Origin: an uncultured Pelagibacteraceae bacterium
Lineage (GTDB): Bacteria; Pseudomonadota; Alphaproteobacteria; Pelagibacterales; Pelagibacteraceae
Direction of reading: 5' to 3'
Length of the DNA: 64,000 nt
Assembly (NCBI GenBank): GCA_902623735.1
Contig: CACNUU010000003.1
Location: forward strand, 1 to 64,000
The translations under genes were made by a program, and so were the position numbers. Below, in pieces: positions 1 through 64,000 of the stretch (positions are counted from its first letter, which is position 1; every line of letters starts with the position of its first letter). A model generated the notes under the pieces. That model was not told the DNA's origin, ran no database searches, and saw only the letters and a list, made by a program, of their open reading frames with translations.

Positions 1-1008
1 CTCAGAAATAGTAAATATAAATTTTCCAACTACTATTGGAGTAAGATCAGAGTTTATTTGATTTTGCCAATTAATAACCCCTGTCTTTATATCTATAGAA
101 TAAAACTGGTTTTTATTATTAGAAAAATAAATTGATTTATTATCACTAATTAATTCTGAATTCTTAAAATTATATGTTTCATTAAGCACTAGATTACTCT
201 GGGTTGGTAGTTGCCAGTTTACAGATCCATCAGCAATATCTATAGAAGTAATATCACCTAAAGAGTTTGTAAAAACTACATTATCTTTAACCAAAATTAT
301 TGAATATTTTGAGTTTGATAAAGTTAATGAAGTGTCAGTTTGATATTTCCAACATGGAGATCCATCTTTTATATAAAAACATCTAAGTATATTATTATAA
401 TCAACCGCAAATAGTTTTCCTTGAGAACTTCTAATTTTAGAATTAAATGGATAAGTATTGTTTTTCATCCAGATTAATTCACCGTCAAGACCATTTAAAT
501 AGAAAATTTTTCCTATATTATCTACTATAATTATATTTTTTCCTTCTTTAAAAAAACTTATTTTTGGGCTTAATTTTTTTTCAGATTTAGAATAATGATT
601 TTTTTTCCAAATTACTTTATGATTCTCGTCATAACGAATTATAGAACCTTTTCTGTCAAAAAATATAATACTATTTTCAAAAAATAATGGTTCAAAATTT
701 ATTTCATTTAAATCTTTAAATTTTAGAAATTTAAAACTTCCAATTTTGTCAAATGATCCTTTATATATTAATGAACCAAAGTTGTTTGTACTTTTTTTAA
801 AATCAATATTAGTTTTTATGTTTGACAAATCAATCTTAATTGATGGATTTAATTCCGCAATTTTATTTTTTTCATTTACAATAATTTTTTTTAAATTTTT
901 ATTACTCTCAAATTTATTCCTATCCTCATTCCAAATTTTTGAGTTAGGATTGAAAGAACAGCTAGATAGCGAAAAAAAAATTAATATTAAGTAAAATAAC
1001 TTATTCAC
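1..1008 (-). CDS. bamB: BamB-like outer-membrane assembly lipoprotein (PQQ/beta-propeller repeats), 3' part outside window
   Basis: Open minus-strand frame from GTG at 1008: (V/M)NKLFYLILIFFSLSSCSFNPNSK..., a lipoprotein signal with LSSC lipobox, then repeats such as 'DGELIWMKN', 'DGSPCWKYQ', 'DGSVNWQLP', 'TGVINWQNQ'. Adjacent to a YfgM-like gene. Confidence 0.8.
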   Translation of the reverse strand, partial: MNKLFYLILIFFSLSSCSFNPNSKIWNEDRNKFESNKNLKKIIVNEKNKIAELNPSIKIDLSNIKTNIDFKKSTNNFGSLIYKGSFDKIGSFKFLKFKDLNEINFEPLFFENSIIFFDRKGSIIRYDENHKVIWKKNHYSKSEKKLSPKISFFKEGKNIIIVDNIGKIFYLNGLDGELIWMKNNTYPFNSKIRSSQGKLFAVDYNNILRCFYIKDGSPCWKYQTDTSLTLSNSKYSIILVKDNVVFTNSLGDITSIDIADGSVNWQLPTQSNLVLNETYNFKNSELISDNKSIYFSNNKNQFYSIDIKTGVINWQNQINSDLTPIVVGKFIFTISE

Positions 1009-1645
1009 TGAAATCTCTGTTTAATCTCTTTTGAGATAATCTCAATAAATTATCATTTGCATTATCTAAAGTAATTATTTGGTTATAAAATTCTTTAGAT
1101 TTTAGTTTTTCATTTTTGGAGTAAAAAAACTCTGCAATCAAATATAGAGCGTGAGATTTCCAGACACTTTCAGAATTGATTAAAGGATTTAAAATATCTA
1201 ATAATTCACTTTCGTTTACATTTTCAGCATTATATAAACCTTTTTTATAAATTATAAGATTTTTGATTTCTTTTTCTAATGGTGTTTTTTTAATAAGAAT
1301 GTCAAAAAGTTTATTTACTTCATTTTTGTCTGTTATAATTTCGTTATCGATAATAAAATATAAAGATAAAGGAGAATAAGTTGGATCCTCTTCTTTTACT
1401 AAGTCTACAAAAGATTCTTTAGCTTTTGATTTATTTTCAACTGAAAACTCAATAACTGCATTGTTGTAATTATTTGATATTTCAATCTTTTTTCTTTTTT
1501 GAAACTCTTGAATAATAAAGAATATCACTATAGTTAAAATGATTATCGTAAGTGAAGAAATTAATAATTTTTTATTTTTGAAAAAAAAATTTTTTATTCT
1601 TTCATTTCTTGTGTTTGTATTGATAATAGAAATTTCTTCGTCCAT
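1001..1645 (-). CDS. YfgM-like tetratricopeptide-repeat-like membrane protein
   Basis: 214 aa, N-terminal cytosolic segment, one TM helix, helical repeats; position upstream of bamB. Confidence 0.65.
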   Translation of the reverse strand: MDEEISIINTNTRNERIKNFFFKNKKLLISSLTIIILTIVIFFIIQEFQKRKKIEISNNYNNAVIEFSVENKSKAKESFVDLVKEEDPTYSPLSLYFIIDNEIITDKNEVNKLFDILIKKTPLEKEIKNLIIYKKGLYNAENVNESELLDILNPLINSESVWKSHALYLIAEFFYSKNEKLKSKEFYNQIITLDNANDNLLRLSQKRLNRDFSE

Positions 1646-1648
1646 AAC

Positions 1649-4318
1649 CTAAATCATATTTCGTAGAACATACTGTAAAATTCCACCATTCTTATAGTAC
1701 TCCAATTCATTTTTAGTATCTATCCTACATAATGTTTCTATTTTTTTAATGTCACCTGATGAATATTTTATCTCTAGTCTAACTTTTTCTAAAGGGTTTA
1801 GTCCTTTTTCAAGGTCAATTATGCTTATTAATTCTGAGCCATTTAAATTTAAATTTTTTCTGTTAGTACCATTAATAAATTGAAGAGGTAAAACCCCCAT
1901 ACCTATTAAATTTGATCTATGTATTCTCTCAAAACTTTCAGCTATGACTGCTTTTATTCCAAGCAACTTAGTACCTTTAGCTGCCCAGTCTCTTGAGGAA
2001 CCGGTTCCATATTCCTTGCCTCCAAAAACTACTAAATCAGTACCTCTTTTTTTGTATTCAACTACGGCCTCATAAATTGGCATTACTTTCTCCTCTGGGT
2101 ACAGTTTTGTAAATCCACCCTCCGTACCTGGAGCCATTTCATTTTTAATTCTTATATTTGCAAACGTTCCTCTCATCATTACTTCGTGATTTCCCCTTCT
2201 TGATCCATAGGAATTAAAATCTTTTTGTTGAATTTGATGCTTCATAAAATAATCGCCAGTTGGACTATTTTTTTGGATATTTCCAGCAGGAGAAATATGA
2301 TCAGTTGTAACCATATCTCCTAAAATTAATAATGGTCTAGCATCTTTTATGGGCTGAAACCCCTCTGGTTCCTCTGGTAAGTTATCAAAAAATGGTGGTC
2401 TTTTCACATAAGTTGATCCCTCGTCCCAATTATATATATCACTTTTGACTGTATTAATTTGTTGCCATTGTTTTGGACCTTCTGAAACATTTGAATATCT
2501 CTTAACAAACATTTCGGCATTTAGAGATTTTTTCAAAGTTTCCTCTATTTCTTTATTTGAAGGCCAAATATCTTTTAAATAAATATCCTTTCCACTTTTA
2601 TCTTTTCCGAAAGAATCTTTATATAAATCAAATTCCATATGTCCTGCTAAGGCGTAAGCAACTACTAATGGAGGTGATGCCAAATAATTTGCTTTGATAT
2701 GGGGTGAAATTCTTCCCTCAAAATTTCTATTGCCTGACAACACCGAAACTGCAAAAATATTTTTTTTCTGGATAGCTTCGACAATATTTTCTGCTAATGG
2801 TCCAGAATTCCCTATACATGTGGTGCATCCGTAACCCACAAGATTAAAACCTAGTTTATCTAAATATTTGTTTAATCCTGCTTTATTTAAATAATCTGTT
2901 ACAACTTGTGAACCTGGAGCAAGTGAGGTTTTTACCCATGGTTTTACCTCTAGACCAAATTCAATAGCTTTTTTTGCAAGTAATCCAGCACCAATTAATA
3001 CATTTGGATTAGAAGTATTTGTGCAAGAAGTAATTGCTGCAATTAATATAGAGCCATCTTTTATATCAAAATCTGTGCTTTGAACTTTTGATGAAGAATA
3101 ATTTTCTTTTTTTGTAATATCTTTAAAAATTTTTTTAAAATTACTCGATGCATCTGTCAATAAAACTTTATCCTGCGGTCTTTTTGGTCCAGATATCGTT
3201 GGAACTACTGTGGTCATATCTAGCGTCAATGTATCTGTAAACACTATATCGTCGCTAGCCCATAGACCTTGGGCTTTTGCATATTCTTCAACAATTTTTA
3301 CAGTTAATTGATCTCTACCAGAAAATTTTAAATATCTTAATGTTTCATCATCTATAGGAAAAAAACCACAGGTTGCTCCATATTCAGGTGCCATATTTGC
3401 AATAGTTGCACGATCAGCTAATGATAAATTCTTCAAACCTTCTCCATAAAATTCAACAAATTTTCCAACAACTCCTTTATCTCTTAACATTTTTACTACT
3501 GTTAAAACTAAATCAGTTGCAGTAGTGCCTTCAGGCATCTTATTTTTCATTTCAAAACCTATTACTTCAGGAATTAGCATGGATATTGGTTGTCCTAACA
3601 TACCAGCCTCTGCTTCAATGCCACCAACCCCCCAGCCTAGTACTGATAATCCATTAACCATTGTAGTATGACTATCTGTTCCCACTAAGGTATCAGGGAA
3701 TAGGTATTCATTTCCCTCAAATTTCTCATTCCATACAACTTTAGATAAATATTCTAAATTTACTTGATGACAAATTCCTGTGCCAGGCGGAACAATTCTA
3801 AAATTATCAAATGCTTGTTGTCCCCACTTAAGAAACGAATACCTCTCACCATTCCTTTTAAATTCAATTTCAACATTTTTATCGAAAGAGTCTTGTTTTG
3901 CTGACTGATCCACTTGCACAGAATGATCAATAACTAAATCAACAGATGATAGGGGATTTATAGTTTTTGGATCTTTATTTTTTTCTTTAACTGCTTCACG
4001 CATTGCTGCTAAATCAGCTACAGCTGGAATACCTGTATAATCTTGTAGCAAAACTCTAGCGGGTCTATATGCAATTTCAGTATTTGATTTTTTTTCTTTT
4101 AACCAATCTTTAATTGCCTCTATTTGATTTTTAGTAACTGATAAATCGTCCTCATATCTCAATAAATTTTCAAGAAGCACTTTAAGAGATTTTGGTAATT
4201 TGGAAATGCCATTTAAACCATTGTCTTCTGCAATTTTTAATGAATAGTATTTATAATTTTTATTATCGACCTTAAGTTCTGTTAATGATTTATAAGAATT
4301 TTTTGTCCCTGGCTTCAT
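1649..4318 (-). CDS. acnA: Aconitate hydratase A
   Basis: 889 aa; motifs 'LVGTDSHTTMVNGLSVLGWGVGGIEAEA', 'ITSCTNTSNPNVLIGAGLLAKKA', 'GKEYGTGSSRDWAAKG'. Confidence 0.98.
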   Translation of the reverse strand: MKPGTKNSYKSLTELKVDNKNYKYYSLKIAEDNGLNGISKLPKSLKVLLENLLRYEDDLSVTKNQIEAIKDWLKEKKSNTEIAYRPARVLLQDYTGIPAVADLAAMREAVKEKNKDPKTINPLSSVDLVIDHSVQVDQSAKQDSFDKNVEIEFKRNGERYSFLKWGQQAFDNFRIVPPGTGICHQVNLEYLSKVVWNEKFEGNEYLFPDTLVGTDSHTTMVNGLSVLGWGVGGIEAEAGMLGQPISMLIPEVIGFEMKNKMPEGTTATDLVLTVVKMLRDKGVVGKFVEFYGEGLKNLSLADRATIANMAPEYGATCGFFPIDDETLRYLKFSGRDQLTVKIVEEYAKAQGLWASDDIVFTDTLTLDMTTVVPTISGPKRPQDKVLLTDASSNFKKIFKDITKKENYSSSKVQSTDFDIKDGSILIAAITSCTNTSNPNVLIGAGLLAKKAIEFGLEVKPWVKTSLAPGSQVVTDYLNKAGLNKYLDKLGFNLVGYGCTTCIGNSGPLAENIVEAIQKKNIFAVSVLSGNRNFEGRISPHIKANYLASPPLVVAYALAGHMEFDLYKDSFGKDKSGKDIYLKDIWPSNKEIEETLKKSLNAEMFVKRYSNVSEGPKQWQQINTVKSDIYNWDEGSTYVKRPPFFDNLPEEPEGFQPIKDARPLLILGDMVTTDHISPAGNIQKNSPTGDYFMKHQIQQKDFNSYGSRRGNHEVMMRGTFANIRIKNEMAPGTEGGFTKLYPEEKVMPIYEAVVEYKKRGTDLVVFGGKEYGTGSSRDWAAKGTKLLGIKAVIAESFERIHRSNLIGMGVLPLQFINGTNRKNLNLNGSELISIIDLEKGLNPLEKVRLEIKYSSGDIKKIETLCRIDTKNELEYYKNGGILQYVLRNMI

Positions 4319-4321
4319 ATG

Positions 4322-4912
4322 TTATATATAAAATGTTATTATGCTTAATAAAAGAAGTCCTGACATAACATAATTAAAGTACTTAATAAATTTATCATTT
4401 GTCGCGAATTTCCTTAAATATTTACCTACTAATGTCCAGAATGTAATACTAGATAGAGACACAAAGAAGGCAAAAAACACAACTTGAGTCGCATAACTTG
4501 CATAATTTTCACCATACTCCACATAGGTAGAGACAATTATTATACCTATTAATACACCTTTAGGATTTAAAAATTGAAAAATAAAAGTATCAAAAAAAGT
4601 TACTGGATTTTCATTTTTATTTTCAAGAGAAGATTTTGAAAAGCAAATTTTATAAGCCAAATAAACTAAAAATAAACTTCCTAAATAGGTTAAAATTATT
4701 TGAATTATTGGAAAAAGTTTAAATATATTTACTAAACCAATTGTTAAAGATAATACAAGTGAAGTAAACCCAAATGTAACTCCTAATATATGTGGTATAG
4801 TTTTTCTAATCCCAAAATTAAATCCCGAATAAGATGCAATTACATTATTAGGACCTGGAGTATAGGCTGCAACAATCCAGAATAAAGCCATCGATAAAAA
4901 TTCTGGATGCAT
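4322..4912 (-). CDS. LysE/RhtB family amino-acid exporter
   Basis: 196 aa membrane protein with 'WIVAAYTPGPNNVIASYSGFNFGIRKT' family motif. Confidence 0.85.
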   Translation of the reverse strand: MHPEFLSMALFWIVAAYTPGPNNVIASYSGFNFGIRKTIPHILGVTFGFTSLVLSLTIGLVNIFKLFPIIQIILTYLGSLFLVYLAYKICFSKSSLENKNENPVTFFDTFIFQFLNPKGVLIGIIIVSTYVEYGENYASYATQVVFFAFFVSLSSITFWTLVGKYLRKFATNDKFIKYFNYVMSGLLLLSIITFYI

Positions 4913-4913
4913 G

Positions 4914-5255
4914 TTAAGCTACTGGTAAACCATTTTCAGACTTTTGTGACGGATGAAGTAAAACTACTTTACCTTCCTTATCGATTGATCCTAGGATAAG
5001 CACCTGTGAGACAATACCAGCAATATTTTTTTCTGGAAAATTACATACTCCCACGACCTGTTTACCTTTTAAATTTTCTTCATTGTAATAGTGAGTAATT
5101 TGAGCAGAGGATTTTTTAATTCCAATTTCTTTTCCAAAATCTACCTCTATAACTAGTGAAGGCTTTCTCGCTTTCTCATTTTTTCTAACTGAAATTACAG
5201 TTCCTACTCTAATGTCAACTTTATCAAATATATCAAATGTTATTTGTTCTTTCAT
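4914..5255 (-). CDS. csaA: tRNA-binding domain protein, CsaA-like
   Basis: 113 aa, 'FDKVDIRVGTVISV...KPSLVIEVDFG...QVVGVCNFP', CsaA-type OB fold. Confidence 0.85.
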   Translation of the reverse strand: MKEQITFDIFDKVDIRVGTVISVRKNEKARKPSLVIEVDFGKEIGIKKSSAQITHYYNEENLKGKQVVGVCNFPEKNIAGIVSQVLILGSIDKEGKVVLLHPSQKSENGLPVA

Positions 5256-5284
5256 AAATTGGGTAAATATATTAATTATTAAGC

Positions 5285-6475
5285 ATGAGTACAGAAATTA
5301 ATTTAGAAGAATTATATAATAATTCGATTACTATTTTGTCTGATTTAATAGGTTTTAAAACAATTTCAGGAGATGATAATAATGAGTTAATAAATTATTG
5401 TGAAGACTATCTTGGCAAATTAGGTGCATCATCTTTCAAAACTTTTGATGAAAATAAAAAAAGAGTAAATTTATTTGCAACAATCAAGGCTAAGAAGGCT
5501 AATGGTATAAAACCTATTATTCTTTCAGGTCACACAGATACAGTACCTGTCTCAAAAAGTTGGAGCACAGATCCGTTTAAAGCGACAATTAAGGGAGATA
5601 AACTTTATGGGCGAGGATCATGTGATATGAAAGGTTTTATTGCATGCACTTTAGCTTTCGCACCAATTTTTTCTAAAATAAAATTGAACAGAGATATACA
5701 TTTTTCATTTACATTTGACGAAGAAACCGCTTGTTTAGGAGCCCCAATATTGATTGAAGAGCTTAAAAGAAGAAAAATTAAAGATGGAATTTGTATAGTG
5801 GGAGAACCTACCAAGATGAAAATCATTGATGCTCATAAAGGATGTTATGAATACACCACTTATTTTGAAGGATTAGCAGGTCACAGCTCGATGCCACATA
5901 AAGGGGTAAGTGCAGTTGAGTTTGCATCAAGATATGCAAATAAATTGATTGAACTTAGAGAGGAGTTAAAAAAAAGAGCTCCCAAGAACTCAATCTTTGA
6001 TCCACCATTTTCAACACTACAAGTTGGTGGAATTTTTGGAGGAATAGCACACAATGTAATTGCAGATAAGTGTCATGTAGATTGGGAAACAAGACCTGTT
6101 GTTAAAGAAGATGGAGTTTTTTTAAATCAAAAAATTGATGAATATGCTAACAATGTTCTTTTAAAAGAAATGAAAAAAATATTTCCTGATGCAAAAATAA
6201 CAAAAAAAATAATTGGTGAAGTCGCAGGTTTCGATCGTGTAAAAAATTCAGAAGCCTGTGAATTAGTTTCAAGTTTAACTGGGGATAATAGTAGAGAGGT
6301 AGTATCTTTTGGAACAGAGGCAGGTTTGTTTCAAGAGGTTGGTATCAGCACTGTTGTATGTGGACCTGGTTCTATTGAACAAGCTCACAAGGTAGATGAG
6401 TATATTGAACTTAGTGAAATTAAAAAGTGTTTAAAATTTCTAGACGGTATAAAAAATAAATCGGCTTTGAATTAA
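5285..6475 (+). CDS. argE: Acetylornithine deacetylase-like M20 peptidase
   Basis: 396 aa; 'ILSGHTDTVPV', 'LYGRGSCDMKGFIA', 'DEETACLGA', 'GEPT', 'GTEAGLFQ'. Confidence 0.85.
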   Translation: MSTEINLEELYNNSITILSDLIGFKTISGDDNNELINYCEDYLGKLGASSFKTFDENKKRVNLFATIKAKKANGIKPIILSGHTDTVPVSKSWSTDPFKATIKGDKLYGRGSCDMKGFIACTLAFAPIFSKIKLNRDIHFSFTFDEETACLGAPILIEELKRRKIKDGICIVGEPTKMKIIDAHKGCYEYTTYFEGLAGHSSMPHKGVSAVEFASRYANKLIELREELKKRAPKNSIFDPPFSTLQVGGIFGGIAHNVIADKCHVDWETRPVVKEDGVFLNQKIDEYANNVLLKEMKKIFPDAKITKKIIGEVAGFDRVKNSEACELVSSLTGDNSREVVSFGTEAGLFQEVGISTVVCGPGSIEQAHKVDEYIELSEIKKCLKFLDGIKNKSALN

Positions 6476-6479
6476 TAAA

Positions 6480-6508
6480 TTGTTAAGAAATCTAAATTAA
6501 TCTATAAT
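6480..6508 (+). promoter_or_regulatory. Candidate sigma70 promoter of the allantoin gene set (TTGTTA-N17-TATAAT)
   Basis: -35 TTGTTA 6480-6485, 17-nt spacer, -10 TATAAT 6503-6508; the ATG at 6514 lies 5 nt after the -10. Confidence 0.65.
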
Positions 6509-6513
6509 TGTAC

Positions 6514-7413
6514 ATGATCAAAAAAAATTCACGAGACCTCATAGGGTATGGAAGAAAAGGAAAAAAAGTTTCATGGCCCAATAACGCTAAATTAGCTCTT
6601 CAAATAGTTTTAAATTATGAGGAAGGTGGAGAAAATTGTGTATTAAATGGAGATAAATACTCAGAAAATTTTTTATCAGAAATCATTGGTGCTAAGGCGA
6701 TAAAAGGTAGACATATAAGTATGGAAAGCATTTATGAATACGGGTCTAGATCAGGGTTTTGGAGATTAGACAGATTATTCAGAGAAAAGAAAATTCCTGT
6801 AACTATTTTTGGAGTAGGATTAGCATTAAAACAAAACATAGATGTATGTAACGCAATAAAAAACGGTGACTATGAAATTGCAGCTCATGGTTATAGATGG
6901 ATTGACTATCAAAATGTAAAAAAAACAGTAGAAAAAAAACATATGCAAATGGCTATTAAAACAATAAAAAATATCTTTGGTTCAAGGCCGTTAGGTTGGT
7001 ATACAGGTCGATGCAGTCCAAACACTAGAGATTTAGTTTTTGATGAGGGAGGATTTTTATATGATAGTGATAGCTATAGTGACGATCTACCTTATTGGGA
7101 ATATAGAGGAAAAAAGAAACAACTTATCATTCCTTACACTTTAGACAATAATGATATGCGATTTGCAACAAACCAAGGATTCAATACTGGGGACCATTTT
7201 TATAATTATTTAAAAGATAGCTTTGATACTTTATATGAAGAAGGAAAAGCTAGTCCTAAAATGATGTCAGTTGGATTACATTGTAGGCTAATAGGAAGAC
7301 CCGGAAGAATTCAATCATTAAAAAAATTTTTAGATTATGTTCTAAAATTCGAGGATATATGGATTTGTAAAAGAATTGATATAGCTAACTATTGGATTAA
7401 AAATTACTCATAA
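6514..7413 (+). CDS. puuE: Polysaccharide-deacetylase-type allantoinase (PuuE-like)
   Basis: 'DLIGYGRKGKKVSWPNNAKLALQIVLNYEEGGE', 'FGVGLALKQN', 'AAHGYRWIDYQ', 'GWYTGRCSPNTRDL'; next to allantoicase. Start moved from the track TTG (6508) to ATG 6514. Confidence 0.88.
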   Translation: MIKKNSRDLIGYGRKGKKVSWPNNAKLALQIVLNYEEGGENCVLNGDKYSENFLSEIIGAKAIKGRHISMESIYEYGSRSGFWRLDRLFREKKIPVTIFGVGLALKQNIDVCNAIKNGDYEIAAHGYRWIDYQNVKKTVEKKHMQMAIKTIKNIFGSRPLGWYTGRCSPNTRDLVFDEGGFLYDSDSYSDDLPYWEYRGKKKQLIIPYTLDNNDMRFATNQGFNTGDHFYNYLKDSFDTLYEEGKASPKMMSVGLHCRLIGRPGRIQSLKKFLDYVLKFEDIWICKRIDIANYWIKNYS

Positions 7414-7414
7414 A

Positions 7415-8398
7415 ATGAAGGAAAAGATAATATTTACTAATGGATTGATAGATTTAGCTCAACCAAGGTTGGGTACAAAAGTGATTTATAAAACTGATGA
7501 TTTTTTTGCTTCTGCAAATAGAATTATTAGTCCAACATCACCAGTGTTCAAAGAGGGAGTGTTTGATAAACACGGAAAATGGATGGATGGATGGGAATCT
7601 AGAAGAAAAAGAACTTTAGGACACGATTACATTGTTTTGAAATTGGGTAAGCCAGGAAGAATTTCTAAGATTGATGTAGATACATCTCATTTTAATGGTA
7701 ATCAACCCTCAATGGTCTCAATTGAAGGAGCCAATTCCAATTCAAACAAAATCACACAATTTAAATGGACCTCAATTCTTTCGAAAAAAAAGGTTAAAGC
7801 TAATTCACATCATTTTTTTTCAGTCAAAAACAATAATATATTTACACATATAAAATTTAACATTTTTCCTGATGGCGGTGTTGCTAGATTAAGATTATAT
7901 GGTTCAATTGCAAAATCAAAAAAATTTAAGAATAAAAAAATAAACCTAGCTTCATTACTTGATGGGGCATCAGTTATCGCTTGTAATAATGAACACTTTG
8001 GGAAAGCTGAAAATATTTTAGCTCCTGGAAAAGCAAAAAATATGGGTGACGGTTGGGAGACCAGAAGAAGAAGGGGTAAGGGAAATGACTGGTTAATTCT
8101 AAATTCAATTGATGGTAGATCTATTGATAAAATCGAAATTTCAACACATCATTTTAAAGGAAATTATCCAAGTTACTGTTCTTTACAAGCTGCTTATTTG
8201 CCATCTAAAAATTCTAAAAAAATTGTAAGCTCCTCAAATAAATGGAAATATTTATTAAAAAATACAAAATTATCAGCTAATAAAACTCATAAATTTAAAA
8301 ATTCTCTTATGAAAAGAGAAAAAATTAATCATATTAAAATTAACATATTTCCTGATGGAGGTATCTCAAGATTTAAAATTTTTGGTAAAAAAATATGA
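7415..8398 (+). CDS. alc: Allantoicase
   Basis: 327 aa with two internally repeated halves: 'DGWESRRKRTLGHDYIVLKLG' / 'DGWETRRRRGKGNDWLILNS'; 'HFNGNQPS' / 'HFKGNYPSYCSLQAA'; 'FPDGGVARLRLYG' / 'FPDGGISRFKIFG'. Confidence 0.93.
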   Translation: MKEKIIFTNGLIDLAQPRLGTKVIYKTDDFFASANRIISPTSPVFKEGVFDKHGKWMDGWESRRKRTLGHDYIVLKLGKPGRISKIDVDTSHFNGNQPSMVSIEGANSNSNKITQFKWTSILSKKKVKANSHHFFSVKNNNIFTHIKFNIFPDGGVARLRLYGSIAKSKKFKNKKINLASLLDGASVIACNNEHFGKAENILAPGKAKNMGDGWETRRRRGKGNDWLILNSIDGRSIDKIEISTHHFKGNYPSYCSLQAAYLPSKNSKKIVSSSNKWKYLLKNTKLSANKTHKFKNSLMKREKINHIKINIFPDGGISRFKIFGKKI

Positions 8399-8898
8399 CT
8401 GAATTAGTTGTAAAACCAAAACCAATCACGAAAGAAAATTTTAGAAAATTTGGCGACATGATAACAACTGCAGATATTAAGCCTATTGAGATTAATAATG
8501 GTTATGCAAAACGATATGATGGTATTGCAAATTTAAATACTAAAAAAAATAATGGTGAGTCGACTATTAGTATTTTTTCAGCTCTTAAAAGATCTTTTCC
8601 CATGAAAGTAGATATGATGGAAAAACATCCACTTGGAAGCCAAGCTTTTATTCCGATGAAAGAAACAACTTTTTTAGCTTTCGTAGCTCCTGAAGGCGAC
8701 AGACCAGACTTAGATAAAATTGAATCTTTTATAATTCCAAGAGGAATAGGAATTAATTATAATCCAGGTATTTGGCATTTCCCTTTAATATCTACAGAGG
8801 ACATGAACTTTTTAGTTGTAGATAGATTGGGTGATGGAGAAAACCTTGTTCTCTATGATCTAAATAAAGAAAATATTACTTTAGAATTCAAATCATAA
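8395..8898 (+). CDS. allA: Ureidoglycolate lyase
   Basis: 167 aa; 'HPLGSQAFIPM', 'FIIPRGIGINYNPGIWHFPL'; start overlaps the allantoicase stop. Confidence 0.9.
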   Translation: MTELVVKPKPITKENFRKFGDMITTADIKPIEINNGYAKRYDGIANLNTKKNNGESTISIFSALKRSFPMKVDMMEKHPLGSQAFIPMKETTFLAFVAPEGDRPDLDKIESFIIPRGIGINYNPGIWHFPLISTEDMNFLVVDRLGDGENLVLYDLNKENITLEFKS

Positions 8899-8900
8899 AA

Positions 8901-8930
8901 AAAGCCCATCAATGAAAATTGATGGGCTTT
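8901..8930. terminator. Bidirectional intrinsic terminator between convergent allA and NCS1 permease
   Basis: 13-bp perfect stem AAAGCCCATCAAT-GAAA-ATTGATGGGCTTT with T-rich flanks on both strands. Confidence 0.9.
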
Positions 8931-8944
8931 AATTTTAAATTTAA

Positions 8945-10399
8945 TTATCTTTTTGAAGATGATATTGCCAAGTGAATTAAAGCACCTAATGCTGCTCCAA
9001 TTATCCAAGCGTATCCTCCGCCACCACCTAAGTTAGCAAAGAAATCATCTAGTCCCATGAATAAAATGTTAGGCCATACTGTACCAACAGCTATATATCC
9101 TGATAGTGCCCAGGCTAACATTCCTTTTCCATTGAAACCACCATTGTAGTGATACTTACCACTAGGTGAGTCACTAAATAGATCATCAACATCTAATCTT
9201 TGTTTTTTAATTATATAGTAATCAGTAATCATGATACCAAATACAGGAGCTAAAATTGCACCTAAAGTGTTTACAAATGGAAACATTCCCATTTGAGTGA
9301 TTACCGCAACCCATAAACCACCAATTACAAAACCAAAACCAGCAGTTATTAAACCACCAATTCTAAAATTAATTTTGCTTGGGATTAAGTTAGCAAGGTC
9401 ATACGCAGGAGGTATAAAGTTTGCAACCATATTAATACCAACTGTCGCTGCAAAAAATGCAAATGCTGCAACAATTGTTAACACAATGTTATCTACTTTA
9501 GCTACCATATCAGTTGGACTTGCTACATATTCTCCAAAGATAGCAATTGTTCCACCAGTAATCATTAAAGTAATGAATGAAAAGAAAACTACGTTACCTA
9601 CTAATCCCCATAGGTTACCTTTTTTCATTTCATCTTCATCTTTAACAAATCTAGCAAAGTCACCGAAGTTAATTACCACAGCAGCAAAATATCCAACCAT
9701 AATTGAAAATACTGCCAAGAATGCACCAAATGAACCTAAACCTTCAAATCCACCTGAACGTTCTCCACCAGAAAATATTTCTCCAACTTCTGATAGAAGG
9801 CTTCCTCCAGCTTTAAACCAAATTACTATCATCAATAGAACCATCACAACATAAACTGCTGGTCCTGCAAAGTTCAAGAATCTTTTTACTAGATCTATTC
9901 CTTGCCAGAATAAGTAAACTTGGAATCCTGACACAAATATAAATGATACCCACATTACTCCTGTCATTCCTAGAAACATTTCAGTCCCAGGATTGCCAGT
10001 AATAGCTGTAATTAGTAGTGCCACAGCAGTCGATGCTGCATATGTTTGTGCTCCATACCAGAACATTGCCACAAGCCCTCTTGCCATTGCAGGAAAGTTT
10101 GCACCAAATACACCCATACTTACTCGGGCGAATACTGGATAAGGAATACCATGTTTGACACTTGGTTTACCTGATAGGTTTACTAACCACATGATAAAAA
10201 AGCCAGCAAGTATTAAAGCTAAAAATACTGCCCAACCATTTAACCCTGAGGCTATAAATAGTGATGCTGCTAAAGTATATCCAAATAAGCTTTGAACATC
10301 ATTTGCCCATACGTTGAAAATTTCGAACCATCCCCAATTCTTTTTATTTGACGGAGTTGGTGCCAAATCAGCATTGTAGAGCGATTTTGATCTACTCAT
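8945..10399 (-). CDS. NCS1-family nucleobase/allantoin/hydantoin-type permease
   Basis: 484 aa; 'YNADLAPTPSNKKNWGWFEIFNVWANDVQSLFGYTLAASLF', 'GIPYPVFARVSMGVFGANFPAMARG', 'WYGAQTY'; GAGGAG Shine-Dalgarno. Confidence 0.9.
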   Translation of the reverse strand: MSRSKSLYNADLAPTPSNKKNWGWFEIFNVWANDVQSLFGYTLAASLFIASGLNGWAVFLALILAGFFIMWLVNLSGKPSVKHGIPYPVFARVSMGVFGANFPAMARGLVAMFWYGAQTYAASTAVALLITAITGNPGTEMFLGMTGVMWVSFIFVSGFQVYLFWQGIDLVKRFLNFAGPAVYVVMVLLMIVIWFKAGGSLLSEVGEIFSGGERSGGFEGLGSFGAFLAVFSIMVGYFAAVVINFGDFARFVKDEDEMKKGNLWGLVGNVVFFSFITLMITGGTIAIFGEYVASPTDMVAKVDNIVLTIVAAFAFFAATVGINMVANFIPPAYDLANLIPSKINFRIGGLITAGFGFVIGGLWVAVITQMGMFPFVNTLGAILAPVFGIMITDYYIIKKQRLDVDDLFSDSPSGKYHYNGGFNGKGMLAWALSGYIAVGTVWPNILFMGLDDFFANLGGGGGYAWIIGAALGALIHLAISSSKR

Positions 10400-10519
10400 A
10401 TTTTTCTCCTCTGTGTATTGCGAGTTATAACTAGTTAAATTTACGCAACGTTAATGCACAAACCCTATTGATTTTTATATTAATTTCAAACTATTGATTT
10501 TTTAATGGCTGTTTCTTAG

Positions 10520-10582
10520 TATTGTATATCAATGATTAATTAGTGTAAGCCTAAAATGGACACTTCGGTATTGTAGACAATT
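10520..10582. promoter_or_regulatory. Two GntR-type operator-like sites upstream of the NCS1 permease
   Basis: TATTGTATATCAAT (10520-10533) and TATTGTAGACAATT (10569-10582), both close to the TTGTATACAA pattern known for many FCD-GntR regulators. Confidence 0.4.
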
Positions 10583-12017
10583 AATTATTCCAACCACCAA
10601 CAGCTTTTACTTCTAAGAACTCTTCAAGTCCATGTTCTCCTGCTTCTCGACCGATACCTGAGTGCTTAAAACCACCAAAGGGTGCATCAACTGCAATCCC
10701 AGCACCATTTACGTCCACCATTCCTGATCGTAATTTTCTTGCAACTCTTTTAACCTTCTCTTTATCTTGAGTTTGAATATAGTTTGTTAAGCCATATGGA
10801 GTATCATTTGCAATTTCTATTGCTTCTTTTTCATCTTCAAAAGGCATTACAGATAAAACTGGTCCAAAAATTTCTGTTCTAGCAATTTCCATACTGTTAT
10901 TTACATCAGCAAAAACAGTTGGTTTTACAAAATAACCTTTTTGCAAGCCTTCAGGTTTACCTGGACCCCCTGCAATTAATTTAGCGCCTTCATCAATACC
11001 TTTTTTAATTAAAGTTTGAATTTTATTATACTGAGTTTCAGAAATCACAGGACCAATATGTTCTCCCTCTTTCTTAGGATCACCAACCTCAAAATTCTCT
11101 GTATACTTTTTTAATCTTTCTACAGCTTCTTTATACATTGATTTCTCAACCAACATTCTTGTTGGTGCATTACATGATTGACCAGAATTTCTAAAACATC
11201 TCAAGGCACCTCGCTCAATAGCTTCAGGGTCAGCATCTTTAAATATAATATTAGCACCTTTGCCACCTAACTCTAAACTTACTCTTTTAAAATCTTTAGC
11301 AGCATTTTGTGAAATAAGAGCTCCAGCACGAGTTGAGCCAGTAAATGAAATCATATTAATATCTGGGTGAGAGGTCAATGCGTTACCAGTGGTAGCACCA
11401 TCTCCGTTAATTAAGTTAAATACCCCTGGTGGAAAACCTGTTTCATCAATTAACTCTGCTAAAATCATTGACGATAAAGGAGCAAGCTCAGATGGCTTTA
11501 AAACCATTGTACATCCAGATGCTATTGCTGGCATAACTTTTAAACAAACTTGGTTCATCGGCCAATTCCAAGGAGTTATCAAAGCACAAATTCCTTTTGG
11601 TTCATAAATAAGTCTTTGATTAGGTGCATGGTCACCTAGTGGTTTTTCAAATTCAAAATTTTTTAAATATCTAATGAATGATTTTAAGTGAGCCGCGCCA
11701 GTTCCTGCTTGTAATTTTGTAGCAAAATCTTTTGGTGCTCCCATTTCAGTTGTAATTGCTTCGGCGATATCTGCCCATCTTTTTTTATAATTTTCATAAA
11801 GTTTTTCTAATAATCTAATTCTTTCCTCTTTTTTAGAATATGCCCATGAGCTATATGCTCTTTTTGCTGAACTTACTGCATTATCAACATCTTCTTTATT
11901 ACCTAAAGAAATAACTGCGCAGTTTTCTTCTGTTGCAGGATTAATTACTTTTATTTCTTGATTGCTTTTTGGAATTATCCATTTTCCATCAATATAAAAA
12001 TTTTTTTTATCTTCCAT
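10581..12017 (-). CDS. NAD(P)-dependent aldehyde dehydrogenase
   Basis: 478 aa; 'ITPWNWPMNQ', 'FTGSTRAG', 'ELGGKGANIIF', 'NSGQSCNAPTR'. Confidence 0.95.
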   Translation of the reverse strand: MEDKKNFYIDGKWIIPKSNQEIKVINPATEENCAVISLGNKEDVDNAVSSAKRAYSSWAYSKKEERIRLLEKLYENYKKRWADIAEAITTEMGAPKDFATKLQAGTGAAHLKSFIRYLKNFEFEKPLGDHAPNQRLIYEPKGICALITPWNWPMNQVCLKVMPAIASGCTMVLKPSELAPLSSMILAELIDETGFPPGVFNLINGDGATTGNALTSHPDINMISFTGSTRAGALISQNAAKDFKRVSLELGGKGANIIFKDADPEAIERGALRCFRNSGQSCNAPTRMLVEKSMYKEAVERLKKYTENFEVGDPKKEGEHIGPVISETQYNKIQTLIKKGIDEGAKLIAGGPGKPEGLQKGYFVKPTVFADVNNSMEIARTEIFGPVLSVMPFEDEKEAIEIANDTPYGLTNYIQTQDKEKVKRVARKLRSGMVDVNGAGIAVDAPFGGFKHSGIGREAGEHGLEEFLEVKAVGGWNN

Positions 12018-12037
12018 ATCAGACTCCTAACCTTTCT

Positions 12038-12997
12038 TTATTTTTTTGCAAACAAATTAGTTAATTCATAAACAATTGTTGCTGCAGCTAAAGAAGTTAC
12101 TTCTGCATGATCGTAAGCTGGTGAAACCTCAACAACATCAGCAGATATTAAATTCATTCCTGATAAACCTCGAATTACATTGACCATCTCTCTTGAGGTC
12201 ATTCCGGCTATTTCTGGTGTACCCGTTCCAGGAGCAAAAGCGGGATCCAAAACATCAATATCAATTGATAAATATAAAGGATTATTTCCAACTCTTTTTT
12301 TTATCCTCTCGGCAATTTTATCAGTTCCTTCAGTTTGAAACTCATCACAATGGATTATTTTAAATCCAAAACTTTCATCATTTTTTAGATCATCTCTACT
12401 ATATAAAGGGCCTCTTATACCAACATGCATAGATGAGTCGTCTAAAAACAAATTTTCTTCTCTAGCTCGTCTAAAAGGAGTTCCATGAGTGTACGGTGCG
12501 CCAAAATAAGTATCCCATGTATCAAGATGAGCATCAAAATGAACTAAAGCAACTGGACCTTTATTTATTTTATTAACTGCTTTTAACAAAGGAAATGCAA
12601 TTGTATGATCCCCACCTAAGCTGATAATACCTCCTGTTTTTTTTAATAAATCAGTTGCCCCCTCCTCAATTTGCTTAATTGCTTCATCAATATTAAAAGG
12701 ATTGCATGTTATATCGCCAGCATCCGCCACCTGCTGAACTTTAAAGGGCTCTACATCATAATTTGGATGATAATTTGTTCTTAAATGCCTCGATGCTTGT
12801 CTAATACTTTGAGGACCAAATCTTGCCCCAGGTCTGTAACTTGTACCTGCATCAAAGGGTATTCCCACAATTGCTACATCGCAGTAATCAACATCTCTCA
12901 ACTCTGGTAATCGAGCAAAAGTAGATGGTCCAGCGAACCTAGGAACTTTAGTTCCACTTACTGGCTGAATAGGTTCTTTACTACTTTTTTTTTTCAT
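12038..12997 (-). CDS. Agmatinase/guanidinobutyrase-family ureohydrolase
   Basis: 'GGDHTIAFPLL', 'HFDAHLDTWDTYFGAPYTHGTPFRRA', 'SIDIDVLDPAFAPGTGTPE'. Start moved from TTG 13024 to ATG 12997. Confidence 0.9.
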   Translation of the reverse strand: MKKKSSKEPIQPVSGTKVPRFAGPSTFARLPELRDVDYCDVAIVGIPFDAGTSYRPGARFGPQSIRQASRHLRTNYHPNYDVEPFKVQQVADAGDITCNPFNIDEAIKQIEEGATDLLKKTGGIISLGGDHTIAFPLLKAVNKINKGPVALVHFDAHLDTWDTYFGAPYTHGTPFRRAREENLFLDDSSMHVGIRGPLYSRDDLKNDESFGFKIIHCDEFQTEGTDKIAERIKKRVGNNPLYLSIDIDVLDPAFAPGTGTPEIAGMTSREMVNVIRGLSGMNLISADVVEVSPAYDHAEVTSLAAATIVYELTNLFAKK

Positions 12998-13051
12998 TAT
13001 AAAAAGTCTATCACATTCTAACAATTTGGAATATCTTCAATAATACCAATT

Positions 13052-13774
13052 ATGAAATTATTTAAGTTCATTTTAGTGTGTTTATTTTTATTTTCTAACG
13101 CTTACGCAAACACAATTTATGAATTAATAAAAATACCTAATCTTGAAATTTATAACATCAAAACTAAAAATAAGTTGAGATATTTATACGCTAAACAACC
13201 TTTTACAATTGGAATAGATAATAACATAAATTGCTTCAATTCAACAAAACAAGATTTAAAACAAAAATACGAGATTATAGAAAAAAATTTAAATAGATAT
13301 CCAGAAAGTTTTCTTAAAAAAGTAAATTTAAAATATATTGTTTTATGTGAAGATTTATCGATATCAGGAATAGGAACTGCAGGTATTCCTGATAATTTGA
13401 TGAAAACCTTGATTGTAGATATCAAATTTAATGAGAAATATTTTGAGAGAGTATTGCATCATGAGGTATTTCACATAATAAATGACGGTTATAAAGAAAT
13501 ATTTGATGAAAACATCTGGTCATCTTTTAATCCTGCTGAGTTTAATTATGCAGAGTGTTCTACATGCACAAAAAAAATAGGCTTAGATACATATCTAAAA
13601 CCAAATGGTTTTATAACAGAATATTCACGATCAACAGCATCTGAAGATATGGCTGAGGTCTTTTCCCATTTAATGTATGGAAATTTACCTGATACAGTTG
13701 ATCCTATTCTTAAAAAGAAAATTGAATTCATCAAAGAAGGACTCTTAAAAATTGATGAAAATTTTGTTTTATGA
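13052..13774 (+). CDS. Secreted putative zinc metallopeptidase (HExxH...E)
   Basis: N-terminal signal peptide; 'RVLHHEVFHIIND' = HEVFH, with downstream 'SEDMAEVFSHLM' as possible third-ligand helix. Confidence 0.6.
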   Translation: MKLFKFILVCLFLFSNAYANTIYELIKIPNLEIYNIKTKNKLRYLYAKQPFTIGIDNNINCFNSTKQDLKQKYEIIEKNLNRYPESFLKKVNLKYIVLCEDLSISGIGTAGIPDNLMKTLIVDIKFNEKYFERVLHHEVFHIINDGYKEIFDENIWSSFNPAEFNYAECSTCTKKIGLDTYLKPNGFITEYSRSTASEDMAEVFSHLMYGNLPDTVDPILKKKIEFIKEGLLKIDENFVL

Positions 13775-14415
13775 TTGAAAAAATAAAAGCATCAAGATCT
13801 GAAAAAATAATATTTATATTTGTAATAATTTTAGGTTTATTTTCAATTACTTCTTTTGTTTTACTAAAAGATAAATGTTTATTTGTTAAAAATTATGATC
13901 CTAATAAGATTAATTTTAAGAATCCAAACAATATAGCAATTCTAAACGTTGAGTGTGGAAATGTGATCATTGAATTATATCCAGATATATCTCCAAATGG
14001 AGTAGAACGATTTAAGACATTAGTTAAATCAAATTCTTATGATGATGTAGCATTTCATAGAGTTATAAAAGATAAACTTGTACAAGCTGGAGATTTAGAA
14101 TTTGGAAAAAAAGGAAACATTGATTATGGTAAAATTGGAACTGGAAAATCTGGTCTTGGAACTATCAAATCTGAAGTTGATAAAGATTTTAATTACACTA
14201 AAGGAAGTGTCGGATTAGCACGATCTTTAAAATATGATACAGAGGATAGTCAATTTTTTATAATTCTTCAGGATGAACCTTTGTATGAAGGTGAGTATAC
14301 GCCCATTGGAAAGGTGATATTTGGCTTAGAGGCTTTAGAAAAAATTAAACACTTAAATAAATCTGAATACGTTTTAAGGCCTGACTTTATAAATACTCTT
14401 AGATTAATTAATTAA
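13771..14415 (+). CDS. Cyclophilin-type peptidyl-prolyl cis-trans isomerase, membrane anchored
   Basis: 'VIIELYPDISPNGVERFKTLVKSNSYDDVAFHRVIKDKLVQAGD', 'SQFFIILQ'; N-terminal TM. Confidence 0.92.
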   Translation: MIEKIKASRSEKIIFIFVIILGLFSITSFVLLKDKCLFVKNYDPNKINFKNPNNIAILNVECGNVIIELYPDISPNGVERFKTLVKSNSYDDVAFHRVIKDKLVQAGDLEFGKKGNIDYGKIGTGKSGLGTIKSEVDKDFNYTKGSVGLARSLKYDTEDSQFFIILQDEPLYEGEYTPIGKVIFGLEALEKIKHLNKSEYVLRPDFINTLRLIN

Positions 14416-16630
14416 CCAAAGGTTTTCCGGTAGCAAGGGTATGTTTAATTCTGTCTTGAGTTTGTTTTGTTTCAATTAATCTCATAAAAGCATCAAGCTC
14501 TAATTGAAACAAATCTTCCTCTGTAAGAGTTTTATCACTTGTAGTCTCGCCACCACTTAATACATGAGCTAATTCTTTAGCAACTGTCAAACCATGATCC
14601 AATATAACTTTATCATTATAAAGTTTTTCTAAAATTTTGTTCATATCATCGATAACTGCTTTTCCAGGTAAATTAAATGTAAGCTCACTTGGTGCTTTAA
14701 AGTCCTTGTTTTCATTTAAGATTTTTTTCGATACTTCAAGTAGACTATTTCTATTCATAATCCTTTTATTTTCAGGTAATAAGTATTTCAAAGGTTCTGC
14801 CTCAACTGGAGACGTGGCTGTTCTACCATATCCAATTATATCAAATACTTTCAAAGGTGCATATTTTGGATCCTTCTTAGCCTCATCAGTGTTTAACCAT
14901 CTAGCCAGCATTTCTTTACATCCACCACCAGCTGGAATTAATCCAACAATAGTTTCTACTAATCCGATTACAATATTTGTATGTGAGGCTACAAAGTTAC
15001 TTTGTACTAAAACTTCAAAACCTCCACCCAAAGTTAAACCTGATGGAGCAGATATAACTGGGTATTTAGAATACTTTAGATTTTTACAAGTTTCTTGAAA
15101 ATATTTAATAAATTTTTCTATAGATTTAAAATCATTTTTATTCGCAAATTCCATTGTATAGGTCAGGTTAACACCAGCAGAAAATTGCATGCTCTCATTG
15201 ATTATTATTAAAGGTTTATCAGTTGCTTTCTTAAGTGCATCCATTGAATCATAATCGAGTGCATTAGCTTTAGTCGTAAACTCAACAATATTAAAATCAT
15301 TAAATCTATAAATTGCAGCTGAACTATTGCCATCAATACTTGAGGCAGTTTTCTTAATCTTACCTAAAGTTTCAATTGATGTATATTTTTGCCTCTCACC
15401 ATAAAAATTTTCATCATTAGAATTAGATAAATTTTCTAAAAAATTATTACCTTTATATTCATCAACTTTATTGAAAAAATTTTTAACACCAATTTCTTCT
15501 AACATTTCAAAAGGTCCTTTTGCCCAGTTAAATCCAAGTCTCATTGCCTCATCAATGTCATTAAATTCTTTGGTAATCCCAGGAACTAGTGATGAAGCAT
15601 ATTTTATTATTTTAGATAGTACTGACCAAGCATAATCTCCGTACTTATCTTTTCTATTAATTAGAGCTTTTAAATCTACTTTGTCAGACTTAATATCTAT
15701 TTTTCGACTTGTAGAATACTCTCCAGTTTCAAGATTAATAGCTTCCATAATTTTACCACTTTCGGTCTTCTTCATTCTGTAGAAGCCACCTTTGCCTTTT
15801 CTCCCCGTATATCCAGTTTCAATCAATTTTTTTACTAAAGGGATTTCTTTAGCAACTTCATGGAACTCATCAGATTGTGGAAGTTCTTTGATAAAACTTT
15901 TTAAAACATCTGCCATTAAATCTATTCCAATCAAATCATATAGTCCAAAAACTCCTGTTTTAGGTATACCCATAGGTCTTCCAAAGATTGCATCGGCTTC
16001 TTCAACAGAAAGTTTCATTTTAAATGCTTCAGTCATTGCAATTTGCATTGCATAAACACCGACTCTATTTCCTAAAAAACCAGGAGTATCATTACAAACA
16101 ATTGCTCCTTTACCTAACTCAACTTCACAAAATTCTTTTAATTGATTTATCTTATTTAAATCATTGTCTTCATTCTTAACTATTTCAAGAAGACCCATAT
16201 ATCGAACTGGATTAAAAAAATGGGTAATACAAAAATCTTTTTTTTGTTCTTTATTTAAATTTTGAGATAAAACTTTAATTGGGATTGAAGAAGTATTTGA
16301 TGAAACTATTGCACCATCTTTTCTGCTTTTAAAAATTTTATCATAAATTTGATGTTTTATATCAATTCTCTCAACCACTGCCTCGACAATCCAATCGGCA
16401 TCTTTAACCACATCAAAATCATCAGATATATTTCCAACTTTAATATTATCAATTTTTGTTTTATCAATTAATAAAGGTGGTCTAGATTTATAAATTCGTT
16501 CTCTAGCGTTTTTACTTATCTCAGTTTTTAAGTCTAAAAGTGTAACAGGGATATTAGCATTACAAAGATGTGCAGCTATACCACTTCCCATTGTACCTGA
16601 GCCAATCACTACTACGTTCTTAATTTTCAT
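14408..16630 (-). CDS. Bifunctional 3-hydroxyacyl-CoA dehydrogenase / enoyl-CoA hydratase, FadN-like domain order
   Basis: N-terminal Rossmann 'VVVIGSGTMGSGIAAHLCNANIPVTLLD', 'SSNTSSIPI', 'THFFNPVRYMGLLEIV'; C-terminal crotonase-like 'GGGFEVLVQSNFVASHTNIVIGLVETIVGLIPAGGGCKEML'. Confidence 0.92.
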   Translation of the reverse strand: MKIKNVVVIGSGTMGSGIAAHLCNANIPVTLLDLKTEISKNARERIYKSRPPLLIDKTKIDNIKVGNISDDFDVVKDADWIVEAVVERIDIKHQIYDKIFKSRKDGAIVSSNTSSIPIKVLSQNLNKEQKKDFCITHFFNPVRYMGLLEIVKNEDNDLNKINQLKEFCEVELGKGAIVCNDTPGFLGNRVGVYAMQIAMTEAFKMKLSVEEADAIFGRPMGIPKTGVFGLYDLIGIDLMADVLKSFIKELPQSDEFHEVAKEIPLVKKLIETGYTGRKGKGGFYRMKKTESGKIMEAINLETGEYSTSRKIDIKSDKVDLKALINRKDKYGDYAWSVLSKIIKYASSLVPGITKEFNDIDEAMRLGFNWAKGPFEMLEEIGVKNFFNKVDEYKGNNFLENLSNSNDENFYGERQKYTSIETLGKIKKTASSIDGNSSAAIYRFNDFNIVEFTTKANALDYDSMDALKKATDKPLIIINESMQFSAGVNLTYTMEFANKNDFKSIEKFIKYFQETCKNLKYSKYPVISAPSGLTLGGGFEVLVQSNFVASHTNIVIGLVETIVGLIPAGGGCKEMLARWLNTDEAKKDPKYAPLKVFDIIGYGRTATSPVEAEPLKYLLPENKRIMNRNSLLEVSKKILNENKDFKAPSELTFNLPGKAVIDDMNKILEKLYNDKVILDHGLTVAKELAHVLSGGETTSDKTLTEEDLFQLELDAFMRLIETKQTQDRIKHTLATGKPLVN

Positions 16631-16641
16631 GAATTAATTTA

Positions 16642-17496
16642 TTATTGATTTATTCCTCTGAGTCTCTCAGATCTTCTTCTTAATAACTCAGCGGTAACTA
16701 AAATTAATGTCGATAAAATGATCAGACAGGTTGCAACAGCTAAAATTGTCGGACTAAGTTGTTCTCTTAAACCCGTCCACATTTGAATTGGAATGGTTGT
16801 ATTTTCTAGTCCAGCTAAAAATAAAACCACAACTACTTCATCAAAAGAAGTTACAAACGCGAATAAACCTCCGGAAATAACTCCTGGTAAGATTAATGGC
16901 AGAGTTATTTTCATAAAAGTATTAACTGGATCACTTCCTAAACTTGCGGCAGCTCTTGTAACGCTATGGTCAAATCCTGATAATGTAGCTGTAACAGTTA
17001 TTACAACAAATGGAGTTCCTAAAATGATATGAGCTAGAACAATACCGGTATGGGTTGCTGCCAAACCAGCCTTTGCCATAAAGAAAAATATTGCAACTCC
17101 TGAAATAATCAAAGGCACAATCATTGGAGAAATTAAAACAGCCATGATCAAACCCTTGTAAGGCATATGTCTGCTGCTCAATCCTAAAGCGGCAACTGTT
17201 CCAAGGATAACTGAACCAATAGTGGCAAAAATTGCAATTATAAAACTATTCTTAGCAGCTAGTCCCCAAGGATTTTTAGTCCCATAGATCATATCTTTAT
17301 ACCATCTTAAGGAAAAGGCATCTGGATCAAGACTTTTCATTCCTTCAGAGAAACTAAGAAATTCTTCTGCGTTAAAGGATAATGGAAAGATCACAAATAA
17401 AGGTGCAATAAGAAAAAAGAAAACGGCACCACAAATCGTTAAATAAATATAATGCCAAATTCTATAATGTGGTTCAGTATATTTTGGTAAAGCCAT
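16642..17496 (-). CDS. potC: Polyamine-type ABC transporter permease (PotC-like)
   Basis: 284 aa; 'ITLPLILPGVISGGLFAFVTSFDEVVVVLFLAG'. Confidence 0.85.
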   Translation of the reverse strand: MALPKYTEPHYRIWHYIYLTICGAVFFFLIAPLFVIFPLSFNAEEFLSFSEGMKSLDPDAFSLRWYKDMIYGTKNPWGLAAKNSFIIAIFATIGSVILGTVAALGLSSRHMPYKGLIMAVLISPMIVPLIISGVAIFFFMAKAGLAATHTGIVLAHIILGTPFVVITVTATLSGFDHSVTRAAASLGSDPVNTFMKITLPLILPGVISGGLFAFVTSFDEVVVVLFLAGLENTTIPIQMWTGLREQLSPTILAVATCLIILSTLILVTAELLRRRSERLRGINQ

Positions 17497-17501
17497 AATA
17501 A

Positions 17502-18755
17502 TTATCCTAATTTAATATTATCTATTCCTACTATCTTGTTATAGAGCCAATAAATCACTAACACACCACTCAACAACATTAGTCCCATTGCAGATGCAAA
17601 ACTCCAATCAAGAGTACTCTTCATATGAAAGGCAATCTGATTACTGATTAAAGTTCCTGATGCTCCACCAACCAAAGCCGGCGTAATATAATAGCCGATC
17701 GCTAAAATAAATACTAATAAACAGCCTGCACCTATTCCGGGTATTGTTAATGGAAAATAAACTTTCCAAAATGCAACAAATGGTGTCCCACCTAGTGATT
17801 TTCCAGCTCTCATCAAGCTTGGTGAGATAGTTTTCATTACACTATAAAGAGGTAAAACCATAAATGGTAGCAATATTTGTGTCATCGCAACATAGCTTCC
17901 TGTCTTGTTGTACATCATCTCTGGTCTATTATCATCTGCTACTAATCCTATTCCAACAAAGAAATCATTTACTATTCCTTGTTGTTGTAACAAAATCATC
18001 CAGCTAGCTGTTCTTACAAGTAGTGAAGTCCAAAAAGGTAACAGCACACAGATCATTAGTAAGTTGCTATACTTCATAGGTAAAGTAGCTAATAAATGTG
18101 CTATTGGGTAAGCCATTAAAAAACAAAATACTGTAACAAAGAATGCAATCTCTAAAGTTCTTAACCACAACACTCTATGAATTCTTCTATCCTCTTCAAC
18201 GCTTACTATTTTCCCTTCTTCATTTACATACATATCCATTCCTTTTAGATATTTTTGACTTGTAAATTCAGGAGCTCTTCGTTTAATTGCTCTCCAGTAC
18301 TCAACATCAGCCCATCTTTTGTGCACTGACATTATCTGTTCTTTATAATTTCCTTCTTCAAATGTTTTAGATTTTCTTCTTAATTTTTTAATAATACTTT
18401 TAAATCCATTTTTAGTGTAATTTAACTGGGTAGATAATTTACCCTCACGTTTATCTTCAACTAATTTTATAAAATCTTCATGAAAAGCAGCAAAAACTTC
18501 TTCCTCTGGTAACTCTTGACCATCCCAGTTTTCCATTGCTTTGAAAGTTTTTGGAAGCATTTGTGTTACCATTTTATCATCAACACTTCTGAACAGCATA
18601 TCGCCTATTGGAAAGACATAAGTAATTATTAAGAAAAATAATAAGGGAGCTACAAGCAAAAAGGCTTTAATTTTATTTTTTCTCTCTGCTTTTTTAAGAC
18701 TTACCTCTAAAGGTATTCCATCGGTCGTTAAAATCTGTTTTGTTTCTGAGCTCAT
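17502..18755 (-). CDS. potB: Polyamine-type ABC transporter permease (PotB-like) with long insertion after TM1
   Basis: 417 aa; 'KVYFPLTIPGIGAGCLLVFILAIGYYITPALVGG'; about 140 charged residues between TM1 and the next TM. Confidence 0.85.
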   Translation of the reverse strand: MSSETKQILTTDGIPLEVSLKKAERKNKIKAFLLVAPLLFFLIITYVFPIGDMLFRSVDDKMVTQMLPKTFKAMENWDGQELPEEEVFAAFHEDFIKLVEDKREGKLSTQLNYTKNGFKSIIKKLRRKSKTFEEGNYKEQIMSVHKRWADVEYWRAIKRRAPEFTSQKYLKGMDMYVNEEGKIVSVEEDRRIHRVLWLRTLEIAFFVTVFCFLMAYPIAHLLATLPMKYSNLLMICVLLPFWTSLLVRTASWMILLQQQGIVNDFFVGIGLVADDNRPEMMYNKTGSYVAMTQILLPFMVLPLYSVMKTISPSLMRAGKSLGGTPFVAFWKVYFPLTIPGIGAGCLLVFILAIGYYITPALVGGASGTLISNQIAFHMKSTLDWSFASAMGLMLLSGVLVIYWLYNKIVGIDNIKLG

Positions 18756-18763
18756 AAATAAAA

Positions 18764-18787
18764 AGGGCGGTTATAAATAACCGCCCT
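18764..18787 (-). terminator. Intra-operon intrinsic terminator/attenuator hairpin between potD- and potB-like genes
   Basis: 10-bp stem AGGGCGGTTA-TTTA/TAAA-TAACCGCCCT followed on minus strand by TTTTT. Confidence 0.8.
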
Positions 18788-18824
18788 AAATTATAATATA
18801 TAATTAAGTTTAATAAAACTTAAA

Positions 18825-19952
18825 TTATAGACCAGCTTTCATAGCTTCCCACTTTTCACCAAGCTCTGTTCCATTATCAGCCCAGAAGATTGGGTCAACT
18901 AAGAAATAGTTTTTAGTGTTTTGTGGTGCAGTTGGCATTTGTGGTACCATATTAGTCTTACCATCTTTATACCAAGGCTCCCCTGCTTCCATAATTCCTA
19001 TAGAAGATTTTCTCCAAGGAGCATATGCGATGTATTTCGCACTTCCTGCTAACATCTCTGAACTAGTCATCATAGCTAAAGCTTTTTTAGCCATACCATT
19101 AGCATCGTTTGGTCCACCTTTAACTTGTACGAAATATTCGTAGTCAAGACCTTGGCCATCCCAAACTTGTTTGATTGGTGCACCTTCTCCAATTTCAGCA
19201 TTGAAGAATCTACCATTCCAACCAGTAGCCATTACTACTTCACCTGATACTAACAGTTCTGGTGGTTGAGCACCTGCAGACCAAAATACACATCCACCGT
19301 TAGGGTCTGTGCAAAGTTTTTTGATCTTGTTCATTGCTCTTTCAACACCTTTTTCTGTTTCTAAAGCTTTATAGATTTTTGCTCCGCCTTTTCCTGGCTT
19401 AATACCATCTGCTGCTAAAGCGATCTCTAAATTAGTTAAAGCGCTTTTGTAGATAGCTCTTTTTCCAGGGAATTTCTTTGTGTTAAAGAAATCTTTGATA
19501 GTCTTTGGAGTACCTTTAACATTATTAGTGTTATAAGCATAGTTCCAAGAATATAAAATATTTCCTACAGCACATTTACTTGGCATTGCAGTAAAGAAAT
19601 CTTTACTTGCTGGAGTTCCATCTGGAGCTGGTGGGAAGTCTTTGTCAAAATCAAATTCAACAAATAATCCTTCATCACATCCAGTGATAGTATCCATTGC
19701 AAACACGTCGATTATATCCCACGTGATTTTACCAGCTTCTTTTTGTGCTTTGATTTCTGATAAACCACCTGAATAATCAACCCAAGCAATGTTAATGCCC
19801 AGTTTCTTAGCAGTTGGATCACCATATCCTAACTTTTGAGACTCAGTATAAGCCCCACCCCAAGACACTGCAGTTACTGTTGTTGCAAATGCTGAAGTAG
19901 TTAGTGAAAGTACAAAAGAAATAGCTAGTAATATTTTACTTAGTTTTTTCAT
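18825..19952 (-). CDS. potD: Extracellular solute-binding protein, PotD-like
   Basis: 375 aa with Sec signal peptide 'MKKLSKILLAISFVLSLTTSAFA'; family context; GGAGG Shine-Dalgarno. Confidence 0.85.
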   Translation of the reverse strand: MKKLSKILLAISFVLSLTTSAFATTVTAVSWGGAYTESQKLGYGDPTAKKLGINIAWVDYSGGLSEIKAQKEAGKITWDIIDVFAMDTITGCDEGLFVEFDFDKDFPPAPDGTPASKDFFTAMPSKCAVGNILYSWNYAYNTNNVKGTPKTIKDFFNTKKFPGKRAIYKSALTNLEIALAADGIKPGKGGAKIYKALETEKGVERAMNKIKKLCTDPNGGCVFWSAGAQPPELLVSGEVVMATGWNGRFFNAEIGEGAPIKQVWDGQGLDYEYFVQVKGGPNDANGMAKKALAMMTSSEMLAGSAKYIAYAPWRKSSIGIMEAGEPWYKDGKTNMVPQMPTAPQNTKNYFLVDPIFWADNGTELGEKWEAMKAGL

Positions 19953-19960
19953 TTTTCCTC

Positions 19961-20013
19961 CGTTTAAACGTTTTTATAAACCAAATTAAAACAACTTCGG
20001 GAGTGAGAGTCAA
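19961..20013 (-). promoter_or_regulatory. Candidate promoter (TTGACT-N17-TTTAAT) and CGTTTAAACG palindrome upstream of the potD-like gene
   Basis: -35 at 20013-20008, -10 at 19990-19985; 10-bp palindrome CGTTTAAACG at 19961-19970 between the promoter and SD. Confidence 0.6.
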
Positions 20014-20052
20014 CAGCCCTTTTTTACCTATTATATGATAATTTTAAGACGC

Positions 20053-21138
20053 TTATTTTGGATCTAGCGCTCTAGCATCTTCACTATTCCAGCCAATCTT
20101 TATTTCATTTCCAAGTTTAATATCAAGATTTGCTGAACTGTTTGGAACCTTTAATATAAATTCAGGATTGCCCAATAGATTTATTCTAACTCTTGTATGG
20201 TCACCATGATAAATGACCTCTTCAATTTTACCATTGTGAATATTGTCCATTTTGTCTTTTGGATTAATTAGAGCTCTCTCAGGTCTTAATGATACTTTAG
20301 TTTTCTCTCCTTTAGACTTAACTGATATTGGATTTGCAATTATTTCTGCATTAGATAATTTAACTTTACATTTTCCACCTGAAATATCGGAGACTTCACC
20401 ATTAAATGTGTTGTTCTCACCTATAAATTCTGCCACAAAAGAATTAACTGGTTTTTCATATAATTCATCTGGACTTGAAAGTTGTTGAACTTTTCCATCA
20501 TTAAATACCGCAATACGATTTGACATTGTTAAAGCCTCACTTTGATCATGAGTTACATAAACTACAGTCACTCCAATGCTTTCATGAATATGTTTAATTT
20601 CATATTGCATACTTTCTCTTAAATTTTTATCTAAAGCTCCCAAGGGTTCATCCATTAAGACTAATTGTGGATCAAATACTAATGATCTAGCCACAGCTAC
20701 TCTTTGTTGTTGTCCACCAGATAGTTGTCCTGGCATTCTTGATGCAAAGCCTTGAAGAGATACCATTGATAATGCTTTATCAATTTTTTTATCAGCTTCA
20801 TCCTTTGGAATTTTTCTAACTCTTAATGGGAATGCTAAATTTTCATAAACTGTCATATGCGGAAACAAGGCATAATTTTGAAATACCATTCCAATACCTC
20901 GTTTATGAGGAGGAATACTTGAGATGGCTTTGCCACCTAAATAAATTTCTCCATTTGTTGGGGTTTCAAATCCTGCCAACATCATTAAACATGTTGTTTT
21001 TCCAGAACCTGAGGGTCCTAACATTGTAACAAATTCACCCTCTTCAATATCTAATTGAAGATCTTTGACAACTAAAACTTTACCGTCATAGCTTTTGTCT
21101 ACATTCTCAAACTTTACGAAATCTTTTTGTTTTGACAT
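20053..21138 (-). CDS. potA: ABC transporter ATP-binding protein (PotA-like)
   Basis: 'LGPSGSGKTTCLMMLAGFE', 'LSGGQQQRVAVARSLVFDPQLVLMDEPLGALD', C-terminal TOBE domain. Confidence 0.92.
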   Translation of the reverse strand: MSKQKDFVKFENVDKSYDGKVLVVKDLQLDIEEGEFVTMLGPSGSGKTTCLMMLAGFETPTNGEIYLGGKAISSIPPHKRGIGMVFQNYALFPHMTVYENLAFPLRVRKIPKDEADKKIDKALSMVSLQGFASRMPGQLSGGQQQRVAVARSLVFDPQLVLMDEPLGALDKNLRESMQYEIKHIHESIGVTVVYVTHDQSEALTMSNRIAVFNDGKVQQLSSPDELYEKPVNSFVAEFIGENNTFNGEVSDISGGKCKVKLSNAEIIANPISVKSKGEKTKVSLRPERALINPKDKMDNIHNGKIEEVIYHGDHTRVRINLLGNPEFILKVPNSSANLDIKLGNEIKIGWNSEDARALDPK

Positions 21139-21189
21139 AAAATAAATGTCTTTAAAACATTTGTATGAATAAATTTCAACCTTTAATAA

Positions 21190-22359
21190 TTAGCTTTTAA
21201 CGTGAAGTTCTTTAGAAAAATTACAAAATAATTCATGTCCTTTATCTGTAACTCTTATTGCCTCTGAAGCTTCAACACCCCAATTTCCAAATTGCATCAC
21301 TGCAATCATATGGAAAGTAACATTTGGTTTTAATACTGTTGTATCACCTTTTGAAATATTTAAAGTATGTTCACCCCAATCTGGTGGATAACCAATGCCG
21401 ATGGAATATCCTGTTCTTGAAGTTTTCTCTATTCCATATTTATCTAAAATCTTCCAAAATGCCTGGGCAACATCATCCGCTGTATTTCCTGATTTTACTT
21501 TATCAATACCGGCTTGTAATGCTTCGTTTGTTTTTTTCATGGTATCAATTTTCTTTTGATCTGGTTTTCCAAGTAAAACTGTTCGAGCCATAGGGCAATG
21601 ATATTTCTTATTAACTCCTGATAATTCAATTATTGTAGCTTCCTCGTCTACAAATTTATCCTCGGTCCATGTTAAATGTGAAGCTGATGTTCCTTTTCCA
21701 GTTGGAATCATTGGGACTATAGATGAATAATCTCCTCCAAATTCTGGTGTTCCTTTGATTAATGTACTATAAATTTCTGATACAGCATCACATTGTCTTA
21801 CACCAGGATTAATAACCTCAAATGCTTTTTTCATTCCTAGCTCAGTTATTTGAGCTGCTGCTTTCATAAATTTTATTTCCATCTCTGATTTTACAACTCT
21901 CACCCAATTAACTAATCTTTCACAATCTAAAATTTTTGCATTAGGTAATCCCTGTATAATTTTTTCATAACAATAGGCTGTAAAATAATGACTATCCATT
22001 TCAAGTCCAACCGAAAGCTTATCCCACTTTTTTTCTTTAATAAGATCTACAAGTGCATCATAAGGGTGAAGTGGCCAAGTATGAATATATTTCTCTTGAT
22101 ACTTGATAATATTTTCATCTTTAAGATAAGTTTTAATATAAGCTCCACCAGCATCTTGGTCTCTTACAAAACAAATTGGTTCATCAGCATTAATATGTAC
22201 AATTACACATTGAGCGTAATAAAATGACCATGCATCGTAACCAGTCAAATAATTCATGTTAGATGGATCTTGAGAAATTAAAAGATCAATTCCTTTTTCT
22301 TGCATGGAGGCTTGAACTTTTTTTAATCTAGATTTGTATTCATCATTAGAAAAATTCAT
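21190..22359 (-). CDS. doeA: M24-family ectoine hydrolase-like protein (DoeA/EutD type)
   Basis: 389 aa; 'KGIDLLISQDPSNMNYLTGYDAWSFYYAQCVIV', 'GGDYSSIVPMIPTGKGTSASHLTW', 'GYSIGIGYPPDWGEHTLNIS' match DoeA/EutD as I recall them; adjacent to EutA-like gene. Confidence 0.72.
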   Translation of the reverse strand: MNFSNDEYKSRLKKVQASMQEKGIDLLISQDPSNMNYLTGYDAWSFYYAQCVIVHINADEPICFVRDQDAGGAYIKTYLKDENIIKYQEKYIHTWPLHPYDALVDLIKEKKWDKLSVGLEMDSHYFTAYCYEKIIQGLPNAKILDCERLVNWVRVVKSEMEIKFMKAAAQITELGMKKAFEVINPGVRQCDAVSEIYSTLIKGTPEFGGDYSSIVPMIPTGKGTSASHLTWTEDKFVDEEATIIELSGVNKKYHCPMARTVLLGKPDQKKIDTMKKTNEALQAGIDKVKSGNTADDVAQAFWKILDKYGIEKTSRTGYSIGIGYPPDWGEHTLNISKGDTTVLKPNVTFHMIAVMQFGNWGVEASEAIRVTDKGHELFCNFSKELHVKS

Positions 22360-22362
22360 AAA

Positions 22363-23106
22363 CTAATTATAAAACAACTCCCCAAAACCTCTTATATTAT
22401 TATTTTGATCAATCTCTTCTAATGTATTCCAAATTAAAGCTTGGTTGCTCGATAGAACAGGCTTATTTAATTTTTTTTCTAGCTTATCAATTATATTTAG
22501 GACTGGTAATGCCGTACATGAAATAAATAAAGCATCAGCATCACCTAAATCCATATTAGACAAAGTTTTAAATAAAAAATCTTCATCAACTTTGCCAATG
22601 TCATAATCTGCAGCAATATCCAAATAAGTATTAGAAACGATATCAAATTTTTCACCTAAAAAAAAATTTACAACTTCATCATTCAGCTTTTTAGAATAAG
22701 GAGTGAAAATTGCTAATTTTTTTATATTAAGTTTTTTTAAAGCTTTTATTGCGGCAGAACTGGGAGTAGTAAGTTTTGCTTTAGGTTTTGCAGCCTTAAC
22801 TTTTTTTTCAATTGAATCATAGCCAGCAGCAATTGTTCCTGAAGTGCAGCCATAAACTACACAATCTATATCCTCATTTGGTAGTATATTATTTGTTACA
22901 TCAGTTACTTTTTCTGACATCCTAATTAAATTTTCTTTAGTAAGAGGATTATAACACTCAATTCTATTAACAAAAAAATCAATCTCTTTATCTTTTATAA
23001 TTTTTATAAAGTCTCTCTCAATCATGAAGTCAGTTGCTAAAGCAATTAAACCAACTCTAGGGTTATGTTTATTTATAAATTGGGGTGTTATTTTTTTTGT
23101 CTTCAT
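22363..23106 (-). CDS. eutA: Asp/Glu racemase / maleate isomerase-fold protein, EutA-like
   Basis: 247 aa; 'PRVGLIALATDFMIERDF', 'DCVVYGCTSGTIAAG', 'DALFISCTALPVLNIID'. Confidence 0.68.
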   Translation of the reverse strand: MKTKKITPQFINKHNPRVGLIALATDFMIERDFIKIIKDKEIDFFVNRIECYNPLTKENLIRMSEKVTDVTNNILPNEDIDCVVYGCTSGTIAAGYDSIEKKVKAAKPKAKLTTPSSAAIKALKKLNIKKLAIFTPYSKKLNDEVVNFFLGEKFDIVSNTYLDIAADYDIGKVDEDFLFKTLSNMDLGDADALFISCTALPVLNIIDKLEKKLNKPVLSSNQALIWNTLEEIDQNNNIRGFGELFYN

Positions 23107-23148
23107 AAAATCAGATTTATATGTTAGGATAATTTATTAACTTTAATA

Positions 23149-23946
23149 ATGAAAGATTTTATTTTTATACCAATAAAAATTCTTGTAGTTTTATTTTTAT
23201 TTATTTTTGTTAATTCTAACTCCTTTGCTGGTACTAAAATTGGAAAAGGAGAAGTTATAATGAGTGAAAAGTCTGTTGATTGGTTTATTCAGTATATTAG
23301 AGGGAAAAAAAGTATGAAGCCAATGGCTTTTATACTTTCAAGTAATGGCCAGTGGTCCACTTACTGGTATTGTCCTGCAGGATCATGTCGATCTGCAAAT
23401 TTTATGCCTACCATAAGAGAATGTCAGGAAGCAACTGGTGTAGAATGTGGATTGTTTGCAAGACGCTATTCTGTCATTTGGAAAAATGGAATAAAACCAA
23501 AAAAGTCAATTGTTAGAATGAAATGGTCTGATCAGGAAATAAGGGATGCTCTAAAGGAATGGGGTTTTTATGGGGTTCCAAAAAACTCAAGTACAAAAGA
23601 ATCAAAAGAATCTTCTACAAAAAAAATTACCAAAAAATATGAAACTAAAGGTGAAAGATCTATTGCTCTAAGTTGGGAGGGTTATGATGAACTTATAGCT
23701 GGAAAAATAAATTTTAATGAAAAAGATTATAAGGGTAATTTTAGTTTATCATTACCAAATAATGATGGTGAATGTGAAGGAAATTATATTTTACAAAAAA
23801 ACGGAACAGGAACATGGCAACTTTCATGCTCTAACAAAATGGGGGCAGCAGGAACACTCAAATGGATACCTGATAAAAGTGTCAAAGGTGTGGGCAGAGA
23901 CTATAATGACAAAAAAGTTAAGTTTACAGTTTCTCAAAAAGGCTAA
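23149..23946 (+). CDS. Secreted protein of unknown function
   Basis: 265 aa, signal peptide 'LVVLFLFIFVNSNSFA', Cys-containing central block 'YWYCPAGSCRSANFMPTIRECQEATGVECGLFARRYSVIWKNG'. Confidence 0.7.
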   Translation: MKDFIFIPIKILVVLFLFIFVNSNSFAGTKIGKGEVIMSEKSVDWFIQYIRGKKSMKPMAFILSSNGQWSTYWYCPAGSCRSANFMPTIRECQEATGVECGLFARRYSVIWKNGIKPKKSIVRMKWSDQEIRDALKEWGFYGVPKNSSTKESKESSTKKITKKYETKGERSIALSWEGYDELIAGKINFNEKDYKGNFSLSLPNNDGECEGNYILQKNGTGTWQLSCSNKMGAAGTLKWIPDKSVKGVGRDYNDKKVKFTVSQKG

Positions 23947-24072
23947 GATATATATTGATTAAATAGTCTAGTTAAATTACAGTCTTTCTAGAGCGATACA
24001 TAACTCGTCGATATTTACAAAATACGAAAGTGGGATCAATCGTCTTAGATTTAATTATTTAAGGAGGTTAGA

Positions 24073-25239
24073 ATGAAATTTGGTTATTTTTGCAATACCA
24101 CAAACTGGGATCATAAACCGTATAAACAATTATTAGATGAAACTAAGGAGATCACTACTTATTGTGATGAAAATAATTGGGACTCTATTTGGTACACAGA
24201 GCATCACTTTAATCATGAAGGAATGGAGTCTTGCACAAACCCTTTAATGATGGGTGTTGATGCAGCTGCGAGAACTAAACAAATTAGAATAGGGCAAGCT
24301 TGTAATGTTATTACTTTTCATAACCCAATAAGATTAGCAGAAGATATTGCCTTATTGGATCAATTATCCAATGGAAGAGTTGAGGTTGGAATTGGTAGAG
24401 GTATTTATGGAAGGGAAGCAATTAATATGAATAAAGAAGCTGATCTTAAAGATCAGGCTAAAAACTTCAGATTATTTGAGGAAACTTTAACTATAATGAA
24501 AAAAGCTTGGACTGAAGAATTTTTTAGTCATAAGGGTGAATTTTATACTTATCCATCACCAAATTTTGTATGGCAACATGATATGAGTCCGCCAAGTGAA
24601 AAATTTTTAGATACAAAAACAAATGAAATAAAAAAAATAAGTATTGTTCCAAAACCAAAACAGACTCCTCATCCTCCAATTTGGCAGGTGGTAGATGGTG
24701 CAAGATCAATTGAATGGGCAGCACAAAATGGTCTTAATACTATAATGTGGATACCTACCGTAAAAGCGTTAAAGAAAAGGTTTGAGATATACAGAGATGC
24801 TAAATCAAAAGCTGAAAATAGAGATGTTCCATTAGGCGAAGGTATTTCGCTCGTGAGAGATATGTTTGTTGCAGAAACAATGGAGGAAGCAGAAAAATTA
24901 GCTGGAGAACACATTATAAATTATATGAGATGGGTTTGTCATTGGAGAGGTTTAGGAAATCATATGGATCCAGGTGAAGAATTACCAGAGACAAAGCATA
25001 AATTAGATCTTCTTAATTATGATTTCTTACATAAAAGAAATCTGTTATTTGGCACTCCAGAGTATGTGGTTAATAAAATTAATGAATTAAAATCAGAGTT
25101 AAATTTACAAAACTTGCAAGTTTGGTCAAACTTTCCTGGAATTGATCACAAGGCTTGTATGAGGAGTATAAAACTTTTCAATGATGAAGTGATCCCTAAA
25201 ATTAATTTTGATAACGACGATATAGAGAGAGCTAGTTAG
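24073..25239 (+). CDS. LLM-class (luciferase-like) flavin-dependent monooxygenase
   Basis: 388 aa; 'WYTEHHFNHEGMESCTNPLMMGVDAAARTKQIRIGQACNVITFHNPIRLAEDIALLDQLSNGRVEVGIGRG'; AAGGAGG SD. Confidence 0.93.
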   Translation: MKFGYFCNTTNWDHKPYKQLLDETKEITTYCDENNWDSIWYTEHHFNHEGMESCTNPLMMGVDAAARTKQIRIGQACNVITFHNPIRLAEDIALLDQLSNGRVEVGIGRGIYGREAINMNKEADLKDQAKNFRLFEETLTIMKKAWTEEFFSHKGEFYTYPSPNFVWQHDMSPPSEKFLDTKTNEIKKISIVPKPKQTPHPPIWQVVDGARSIEWAAQNGLNTIMWIPTVKALKKRFEIYRDAKSKAENRDVPLGEGISLVRDMFVAETMEEAEKLAGEHIINYMRWVCHWRGLGNHMDPGEELPETKHKLDLLNYDFLHKRNLLFGTPEYVVNKINELKSELNLQNLQVWSNFPGIDHKACMRSIKLFNDEVIPKINFDNDDIERAS

Positions 25240-25826
25240 TGAAACTCGAATTAAGGAAGTTTACAAAATTTGTAGATAAAACTTTTATTGAGGGAGGAAA
25301 AGATGCCAAGGAACCTGTTTTAATGGTTTCAGTAGCAGCTGTTTTCAAAAACCCTTGGGCTGGACAGGGATTTGTTGAAGATTTAAAACCAGTCATTTTA
25401 GATTTAGCTCCAAAACTTGGTGACTTATTGGTACCAGAATTAATTAAAGAAATTGGATCACCTGAAAAAATTCTTGCTTATGGTAAAGCAGGGACTGTAG
25501 GTTTAAAAGGTGAAATAGAGCACGCGTCAGCTTTTATTCATACTTTAAGATTTGGAAATAAATTTAGAGATGCTGTTGGTGGTACATCTTACTTAAGTTT
25601 TACCAATACTAGAGGGCCCGCAGGATCTAAAATTTCTATTCCTATGATGCACAAAACAGACTCTGGTTTAAGACCATATTATCTTACTCATGAGTTTACT
25701 ATTCATGATGCTCCTTTTGATGATGAAATTGTAATTGCGATTGGTGGCGCTTCAAGTGGTAGAGCCCACGCAAGAACTGGAGATCGTTATCAAGACATGA
25801 AAGAAATGGGATTAGATCCCAAATAA
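25239..25826 (+). CDS. DUF1185 / 'amino acid synthesis' family protein
   Basis: 195 aa, GTG start overlapping the LLM stop; 'VSVAAVFKNPWAGQGFVEDL', 'AYGKAGTVGLKGEIEHASAFIHTLRFGNKFRDAVGGTSYLSFTNTRGPAGSKISIPMMHK'. Confidence 0.82.
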   Translation: MKLELRKFTKFVDKTFIEGGKDAKEPVLMVSVAAVFKNPWAGQGFVEDLKPVILDLAPKLGDLLVPELIKEIGSPEKILAYGKAGTVGLKGEIEHASAFIHTLRFGNKFRDAVGGTSYLSFTNTRGPAGSKISIPMMHKTDSGLRPYYLTHEFTIHDAPFDDEIVIAIGGASSGRAHARTGDRYQDMKEMGLDPK

Positions 25827-25830
25827 TTAA

Positions 25831-26613
25831 ATGTCTAAAAATTTTGATTCAAATCAAAATTATTATTTCTTTAATAAAAAAGATTCAATTCCTATTGTTT
25901 TTATCCACGGAGTTGGCATTGATCATCAAATGTGGGGCCATCAAGTAAATTATTTTAATGAGTATTCAACCTTAACTTATGATCTGCTGGGTCACGGGAA
26001 AACTCCGTGTAATAAAGAAAAATTATCTCTTAAAGATTTTTCAGGACAGCTTTTAGAGATTTTAGATTATCTTAAGATAGATAAAATAAATCTTGTAGGA
26101 TTTTCTTTAGGGTCTTTGATTGCTTTGAATTTTTCATCTCTTTTTCAAAATAAAGTTGAAAAATTAATATTAATCGGAACTACTTATAAAAGATCTGATC
26201 AAGAAAGATCTCTTGTATTAGATAGATATAATCAAGCTAAATTAAATATGCCAATTTCTAAACAAGCCTTAAAAAGATGGTTTAGTGATAAATATCTTGA
26301 GGATAATCCTAAAACTTACGATTTATTTATGAATATTCTAAATAAAAAACCAGATGATCATAAAAATTTTCTCAAGGCTTATGAGTTATTTGCTAATCAC
26401 TATGATGATTTTGAGGCTATTAAAAAAATAGATAGAAAAACATTAGTAATGACTGGTTCAGATGATATCGGTTCAACTCCAGCAATGTCTAAAGAATTGG
26501 TCAAAGATCTTGTTAATTCCACTTATATAGAAATTAGAAATGGAAAACATCTTTGTAGTATAGAGTGTGCAGATGATGTTAATATGAGCATTAAAAATTT
26601 TATAAATAATTAA
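25831..26613 (+). CDS. Alpha/beta-fold hydrolase
   Basis: 'IPIVFIHGVGIDHQMWGHQVNYF', nucleophile elbow 'LVGFSLGSLIAL', C-terminal 'GKHLCSIE'. Confidence 0.92.
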   Translation: MSKNFDSNQNYYFFNKKDSIPIVFIHGVGIDHQMWGHQVNYFNEYSTLTYDLLGHGKTPCNKEKLSLKDFSGQLLEILDYLKIDKINLVGFSLGSLIALNFSSLFQNKVEKLILIGTTYKRSDQERSLVLDRYNQAKLNMPISKQALKRWFSDKYLEDNPKTYDLFMNILNKKPDDHKNFLKAYELFANHYDDFEAIKKIDRKTLVMTGSDDIGSTPAMSKELVKDLVNSTYIEIRNGKHLCSIECADDVNMSIKNFINN

Positions 26614-28095
26614 ATGTCAAAAGTTCAAAATTTTAAAATGTATATTGACGGTGAGTGGGTTAATTCTTCCTCGGGAAAAAAAATTGAAACATTAAATCCA
26701 GAAAATAATGAAGTTTGGGCAACGGTTCCTGAAGCTAGTGAAAAAGACGTAGATAAAGCTGTCCAATCGGCTCAAAAGGCTTTTGATAACAGTTGGTCAA
26801 AATTACATCCAAGAGATAGAGCAAAATATTTAAGATTAATTGCTGATCAACTTAGAGCTAACGCAGAACATCTTGGTAAAATAGAGACTATTGATACTGG
26901 AAAACTTTTTAGAGAAACAAAAACTCAAGCAAACTATATTGCAGAATATTATGACTATTTTGCTGGTTTAGCAGACAAAGTGGAAGGAACTGTCGTTCCA
27001 ATAGATAAACCTGATATGCAGGTAACAACTACTAGAATACCTATTGGTGTTGTGGCTGCAATTATTCCTTGGAATTCTCAAATGCTTTTAACAGCTGTTA
27101 AGCTTGCTCCAGCCCTTGCTATGGGCAACACTGTTGTTATTAAAGCTTCTGAACTTGCTCCTGTTACCCTTTTAGAATTTGCAAAATTGGTTGAAAAAAC
27201 TGGAATACCAAAAGGAGTAATTAATATTATCACAGGATTAGGTGAACCATGTGGTAAAGCTTTAACAACGCATCATCTTGTGGAAAGAATTGCTTTTACC
27301 GGCGGACCCGAAACTGCAAAACATATTATTAAAAATTCTGCTGAAAATTTATCTCAAGTAAGTTTAGAGTTGGGTGGCAAAAGTCCAGTTGTAGTTTTTG
27401 ATGATGCTGATCAAGAAAATGCTTTAAATGGTATAACTGCAGGTATATTTGGAGCAAGTGGACAAAGTTGTATTGCAGGATCAAGACTTTATTTACATTC
27501 TAATATTTATGATGAGTTTTTAAAAAAATTAATTTCTAAAGCTGAAAATATAAAATTAGGTGGTCCAATGGAAAAAGACACCCAAATGGGGCCTTTAAAC
27601 AGTTTTAAACAATTAGAGAATATAGAAAAAAATATTAAAGCAACTCTTCATCAAGGTGGAAAAATCAGATGTGGTGGGAAAAGATCCTCTGTTTCAAACA
27701 AAGGTTATTACTTTCCAGCAACTATCATAGAATGTGAAAATCATAATCTTCCTGTTGCAGAAAATGAATTATTTGGTCCAATATTATCTGTCATGAAGTT
27801 TAGTAAAGAGGATGAGGTGATAGAAAAGATGAATGATAATAAGTATGGACTTTCATCTGGAGTTTATACTTCTAACTTTGCAAGGGGTCTTAGAGTATCT
27901 AAGGCAATACGTGCTGGAATAGTTTTTATTAACACTTATAGATTAATTTCTCCAATGGCTCCTTTTGGCGGTATTAAAGATAGTGGCTATGGAAAAGAAG
28001 CAGGAATTGAGTCTATAAAAGAATACACAAGAATAAAGACTACATGGTACAATTCATCTGATAAACCGATGACCGACCCATTCACAATGGGATAA
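26614..28095 (+). CDS. Aldehyde dehydrogenase
   Basis: 493 aa; 'IIPWNSQMLL', 'FTGGPETAKHI', 'ELGGKSPVVVFDDAD', 'ASGQSCIAGSRL'. Confidence 0.95.
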   Translation: MSKVQNFKMYIDGEWVNSSSGKKIETLNPENNEVWATVPEASEKDVDKAVQSAQKAFDNSWSKLHPRDRAKYLRLIADQLRANAEHLGKIETIDTGKLFRETKTQANYIAEYYDYFAGLADKVEGTVVPIDKPDMQVTTTRIPIGVVAAIIPWNSQMLLTAVKLAPALAMGNTVVIKASELAPVTLLEFAKLVEKTGIPKGVINIITGLGEPCGKALTTHHLVERIAFTGGPETAKHIIKNSAENLSQVSLELGGKSPVVVFDDADQENALNGITAGIFGASGQSCIAGSRLYLHSNIYDEFLKKLISKAENIKLGGPMEKDTQMGPLNSFKQLENIEKNIKATLHQGGKIRCGGKRSSVSNKGYYFPATIIECENHNLPVAENELFGPILSVMKFSKEDEVIEKMNDNKYGLSSGVYTSNFARGLRVSKAIRAGIVFINTYRLISPMAPFGGIKDSGYGKEAGIESIKEYTRIKTTWYNSSDKPMTDPFTMG

Positions 28096-28098
28096 ATT

Positions 28099-28956
28099 TT
28101 GCCGATCAAACATTTATTAATCTTAATCTTTATAATGATTGCTCATGGAAGTGCTTTTCCAGTAGCAAAATTAGCTCTTAATAACTCAGTACCACCTATA
28201 CTAATGGCATCTTTGAGGATGGGTCTTGTGTTTGTAATTTTAATACCCTTTTGGAGATTTAAGATTCCAGAAAAAAAATACCTTAAATCTTTAATAGCTT
28301 TTTCTATATCTATGGGTGTTTTAGTTTATGTTTTTATGAACTTATCACTTTATTATTCATCAATTATATCCCCGATTATTCTTGGTTCTCAACTTGCTAT
28401 ACCTTTTGGAATTCTTGCAAGTGCTATAATGTTAGGGGAAAATATAAGCTCAAAGAAATGGTTATTGATATTTAGTGCATTCATAGGAATATTAATAATT
28501 TTTTTTGATCCTAAATTAGCTAATAATTTTTTGGGATTATTTTTTGCAAGTTTAATGGCACTATCTTTTGGATTATCACAGGTTTACTCAAGAGAATTAA
28601 GAAATTTAGATGTAAGCTTACTAAATGCTTTTGTGGGATTAATTGGTTTCTTGGTTTTATTGATCATTTCCTTTTTGATAGAAAAAAATACATTAACAAA
28701 TATTGTTTCTATTAATTTAGACTCATGGTTCCTGATTTCTTATCAAGCTATAGTGGTTTCTTTGGGAGCTCATTTATTAATGTTTTATTTATATAAATTT
28801 TATACAGTAGGAAAAATTTTTCCTTTTTATTCTTTATTCCCAATCTTTGGGATAATATTAACATTTCTAGTATTTGGAGAGATACCAACTTTATTGTTCA
28901 TATTAGGAGGGATTATTGTAATAACCTCAGTCTTTTTCCTTCATAAAATTAAATAA
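28099..28956 (+). CDS. EamA/DMT-family transporter
   Basis: 285 aa, about 10 TM; 'HGSAFPVAKLALNNSVPPILMASLRMGLVFV'; TTG start. Confidence 0.85.
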   Translation: MPIKHLLILIFIMIAHGSAFPVAKLALNNSVPPILMASLRMGLVFVILIPFWRFKIPEKKYLKSLIAFSISMGVLVYVFMNLSLYYSSIISPIILGSQLAIPFGILASAIMLGENISSKKWLLIFSAFIGILIIFFDPKLANNFLGLFFASLMALSFGLSQVYSRELRNLDVSLLNAFVGLIGFLVLLIISFLIEKNTLTNIVSINLDSWFLISYQAIVVSLGAHLLMFYLYKFYTVGKIFPFYSLFPIFGIILTFLVFGEIPTLLFILGGIIVITSVFFLHKIK

Positions 28957-29030
28957 TTTGCTTATTGAAAATTTATTTAAATAAGCTTTAATTTATTTTT
29001 TATAAATTGTTAACAATAAGAAGGAAAATA

Positions 29031-30212
29031 ATGAAAAAACTAATTATTGCTGCTTTTATATTCGTTTCTACTTACACAACGAATGCATTTGCAGAAATTA
29101 AAATGGGTATAATTTTAGGTTTTACTGGACCTATTGAATCTCTTACACCAGCAATGGCTGCTTCAGCTGAGCTTGCTTTTAAAGAAGCTTCAGACTCTGG
29201 TTCATTATTAGGTGGAGAAAAAATTTCAGTAATAAGAGCTGACTCAACTTGTGTTGACTCAGCAGCAGCAACAGCGGCAGCTGAAGGTGTAATTTCACAA
29301 GGTGTGGCAGCAATTATGGGTGCTGATTGTTCAGGTGTAACTGGTGCAATCGCTTCTAACGTTGCAGTGCCTAATGGTGTTGTTATGATATCACCCTCTG
29401 CAACTTCTCCAGGATTAACTACTTTAGATGACAAAGGTTATTTCTTTAGAACTGCTCCATCTGATGCTAGAGGTGGACAGATCCTTGCTGATATTACTAA
29501 AGACAGAAAAGTAAAAAGTGTTGCAATCACTTATACAAATAATGACTACGGAAAAGGTTTAGCAGATGTTTACAAAGCAGCTGTTGAAGCTCATGGTATT
29601 AAAGTAACTACTGTAACTGCTCATGAAGATGGAAAAGCAGATTACTCATCTGAAGTGGCAACTCTTGCTTCAGCAGGTGGTGATGCAGTTGCTGTAATAG
29701 GATATCTTGACCAAGGTGGAAAAGGAATTATCCAAGCTTCTTTAGACTCTGGTGCTTTTGATAAATTTATTTTATCTGATGGTATGATCGGTCAATCTTT
29801 AGTTGATGCTTTTGGAAAAGATTTAAAAAAATCTTTTGGATCAATGCCTGGTTCAACTGGTAAAGGTGCAGGTGTATTCGGTAATGTAGCTAAAGCTGCA
29901 GGTATCGACAGCTCAGGTCCTTACACAGGTGAATCTTATGATGCAGCTGCTTTGATTGTTTTAGCAATGCAAGCAGGTGGATCAGCTGATAGAGCATCAA
30001 TTGCAAAAAATGTAATGGATGTTGCTAATAGCCCTGGAACTAAAATTTACCCAGGTGAACTTAAAAAAGGTTTAGATTTATTAGCTAAAGGTAAAAAAGT
30101 TGACTACGAAGGTGCAACTGGAGTTACTTTTACTAGCGTCGGTGAAGCTGAAGGTTCTTTCTTAGAACAAGAAGTTAAAGGCGGAAAATTCAAAACTAAA
30201 AAACAAAGATAA
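29031..30212 (+). CDS. livK: Branched-chain amino-acid-type ABC substrate-binding protein
   Basis: Signal peptide 'MKKLIIAAFIFVSTYTTNAFA', 'GFTGPIESLTPAMAASAELAFKEA'. Start moved from TTG 29007 to ATG 29031 with AAGAAGG SD. Confidence 0.88.
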   Translation: MKKLIIAAFIFVSTYTTNAFAEIKMGIILGFTGPIESLTPAMAASAELAFKEASDSGSLLGGEKISVIRADSTCVDSAAATAAAEGVISQGVAAIMGADCSGVTGAIASNVAVPNGVVMISPSATSPGLTTLDDKGYFFRTAPSDARGGQILADITKDRKVKSVAITYTNNDYGKGLADVYKAAVEAHGIKVTTVTAHEDGKADYSSEVATLASAGGDAVAVIGYLDQGGKGIIQASLDSGAFDKFILSDGMIGQSLVDAFGKDLKKSFGSMPGSTGKGAGVFGNVAKAAGIDSSGPYTGESYDAAALIVLAMQAGGSADRASIAKNVMDVANSPGTKIYPGELKKGLDLLAKGKKVDYEGATGVTFTSVGEAEGSFLEQEVKGGKFKTKKQR

Positions 30213-30227
30213 TTTATCTTAAAATTT

Positions 30228-30262
30228 AAACCCCCAACATTAGTTTGTTGGGGGTTTTTTTT
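30228..30262 (+). terminator. Intrinsic terminator after the binding-protein gene
   Basis: AAACCCCCAAC-N8-GTTGGGGGTTT plus T8. Confidence 0.93.
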
Positions 30263-30332
30263 AAAAAAATAAATATTTGTCAGCCATATATAAAGCCCAA
30301 GCTATTGCAGCACCTGTAATAATATATTTCAT
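30261..30332 (-). CDS. Unannotated 23-aa hydrophobic micro-ORF (MKYIITGAAIAWALYMADKYLFF)
   Basis: ATG 30332-30330 to TAA 30263-30261, 24 in-frame codons; 4 nt after the livM stop; single-TM composition. Confidence 0.5.
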   Translation of the reverse strand: MKYIITGAAIAWALYMADKYLFF

Positions 30333-30336
30333 AATT

Positions 30337-31707
30337 TTATTTTATTTCTATTTTTTCAGGAAGTATACCTTTCGGTCTATATCTCATTATTACCAAGAGA
30401 CCAACTCCCATCATTAAAAATCTAAAATACGGAACACTCTCAATTAAATGCACTTTTAAAAAGTGTGAGTCATCTAATCCAGCAGTTGTTAAATTGATTA
30501 AGTAAAGACCAATCGGTGCCGCTTCAATCCATAAGAACCAGACTACAAAGCCTCCAAGTATTGCACCAAAATTATTTCCACTTCCTCCTATAATAACCAT
30601 CACCCAAATCAAAAAAGTATATCTTAAAGGCCTATAACTTCCTGGAGTGAACAATCCATCTTGTGTAACTAACATTGCTCCTGCAATACCAACAATGGCT
30701 GATCCTAAGACAAAAATTAATAAGTGTTGTTTAACTACATTTTTGCCCATTGCATTCGCAGCTTCTTCATTGTCTCTAATTGCTCGCATCATTCTTCCCC
30801 AGGGAGAATAAAGAGCTTTTTGAGTTAAGATTAATAGAATAATTACTACAACTAAAAATAATCCTGAGTAACAAAGTTTTACAAAAATTGAAGATCCTTC
30901 AATAACAAACTGATCTAAGGCTGCTTGTCTTTCAGCTAAGTCTGAAATTAAATTTAATTTGCTCGAGTTGAATTTTTCAACTAAATTTATAAACCAATCT
31001 GTCTGCTGTAAATTTACTTCATAAGGCGCAGGTCTTTTTAATCCAATTACATTTTTTACACCTCTTGTTAACCAATCCTCATGTTTTATAATTGCGATAA
31101 CAATTTCTGAAATAAGTAAAGTTGCTATAGCTAAATAATCTGCTCTTAATCCAAGAGCTACTTTTCCAATGACGAATGCTAATCCACCTGCAAACAAAGC
31201 TCCAACAACCCAAGAAAAAATAATTGGAAGACCTAATCCACCTAGAAAACCAGTTTTAGCTGGCTCTACATCTTCAATAGCCTCAATTCCAGGCTCTGAA
31301 ATAAATCTTATGATAATAATTCCTAAAATTATAATTGCAGCTATAATGTAAGTTCTGCTTTTTGATTTCTTATAATTTTTTAATATATATCTAACAGCCA
31401 TCACCATTGCTATTATAAGAAAAAGACTAAATAAAATATTAGATCCACCTGCACTCCAGGCTTCTTGAACTGGGTCTACTGAAATTAAAACTGCCGCCAA
31501 GCCACCTAAAGCCGTAAAACCCATTATTCCAAAGTTAATAAGACCAGCATAACCCCATTGAATATTGGCACCCATTGTCATCACTGCTGAAATAAGACAT
31601 AGATTAAATATTGATAGAGCAATATTCCAAGATTGAAATATGCCCACTAGAATAATTAATCCCATCATAATACTGTATGCAGCAATAACGTTTAAATTTT
31701 TTCTCAC
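30337..31707 (-). CDS. livM: Branched-chain amino-acid-type ABC permease (LivM)
   Basis: 'LGLRADYLAIATLLISEIV', 'AIRDNEEAANAMGKNVVKQHLLIFVLGSAIVGIAGAM'. Confidence 0.9.
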   Translation of the reverse strand: MRKNLNVIAAYSIMMGLIILVGIFQSWNIALSIFNLCLISAVMTMGANIQWGYAGLINFGIMGFTALGGLAAVLISVDPVQEAWSAGGSNILFSLFLIIAMVMAVRYILKNYKKSKSRTYIIAAIIILGIIIIRFISEPGIEAIEDVEPAKTGFLGGLGLPIIFSWVVGALFAGGLAFVIGKVALGLRADYLAIATLLISEIVIAIIKHEDWLTRGVKNVIGLKRPAPYEVNLQQTDWFINLVEKFNSSKLNLISDLAERQAALDQFVIEGSSIFVKLCYSGLFLVVVIILLILTQKALYSPWGRMMRAIRDNEEAANAMGKNVVKQHLLIFVLGSAIVGIAGAMLVTQDGLFTPGSYRPLRYTFLIWVMVIIGGSGNNFGAILGGFVVWFLWIEAAPIGLYLINLTTAGLDDSHFLKVHLIESVPYFRFLMMGVGLLVIMRYRPKGILPEKIEIK

Positions 31708-32723
31708 AGCACCTTCCCTTTAAATATACCTGATGGACGATAGAGTAATACAATGACCAGTATTGAAAAGGATACTGCAAATTTGTAATCTGTAGAGAGC
31801 AATTGCACTAGACCATCTGGCTCCATACTTTCAGGTAAAACATACATGAAAAATTTTCTATAAGCATAAGTTAACAATATTTCAGAGAAAGCAATTACAT
31901 ATCCTCCTAGAAAGGCTCCAAATGGATTACCAATGCCACCCACTATAGCTGCTGCAAATATTGGCAACATATTATTAAAGTAGGTAAATGGTTTGAAACT
32001 TTTATCTAAACCATATAAAGCACCACCAATTGTAGCAAGAATACCTGCTATAACCCAAGTTGTCATAACAATTTTTTTTGGGTCAATGCCTGATAACAAT
32101 GCCAAATCTTCGTTATCAGAATAGGCTCTCATACTTTTTCCTGTCTTAGTTCTATTCAGAAACCAAAACAGAGTTGAAACTAAAATCAATGTAACAATAA
32201 TTGTAATGACTTGAGTAGATTTAATCGCAAGACCCTCATTTAATCCTGTCATTTCTTTAAATTCGCCAGCTTTAATTAAAAATTTTTCTCCATCAAAAAA
32301 CCTTCTATCAGAAGGACCAATAATTATACGAACTACTGCTTGAGTAACAAACATTACTCCAATGCTTACCATCGCTAATTGCACAGGCGGACTTTTTTTT
32401 GTTCGGTAATATTTAAAGACAAATTTATCTATTATTAACATGTAACCAACCATAAAAATAATTGCGAAAGGAATTGCTAAAAGAGCTGTGGGAAAAACTC
32501 CAAGACTAATTCCAACAGACTGAAAATACCAAGTGAATAGGATCACAAACATTGTTCCAAAAGACATCATGTCTCCGGTAGCGAAGTTTGCAAATCGTAA
32601 AATTCCGTAAATTAAAGTTACAAAAATTGCACCAAGCGCTAATTGAGATCCATAAGCTAAAGCTGGAACAAAAATGTAATTTAATAAAAGTATAACCGCA
32701 TTTACAAAGTCCATATCAACCAC
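31704..32723 (-). CDS. livH: Branched-chain amino-acid-type ABC permease (LivH)
   Basis: 'LALGAIFVTLIYGILRFANFATGDMMSFG', 'MRAYSDNEDLALLSGIDPKKI'. Confidence 0.9.
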   Translation of the reverse strand: MVDMDFVNAVILLLNYIFVPALAYGSQLALGAIFVTLIYGILRFANFATGDMMSFGTMFVILFTWYFQSVGISLGVFPTALLAIPFAIIFMVGYMLIIDKFVFKYYRTKKSPPVQLAMVSIGVMFVTQAVVRIIIGPSDRRFFDGEKFLIKAGEFKEMTGLNEGLAIKSTQVITIIVTLILVSTLFWFLNRTKTGKSMRAYSDNEDLALLSGIDPKKIVMTTWVIAGILATIGGALYGLDKSFKPFTYFNNMLPIFAAAIVGGIGNPFGAFLGGYVIAFSEILLTYAYRKFFMYVLPESMEPDGLVQLLSTDYKFAVSFSILVIVLLYRPSGIFKGKVL

Positions 32724-33423
32724 CTAGAAAAGAGCTTCTAACTCTTGGATCATCTAATAATTCTTTTCCAGTCCCAGAATGACGGTTTTCACCTGTTACT
32801 AAAACATAACCTCTATCAGAAATATTTAATGCCTGTTTTGCATTTTGTTCAACCATCAAAATCGCAACATTAGTTCTTTTAACTTTTACTATGTGATCAA
32901 ATAATTCATCCATAACTATTGGTGAAACACCCGCTGTTGGTTCATCTAACATTAGTACAGATGGTTTGATCATTAACGCTCTTCCAAGAGCCACTTGTTG
33001 TCTTTGTCCTCCTGACAGTTCACCAACTAACTGACTTCTTTTTTCTTTTAATATTGGAAATAAATCATAAATTTCATCTATAACTGAATTAAAATCAGTA
33101 TTTATTAAAAAAGCTCCCATTTCCAAATTTTCTTCAACTGTCATACCTGCAAAAACATTTTTTGTTTGAGGCACAAATGAAATACCTTCTTTAACTCTGT
33201 CTTGTGGAGAAAGTTTTGAAATGTCTTTACCATCAATAATTACTGAGCCAGATTTCAGATTTAACAAACCTAGCATCGCTCTCATTGCGGTAGATTTTCC
33301 AGCTCCATTAGGTCCAAGGATAGATACTATTTCTCCTCTTTCAACATTTACAGAACATGAATTAATTATATTTGGTCCATTGCCATACCCACCAGTCATG
33401 TTTTTACCTTCAAAGAATGCCAT
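32716..33423 (-). CDS. livF: ABC ATP-binding protein (LivF)
   Basis: 'LGPNGAGKSTAMRAMLGLL', 'LSGGQRQQVALGRALMIKPSVLMLDEPTAG'. Confidence 0.92.
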   Translation of the reverse strand: MAFFEGKNMTGGYGNGPNIINSCSVNVERGEIVSILGPNGAGKSTAMRAMLGLLNLKSGSVIIDGKDISKLSPQDRVKEGISFVPQTKNVFAGMTVEENLEMGAFLINTDFNSVIDEIYDLFPILKEKRSQLVGELSGGQRQQVALGRALMIKPSVLMLDEPTAGVSPIVMDELFDHIVKVKRTNVAILMVEQNAKQALNISDRGYVLVTGENRHSGTGKELLDDPRVRSSFLGG

Positions 33424-33425
33424 AG

Positions 33426-34211
33426 TTAATTATCCTTTAATTTTGAACCTCTTCCTAAATAACTTTCAATAACTTTTTCATCTTTTTTTGCATCCTCAAC
33501 TGAACCTTCGAAAAGAACCGAACCTTCTGCCATTACAATTACTGGATCGCATAATCTTCCTATAAAATCCATGTCGTGTTCTATCATACAAAAAGTGTAA
33601 CCTTTTTCTTTATTGAGCTTTTGAATAGCTGTTCCTAAATCTTTTAGTAAAGTTCTATTAACACCCGCTCCTACTTCATCTAACAAAACTAATTTTGCAT
33701 CAACCATCATTGTCCGACCTAATTCTAATAATTTTTTTTGTCCACCAGATAAATTTCCTGCTAATTCATTTTTTAAATGACCAAGATTAAGAAAATTAAC
33801 AACCTCAATGGCCTTTTCTTTAATCTGACTCTCTTCTTTTGCAACTAATGAAGGTTTTAATAAAGCGTTCATTAATTTTTCTCCAGATTGGTTACCTGGA
33901 ACCATCATTAGGTTTTCTAAAACTGACAAATTTGTAAATTCATGTGCTATTTGAAAAGTTCGAAGCAATCCTTTTGAAAATAACTCGTAGGATGGAACAT
34001 CTGTAATATTTTCATTGTTGAACATAACACTTCCAGCAGAAGATTTTAAATTTCCAGCAATAAGATTAAACAATGTAGTTTTGCCAGACCCATTGGGTCC
34101 AATAATGCCTGTTATAGTTCCCTTTTTTACTTTAAGTGAGCATTCTGAAACTGCAGCCAGTCCTCCGAAATATTTTGATAAATTATTAATTTCTAAAATA
34201 TTTTCAGACAT
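33426..34211 (-). CDS. livG: ABC ATP-binding protein (LivG)
   Basis: 'IGPNGSGKTTLFNLIAGN', 'LSGGQKKLLELGRTMMVDAKLVLLDEVGAG'. Confidence 0.92.
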   Translation of the reverse strand: MSENILEINNLSKYFGGLAAVSECSLKVKKGTITGIIGPNGSGKTTLFNLIAGNLKSSAGSVMFNNENITDVPSYELFSKGLLRTFQIAHEFTNLSVLENLMMVPGNQSGEKLMNALLKPSLVAKEESQIKEKAIEVVNFLNLGHLKNELAGNLSGGQKKLLELGRTMMVDAKLVLLDEVGAGVNRTLLKDLGTAIQKLNKEKGYTFCMIEHDMDFIGRLCDPVIVMAEGSVLFEGSVEDAKKDEKVIESYLGRGSKLKDN

Positions 34212-34214
34212 TAA

Positions 34215-34982
34215 TTAATTATTTAATCTTTTGTGAATACTATTTAAAGTTTTAATCACAGATCTATAAACACCTTTTTTTTTCATTTCTTTTAAACCCT
34301 GCTCATTTAAACCTTTTGGTGTCTGAGACTCTTTAACTAAATATTTTAAGCTCTTCTTTGAATTCACTACTGCATCTTCTGATAAGGCTAAAAATAAGGA
34401 TGTTATATATTTTTGAGCATCCAATCTTTTGATTCCTTTTTTAGTCAACCAATCACTCATAACATTTAAAATCTCATAATAAGAGGCCATCATTCCTGAG
34501 GTTGACCAAAAGTTAATTGATAATTTTTCATTCTTAATCTCAACAGTTGATCCAATTTTATCGAAAAACATTTTTACTTTTTTGTTTGGAGGATAAATTG
34601 GAACTGGTCCTTTTTTTAACGATATTGGAGGTAATGGAATTGCTCTGACAATTTCAGACTTTACTTTAATCATCTTTTTTAGTTCTGGGAGTGTGATTGT
34701 AGAGATAAAACTAATTATTGTTTGATTATTCTTAAACTTTAAATCTTTGATAATTTTTCCTCCCACTACCGGGGTAACTGCCAAAAAGACCCAATTTGAA
34801 TTATTAATCACTTCTTGATTATTTTTTGCAATACTGATCCTGCTAAATTTTTTTTTAAGATTACCTGCTATTTTTCTATTTCTTGGTGAAATAATTATTT
34901 TTTTATACTTTATTTTTGAAGAACATATACCTGTAATAACTGAAGACGCTATTTTTCCAGTACCTATGAAACCAAGTATCAT
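34215..34982 (-). CDS. Pyrroline-5-carboxylate reductase-family protein (ProC-like)
   Basis: 'MILGFIGTGKIASSVITGI', 'IVRAIPLPPISLKKGPVPIYP', C-terminal helical dimerisation region. Confidence 0.75.
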   Translation of the reverse strand: MILGFIGTGKIASSVITGICSSKIKYKKIIISPRNRKIAGNLKKKFSRISIAKNNQEVINNSNWVFLAVTPVVGGKIIKDLKFKNNQTIISFISTITLPELKKMIKVKSEIVRAIPLPPISLKKGPVPIYPPNKKVKMFFDKIGSTVEIKNEKLSINFWSTSGMMASYYEILNVMSDWLTKKGIKRLDAQKYITSLFLALSEDAVVNSKKSLKYLVKESQTPKGLNEQGLKEMKKKGVYRSVIKTLNSIHKRLNN

Positions 34983-35017
34983 AATTTTTATAAATTTTAT
35001 TTATTCTTAATGATAGA

Positions 35018-35929
35018 TTAATTTTTAAAAAATGAACCCCTAATTCTCAATAGTTCTCTGCTTAAATCTTTGTTTTCTTTAAAGGGTTTTCTACCGTGTA
35101 GCCAAAAATAATTGTTTGCAACTACTGCTGATCCTACGGGTAATTTAGTTATTACTTTATTCTCACTTTCTTCTAAACAATCAGATAATTTTTGTAAAAA
35201 ATTACCTTGAGACATATTTTTAGGCTCAGGAAACTGATCTATGTATGATATTTGTGGTTTTCCATCTTTATCTTCAGAAAATACTGGGTGTTCAACTTTA
35301 TAATCTACATTCTTACTTTTGGGTGAGCCCCATAAAAAATTTTGCTTTCCAACAGGATCATTAAAAAGTTCATCACAATATTCCCAATCATCTAAATGAA
35401 GCATTGCCGTTTCTCCACCTTCAACATTTTTTTCCTCAATCTTAGTCATTAAAAGCCAATCTGTAACTTCTTTTACATATGTTCCATCAGTATGAAGGTC
35501 CATATTTGTATAAGCTTTTCTCAAATATGAGTCGCTCTTATCTTCATGCTTAACATGAAATCTTGCATAATATTTTCCAGCCATTGAATCATAATTAGGT
35601 ATTCCAATTAAATGAGATATTGCTGTTGATAATTTTACTAAGAAAGTATCATCAATATTTGCATTTTTATTTTCAGGACCAATTATAAAACAACCAGAAT
35701 TTCTATCTCTAATAATTTCGTTCATTAAAATACTTAGCTTATTTCCACTTAGATCATCTAAACTTTTGGCGATTGTAAATCTAGTGAAAGGTTTATACTC
35801 AATAGCGGTCAGGTCGAATTTCTTAAATGGAAAAATTAATTTCTCTATAGTTTCATTTTTTATTTTAATATCAATTATTCTAGAAGATATTTTATTAGGA
35901 GATATTTCAAATCCAGATATATTGTTCAT
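35018..35929 (-). CDS. glaH: Glutarate 2-hydroxylase-like Fe(II)/2-oxoglutarate dioxygenase (GlaH/CsiD)
   Basis: 303 aa; 'HLIGIPNYDSMAGKYYARFHVKHEDKSDSYLRKAYTNMDLHTDGTYVKEVTDWLLMTKI', 'YIDQFPEPKN', 'NNYFWLHGRKPF...SRELLRIRGSF' match E. coli CsiD as I recall it. Confidence 0.82.
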   Translation of the reverse strand: MNNISGFEISPNKISSRIIDIKIKNETIEKLIFPFKKFDLTAIEYKPFTRFTIAKSLDDLSGNKLSILMNEIIRDRNSGCFIIGPENKNANIDDTFLVKLSTAISHLIGIPNYDSMAGKYYARFHVKHEDKSDSYLRKAYTNMDLHTDGTYVKEVTDWLLMTKIEEKNVEGGETAMLHLDDWEYCDELFNDPVGKQNFLWGSPKSKNVDYKVEHPVFSEDKDGKPQISYIDQFPEPKNMSQGNFLQKLSDCLEESENKVITKLPVGSAVVANNYFWLHGRKPFKENKDLSRELLRIRGSFFKN

Positions 35930-35972
35930 AATTTAATTACTAATTTATATAAAACTTAGATATTTTAAAAGA

Positions 35973-36308
35973 CTAAAAAAAATTGTTTACAACACTCATT
36001 GAAATAGCTGAAAAAATTGTTGGATATACGAAATTTTTCTTAGTTATAAAAAATATTCCAAGACTAAACAAAACAACTATAAGCCTACTCAAATAGCTTG
36101 CATCTGATAAAGCGCCCACTGGAAATATGATTGTTCTGGCAATTAGAGCAGCCAGTGTTGCATAAGCTAAACAGTTAAACCATCTAAAAATTTTAGATGT
36201 TTCTTTTATCTTTATAGATGAAATCACCCCTAAAAATCTTGATAGATAAGTAGCTAATGATGTAACAATTATTGATAACAAAACACTAATTGACATTTTT
36301 TTCTCCAA
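35973..36308 (-). CDS. azlD: AzlD-family small exporter subunit
   Basis: 111 aa, 4 TM; 'ATYLSRFLGV', follows AzlC with overlap. Confidence 0.8.
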   Translation of the reverse strand: MEKKMSISVLLSIIVTSLATYLSRFLGVISSIKIKETSKIFRWFNCLAYATLAALIARTIIFPVGALSDASYLSRLIVVLFSLGIFFITKKNFVYPTIFSAISMSVVNNFF

Positions 36309-36990
36309 TTAAATATGCAATTGTTCCTGCTATAAGACCACCCAGTAAAATAGACCACTCAGGTGAAAAAAAATAAAAAACTGGGCCCAGAATTGCACCT
36401 AGAATAACTGATAAAGTAATTTGAAGTGTTTTCATTGCTCCAACCATCATGCAAGTAAAATAGATTGGGTTTAAAATTGCTAGACCCATTAGCATGTCTT
36501 TGTTTAAGTAATCTGCTAAATAAAAACCAAGGGCTGTAGCAAGAATTGATACACTCCAAGTTGCTGTGCCAATTCCAATCCAAAAATCAACCCTGTCCTT
36601 TTTTTCAACTTTTTCGTAATTACTTTTCATAATTAGCCATGCTGAGACTGCTATAAAGTGACAAGATAAATAATATTTCCACTTCGGTTGGCTTTCATCC
36701 ATCATTAAAGGAAACAACGATACCGCCATTGGATAAAGTCTAGCGTTCACAAACCAAACTGCGATAAAAATACTTAATAATGACGCTCCAATAAGAATAG
36801 ACTCAGCCATAACTAATGAGCCGGGTAAAGCATAAATTAACATTGTTGAAAAAATACTTTCTTGAATGTTAAAACCTACATTCTTAAGGAGGGCACCTAT
36901 AGCAACAAAACAACAAGCTAGGGCTATGGCTGGACTATCTGGTTTTAAAATTGATTTGTAACCTTTAAGAAATAACTCTCCTTTTATCAT
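36286..36990 (-). CDS. azlC: AzlC-family branched-chain amino-acid exporter subunit
   Basis: 'SPAIALACCFVAIGALLKNVGFNIQESIFSTMLIYALPGS', 'WFVNARLYPMAVSLFP'. Confidence 0.88.
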   Translation of the reverse strand: MIKGELFLKGYKSILKPDSPAIALACCFVAIGALLKNVGFNIQESIFSTMLIYALPGSLVMAESILIGASLLSIFIAVWFVNARLYPMAVSLFPLMMDESQPKWKYYLSCHFIAVSAWLIMKSNYEKVEKKDRVDFWIGIGTATWSVSILATALGFYLADYLNKDMLMGLAILNPIYFTCMMVGAMKTLQITLSVILGAILGPVFYFFSPEWSILLGGLIAGTIAYLIGEKNVN

Positions 36991-37775
36991 TAGCCACCTA
37001 AAAATAAGCGACCAACATCAGGATTGTTTAAAAGATCATCTCCTTTACCTGCAATAGCAGTTTGACCTGAAACAAGAACATACCCTATATCAGCAAACTC
37101 TAGACCTTTTTTTGCATTTTGCTCAACAAGGATTATTGTTTTTTTTTCATTCTCTTGAAGATCTCTCAATATTTCAAAAACCATGTCGATATACCTTGGT
37201 TCCAAACCTATTGATGGTTCATCAACTAATAATACCGAAGGCTTCATCACTAATGCTCTAGAAATTTCTAACAATCTTCTTTCACCTCCAGAAAGTACTT
37301 TTGCTGGTTGATTTCGTCTATTTCTTAATCGTTCATATTTCTCAAAAATTCTCTCAGCTTCTTGATAAGACTCTTCAGTTTTTTCTTTTATAAACCCTCC
37401 CATTAATAAATTTTCTTCAACTGTCATATCCGGGAATACTGAATTATCTTGAAGAATATATGCAATACCAACTGATTTTAGTTTTTCAGCTGGACTCAAA
37501 TTTGTAATCTCCTTACCATCAATTTCTATTTGCCCAGAGAAAATATTTGTGAAACCATAAATTGAATGAAGAATTGTTGATTTACCTGCTCCATTTGGAC
37601 CTATCAAACATAATGACTGAGCTTTACTTACAAAAAGATCAAAATTATGTAAGATTTCCATTTTTCCATAACCTGCATTCATGTTTTTAATTGTAAGATG
37701 CACATTTGATGGTGATAGTTTTTTTAAGTCTTCAGCAACTGGTGCTTTTCCTAAAACTTCATATTGATTAGACAT
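36990..37775 (-). CDS. ABC ATP-binding protein (LivF-like, second system)
   Basis: 'IGPNGAGKSTILHSIYG', 'LSGGERRLLEISRALVMKPSVLLVDEPSIGL'. Confidence 0.92.
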   Translation of the reverse strand: MSNQYEVLGKAPVAEDLKKLSPSNVHLTIKNMNAGYGKMEILHNFDLFVSKAQSLCLIGPNGAGKSTILHSIYGFTNIFSGQIEIDGKEITNLSPAEKLKSVGIAYILQDNSVFPDMTVEENLLMGGFIKEKTEESYQEAERIFEKYERLRNRRNQPAKVLSGGERRLLEISRALVMKPSVLLVDEPSIGLEPRYIDMVFEILRDLQENEKKTIILVEQNAKKGLEFADIGYVLVSGQTAIAGKGDDLLNNPDVGRLFLGG

Positions 37776-38515
37776 TATTGTGCTCCTAAATAAGCATCAA
37801 TTACACGCTTATCGTTTTTAATTTCATCAGGTGTTCCATTGGCCAACATTTTACCATGTGCCAAACAAAAAATATTTTCTGCCAACTGCATGATTACTCT
37901 CATATTGTGTTCAATTACCAATAAAGTAATGCCAAAATCTTGATTTACTTTTATTAACCTATCTATAATTCCATTTATTAATGTAGGATTTATTCCAGCT
38001 GTTGGTTCATCTAATAAAAGCATCTCAGGTTCATTCATCAAAGCCATTGCAAGTTCTAGTAATTTTTGTTGCCCAAAAGATAGGTCTCCAGCTCTTAATT
38101 TTCTTTTTTGGTACAAACCAACAAAGTTTAAAAGGTTTTCTGCTTTCTCAGTAAGCTCTTTTGGAATTTTAGAGAATATCTTCAATAAACTTGCATCACT
38201 TCCTTTATGGCTGATAAGCATATTTTCTACACAGTTTAACTTTCCATATATTCTTGTTTGTTGAAAAGTTCTAAGTAAACCTAATTTTGCTATAACCGGA
38301 ACTGGAAGTTCGGATACTTCCTTTCCATTAAATTTTATAGATCCGTTATCTATAGGATAAGTTCCAACTATAGAATTAAACAAAGTAGTTTTACCAGAAC
38401 CATTTGGACCAATTAAGCCTACGATTTTTCCTTTCTCAACAGTCATAGAAATATCAACATTAGCTTTTACACCACCAAATGATTTACTCACATTGTTTAC
38501 TTCCAAAATACTCAT
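37775..38515 (-). CDS. ABC ATP-binding protein (LivG-like, second system)
   Basis: 'IGPNGSGKTTLFNSIVGTY', 'LSFGQQKLLELAMALMNEPEMLLLDEPTAG'. Confidence 0.92.
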   Translation of the reverse strand: MSILEVNNVSKSFGGVKANVDISMTVEKGKIVGLIGPNGSGKTTLFNSIVGTYPIDNGSIKFNGKEVSELPVPVIAKLGLLRTFQQTRIYGKLNCVENMLISHKGSDASLLKIFSKIPKELTEKAENLLNFVGLYQKRKLRAGDLSFGQQKLLELAMALMNEPEMLLLDEPTAGINPTLINGIIDRLIKVNQDFGITLLVIEHNMRVIMQLAENIFCLAHGKMLANGTPDEIKNDKRVIDAYLGAQ

Positions 38516-39561
38516 TTTAATTCTACTTGAGCTTTCCGATCTGCTTCATCTATAACTTCGCCAAATCTCTCAGGGTATTTTTCTCTTAACCAACCCATAA
38601 TCCCCTCTGGAAAGTAAATTACAATTACTACAATAAGAACACCTAACGCAACATACTGCCAGCCTAAAAAGAATGTCCAAAAGCCTTCTTTAAAAATATG
38701 AAAAACTGTTGCCCCGATAATAGGGCCCCATAAAGTTCCTTTTCCACCTAAGATTGCCATAAGAACCATAAATACTCCCATTTCTCTTCCATCAAAAGCA
38801 ACATCAGTTGAGTCTATATATCCAACAAGACCCCCCATGATTCCACCAGCTAAACCACAAAAGAATGCAGACACCATCCAGCCAATTATCTTATACTTCA
38901 TAGTTTCAATGCCCATTGCTTCTGCTTTATCTTCGTTGTCTCTTATGGCATTAAGAATTAATTTAAAACGAGTAGAGTAAATTGCTCGTATTGTTATGAA
39001 TGCAAGCACTAGTGCAAAAAAACTGCAGAAATAAAAAAATTCTCCTCTTGCCTCTAAGCCTCCAACATTTGGAAAGGGTGGTGTTGTAAATCCTTGACCG
39101 GCACCTATAATTTCAATGCCTCCAGAAATTTCTCCTGCCGCTACTCCTAATCCCAAAGTACATATTGCAAAGTAATGTCCTCTTAATCCTAAAATTGAAT
39201 ATCCAATTAAACCTGCAACAATTGTTGGAACTACCGCAGCAACTATAAGACCAACTGCCATTCCCTGAAAAAATTGTAAAGGGGTGTGTACAAATGTTTT
39301 TTCTCCTCCACTTTCAGTCCATTCTGCTAATGGAAAAAACATCCCAACTTGTACTGAGGCACACAAATACATTCCAAGCCCATAAAAAAGGATATTTCCA
39401 AATGAGTTATAGCCCATTTCTCCACCTTGAATGTTCCAAGTAACTGCTAGAATAATAAGTACACAAAGGATTGATAATTGAACTTTAAACGCAGGAAATA
39501 TAAATGGCGCAGCTAATCCAAATACTAGTATTATCGCGTATAAAATAAGATTTTTATTCAC
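38512..39561 (-). CDS. ABC permease (LivM-like, second system)
   Basis: 'LGLRGHYFAICTLGLGVAAGEI', 'AIRDNEDKAEAMGIETMKYKIIGWMVSAFFCGLAGG'. Confidence 0.9.
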   Translation of the reverse strand: MNKNLILYAIILVFGLAAPFIFPAFKVQLSILCVLIILAVTWNIQGGEMGYNSFGNILFYGLGMYLCASVQVGMFFPLAEWTESGGEKTFVHTPLQFFQGMAVGLIVAAVVPTIVAGLIGYSILGLRGHYFAICTLGLGVAAGEISGGIEIIGAGQGFTTPPFPNVGGLEARGEFFYFCSFFALVLAFITIRAIYSTRFKLILNAIRDNEDKAEAMGIETMKYKIIGWMVSAFFCGLAGGIMGGLVGYIDSTDVAFDGREMGVFMVLMAILGGKGTLWGPIIGATVFHIFKEGFWTFFLGWQYVALGVLIVVIVIYFPEGIMGWLREKYPERFGEVIDEADRKAQVELK

Positions 39562-40451
39562 TTTAGGTACTCTCTTTTTCTAGAAAGTTTAAATCTTCTA
39601 TAAACTAAAATTAAAACTAATAATAAAAATACTGATCCAATTCTAAACTCTGTACCTAAAATATAATCAGCAAATTCCTCGAAAACTCCTAATCCCATGC
39701 CTGACATTGCTACACCAGGTAAATTTCCGAGCCCAGCAACAATTACAATCATAAACGATCTAATTGTATAAGGTAATCCCATGTACGGATGAATTGTAAA
39801 AGTTATAGATATTAGTGCTCCTGCGACACCACATAAAGCAGCATTAATACCAAATGTTGCTGCATAAACTTTCTCAGTGTCAACTCCCAAAATTTTTGCT
39901 GCTCTTGAATTTTGTGCAGTTGCTCTTATTGCACGGCCTAATTTTGATTTTTTCATATAAATTACTAAACAAATAGCAAATACAATACTTACTACTGCAG
40001 AAAATATTTTTGAATTCGGTAAAACTACATTTCCATCAAATAAAAAAGTTGTGCCATAACCTGAATTAGCCAAAACAACATCAGCACCAAATGCAAAATT
40101 CATTAATTGCATAAAAAGAATACTAATTCCAAATGTTGCGAGAATTGAAATAAACAAGTCTCTATCAACTACTTTATTGATCACTAATTTATAAATTCCA
40201 ACACCAACAAAATACATTATGAATGGTGAAACGATCACTCCCCAAGCAGGATGAATTCCATAAAGATACATGAAGTAAGCAATGTAACCTCCAAGAATAA
40301 CTAAATCACCTTGAGCAATATTTATGATATTCATTACTCCCCATTGCAATGCCATACCGTAAGCAATCAAAGCAAACAATACACCTAGAAGAATTCCATC
40401 CAAACAGGCTTGGACTGTTATCATCGGATATTGGAAAACCATGAAATCCAT
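39558..40451 (-). CDS. ABC permease (LivH-like, second system)
   Basis: 'LDGILLGVLFALIAYGMALQWGVMNIINIAQGDLVILGGYIAYF', 'IRATAQNSRAAKILGVDTEKV'. Confidence 0.9.
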   Translation of the reverse strand: MDFMVFQYPMITVQACLDGILLGVLFALIAYGMALQWGVMNIINIAQGDLVILGGYIAYFMYLYGIHPAWGVIVSPFIMYFVGVGIYKLVINKVVDRDLFISILATFGISILFMQLMNFAFGADVVLANSGYGTTFLFDGNVVLPNSKIFSAVVSIVFAICLVIYMKKSKLGRAIRATAQNSRAAKILGVDTEKVYAATFGINAALCGVAGALISITFTIHPYMGLPYTIRSFMIVIVAGLGNLPGVAMSGMGLGVFEEFADYILGTEFRIGSVFLLLVLILVYRRFKLSRKREYLK

Positions 40452-40461
40452 AAATTGCCTC

Positions 40462-40497
40462 TTAAAAAAAAATACCCCCTAGAGTTTAGGGGGTATT
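40462..40497 (-). terminator. Intra-operon intrinsic terminator between binding-protein gene and LivH-like permease
   Basis: 11-bp stem AATACCCCCTA-N5-TAGGGGGTATT followed on minus strand by a T9 run, ahead of the permease ATG at 40451. Confidence 0.9.
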
Positions 40498-40510
40498 CAA
40501 AGATTTGTTA

Positions 40511-41749
40511 TTATCTTTCAGACCACTTAGGAATAGGATGTATTAACTTAGCCGATGCCCACTTTAGAGGAGCAACAACTTTGTTCTCACATTTTCCTGA
40601 GTCGTCACACATTACTTGGAAAAGTACCATTGGCTTGTCAACATTTTGACCACCTTCTGCGAACTTAATATTTCCATAGAATGTTTGCATATTAGTAGCT
40701 GCAAGAGCGTCTCTCACTTTCTTTTTGTCAAAAGAATTTGCTCTTTCAAATGCATCTTTAAATACTAATAAAGCTGCTGATGACTCTGCTGACTGATATG
40801 GTGGATCGTACTTAAACTTCTTTTCGAAGTCTTTAGCATATTTCATACCTGTGCCAAAAAACTTATCTTTATAAGTTAATGATTTGTGCCATTGAGAAGC
40901 ACAAAGTGCATACTGTGAATTTTTACCATGTTGTTTTGATAATTTCGCAGCATCGCAGTGCGTCATTGCTAACATTGGAACATCTACTTTCATTTCAGCT
41001 ATTTGTCTAATTGCTGTCAATGCTCCTTTTGTGTGTCCTGAAACAACAAGCACATCAGGCTTCATTTGTTTTACTTTAACTAATGTTGCAGCCATATCGT
41101 TAAGTTCTTTTGGAAGCTTATCGTCAATAATAATTTCAGATCCAGTTCTTTTAGCTGCATCTAAAATACCCAATCTTACATCTTGAGAAAATGCATCTTG
41201 CTCGAATGCTTGAGCAATTCTAACTGGTTTTCCACCATTTAATTCGACTGCTGTCTCAATAGCTACATCAAGATAAAGGTTTGCAGGAGCTAGAACTGCA
41301 AATAGATATTTGTAACCTTTTGTAAACAAAGATCTAGAAGCACCATTAGCCTCAACCATCGGCACACCATATTTTTCTGTAACTGGTGCAATAGCTTTTG
41401 TTAAACCTGAACTGTATGGTCCTAACATAAACTCAACACCATCTTGTGAAATTAATCTTTCTGCAAGTTGTGCAGCTCTTTTTGGGTTTGATTCATCATC
41501 ATAATAAATAATGTCAAACTTATAAGTTTTTCCACCAACTTTTACTCCACCCATGCTGTTTATTCTCTCAACAGCTAAATTGTATCCATTTTGAGTATGA
41601 ACACCATTCGAAGAGTATTTTCCAGTTAATGAAATTGCTGCTCCTAAAACAATTTTATCACCAACAACTTTTGCAAAAGATACAACTGAAGTTGAAATTA
41701 AAATTGCTAATGCAGAAATAAAACTTAAGATTATTTTATTTATTTTCAT
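40511..41749 (-). CDS. Branched-chain/amide-type ABC substrate-binding protein (second system)
   Basis: 412 aa, signal peptide, 'IVLGAAISLTGKYSSNGVHTQNGYNLAVERINSMGGV'. Confidence 0.9.
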   Translation of the reverse strand: MKINKIILSFISALAILISTSVVSFAKVVGDKIVLGAAISLTGKYSSNGVHTQNGYNLAVERINSMGGVKVGGKTYKFDIIYYDDESNPKRAAQLAERLISQDGVEFMLGPYSSGLTKAIAPVTEKYGVPMVEANGASRSLFTKGYKYLFAVLAPANLYLDVAIETAVELNGGKPVRIAQAFEQDAFSQDVRLGILDAAKRTGSEIIIDDKLPKELNDMAATLVKVKQMKPDVLVVSGHTKGALTAIRQIAEMKVDVPMLAMTHCDAAKLSKQHGKNSQYALCASQWHKSLTYKDKFFGTGMKYAKDFEKKFKYDPPYQSAESSAALLVFKDAFERANSFDKKKVRDALAATNMQTFYGNIKFAEGGQNVDKPMVLFQVMCDDSGKCENKVVAPLKWASAKLIHPIPKWSER

Positions 41750-41834
41750 TTTATTTCCTTCGTTAATTAATTAAAAACTAATTTAATAAAGAAATTTAAT
41801 AATTTTCAAGTGGCAAATAAAGCATCAGTAAGTT

Positions 41835-42449
41835 TTAATATTGTTGAGTAACAATAATAATTAAAGCAATTATAACTAAAACACTCGCTGAGATTGTATT
41901 TATCGTTTTTGGGTTTGCTTGAATCCATGTAATAAGTTTTTGTGCTAAAAAGGCGTAAGCAATTAAAGAAATAAAATCTAATACAACGTAAGTTAAAATT
42001 AAGATAAAGAATTGAACAACATAATTCGAATTAAAATCTATGAATTGTGGAAATATCAAAGGAAAAAATAACCAAGCTTTTGGACTTGTGCCTGCAACTA
42101 AAAAACCATCTTTAAAAAAAGAAAAAAAACTTTTTGTAGTGATAATTTTTGAATCCAGACTTTTTGGTGAAGATTTGTATACATCATAAGACAAGTAAAA
42201 CAAATATATCACTCCAAACCATTTGAAAACATTCAGCACATTCGGATTATCTGAAAAGAAAGTACCTAAAACAAATATAACTAATGTTGCCTGTGTAAAA
42301 TTTGCTGTTATATCACCCAATGCAGTCCACACACATTTTTGAACTCCATAATTCATTGAATAAGAAACTATAACTATTCTTGGTGTTCCAGGAGTAATAA
42401 ATAAAAAAATTATAATTTGTAAAAAAAGAATGAAATCAAGGGGGAGCAT
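41835..42449 (-). CDS. LysE/RhtB-family exporter
   Basis: 204 aa, 'LFITPGTPRIVIVSYSMNYGVQKCV'. Confidence 0.85.
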   Translation of the reverse strand: MLPLDFILFLQIIIFLFITPGTPRIVIVSYSMNYGVQKCVWTALGDITANFTQATLVIFVLGTFFSDNPNVLNVFKWFGVIYLFYLSYDVYKSSPKSLDSKIITTKSFFSFFKDGFLVAGTSPKAWLFFPLIFPQFIDFNSNYVVQFFILILTYVVLDFISLIAYAFLAQKLITWIQANPKTINTISASVLVIIALIIIVTQQY

Positions 42450-42451
42450 AT

Positions 42452-42508
42452 AAAAAAAAAGATAGTCCTTAAAAACCGGGAGCTAAAGATGGCTAAGAAG
42501 GACTATCT
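42452..42508 (-). terminator. Hairpin + T9 immediately upstream of the LysE-family start codon (attenuator / small RNA candidate)
   Basis: 11-bp perfect stem 42460-42470/42498-42508 (AGATAGTCCTT...AAGGACTATCT), T9 on minus strand at 42460-42452, ATG at 42449; TATATT -10-like box at 42519-42514. Confidence 0.65.
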
Positions 42509-42570
42509 AGATTAATATAACAGATCCAAAAAAAAATGCATTATTGATTTTTTTCAAATATAAAGGATTT

Positions 42571-42867
42571 ATGAAAAAAAAAGGTCACAGGCCCATGACC
42601 CGGGTCAAAAATCCAGAGCCAAATATTGAAGATCCAGATTGGGTCATCTGGGCTGCCTGGGCAGATAGGATCACTTTTGAGGAAATTGAAAAAAAGACAG
42701 GTTATCGAGAGTCTGATGTCATTAAAATTATGCGAAGATCTCTTAAACCTTCATCGTTTCGATTATGGAGAAAAAGAGTTCATGAAAAAAGTATTAAACA
42801 TAGAAAAAAGTTTGAATATTCAAGAAAACAAATTACTAGTAAATTAAAAAAAGATTATTATTTATAA
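42571..42867 (+). CDS. TIGR03643-family small protein
   Basis: 'NIEDPDWVIWAAWADRITFEEIEKKTGYRESDVIKIMRRSLKPSSFRLWRKRV' matches the TIGR03643 pattern. Start moved from TTG 42544 to ATG 42571. Confidence 0.8.
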   Translation: MKKKGHRPMTRVKNPEPNIEDPDWVIWAAWADRITFEEIEKKTGYRESDVIKIMRRSLKPSSFRLWRKRVHEKSIKHRKKFEYSRKQITSKLKKDYYL

Positions 42868-42870
42868 GCT

Positions 42871-43125
42871 ATGAAAAATATTACAATATATACTGGACCT
42901 CTATGTAATTATTGTGATGCAGCAAAACGATTGCTGACAAGAAATAACGCACCTTATAAAGAAATTAATATTGCAGAGGTGGATGGTGCGATGGATGAAA
43001 TGATAAAAAAAGCTAACGGTAAGAGAACTATTCCACAAATATTTTTTAATGATCAACACATTGGTGGTTATGATGAGGTAAGAGCTTTAGAAAAAGAAAA
43101 TAAACTTCAAGATTTAATTAAATAA
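42871..43125 (+). CDS. grxC: Glutaredoxin 3
   Basis: 84 aa, 'YTGPLCNYCDAAKRLL', 'TIPQIFFNDQHIGGYDE'. Confidence 0.93.
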   Translation: MKNITIYTGPLCNYCDAAKRLLTRNNAPYKEINIAEVDGAMDEMIKKANGKRTIPQIFFNDQHIGGYDEVRALEKENKLQDLIK

Positions 43126-43127
43126 CT

Positions 43128-43496
43128 TTATTTTTGTTTAAAAATTAAACAAATACCATTATTACAATATCTTTTTCCTGTAGGTTGCGGTCCATCATCG
43201 AATATATGTCCATGATGTGCATTACAATTCTTACAATGATATTCTGTTCGCGCATAACCTAATAGGTGATCAGTTTTTGTTTCAAAAACATCTGGTAATG
43301 ATTGAAAAAATGAAGGCCAGCCTGATCCACTTTCATATTTTGTTTTAGAATCAAATAATCTTGTTCCACAATTAGCACAATGGTAACTTCCTTCACGCTT
43401 TTCATTATTTAATTCACTTGTACCAGGTGGCTCTGTTCCATCTTCAAACATAACTAATTGTTGTTCAGGTGTAAGATTTGGATTTTTTTTACTCAT
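43128..43496 (-). CDS. msrB: Peptide-methionine (R)-S-oxide reductase
   Basis: 'GSYHCANCGTRLFDSKTKYESGSGWPSF', 'RTEYHCKNCNAHHGHIFDDGPQPTGKRYCNNG'. Confidence 0.96.
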   Translation of the reverse strand: MSKKNPNLTPEQQLVMFEDGTEPPGTSELNNEKREGSYHCANCGTRLFDSKTKYESGSGWPSFFQSLPDVFETKTDHLLGYARTEYHCKNCNAHHGHIFDDGPQPTGKRYCNNGICLIFKQK

Positions 43497-43499
43497 TAA

Positions 43500-44393
43500 T
43501 TATAATAATTTAGCACATGATTGATGCAAAAAAGAGTGTAATTCAACGAGTTTATTTGAGTCTTTATTGTAACCTCCGCCCAAAACACCACAAAGTGGAA
43601 TTCCTTTTGAAAAAAAGTTATTAGTTACAACTTCATCTCTCTCTTTAACACCATCATCTGAAATTTTTAGTTTTCCTAATCTATCATTAAAATGAATATC
43701 TACTCCTGCAATATAAAAAACAAAATCAAAACTTTCTTGATTGAGTTGATTTAAATAAAATTTGAGTATCTTTAAATATTCTTTGTCTTCCATATTACTT
43801 TCAAGCTCTACATCACAGTCGCTAATTGATTTTTTTGCTGGATAATTTGATTTTGAATGCATGCTGAAAGTAAAAACATTTTTATTATCTCTAAATATAT
43901 CTGAATTGCCATTTCCTTGATGAACATCTAAATCTAAAATTAAAATTTTTCCAGCCAATCCTCTGTCTAACAAATATTGAGAGGCTACAGCTACGTCATT
44001 AAAAACACAGTAGCCTGCCCCACCATTATAATTTGCATGATGACTCCCTCCTGCCGTATTACAAGCTACTCCGTTTTTAATCGCCAACTTTGAGGCCAAT
44101 ACTGTGCCCCCAGTTGCAATCAAAGATCTATTAACCACACTATCAACCAATGGAAACCCTATTTTTTTAATTTCATTTTCATTTAAGGTTTTATTTATAA
44201 TATTTTTAATGTAATTCTCAGAATGTGCTCTTTTTAAAGTTTCTTCAGAACAAGGGTATGGTTTATGGAATTTACTTACTATCTTTTTTTTAATTAGATA
44301 ATTTGCAAGATCACCAAATTTATTTATTGGAAATTTATGATCATCGCCTATTTTGGCAAAATAATCCTCGTGATTTACGACTGATAATTCCAT
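43500..44393 (-). CDS. Histone-deacetylase-family (class II-like) protein
   Basis: 'GGSHHANYNGGAGYCVFNDVAVASQYLL', 'ILDLDVHQGNGNSDIF', 'FYIAGVDIHFNDRLGKL'. Confidence 0.9.
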   Translation of the reverse strand: MELSVVNHEDYFAKIGDDHKFPINKFGDLANYLIKKKIVSKFHKPYPCSEETLKRAHSENYIKNIINKTLNENEIKKIGFPLVDSVVNRSLIATGGTVLASKLAIKNGVACNTAGGSHHANYNGGAGYCVFNDVAVASQYLLDRGLAGKILILDLDVHQGNGNSDIFRDNKNVFTFSMHSKSNYPAKKSISDCDVELESNMEDKEYLKILKFYLNQLNQESFDFVFYIAGVDIHFNDRLGKLKISDDGVKERDEVVTNNFFSKGIPLCGVLGGGYNKDSNKLVELHSFLHQSCAKLL

Positions 44394-44395
44394 TA

Positions 44396-45346
44396 TTATT
44401 CAATAACTCGAATAGGTTTGCCATTCACACAGGCCTCAAGCGACTCAATCATTTGACTATAATAGATATGATAATTTTCGGCAGTCACATATCCGATGTG
44501 TGGTGTTAATAATGCATTAGGTAAAAATCTTAATTTGTTATTTTCAGGCAATGGCTCTTTATCATAAACATCTAGACCGGCTCCTGCAATTTCATTTGTT
44601 GATAATGCAACTATTAAATCATCTTCATTAATTATAGGTCCTCTGGATGTGTTTATAAGAAAAGCAGTTTTTTTCATTTTATCCATTTCTTTTAAGGTAA
44701 TACAATTTTTATATCTATCTCCGCCTTGAACATGGATAGAAAGAAAATCTGAGTTTTTTATTAGATCTTCTTTGCTGCAAGGCAAAACATCTAATTCTTT
44801 GCAAGTATCTAAGTTCAAATTTTCACTCCACGCCATAACTTGCATTCCAAATGCTTTTCCAATTTTTGCTACTTGAGAACCAACTTTGCCTAAACCAATA
44901 AGTCCAAGAATTTTTCCTTTCAACTCTACTCCAACAGAAGTTTGCCAGTAACCTTGATACATATTATCTATCTCTTCTTTTAGATTTCTTGCCAAACCAA
45001 GGATTAACGCCCAAGTCAATTCAGGAGTTGGGTTTATGTTGCTATCGGTACCACTTACAATTATTTTTCTTTTTTTTGCAGCATTTAGGTCAATTGACTT
45101 ATTTCTCAATCCACTTGTGATTATGAATTTTAGTTTAGTTAAATTTTCTATTAAATTTTTTGTTATTGGTGTTCTTTCTCTCATAATTAATAAAGCTTCA
45201 AATTCTGCTAACTTATCTAATGCATCGGCCTCATCCTCGAATGGCTCACTAAAAATTTTAATTTCATATTTTCCAGACAATTTTTCTAAATCAACAAATT
45301 GTTGAGAAACATTTTGATAATCGTCTAATATAGCTACTTTAAGCAT
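44396..45346 (-). CDS. D-2-hydroxyacid dehydrogenase family protein
   Basis: 'LGLIGLGKVGSQVAKIGKAFGMQVMAWS', 'LINTSRGPIINEDDLIVAL', 'ALLTPHIGYVT'. Confidence 0.92.
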   Translation of the reverse strand: MLKVAILDDYQNVSQQFVDLEKLSGKYEIKIFSEPFEDEADALDKLAEFEALLIMRERTPITKNLIENLTKLKFIITSGLRNKSIDLNAAKKRKIIVSGTDSNINPTPELTWALILGLARNLKEEIDNMYQGYWQTSVGVELKGKILGLIGLGKVGSQVAKIGKAFGMQVMAWSENLNLDTCKELDVLPCSKEDLIKNSDFLSIHVQGGDRYKNCITLKEMDKMKKTAFLINTSRGPIINEDDLIVALSTNEIAGAGLDVYDKEPLPENNKLRFLPNALLTPHIGYVTAENYHIYYSQMIESLEACVNGKPIRVIE

Positions 45347-46232
45347 TTTTAATTTCCTTATTTGACAAAAATAGACCTAATATAATTAAAATTGCACCAA
45401 TCAAATGAAAAAATTGAAATTGCTCATTATAAAAAAATATTGCCATTATCGTGCTAAATAAAGGTATTAATGATAAGAAAATTCCTGCTCTATTTGCTCC
45501 TATAATAGAAACTGCTCCCGCCCAACAATAATATGATCCTATACTTGGAAATAAAGCTAAAAAAATTAAAATGTATAATAAATTTAAATTCAAATCTATT
45601 CTTTGTCCTTGTGAAAATTCATACAAAAACTGAGGTAAAATAAAAATTAAACCTAAAGTGCACAAAATGTGAACTAAAGTGAGAAGTGGTAATGTAAATT
45701 TCTTTTTTTTAAGAAAAGAAGAATACAAACCCCAGCTAATTACACCACCTATCATAATTAAATCGCCTTTGTTGAAATTTAGAGAAAGAATAATCTCTAA
45801 ATTAAGTTTTGTAATAATTGATAAAATACCTAATACAGAAATTATTAATCCTAAAATTTGATACTTATTAGTCTTCTCAATCTTGAATAAAAAACATAAT
45901 AAAATTATGATGGCAGGAATTGCGGTGTTAAATAAAGAAGCGTTTATTACTTGAGTGTGTACTAATGACAAATAAGTAAATGAATTAAATAAACCAACAC
46001 TTGTCAAAGCTAAAAAAAATAGAAGAGGTAAATTACTTAAAATTATATCTTTGCTCTTTATTATTTCTCTATAAGTAAAAGGTAGGAGTATTAACCAGAC
46101 TAAAGACCATCTAAAAAAAACTAAAGACATAGGAGGAATGTTTGAAAAAAAAGCAAATTTTCCTACCATGAAATTGCCTGCCCAAAATAATGTTGCACAT
46201 ACCAACATTATGTATGCCTTGGTATTTTGCAT
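45339..46232 (-). CDS. EamA/DMT-family transporter
   Basis: 'TLFWAGNFMVGKFAFFSNIPPMSLVFFRWSLVWLILLP', 10 TM. Confidence 0.88.
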   Translation of the reverse strand: MQNTKAYIMLVCATLFWAGNFMVGKFAFFSNIPPMSLVFFRWSLVWLILLPFTYREIIKSKDIILSNLPLLFFLALTSVGLFNSFTYLSLVHTQVINASLFNTAIPAIIILLCFLFKIEKTNKYQILGLIISVLGILSIITKLNLEIILSLNFNKGDLIMIGGVISWGLYSSFLKKKKFTLPLLTLVHILCTLGLIFILPQFLYEFSQGQRIDLNLNLLYILIFLALFPSIGSYYCWAGAVSIIGANRAGIFLSLIPLFSTIMAIFFYNEQFQFFHLIGAILIILGLFLSNKEIKNA

Positions 46233-46235
46233 AAA

Positions 46236-47477
46236 CTAATTAAATCTTAATGAGCTATATGGAGTTAAATTTAAATTCGTATTTTCTTTAGCTATCATTC
46301 CTGAAACAATCTTTCCAGAAATTGGACCCAATGTCCATCCTAAATGATGATGACCGAAACAATAAAAGACATTTTTATGATTTTTAGACGGGCCAATTAC
46401 CGGTAAAAAGTCTGGGAGTGTTGGTCTAAACCCAAGCCATTCATCTTCGTGCTCAGGAAGATCCCCTAACATGTATTTAGCGTTATTAATTAAATTTTTA
46501 ATTCTTGATTTGGAAAGAGGATTATCCAATCCTCCAAATTCAACAGTGCCTACAACTCTCAGGCCTTGCTCCATTGGTGATATGCCAAAGCCTCTATTCG
46601 AAAAAATTACCGGTCTATTCAAAAGATGATCGCAATCTTTGAAATGAACATGATATCCTCTCTCTGTTTCAAGAGGAATTTTTTCACCTAAGTTATCGGT
46701 TAATTTCTTTGAAAAAGCCCCGCATGCAATAATAACTTTATCAAAAGTAAATTTTTTTTCTTCAGTTACAAAAATTGGCTTTTCAGAGTCAAAATTTATA
46801 TCTTTAATATTCTTTTTTTCAAATTTACCACCTTTATTTAAGAAAAGTTCAAAAAATTTTATTAATATCTTTTTTGGGTTTCTAGCATGTCTAGCATAAG
46901 GGTAATAAACTCCTCCATGATAAAATGGTTTGATATTTGGTTCAAGGTCATGAATTTCTTTTGTATTTACTAACTGTTGTTTTACTCCAAGCTCTTCTCT
47001 AACTTTAATTTCTAATTCTCTACTCTTTAAATCTTTATTGTTCCAGATGTATAAAATTCCTTTATTTTCAACTAAACCATCTAAATTTATTTCATCAAAA
47101 AGTTCATCATAAGCTGGTAAAGCTAAATCAAGAATTTGATGCATATTCCTTGCTGTGTGCATCATTTTATTTTTTGTAGTGTTTAAAATAAATTTTATAA
47201 ACCATGGAATCATCTTTGGCACATAATTCCATTTTAGAGCTAAAGGACCTGTTGAACTCATTAACATTGCAGGTACATCGGCAAGAATATCAGTTCTATT
47301 TAAAGATAATGATGCATATGGAGAAAAATGGCCTGCATTTCCATATGATGCTACAGGACTCCCAGGCTCATCTCGATCAAAAATTGTAACCTCAAAACCT
47401 TTTTTTTGTAAAAAAAGTGCATTGGAAATACCTTGAATACCTGCACCTACTATTCCCACTTTTAATTTTTCACTCAT
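46236..47477 (-). CDS. DadA-like FAD-dependent D-amino-acid dehydrogenase
   Basis: 'VGIVGAGIQGISNALFLQKKGFEVTIFDRDEPG', 'YGNAGHFSP', 'GFRPTLPDFLPVIGPS', 'GHHHLGWTLGPISGKIV'. Start moved from TTG 47492 to ATG 47477. Confidence 0.88.
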   Translation of the reverse strand: MSEKLKVGIVGAGIQGISNALFLQKKGFEVTIFDRDEPGSPVASYGNAGHFSPYASLSLNRTDILADVPAMLMSSTGPLALKWNYVPKMIPWFIKFILNTTKNKMMHTARNMHQILDLALPAYDELFDEINLDGLVENKGILYIWNNKDLKSRELEIKVREELGVKQQLVNTKEIHDLEPNIKPFYHGGVYYPYARHARNPKKILIKFFELFLNKGGKFEKKNIKDINFDSEKPIFVTEEKKFTFDKVIIACGAFSKKLTDNLGEKIPLETERGYHVHFKDCDHLLNRPVIFSNRGFGISPMEQGLRVVGTVEFGGLDNPLSKSRIKNLINNAKYMLGDLPEHEDEWLGFRPTLPDFLPVIGPSKNHKNVFYCFGHHHLGWTLGPISGKIVSGMIAKENTNLNLTPYSSLRFN

Positions 47478-47527
47478 AAAAATTTTATACAATTAAAATC
47501 TAAAATAATTTAAGCGACAAATTATAC

Positions 47528-48655
47528 TTAAGCAATCGACTGCTGATTATGCACTTTGGCACTCATCACTATGCCAAAACCTGTCATAGTAGCCAACATT
47601 GAGGAGCCGCCATAAGACATAATTGGTAAAGGAGAACCAACTATAGGTAGTAAACCGAGCACCATACTCATATTAATTGTTATAAAAACAAAAATTGCAG
47701 CTCCAAAGCTATAACAAAAAATTTTAGCAAAATAACTTCTTGAACTAGCTCCTATTGCAACAATTCGGTAAATTATGATTGCATATATGATTAACAGTAA
47801 TGCAGAACCAACAAAACCAAATTCCTCAGAGAAAAGAGTGAAAATAAAATCAGTATGTTTTTCTGGTAAAAATTCTAAATAACTTTGAGTTCCTTTTAAA
47901 AATCCTTTTCCAAAAAATCCACCAGATCCTACGGCTATTTTAGATTGAATAATTTGATAACCTGCTCCTAAAGGATCTTTGTCAGGATTTAAAAAAGTTA
48001 ACACTCTTAATTTTTGATATGGTTTTAAAAATGCAATAATAAAGGGTAAAGAAATTAAAAAACCAAGCATAGTGTAAATAAAATATTTGTGATTTATGCC
48101 TGCAAACCAGAGTACAGCAATTCCACTAACTGCAATTAACAAAGATGTTCCCAAATCTGGCTGGACTATTACAAGGCCCATGGGTAGTAATATTATAACT
48201 AAAGAAGTTAAAATTGTGTAAATAGAATTTACATTTTCTAATCTCATCCGATGAAAGTACTTAGCTAGACATAGAATTATGAAAATTTTCATTAATTCAG
48301 AGGGTTGTAAATTGATAAAGTATAAATTTATCCATCTTTGTGAACCAGATGAAGTAATTCCAAATAAATATGTCCAAACTAAAAGGCCTATTATCATTAA
48401 ATAAGATACATAACCAATTAAGAACCAGTATTTAATATTAATAAAAGAAAAAATAAGCATCATAACAGTAAACACAATTAATTTTGTAAAATGACTTTTG
48501 GTATGAAATAAAATTTTTCCACCATCTGTAGAATACATGGTAGCGAGGCTGATAAAACCAAGCAATAGAATACATACTAATAAAATGTAATCAAAATTCT
48601 TAAATTTTTGAAAAAAATTAAAACTACTTGTGGTAAATCTTCTATGTTGATACAT
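47528..48655 (-). CDS. rodA: Rod-shape-determining peptidoglycan glycosyltransferase RodA
   Basis: SEDS family: 'GSQRWINLYFINLQPSELMKI', 'VQPDLGTSLLIA', 'EFGFVGSALLL', 'PIMSYGGSSMLA'. Confidence 0.95.
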   Translation of the reverse strand: MYQHRRFTTSSFNFFQKFKNFDYILLVCILLLGFISLATMYSTDGGKILFHTKSHFTKLIVFTVMMLIFSFINIKYWFLIGYVSYLMIIGLLVWTYLFGITSSGSQRWINLYFINLQPSELMKIFIILCLAKYFHRMRLENVNSIYTILTSLVIILLPMGLVIVQPDLGTSLLIAVSGIAVLWFAGINHKYFIYTMLGFLISLPFIIAFLKPYQKLRVLTFLNPDKDPLGAGYQIIQSKIAVGSGGFFGKGFLKGTQSYLEFLPEKHTDFIFTLFSEEFGFVGSALLLIIYAIIIYRIVAIGASSRSYFAKIFCYSFGAAIFVFITINMSMVLGLLPIVGSPLPIMSYGGSSMLATMTGFGIVMSAKVHNQQSIA

Positions 48656-50530
48656 TTAAACCTCTAAATACTTTTTATTATCCATTGATTGTCTTAATTT
48701 ATGTCTATCAATAATTAGTTTAAAAAGTTTTTTTGCCATAGGTGCTGCCGTGGTGCTTCCATTTCCTCCATGTTCAATTAAAATACTAAGCGCATATCTT
48801 GGATTTCTATATGGACCAAAAGCAATGTACAAGGCGTGATCTCTTTGCTCGTATGGTATTTCAAAAGTTTTTAGATCAAGTTCTCTTTCCTGTTCTGTTA
48901 TTTTTTTTACTTGAGCAGTTCCAGTTTTACCAGCAAATTGGTATTTGAGATCATCAATTCTTGAACGATAAGAGGTTCCCATAACTTCATTAGTTGAACC
49001 AAACATTGCATCCTGAACTATTTCTATATGTTTTGGGTTTTCAAATAATGGAGTAAATTTATCATCTGGTTGATTTTTCTTATCTCCATCAACGACAATG
49101 TGAGGGTAAATTTTATAGCCTCCGTTTGCGATTTGAGCTGTCATTAAACATAATTGAATTGGAGTTGTTTGAATATAACCTTGTCCAATACCAGTAATCA
49201 TTGTCTCACCTAATAGCCAGCCCTTACCGAGTGCATTCTTTTTCCACTCAGTATTTGGAATTAATCCTTTTTTCTCAATACCAAATAATTCACCAAAAAC
49301 TTTTTCTCCTAAACCAAATTTTTTAGCTGTGGCACTTAATTTATCAACTCCTAATTTACGAGCGATTTCGTAAAAATATGTATCGCAAGATTGCTTCATG
49401 GCATTTCTTAGACTTACAAATCCATGACCCTTTTTCTTCCAACAATGATAGGTTTGTCCATACATCTCTGTTTTGCCAGTACATTTAACTGTAAAATTAG
49501 TATTTATTATCCCATTTTCCAAGGCAGATAAGGCAACGATAGGTTTAATAGTTGAGCCTGGTGAATAATTTCCTTGTAAAGTTTTATTAACTAATGGTTT
49601 CATTGGATCATTTCGAATTAATTGCCAATCATCCTGACTTATGCCAAAAACAAATAGATTTGGATCAAAAGAAGGAGAAGATTGCATAGCAACTATTGCA
49701 CCAGTATAAATATCCATAACACAAATTGATCCGGCTTTATCCTCAAGTAATTTGTTAGCTAGCATTTGCACTTCTGTATCAATAGTTAGTCTTAACGTTT
49801 TGCCCTTTTCTCCTTTTTGAAACTCTAATTGACTTATTCTTCTACCGTAAGCATTGACTTCATATCTTTCTATATCATTGCTACCAATCAATTTTTCTTC
49901 AAATGATTTTTCCAAACCGACTTTTCCCACTTTCAATCCAGGCACAAAATTCTTTTTAATTGCCTCAGTATTTTCTATATCATTTTCATTTGCTTGACTT
50001 ACATATCCAACTAAATGAGTAAAATTTTCTTTATATGGGTAACTTCTAGAAATTGATATAACTGGTTTTACTCCATTTAAATCATACAAATGATTATTGA
50101 TTTTAGAGAATTTTTGCCAGCTTAAGTTATCAGAGACAATTAAAGTTTCCCAAGGCTTTATTTCATTTTTCTTTTTTAAGACTTTTTTAAATTCTTTATC
50201 TGATAGCTCCAATAGATCTTTAAGCCTATAAATTACATACCTAAAATCCTCAACTTGCTCTGGAATAACATGTAATTGATAAGCCTCAAAATTTCCAGCA
50301 ATTACATTTCCAAAATAATCATGAAATTCCCCTCTCACAGGCGCTAGTTTCCATTCTCTAATTCTATTTTTATCTGAAAGAGTAAGATATTTTTTGTTCT
50401 CTTTTACTTGTAAAAAAAATAGTCGACTTATAATTCCTACCATTATGAAGAACTTTAAAGATCCCGTAATAAACATTCTTCTATTAATAGAATTAAGTTT
50501 TTTTACATTATCACTTGATGAGTTAATCAT
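48656..50530 (-). CDS. mrdA: Penicillin-binding protein 2
   Basis: 'NYSPGSTIKPIVALSALE', 'AGKTGTAQVKK', next to rodA and mreD. Confidence 0.96.
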   Translation of the reverse strand: MINSSSDNVKKLNSINRRMFITGSLKFFIMVGIISRLFFLQVKENKKYLTLSDKNRIREWKLAPVRGEFHDYFGNVIAGNFEAYQLHVIPEQVEDFRYVIYRLKDLLELSDKEFKKVLKKKNEIKPWETLIVSDNLSWQKFSKINNHLYDLNGVKPVISISRSYPYKENFTHLVGYVSQANENDIENTEAIKKNFVPGLKVGKVGLEKSFEEKLIGSNDIERYEVNAYGRRISQLEFQKGEKGKTLRLTIDTEVQMLANKLLEDKAGSICVMDIYTGAIVAMQSSPSFDPNLFVFGISQDDWQLIRNDPMKPLVNKTLQGNYSPGSTIKPIVALSALENGIINTNFTVKCTGKTEMYGQTYHCWKKKGHGFVSLRNAMKQSCDTYFYEIARKLGVDKLSATAKKFGLGEKVFGELFGIEKKGLIPNTEWKKNALGKGWLLGETMITGIGQGYIQTTPIQLCLMTAQIANGGYKIYPHIVVDGDKKNQPDDKFTPLFENPKHIEIVQDAMFGSTNEVMGTSYRSRIDDLKYQFAGKTGTAQVKKITEQERELDLKTFEIPYEQRDHALYIAFGPYRNPRYALSILIEHGGNGSTTAAPMAKKLFKLIIDRHKLRQSMDNKKYLEV

Positions 50531-51029
50531 TTAAGCCCTTAATATAATATTTAAAAATATTGACAAAAATTATATAGAATAAAAACGTAAAGAAAGTATT
50601 CACGAGATAATCCATCAAAATTAAATTATATGAAAAAAATAAAGTTAAAATTGAATAAGTGATCGAATTAATCAAACTTATAATAAAAAGAAAATAAAAC
50701 CAGTCTTTTATTTGATTTGGTCTAATTGTAATATTTCTAAAGTATGAAGTTGCAATACAAATTAACATGTATGATAGACTGCTAATACCTAGGGGTAAAC
50801 CAACTACTGTGTCATTAATTAGACCAGCTAGGAAAACTAAGAGATAATCAAAATTTTTAATTTCTTTAATTGTAAAGTAAAAAATTAATATAAATGGAAA
50901 ATTAAAAGCAAAATATTCAAGATTTAGATAATTAAAATCAAATTCATTTAATACAGAAATAAAAAGAATAATTACAGGCAAGTATGAATAAACTTTATAA
51001 TAAAATCCTCTAGTTTTAAGATTAGTCAT
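50523..51029 (-). CDS. mreD: Rod-shape-determining protein MreD
   Basis: 168 aa membrane protein, 'LINDTVVGLPLGISSLSYML', between mreC and mrdA. Confidence 0.85.
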   Translation of the reverse strand: MTNLKTRGFYYKVYSYLPVIILFISVLNEFDFNYLNLEYFAFNFPFILIFYFTIKEIKNFDYLLVFLAGLINDTVVGLPLGISSLSYMLICIATSYFRNITIRPNQIKDWFYFLFIISLINSITYSILTLFFSYNLILMDYLVNTFFTFLFYIIFVNIFKYYIKGLND

Positions 51030-52242
51030 TTTTTTTACCTTTGTTTAAAATACATTTTTTGTATTCTGGCGTTCCAACTTCAAAACCAGTGCTGAATAAC
51101 TTTCTTGATTGACATTTTCGACTATAAATTAAGTTTAATCTTAAAAATTCTAATTCATCAGTATCAATATTAAATTGTTTGATTTTCTCTTTTTGAATTT
51201 CATTTTCATTTTCAAAACTAATCAACCTGTTGTTTAAATCATTAATTTGAGACTTTAAACTTTCATTTTCGTTCTTAAATTTTAAATTACTTTGTTCAAT
51301 AATTGCTAATTCGTCCTCTAATATTTTAAGTTTTGCATCTATTGGTGTTTTTTGATTACTAGATATTTCTTGATCTGTTTTTTTAATATCTGTTTTTGTA
51401 ATTATCTCAGCAAACACATATTTAAGTTGAGAAAAATCACTGTAAAAGTCTACTAGATAACTTTTTAAATCATCATTTTCGACTATTTTAACTTTCCCTA
51501 TTGGTATCCCACTTTTGAAAATGGCCCCAGTTCCCGATGTATACACAATACTTTTGTCAGTGAAATTATCAAGAACACCGTCTTTGATATATTTGATCGT
51601 CGCCGAAGTATCTCCACTTCCAGTGATTATGGCTTGAATATTTTGTGGTGCAATTGTTACTGGAACATTAGAGTTTAAATCTGATAGCAATAAAACCCTT
51701 GAAGTTTTATAATTTACTTCAATTACTCTTCCAACTAAATATGACTGGTCATATATATTGGTCCCTATTACTATATTATCCTTGCTTCCTTTATTTATAA
51801 TTATACTTTTTAAAAATGGACTATCATGATCTACTATGATTTTAGCTAATATCTTGTCAGAACTAGAAACATAATCATTTATCAATTCTTTTAATTCTTT
51901 ATTTTCATATTGAGTAATTTCACTAAAAATATTTTTTGATTTCAAATCACTTAGTTCATCTTTTTTTTTTTTATAATCTTTAAAAAATGTTGTGTAGTCA
52001 CTTATTTCAATAAACGTATCTTTAAGAAAATTTTCTGGTATAGAAACTACAAAAGATGACCTATAAACTATTTCATTAATTCCTATTTTTAAATACTTTA
52101 TCGCTTTGAGCTCTAAGCTAGATAAAATTATAATAGCAATTGAAATAGATACTAGTGTCAACAATGAAAATTTTTGCTGAGTGCTCTTCTTTAAAAAAGC
52201 AGAACGAATTGCTATAATAAAATCATCTCTGCTAGAGGCCAT
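51022..52242 (-). CDS. mreC: Rod-shape-determining protein MreC
   Basis: One TM, coiled coil, 'GTNIYDQSYLVGRVIEVNYKTSRVLLLSDLNSNVPVTI'; unusual additional C-terminal coiled coil. Confidence 0.9.
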   Translation of the reverse strand: MASSRDDFIIAIRSAFLKKSTQQKFSLLTLVSISIAIIILSSLELKAIKYLKIGINEIVYRSSFVVSIPENFLKDTFIEISDYTTFFKDYKKKKDELSDLKSKNIFSEITQYENKELKELINDYVSSSDKILAKIIVDHDSPFLKSIIINKGSKDNIVIGTNIYDQSYLVGRVIEVNYKTSRVLLLSDLNSNVPVTIAPQNIQAIITGSGDTSATIKYIKDGVLDNFTDKSIVYTSGTGAIFKSGIPIGKVKIVENDDLKSYLVDFYSDFSQLKYVFAEIITKTDIKKTDQEISSNQKTPIDAKLKILEDELAIIEQSNLKFKNENESLKSQINDLNNRLISFENENEIQKEKIKQFNIDTDELEFLRLNLIYSRKCQSRKLFSTGFEVGTPEYKKCILNKGKKND

Positions 52243-52247
52243 GACTT

Positions 52248-54859
<2,612 letters not shown>

Positions 54860-54873
54860 AATTTAATTTCTTG

Positions 54874-54901
54874 AATATACAGCCTCTAGTGTAGATTGCA
54901 A
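54874..54901 (-). promoter_or_regulatory. Candidate promoter upstream of leuA (TTGCAA-N16-TATATT)
   Basis: Minus-strand -35 at 54901-54896, -10 at 54879-54874 in the 80-nt ilvC-leuA spacer. Confidence 0.5.
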
Positions 54902-54939
54902 AATAAAATGGCAGTTTCGGCCCAATATGAATATGAATT

Positions 54940-56528
<1,589 letters not shown>

Positions 56529-56530
56529 CT

Positions 56531-58297
56531 CTAAACTAAAGCTTTTCCTTTACCAGTAATTTTATTATCATCTTTCTCATTAGGTCCTAAGATCATCTGA
56601 TTATGAGGCTTGCCAGATGGTATCATTGGAAAACAATTTTCATTAGGATCAACTCGACAATCAAAAATTACTGGACCGTCAAAATTAACCATCTCTTCTA
56701 TCTTAGAGTCAAGTTCACTAGGTTTTTCTGCCATAATACCCTTACATCCGTAAGCTTCCGCCAACTTAATAAAGTCAGGTAAGGCTTCTGAATAGCTTTC
56801 AGAGTAATTTTTTTCATGTAAAAGTTCCTGCCATTGTCTTACCATTCCCATATATTGATTATTTAATATAAATATCTTTATTGGTAAGTTGTACTGAACT
56901 GCTGTAGACATTTCTTGCATAGTCATTAAGACAGAGGCCTCACCAGCAATGTCGATAACTAGTTTTTTGGGATGAGCAATTTGCACTCCTACAGCAGCTG
57001 GTAAGCCATATCCCATAGTTCCCAATCCTCCAGAAGTCATCCAGCGATTAGGTTTATTAAACTTATAATGTTGAGCTGCCCACATCTGGTGCTGACCAAC
57101 TTCAGTCGTTATAAAAGTATCCTTATCTTTAGTTAATTCGTAAAGTCTTTGAACTGCATGTTGGGGTTTTATAGTCTCTTCACTGTTTCTAAAATCAAGA
57201 GAATTTTTTGCTCTCCATTTTTGAATTTGTTCCCACCATTTTGATATTTTTTGTTTATTTGATTTTTTCAGATCAATATTTTTACTTTTTAAAGTTTTAT
57301 TAATTCCTTTAATAATATCTTTAACATCACCAACTAATGCTAAATCAACTTTTATAATTTTATTTATTGAGGATGGGTCAATATCAATATGTACTTTTTT
57401 TGAGTTAGGAGAAAATTCATCAATTTTTCCAGTAATCCTGTCATCAAATCTTGCTCCAATGTTTATTAATAAATCACAATCATGCATCGCATTATTGGCT
57501 TCATAGGTTCCATGCATACCAAGCATTCCTAAAAATTGATTATCATCTCCTGGATAAGCGCCTAAGCCTTGTAGTGTCGAGGTAATTGGAAAACCTGTCA
57601 TTTGAACCAATTCTCTTAAAACTTCACTGGCCTCAGGACCTGAATTTATTACACCACCTCCAGAATAGATAATAGGTTTTTTTGATTTATTCATTAAGTT
57701 TATTAACTCATCAATTTCTTTTTGAGAAAAATAATTTAATGATTTACCATTTAATTTTTTAAGGATTGTTGGTTTTGAATATTTTATTTTAGCGAATTGA
57801 ATATCTTTTGGTATATCTACTAAAACTGGTCCTGGTCTTCCCGTTGTTGCAACTTTAAAAGCTTCGTGGAGAGTTTTCGATAAATCTTTTATATCTTTTA
57901 CTAACCAATTATGTTTCGTGCAAGGTCTTGTTATTCCGGTTGTGTCACATTCTTGAAATGCATCTGTGCCAATTAAATGTGTTGGAACTTGCCCTGAAAT
58001 ACATACTAAAGGTACAGAGTCCATATACGCATCTGTTAGAGCGGTAACAACATTAGTTGCACCTGGCCCTGAAGTAACTAAAACAACTCCAGGCTTCCCA
58101 GAAGATCTTGCATAACCTTCTGCAGCATGTCCTGCGCCTTGTTCATGTCTTACTAAAATATGTTTTATTGATGAATGATTTTTTAGTTCATCATAAATAG
58201 GAAGTACCGCACCACCCGGATATCCAAAAATAAACTCAACTTTTTGGTCCTCAAGACACTTAAAAACAATTTCCGCACCTGAATATAATTTAGACAT
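56531..58297 (-). CDS. ilvB: Acetolactate synthase large subunit
   Basis: 'FGYPGGAVLPIYDEL', 'LVRHEQGAGHAAEGYARSSGKPGVVLVTSGPGATN', 'GGLGTMGYGLPAAVG'. Confidence 0.97.
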   Translation of the reverse strand: MSKLYSGAEIVFKCLEDQKVEFIFGYPGGAVLPIYDELKNHSSIKHILVRHEQGAGHAAEGYARSSGKPGVVLVTSGPGATNVVTALTDAYMDSVPLVCISGQVPTHLIGTDAFQECDTTGITRPCTKHNWLVKDIKDLSKTLHEAFKVATTGRPGPVLVDIPKDIQFAKIKYSKPTILKKLNGKSLNYFSQKEIDELINLMNKSKKPIIYSGGGVINSGPEASEVLRELVQMTGFPITSTLQGLGAYPGDDNQFLGMLGMHGTYEANNAMHDCDLLINIGARFDDRITGKIDEFSPNSKKVHIDIDPSSINKIIKVDLALVGDVKDIIKGINKTLKSKNIDLKKSNKQKISKWWEQIQKWRAKNSLDFRNSEETIKPQHAVQRLYELTKDKDTFITTEVGQHQMWAAQHYKFNKPNRWMTSGGLGTMGYGLPAAVGVQIAHPKKLVIDIAGEASVLMTMQEMSTAVQYNLPIKIFILNNQYMGMVRQWQELLHEKNYSESYSEALPDFIKLAEAYGCKGIMAEKPSELDSKIEEMVNFDGPVIFDCRVDPNENCFPMIPSGKPHNQMILGPNEKDDNKITGKGKALV

Positions 58298-58303
58298 TTA
58301 CGC

Positions 58304-58333
58304 AATCTAGCTGAAGTTGTGCTAATTGGTCAA
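58304..58333 (-). promoter_or_regulatory. Candidate sigma70 promoter of ilvB (TTGACC-N18-TAGATT), apparently leaderless
   Basis: -35 at 58333-58328, -10 at 58309-58304, only 6 nt between -10 and the ilvB ATG at 58297. Confidence 0.65.
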
Positions 58334-58350
58334 GGCTAACTACGTAATAA

Positions 58351-59259
58351 CTAAATTTTTTTTAAAAATTTGTTGAGGCCTGCTGAGTCTATTTTGTTCC
58401 AATCCATCATATTACCTCTTGCCCAAGTGGTCTGCCTCTTAGCATATTGTCTTGTCTTTATTGATATTTTCTCGATTAATTCGTTTATTTGAATGTTTTG
58501 ATTAATATAAGCACCAATTTCTCGGACCCCTATAGCTTTTTGAGCAGTTTTTGAGCTTGGTACATTAAGCTTCATGAATTTTTTGACCTCTAAAATTGCA
58601 TTATTTTTAATCATATTCTTAGAACGAATGTTAATTTGATTAATCAATTTTTCTCTCGGATAATCTATCAAAATTTTATAAAAATCCTCTTTTTCAAAAT
58701 CTGATTTTGTATTTTTGAACCAATCATACATGGATTTTTTAGTGAACAATTTGACCTCATATGCTCGAATACTTCTTTGACTATCAAGAGGGTTGATACG
58801 CTTTGCGGCTAATGGATCAAGATTCTTTAATCTTGAAAAAAATTTTTTAGGTCCCAATTTCTTATGTAATTCTCTTATATTTTTTCTTAACTTTATTGGG
58901 ATATTTGGAATTTTTACCAAACCTTCTGTTAGAGCTTTAAAATATAAACCAGTTCCACCAACGAGTATTGGTGTCTTTTTTCTTTTTTTTATTTCCTTAA
59001 TTTTTTTTTTTACTAATCTAAGCCAATTACCAGTTGAGAAATTTTTTTTTACACTATGAAAACCATACAAGTGATGCTTTATTTTTTTATAGTCAGTCTT
59101 GAGGGGTCTGGCAGATAATATCTTTAATTCTTTGTAAATTTGCATACTGTCAGCATTTACAATTTCACCATTAATTTTCTTTGCAATTTTTATCGCAAAC
59201 TTTGATTTTCCTGATGCGGTTGGTCCATAAATTAAAATAATTTTGGATTTTAAATCCAT
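58351..59259 (-). CDS. miaA: tRNA dimethylallyltransferase
   Basis: 'ILIYGPTASGKSKFAIKIAKKINGEIVNADSMQIYKEL', 'GGTGLYFKALTEG'. Confidence 0.96.
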   Translation of the reverse strand: MDLKSKIILIYGPTASGKSKFAIKIAKKINGEIVNADSMQIYKELKILSARPLKTDYKKIKHHLYGFHSVKKNFSTGNWLRLVKKKIKEIKKRKKTPILVGGTGLYFKALTEGLVKIPNIPIKLRKNIRELHKKLGPKKFFSRLKNLDPLAAKRINPLDSQRSIRAYEVKLFTKKSMYDWFKNTKSDFEKEDFYKILIDYPREKLINQINIRSKNMIKNNAILEVKKFMKLNVPSSKTAQKAIGVREIGAYINQNIQINELIEKISIKTRQYAKRQTTWARGNMMDWNKIDSAGLNKFLKKI

Positions 59260-59262
59260 GTA

Positions 59263-60672
59263 TTAATCTAACTTAACACCAATATATCTTCTTTGGTTTT
59301 GACTATTGTATATTACAAAAAGAATAGTTTTTTGATTTGTCTTTAAAACATCTTTGACAACTTTGTTCAAATCTTCAGATGATTTAATTTTTTTCTTTTG
59401 TGCCTCTATTATAATACTATTTACCTCTATTGAATTGAATAGAGGACTATCTTTTTCAATATTTGTTATTACTAGCCCAGAAGTTTGATTAGGTAAATTT
59501 CTTGATTTAATGTCTTCTTTTGAAAGTTTTCTAACTGTAATTTTTAAATCTTTAATTAAAATTTCTTCTATTTGAACTTCTTTTTCAGCAACCTTAAAAT
59601 CCTCTGAAGTTTCTAATCTGCCAAGTGTAATCGTTTTAATAATCTCTTTTTTATTTCTCCAAATTTTTACTTTTACTTTTTTTCCGACAGCTGTTTTTGC
59701 TACAATAGTTGGTAATTCTTTCATCTCATTTATAACAACACCATCAAACTCAAGTATAATATCACCAGCTTTAACACCAGCTTTAGCAGATGGACTATTA
59801 TCAGCAACACTTGCAACTAATGCACCCATTGGTTTCTCTAAATTCTCAACTTCTGCTATTTCTTTTGTTACATCTTGAATTCTAACACCAAGCCATCCTC
59901 TTTTTGTTTCTCCAAACTCTAACAATTGATTAATTACAATTTTGGCACTATTCGATGGTATTGAAAATCCAATACCAATAGATCCGCTTCTTCCTAAAAT
60001 TGCAGTATTAATTCCAATTACATCTCCATCCATATTAAATAATGGACCACCAGAATTTCCTTGATTAATTGATGCATCAGTTTGAATATAATCTTCATAT
60101 CTTGTTAAACCAATTGATCTATTTCTTGCTGAGATTATTCCTGAAGTAACTGTTCCTCCTAATCCAAATGGATTTCCAATAGCTATTACCCAGTCCCCTA
60201 TTCTAGCTTTATCAGAGTCTCCAAATTTTACTGGTGTAAATTTTTCTTTTGTATCTAGTTTTAAAACAGCAATATCTGATAATGGATCTGCTCCAATTAC
60301 TTTTGCTTTAAACTCTTTATCACCGTTAACACGAACTATAATATCATCCGCCCCTTGAATAACATGATTATTAGTAATAACAATACCATCTTCATCAATA
60401 ATAAAACCTGAACCCAATGCTGAAGATTGTCTTTCTTGAGGAGTTCCAAATTCCTTAAACATATCTCCAAAAGGAGACCCTGGAGGAAACTCAAAGCCTG
60501 GAAAAGGATTGCTATTTGTTACAACAGTTTGTGTTGTCGAAATATTTACCACAGATGGCATTAATTTTTCAGCCAAATCAGCAAAAGATGATGGAATGGT
60601 TTGAGAGCTTAGATTTTGCGAGAAACCAAAAGTAAAAAATAGAAAACTTATTATGAGTTTAAATTTTTTCAT
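59263..60672 (-). CDS. degP: DegP/HtrA-type periplasmic serine protease
   Basis: Signal peptide; 'VITNNHVIQGADDI', 'SDIAVLKLD', 'TDASINQGNSGGPLFNMDGDVIGINTAI', two PDZ domains. Confidence 0.96.
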   Translation of the reverse strand: MKKFKLIISFLFFTFGFSQNLSSQTIPSSFADLAEKLMPSVVNISTTQTVVTNSNPFPGFEFPPGSPFGDMFKEFGTPQERQSSALGSGFIIDEDGIVITNNHVIQGADDIIVRVNGDKEFKAKVIGADPLSDIAVLKLDTKEKFTPVKFGDSDKARIGDWVIAIGNPFGLGGTVTSGIISARNRSIGLTRYEDYIQTDASINQGNSGGPLFNMDGDVIGINTAILGRSGSIGIGFSIPSNSAKIVINQLLEFGETKRGWLGVRIQDVTKEIAEVENLEKPMGALVASVADNSPSAKAGVKAGDIILEFDGVVINEMKELPTIVAKTAVGKKVKVKIWRNKKEIIKTITLGRLETSEDFKVAEKEVQIEEILIKDLKITVRKLSKEDIKSRNLPNQTSGLVITNIEKDSPLFNSIEVNSIIIEAQKKKIKSSEDLNKVVKDVLKTNQKTILFVIYNSQNQRRYIGVKLD

Positions 60673-60673
60673 A

Positions 60674-60859
60674 TTAATATTTCATCAAATAAATAATAAT
60701 GAAACCAATTACTGCAAAGAATAAGCCACCAGTTCTTAATTGACTAGTTGAAACTAATTCTAACTTTTTAAGCATAAATTTCATTTTTGATGGAAATATG
60801 GCATACAAAATTCCTTCAATGAACAAAAAAAGACCAAAAGCAATGATCAATTCTTTCAT
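60674..60859 (-). CDS. DUF2065-family small membrane protein
   Basis: 61 aa with 'LFLFIEGILYAIFPSKMKFMLKKL', in the hflC-degP neighbourhood. Confidence 0.8.
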   Translation of the reverse strand: MKELIIAFGLFLFIEGILYAIFPSKMKFMLKKLELVSTSQLRTGGLFFAVIGFIIIYLMKY

Positions 60860-60866
60860 AGAAAGA

Positions 60867-61736
60867 TTATTCTGTTTTTGGTTTTATATTTCCAAAAAAT
60901 TTGAAGAATTCACTATCTGGAGATAATATTAATGATGTTTCTCCTCCAATAAGAGCTTTTTCGTATGCCTGCATTGCTCTGTAAAATGCAAAGAACTCAG
61001 GGTCTTGTCCAAAAGCATCAGCAAATATTTTATTTCTTTGTCCATCACCCTCACCCTTCATTATCTCTGATTTTTTTTGAGCATCAGCTAGAATTACCGT
61101 TACCTCTTTATCAGCTGTTGAAGTAATCGTTACAGCCATTTCCGCACCTCTTGCTCTAAACTCTTTTGCTTCTCTTTCCCTCTCAGTTTGCATTCTTCTA
61201 AAAATAGCATCACTGTTTGCTTGAGGAAGGTCAGCTCTTTTAATTCTTACATCAACTATCTTAATACCAAAGTTTTCTGCCTCAGTATTAACTCCTTCTT
61301 GAATTAAAGCCATTTGTTTTGTTCTATCTTCAGAAAGAAGGGTTTGAAGCTCTTGCTGACCTAATACGTTTCTTATTCTTGAATTAATAATTGTTGCTAA
61401 CCTTGATCTTGCAACTCTCTCGTTTCCAACAGATATATAAAATTTTAGTGGGTCGACAATTTGAAACCTTGCAAACGCATCAACAATAAGTCTTTTTTGA
61501 TCTGAAGCAATCACTTCTTCTGGTGGAGTATCTAAATTTAATATTCTTTTATCTAAGTAAACAACATTTTGAATAAATGGAATTTTAAAATTTAAACCAG
61601 GTTTTAAGATTATTCTTTTTGGATCACCAAATTGTAAAACTATAGCTTGGTTTACCTCTTTAACAATAAAAATTGAAAAATATGCAACAACAGCTATTGC
61701 AATCAAAATACCAGCAGTTATCTTTCCCATATTCAT
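60867..61736 (-). CDS. hflC: FtsH modulator HflC (SPFH family)
   Basis: 'VNQAIVLQFGDPKRIILKPGLNFKIPFIQNVVYLDKRIL', 'EFRARGAEMAVTITSTADKEVTVILADAQK'. Confidence 0.95.
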   Translation of the reverse strand: MNMGKITAGILIAIAVVAYFSIFIVKEVNQAIVLQFGDPKRIILKPGLNFKIPFIQNVVYLDKRILNLDTPPEEVIASDQKRLIVDAFARFQIVDPLKFYISVGNERVARSRLATIINSRIRNVLGQQELQTLLSEDRTKQMALIQEGVNTEAENFGIKIVDVRIKRADLPQANSDAIFRRMQTEREREAKEFRARGAEMAVTITSTADKEVTVILADAQKKSEIMKGEGDGQRNKIFADAFGQDPEFFAFYRAMQAYEKALIGGETSLILSPDSEFFKFFGNIKPKTE

Positions 61737-61737
61737 T

Positions 61738-62847
61738 TTAGTTAGTCACTTTCTTTTTTAATTCTGGCAAAGGCAAATAAGGTACAACACCCGATCCAGC
61801 ATTTTTCTCAATAATAACCTTATCAATATCAGCTAAAACTTTTTCCATTGTTTCTAAATACATTCTTTCTTGAGTAACAGATTTTGCTTTTTTATACTCA
61901 TTATAAATAGCCAAAAATCTACTTGCTTCACCTTCAGCTTTAGCAACAACTTCTTTTTTATAGGCCTCAGCAGCTTGTAAAATTTTTGCAGCTTCCCCTC
62001 TAGCTCTTGGAATTACATCATTAGCGTATGCTTCAGCCTCATTTTTAGATCTTTCCATGTCAGCTCTCGCAGCCTGTACATCTCTGAACGCATCAATAAC
62101 TTGGTCTGGTGGATCAGCTTTTTGTGTTTGCACTTGGGTAATCTGAATTCCACTTGTATATTCATCTAATATTTTTTGTATGATTTCTTGTGTATCATTT
62201 TCAATCACTGATCTTCCTTCAGTTAAAATTGGCTGAATATCAGATCTTGCAATTACTTCTCTCATTGCAGTCTCTGCAGCTGCTTTAACTGTTCCCTCTG
62301 GGTCTTGAATTTTAAATAAAAAATTTCCTGCATCCTTAATCACCCAAAATACTGAAAAGTCTATATTAACAATATTTTCATCACCAGTTAACATTAGGCT
62401 TTCTTGCGGGACATCAGCAACTCCACCTGATGATGAAAATCCGCTATCTCTTTCAGATCTAAAACCGATATCAATTCTGTTTACCTTGGTAACTTTTGGC
62501 GTGAGAACAGACTCTATGGGAAAAGGAATGTGATAATTTAATCCAGGTTGAGTAGTTTTTACAAATTTACCAAATCTTAATACGACACCTTGCTCATCTG
62601 GTAAAACTCTATAAAGACCACTTGCTAACCACACAAAACCTAAAATAATTAAAACTAATATAGCTTGTTTTCCTCCTGATGAACTTCCGCCCGGTAAAAA
62701 TTTTTTGATTTTTTCTTGAATTTCTCTTATGATTTTATCAATATCTGGAGGGGTTGGACCTCTTCCACTTCCATTTCCACTTCCACTTCCACCTCCTGGG
62801 GGTGTTCCCCAAGGGCTTCCGCCTCTTTGTTGAAAATCATCTGACAT
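61738..62847 (-). CDS. hflK: FtsH modulator HflK (SPFH family)
   Basis: Gly-rich N-terminus, one TM, 'LPDEQGVVLRFGKFVKTTQPGLNYHIPFPIE', next to hflC. Confidence 0.95.
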   Translation of the reverse strand: MSDDFQQRGGSPWGTPPGGGSGSGNGSGRGPTPPDIDKIIREIQEKIKKFLPGGSSSGGKQAILVLIILGFVWLASGLYRVLPDEQGVVLRFGKFVKTTQPGLNYHIPFPIESVLTPKVTKVNRIDIGFRSERDSGFSSSGGVADVPQESLMLTGDENIVNIDFSVFWVIKDAGNFLFKIQDPEGTVKAAAETAMREVIARSDIQPILTEGRSVIENDTQEIIQKILDEYTSGIQITQVQTQKADPPDQVIDAFRDVQAARADMERSKNEAEAYANDVIPRARGEAAKILQAAEAYKKEVVAKAEGEASRFLAIYNEYKKAKSVTQERMYLETMEKVLADIDKVIIEKNAGSGVVPYLPLPELKKKVTN

Positions 62848-62897
62848 ATCATATCTATATAGTGTCTAATTAATTAAAAACAAGTTAAGATCAATTT

Positions 62898-63722
62898 ATG
62901 ACAGATAAAAAGCCTGAACTAAGTGCCGCAATGAGAAATAAGCCACAATCAAAGATTTTCACAAAAAATCCAATAATTGGTACGAAATTTACCTTGGCAA
63001 TCTCTAGTGCAAAAGGTGGTGTTGGTAAATCTACTTTTGCAACTAACCTTGCTCTCGCACTTAAGCGGATAGGATGTAAAGTTGGATTGCTAGATGCTGA
63101 TATATATGGCCCCTCTATACCAAAGATGTTTGGTATTAATGAAAAACCAAAAAGTGATGGTCAAAAATTAGAACCAATAATTAAATACGATGTTCAATGT
63201 ATGTCTATTGGCTTTTTAACAGATCAACAAACTCCAATGATTTGGCGAGGACCTATGGTAACAAGTGCAATTAAAACTTTTACGCAAAAAGTATCTTGGA
63301 AAGATTTAGATTTTATAATTGTTGATATGCCTCCTGGAACAGGAGATACACAATTAACTTTTTCTCAACAAATTAAAATGGATGGAGCTATAATAGTTTC
63401 AACTCCTCAAGAAGTAGCTATTCTAGATGTTAAAAGAGGTATAAAGATGTTTGATAAACTTGGAGTCAATATAATAGGTTTAGTAGACAATATGAGCTGT
63501 TTTATTGGAGATGATGGCAAAAAATATAATATTTTTGGTGAGGGCGGTGTTAAAAGAACTGCGGATGAATTTCAGAAAGAATTTTTAGGAGAAATACCTA
63601 TTGATCCAGAAATTGGCAAATATAGTGACGAAGGAACACCTATTGTTGAAAAAATTCCTGATCACAAAATTTCAAAAATATATTTAAATTTTGCTAATAA
63701 AATTAAATCAACTTATCTTTAA
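62898..63722 (+). CDS. apbC: Mrp/NBP35-family Fe-S carrier ATPase
   Basis: 'ISSAKGGVGKSTFATNLALALKRIGCKVGLLDADIYGPSIPKMFG', 'DMPPGTGDTQLTFSQ'. Confidence 0.94.
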   Translation: MTDKKPELSAAMRNKPQSKIFTKNPIIGTKFTLAISSAKGGVGKSTFATNLALALKRIGCKVGLLDADIYGPSIPKMFGINEKPKSDGQKLEPIIKYDVQCMSIGFLTDQQTPMIWRGPMVTSAIKTFTQKVSWKDLDFIIVDMPPGTGDTQLTFSQQIKMDGAIIVSTPQEVAILDVKRGIKMFDKLGVNIIGLVDNMSCFIGDDGKKYNIFGEGGVKRTADEFQKEFLGEIPIDPEIGKYSDEGTPIVEKIPDHKISKIYLNFANKIKSTYL

Positions 63723-64000
63723 GATCAAAAGCAGTCATTAATTCATTCCATTCTCTTTTTGATAAACCCGAGTCATCAAGATTTACATTTTGACCCTTTA
63801 TTAGTTTTTGAATAATCATTTTACCTTTTGCGGAAACTTCTGTCCCACCGACTCTATAATCCATAAATGCGTCATAAGTAATTGGCACCCATTTTTTTAA
63901 AGTATCTAACATTATATCAGCATAAACTCTTATTTCATATTGAGCGTGATGATCAGCTCTTAATCTTAAAAAGTTCATTAAATTTAACAAATCCGTTTTC
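63703..64000 (-). CDS. thyX: FAD-dependent thymidylate synthase ThyX, C-terminal part (5' end outside window)
   Basis: Frame stays open to the window edge: 'KTDLLNLMNFLRLRADHHAQYEIRVYADIM', the ThyX C-terminal signature. Confidence 0.88.
   Translation of the reverse strand, partial: KTDLLNLMNFLRLRADHHAQYEIRVYADIMLDTLKKWVPITYDAFMDYRVGGTEVSAKGKMIIQKLIKGQNVNLDDSGLSKREWNELMTAFDLKDKLI

Follow-up and report, generated by a model that had tools for sequence, protein, structure and literature searches.

A conserved four-gene oxidative cassette of Pelagibacterales, a candidate variant of the trigonelline-type ring-opening pathway

We analyzed a stretch of 64,000 nucleotides (here called the window) of contig CACNUU010000003.1 from an uncultured Pelagibacteraceae bacterium, and found that it carries a functional unit of four genes at positions 24073-28095, encoding a luciferase-like monooxygenase (LLM), a DUF1185 protein, an alpha/beta hydrolase, and an aldehyde dehydrogenase (ALDH). 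This cassette is a real, conserved, and lineage-variable catabolic unit of Pelagibacterales (SAR11). By analogy with the trigonelline (tgn) cluster, we lean toward reading it as a variant of the Tgn-type pathway, which would oxidatively open a pyridinium-type N-heterocycle and yield acids at the level of the tricarboxylic acid (TCA) cycle. The features of the locus are as follows:

21190..23106, minus strand: left flank of the site of insertion, with eutD/eutA-like genes (NCBIfam)
24061..24067, plus strand: Shine-Dalgarno sequence AAGGAGG of the first gene (LLM), read in the sequence
24073..25239, plus strand: LLM, luciferase-like FMNH2-dependent monooxygenase, 388 aa (PF00296, E 9e-46)
25239..25826, plus strand: DUF1185/AA_synth protein, 195 aa (PF06684, E 2e-64)
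25831..26613, plus strand: alpha/beta hydrolase, PcaD-like, 260 aa (PF00561)
26614..28095, plus strand: ALDH, 493 aa (PF00171)
28099..28956, plus strand: EamA/DMT permease (PF00892)
29031..30212, plus strand: LIV-type periplasmic binding protein, right-hand flank (PF13458)

The spacers between the five open reading frames (ORFs) from the LLM to the EamA permease are -1, 4, 0, and 3 nt in the window sequence, and the final G of the LLM stop codon (TAG) also opens the GTG start of the DUF1185 gene. A preliminary description of the window had proposed an operon of five tightly spaced genes lacking a flavin reductase; the ORF positions and shared strand, the Pfam matches, and the ORF content agree with it on each of these points. 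That description also made the EamA permease part of the catabolic route, which the comparison of loci contradicts. EamA adjoins the LIV binding protein in three cassette-free Pelagibacter genomes (L277, L279, and L280), with the order eutA, EamA, LIV binding protein in L280 and other genes upstream in L277 and L279, and it is missing from several loci that do carry the cassette. In cassette-free L278, the LIV binding protein comes immediately after eutA, leaving a clean empty site. Because EamA stays beside the binding protein in cassette-free genomes, we treat it as backbone and the cassette as four genes; in the window EamA is probably co-transcribed with the cassette, yet belongs to the backbone. 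That a five-gene unit including an EamA exporter constitutes a new pathway unit, as the position of EamA on the same strand 3 nt downstream of the ALDH might suggest, is highly improbable given its retention without the cassette and its absence from cassette loci. The LIV transporter was considered as a dedicated uptake system and rejected: most of the cassette-free genomes tested from the genus contain the binding protein (78-96% identity), and because it occurs with or without the cassette, the neighboring LIV system is not dedicated to it. At the DNA level, the flanks of the insertion junction were too diverged for an alignment to be obtained.

Among 297 Pelagibacterales genomes, PF06684 was found in 99, in one copy each (85 from the window's genus, 1 from a sister genus, and 13 from a second family). 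Of the 35 genomes checked for the LLM, all 11 that carry PF06684 have it, against 0 of the 24 that lack PF06684. The hydrolase and ALDH adjoin DUF1185 in all 30 SAR11 loci, and both come after DUF1185 in every SAR11 locus fetched. The gene order, which the preliminary description had allowed might be peculiar to this strain, is kept in two families of the order and is conserved far beyond chance.

PF06684 splits sharply into subfamily A, scoring at least 283 bits against the subfamily profile, and all others, scoring at most 163 bits. The window's DUF1185 falls in subfamily A, as do the Acinetobacter copies, to which it is 53-56% identical and whose sister clade it forms in the tree. Neighbors of the cassette type (a hydrolase, ALDH, or LLM gene no more than about 1.5 kb away) accompany subfamily A in 30/30 SAR11 loci and 35/39 other loci, versus 0/19 for other PF06684 proteins. 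The AlphaFold model of the window's DUF1185 (pLDDT 90.5) has a chorismate-mutase-like fold with a TM score of 0.85 to 3byq. The crystal structures 3byq (BB2672) and 2qtp (SPO0826) share this fold and the conserved GEIEH and RxHxR interface residues; those discussed for BB2672, E90/E92/H93 and R172/H174/R176 (PMC2954203), match GEIEH and RAHAR in the window's protein. However, the two are only ∼31% identical to it and belong to other subfamilies that lack the LLM/hydrolase/ALDH neighborhood, and we rejected DUF1185 proteins of the SPO0826/BB2672 type as functional guides. One PF06684 protein, HcdD, has a homologue in the trigonelline pathway of A. baylyi; this homologue, TgnF, enhances the oxidation of succinate semialdehyde that depends on TgnE (PMC7913881). 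DUF1185 proteins, to which the preliminary description assigned no reaction, do therefore have a reported role in semialdehyde oxidation, and we propose the window's copy as a putative TgnF-like helper of semialdehyde processing.

DUF1185 could instead be a general accessory of aromatic and heterocycle clusters, in which case the substrate of the cassette would be unrelated and undescribed, and the full form of the cassette would need a thiamine diphosphate (ThDP) enzyme. HcdD is a DUF1185 protein of a 7-hydroxycoumarin cluster, as this reading would predict, but there it could not be shown to act as a helper (PMC7913881). A ThDP enzyme of 565 aa, related to sulfoacetaldehyde acetyltransferase and acetolactate synthase, lies between the LLM and DUF1185 in 9 of the 30 SAR11 loci; it occurs in the second family as well, and also in the tgn-like clusters L090, L091, and L144, which have other LLMs or none nearby. 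The ThDP gene is nevertheless missing from two-thirds of SAR11 copies, and the subfamily A set consistently consists of hydrolase, ALDH, and LLM, which makes a general accessory role with an unrelated substrate unlikely. We know of no pathway of this kind that contains a ThDP enzyme.

The LLM keeps the luciferase-type residues E43-H44-H45, which are invariant in the alignment. Its AlphaFold model (pLDDT 86) has as nearest folds LuxAB (bacterial luciferase), RslO1, and diketocamphane monooxygenase, all of which use external reduced flavin. In both fold and luciferase-type active-site residues, the protein conforms to the two-component FMNH2 monooxygenases of PF00296, and we propose it as the ring-opening oxygenase. 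No NCBIfam model placed the LLM in a family above its cut-off, and a PDB sequence search returned general LLM relatives only. The SAR11 LLM is 22-29% identical to LLM_B, the tgn-type enzyme, and forms with L074 and L253 a separate deep, fully supported clade in the tree; because of this low identity and separate placement, its substrate may differ from that of the tgn enzyme.

In the hydrolase, the triad S92-D212-H240 is invariant in the alignment, and the best score is against the enol-lactonase PcaD model TIGR02427, but below its cut-off. The TgnC-like ALDH keeps the catalytic residues C286 and E252, is ∼50% identical to the ALDH of the Acinetobacter tgn-type clusters, and has a similar NCBIfam ranking. 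As the sole ALDH of the cassette, it scores below the SSADH cut-off, so that the cassette holds no SSADH; a second ALDH in the window (10581-12017) was considered as the missing SSADH and rejected, as it too scores below the cut-off. The same enzymes might act on a cyclic ketone or terpenoid in a route of the Baeyer-Villiger type, in which the LLM would produce a lactone, the PcaD-like hydrolase would open it, and the ALDH would finish the sequence. Both the closeness of the LLM fold to 3,6-diketocamphane monooxygenase, a type II Baeyer-Villiger monooxygenase, and the top score of the hydrolase against PcaD are in keeping with such a route. However, it leaves DUF1185, the most conserved partner, unexplained, and the DUF1185/hydrolase/ALDH set accompanies the tgn-type LLM_B in many proteobacteria; we consider a route of this type quite unlikely.

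Six Acinetobacter species share one cluster consisting of genes for GntR, DUF1185, a hydrolase, a flavin reductase, LLM_B, an ALDH, an NCS1 permease, a porin, and an SSADH. The SSADH scores above the curated cut-off in A. soli, and among the 14 Acinetobacter genomes that carry PF06684, 13 contain a single copy. A trigonelline degradation cluster, tgnABCDEF, was reportedly described in Acinetobacter baylyi by Perchat et al. in 2018. In the trigonelline route, an LLM cleaves a ring C-C bond, the resulting aldehyde is oxidized, and hydrolysis then releases an amine and a semialdehyde together with formate or CO2. Six functions of the Acinetobacter cluster (flavin reductase, LLM oxygenase, ALDH, hydrolase, SSADH, and a conserved hypothetical protein) presumably match those of Tgn, and we infer that the Acinetobacter DUF1185 cluster is the tgn cluster. 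Thus, a named pathway that uses an LLM, flavin reductase, ALDH, hydrolase, SSADH, and DUF1185 does exist, where the preliminary description knew of none with this set. Across Alpha-, Beta-, and Gammaproteobacteria, subfamily A loci most often take the form DUF1185-hydrolase-flavin reductase (Nudix fusion)-LLM_B-ALDH, accompanied by a GntR regulator.

The SAR11 cassette and the Acinetobacter cluster are both compact operons with an LLM-class oxygenase. Judged by sequence, their kinship appears clear for DUF1185 and ALDH and weak for the PcaD-like hydrolase, which is TgnD-like in position but only 25-29% identical to its Acinetobacter counterpart, with the same triad and a DUF1185 neighbor in both. 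In contrast, the SAR11 LLM comes from another subfamily and is not a TgnB orthologue; no flavin reductase (TgnA), SSADH (TgnE), permease, porin, or GntR gene is linked to the SAR11 cassette; the gene order differs; and a third of the SAR11 copies include the ThDP gene. The alphaproteobacterial locus L074 (G505) has a gene order identical to that of SAR11, with identities of 56% for the LLM, 63% for DUF1185, 32% for the hydrolase, and 51% for the ALDH. It differs in having a flavin reductase directly upstream and a Rieske oxygenase and a LysR regulator in the gene block.

Under the Tgn-type reading, the LLM, supplied with FMNH2 by a reductase encoded elsewhere, would oxygenate a pyridinium-type N-heterocycle and break a C-C bond of the ring; the product would be an N-formyl (or N-acyl) enamine that ends in a semialdehyde. 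The ALDH would oxidize this end to an acid, the PcaD-like hydrolase would cut the N-acyl/enamine bond to release an amine plus formate or CO2, and DUF1185 would aid semialdehyde handling, like TgnF; the acid product would enter the TCA cycle. We suggest the order of reactions, the substrate class, and the direction by analogy. The enzyme set fits the preliminary proposal of flavin-dependent oxygenation, hydrolysis, and aldehyde oxidation, with EamA excepted, and N-heterocycles, among the compounds it named for screening, are the right substrate class. Our guess is that homarine or trigonelline is the likeliest marine substrate; with the differing LLM, it may be neither. On the side of the Tgn-type reading are the neighborhood typical of subfamily A, the gene content of the Acinetobacter cluster, the reported activity of TgnF, the co-occurrence of the LLM with PF06684, the pairing in L074 of the same type of LLM with an adjacent reductase, the nearness of the LLM model to external-flavin monooxygenases, and the retained hydrolase triad and ALDH residues. 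Counting against it are the divergent LLM, the low hydrolase identity, the lack of a flavin reductase, an adjacent SSADH, and a dedicated transporter, and the ThDP enzyme, which has no place in the tgn scheme.

As a special case of the Tgn-type reading, the cassette may be the SAR11 homarine pathway, in which the ring of N-methylpicolinate would be opened and the product converted to N-methylglutamate and on to glutamate via Mgd. Few small molecules of plankton are as abundant as the pyridinium betaine homarine, which also ranks near the top of the particulate metabolites of the open ocean in abundance and whose sinks were unknown in 2021 (PMC8269247). Mgd is reported to participate in homarine catabolism (PMC13390433, citing doi 10.1038/s41564-026-02313-7); the homarine pathway of Ferrer-Gonzalez et al. 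2026, the work cited there, concerns a marine N-methylpyridinium carboxylate, a plausible substrate class here, and the cassette could turn out to be covered by that work. In A. soli, sarcosine-oxidase/Mgd-like genes adjoin the DUF1185-LLM_B cluster. However, SoxA/Mgd-like proteins occurred in 10 of 10 SAR11 genomes tested, whether or not these had the cassette, so that Mgd is uninformative as a marker of homarine use, and the SAR11 LLM differs from LLM_B. We therefore view the homarine assignment as rather doubtful.

Few cells in the sea are as abundant as SAR11 bacteria, which may consume trigonelline-like algal N-ring compounds. Because the four-gene cassette is patchily distributed and its proposed substrate class can be tested, it would allow the SAR11 lineages that use such compounds to be predicted, with PF06684 subfamily A beside a SAR11-type LLM as a metagenome marker. 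It is possible, and we suggest it tentatively, that SAR11 has its own lineage of ring-opening oxygenase, without a dedicated flavin reductase and in places extended by the ThDP enzyme, that acts on some abundant N-heterocycle of the sea, homarine for example. The PF01613 reductase is absent from every genome of the window's genus in the 297-genome sample, which prompts one to ask where a two-component monooxygenase finds its reduced flavin in this genus; in the second Pelagibacterales family, it is often encoded elsewhere in the genome. PF03358 proteins, present in all 10 Pelagibacter genomes tested regardless of the cassette, could serve as the FMNH2 source for the LLM.

No flavin reductase of the PF01613 family was found among the sampled genomes of the window's genus, unlike the sister genera and the second family of the order, in which such reductases are present. 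Outside SAR11, an alphaproteobacterial cluster (L074) has the gene order flavin reductase-LLM-DUF1185-hydrolase-ALDH, with a Rieske oxygenase related to the glycine betaine monooxygenase GbcA standing upstream (L074:11774-12979) and an L-pipecolate-oxidase-like gene nearby. The Acinetobacter genome G1057 carries a second, divergent PF06684 gene (38%; L275:9660), neighbored by a ThDP enzyme, an ALDH, a hydrolase, an FAD monooxygenase, and SSADH-like genes; this cluster is a further catabolic setting for DUF1185.

About one-third of the SAR11 copies of the cassette contain an inserted ThDP enzyme, which also occurs in other DUF1185 clusters. The best NCBIfam score of the following four ThDP enzymes was to sulfoacetaldehyde acetyltransferase, in each case below the cut-off:

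L038:5884-7584
L041:9145-10842
L032:5761-7458
L090:9967-11667

In one genome, a 209-aa ORF (L038:7585-8214) lies between the ThDP enzyme and DUF1185; it resembles a SAM methyltransferase by eye and had no NCBIfam matches.

Beyond the cassette, the window includes the following features:

21190-23106, minus strand: eutD/eutA-like pair
23149-23946, plus strand: 265-aa ORF immediately upstream of the cassette
35018-35929, minus strand: glutarate dioxygenase GlaH
43500-44393, minus strand: histone-deacetylase-like family protein (PF00850)

The 265-aa ORF had no Pfam or NCBIfam match and is missing at the cassette-free SAR11 loci L278 and L280. For the eutD/eutA-like pair, the ectoine hydrolase DoeA family scored 466 bits against a cut-off of 613, and the other family is Asp/Glu racemase/arylmalonate decarboxylase. 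A polyamine-type ABC transporter adjoins this pair, which stands to the left of the cassette site in several SAR11 genomes. GlaH scored above its NCBIfam cut-off (459 versus 333 bits) and adjoins a pyrroline-5-carboxylate reductase family protein (34215-34982). Genes for an acetylornithine deacetylase family protein, allantoicase, an NCS1/allantoin-permease-like transporter, an ALDH, and an agmatinase family protein (5285-13024) possibly form a ureide/guanidino-nitrogen block.
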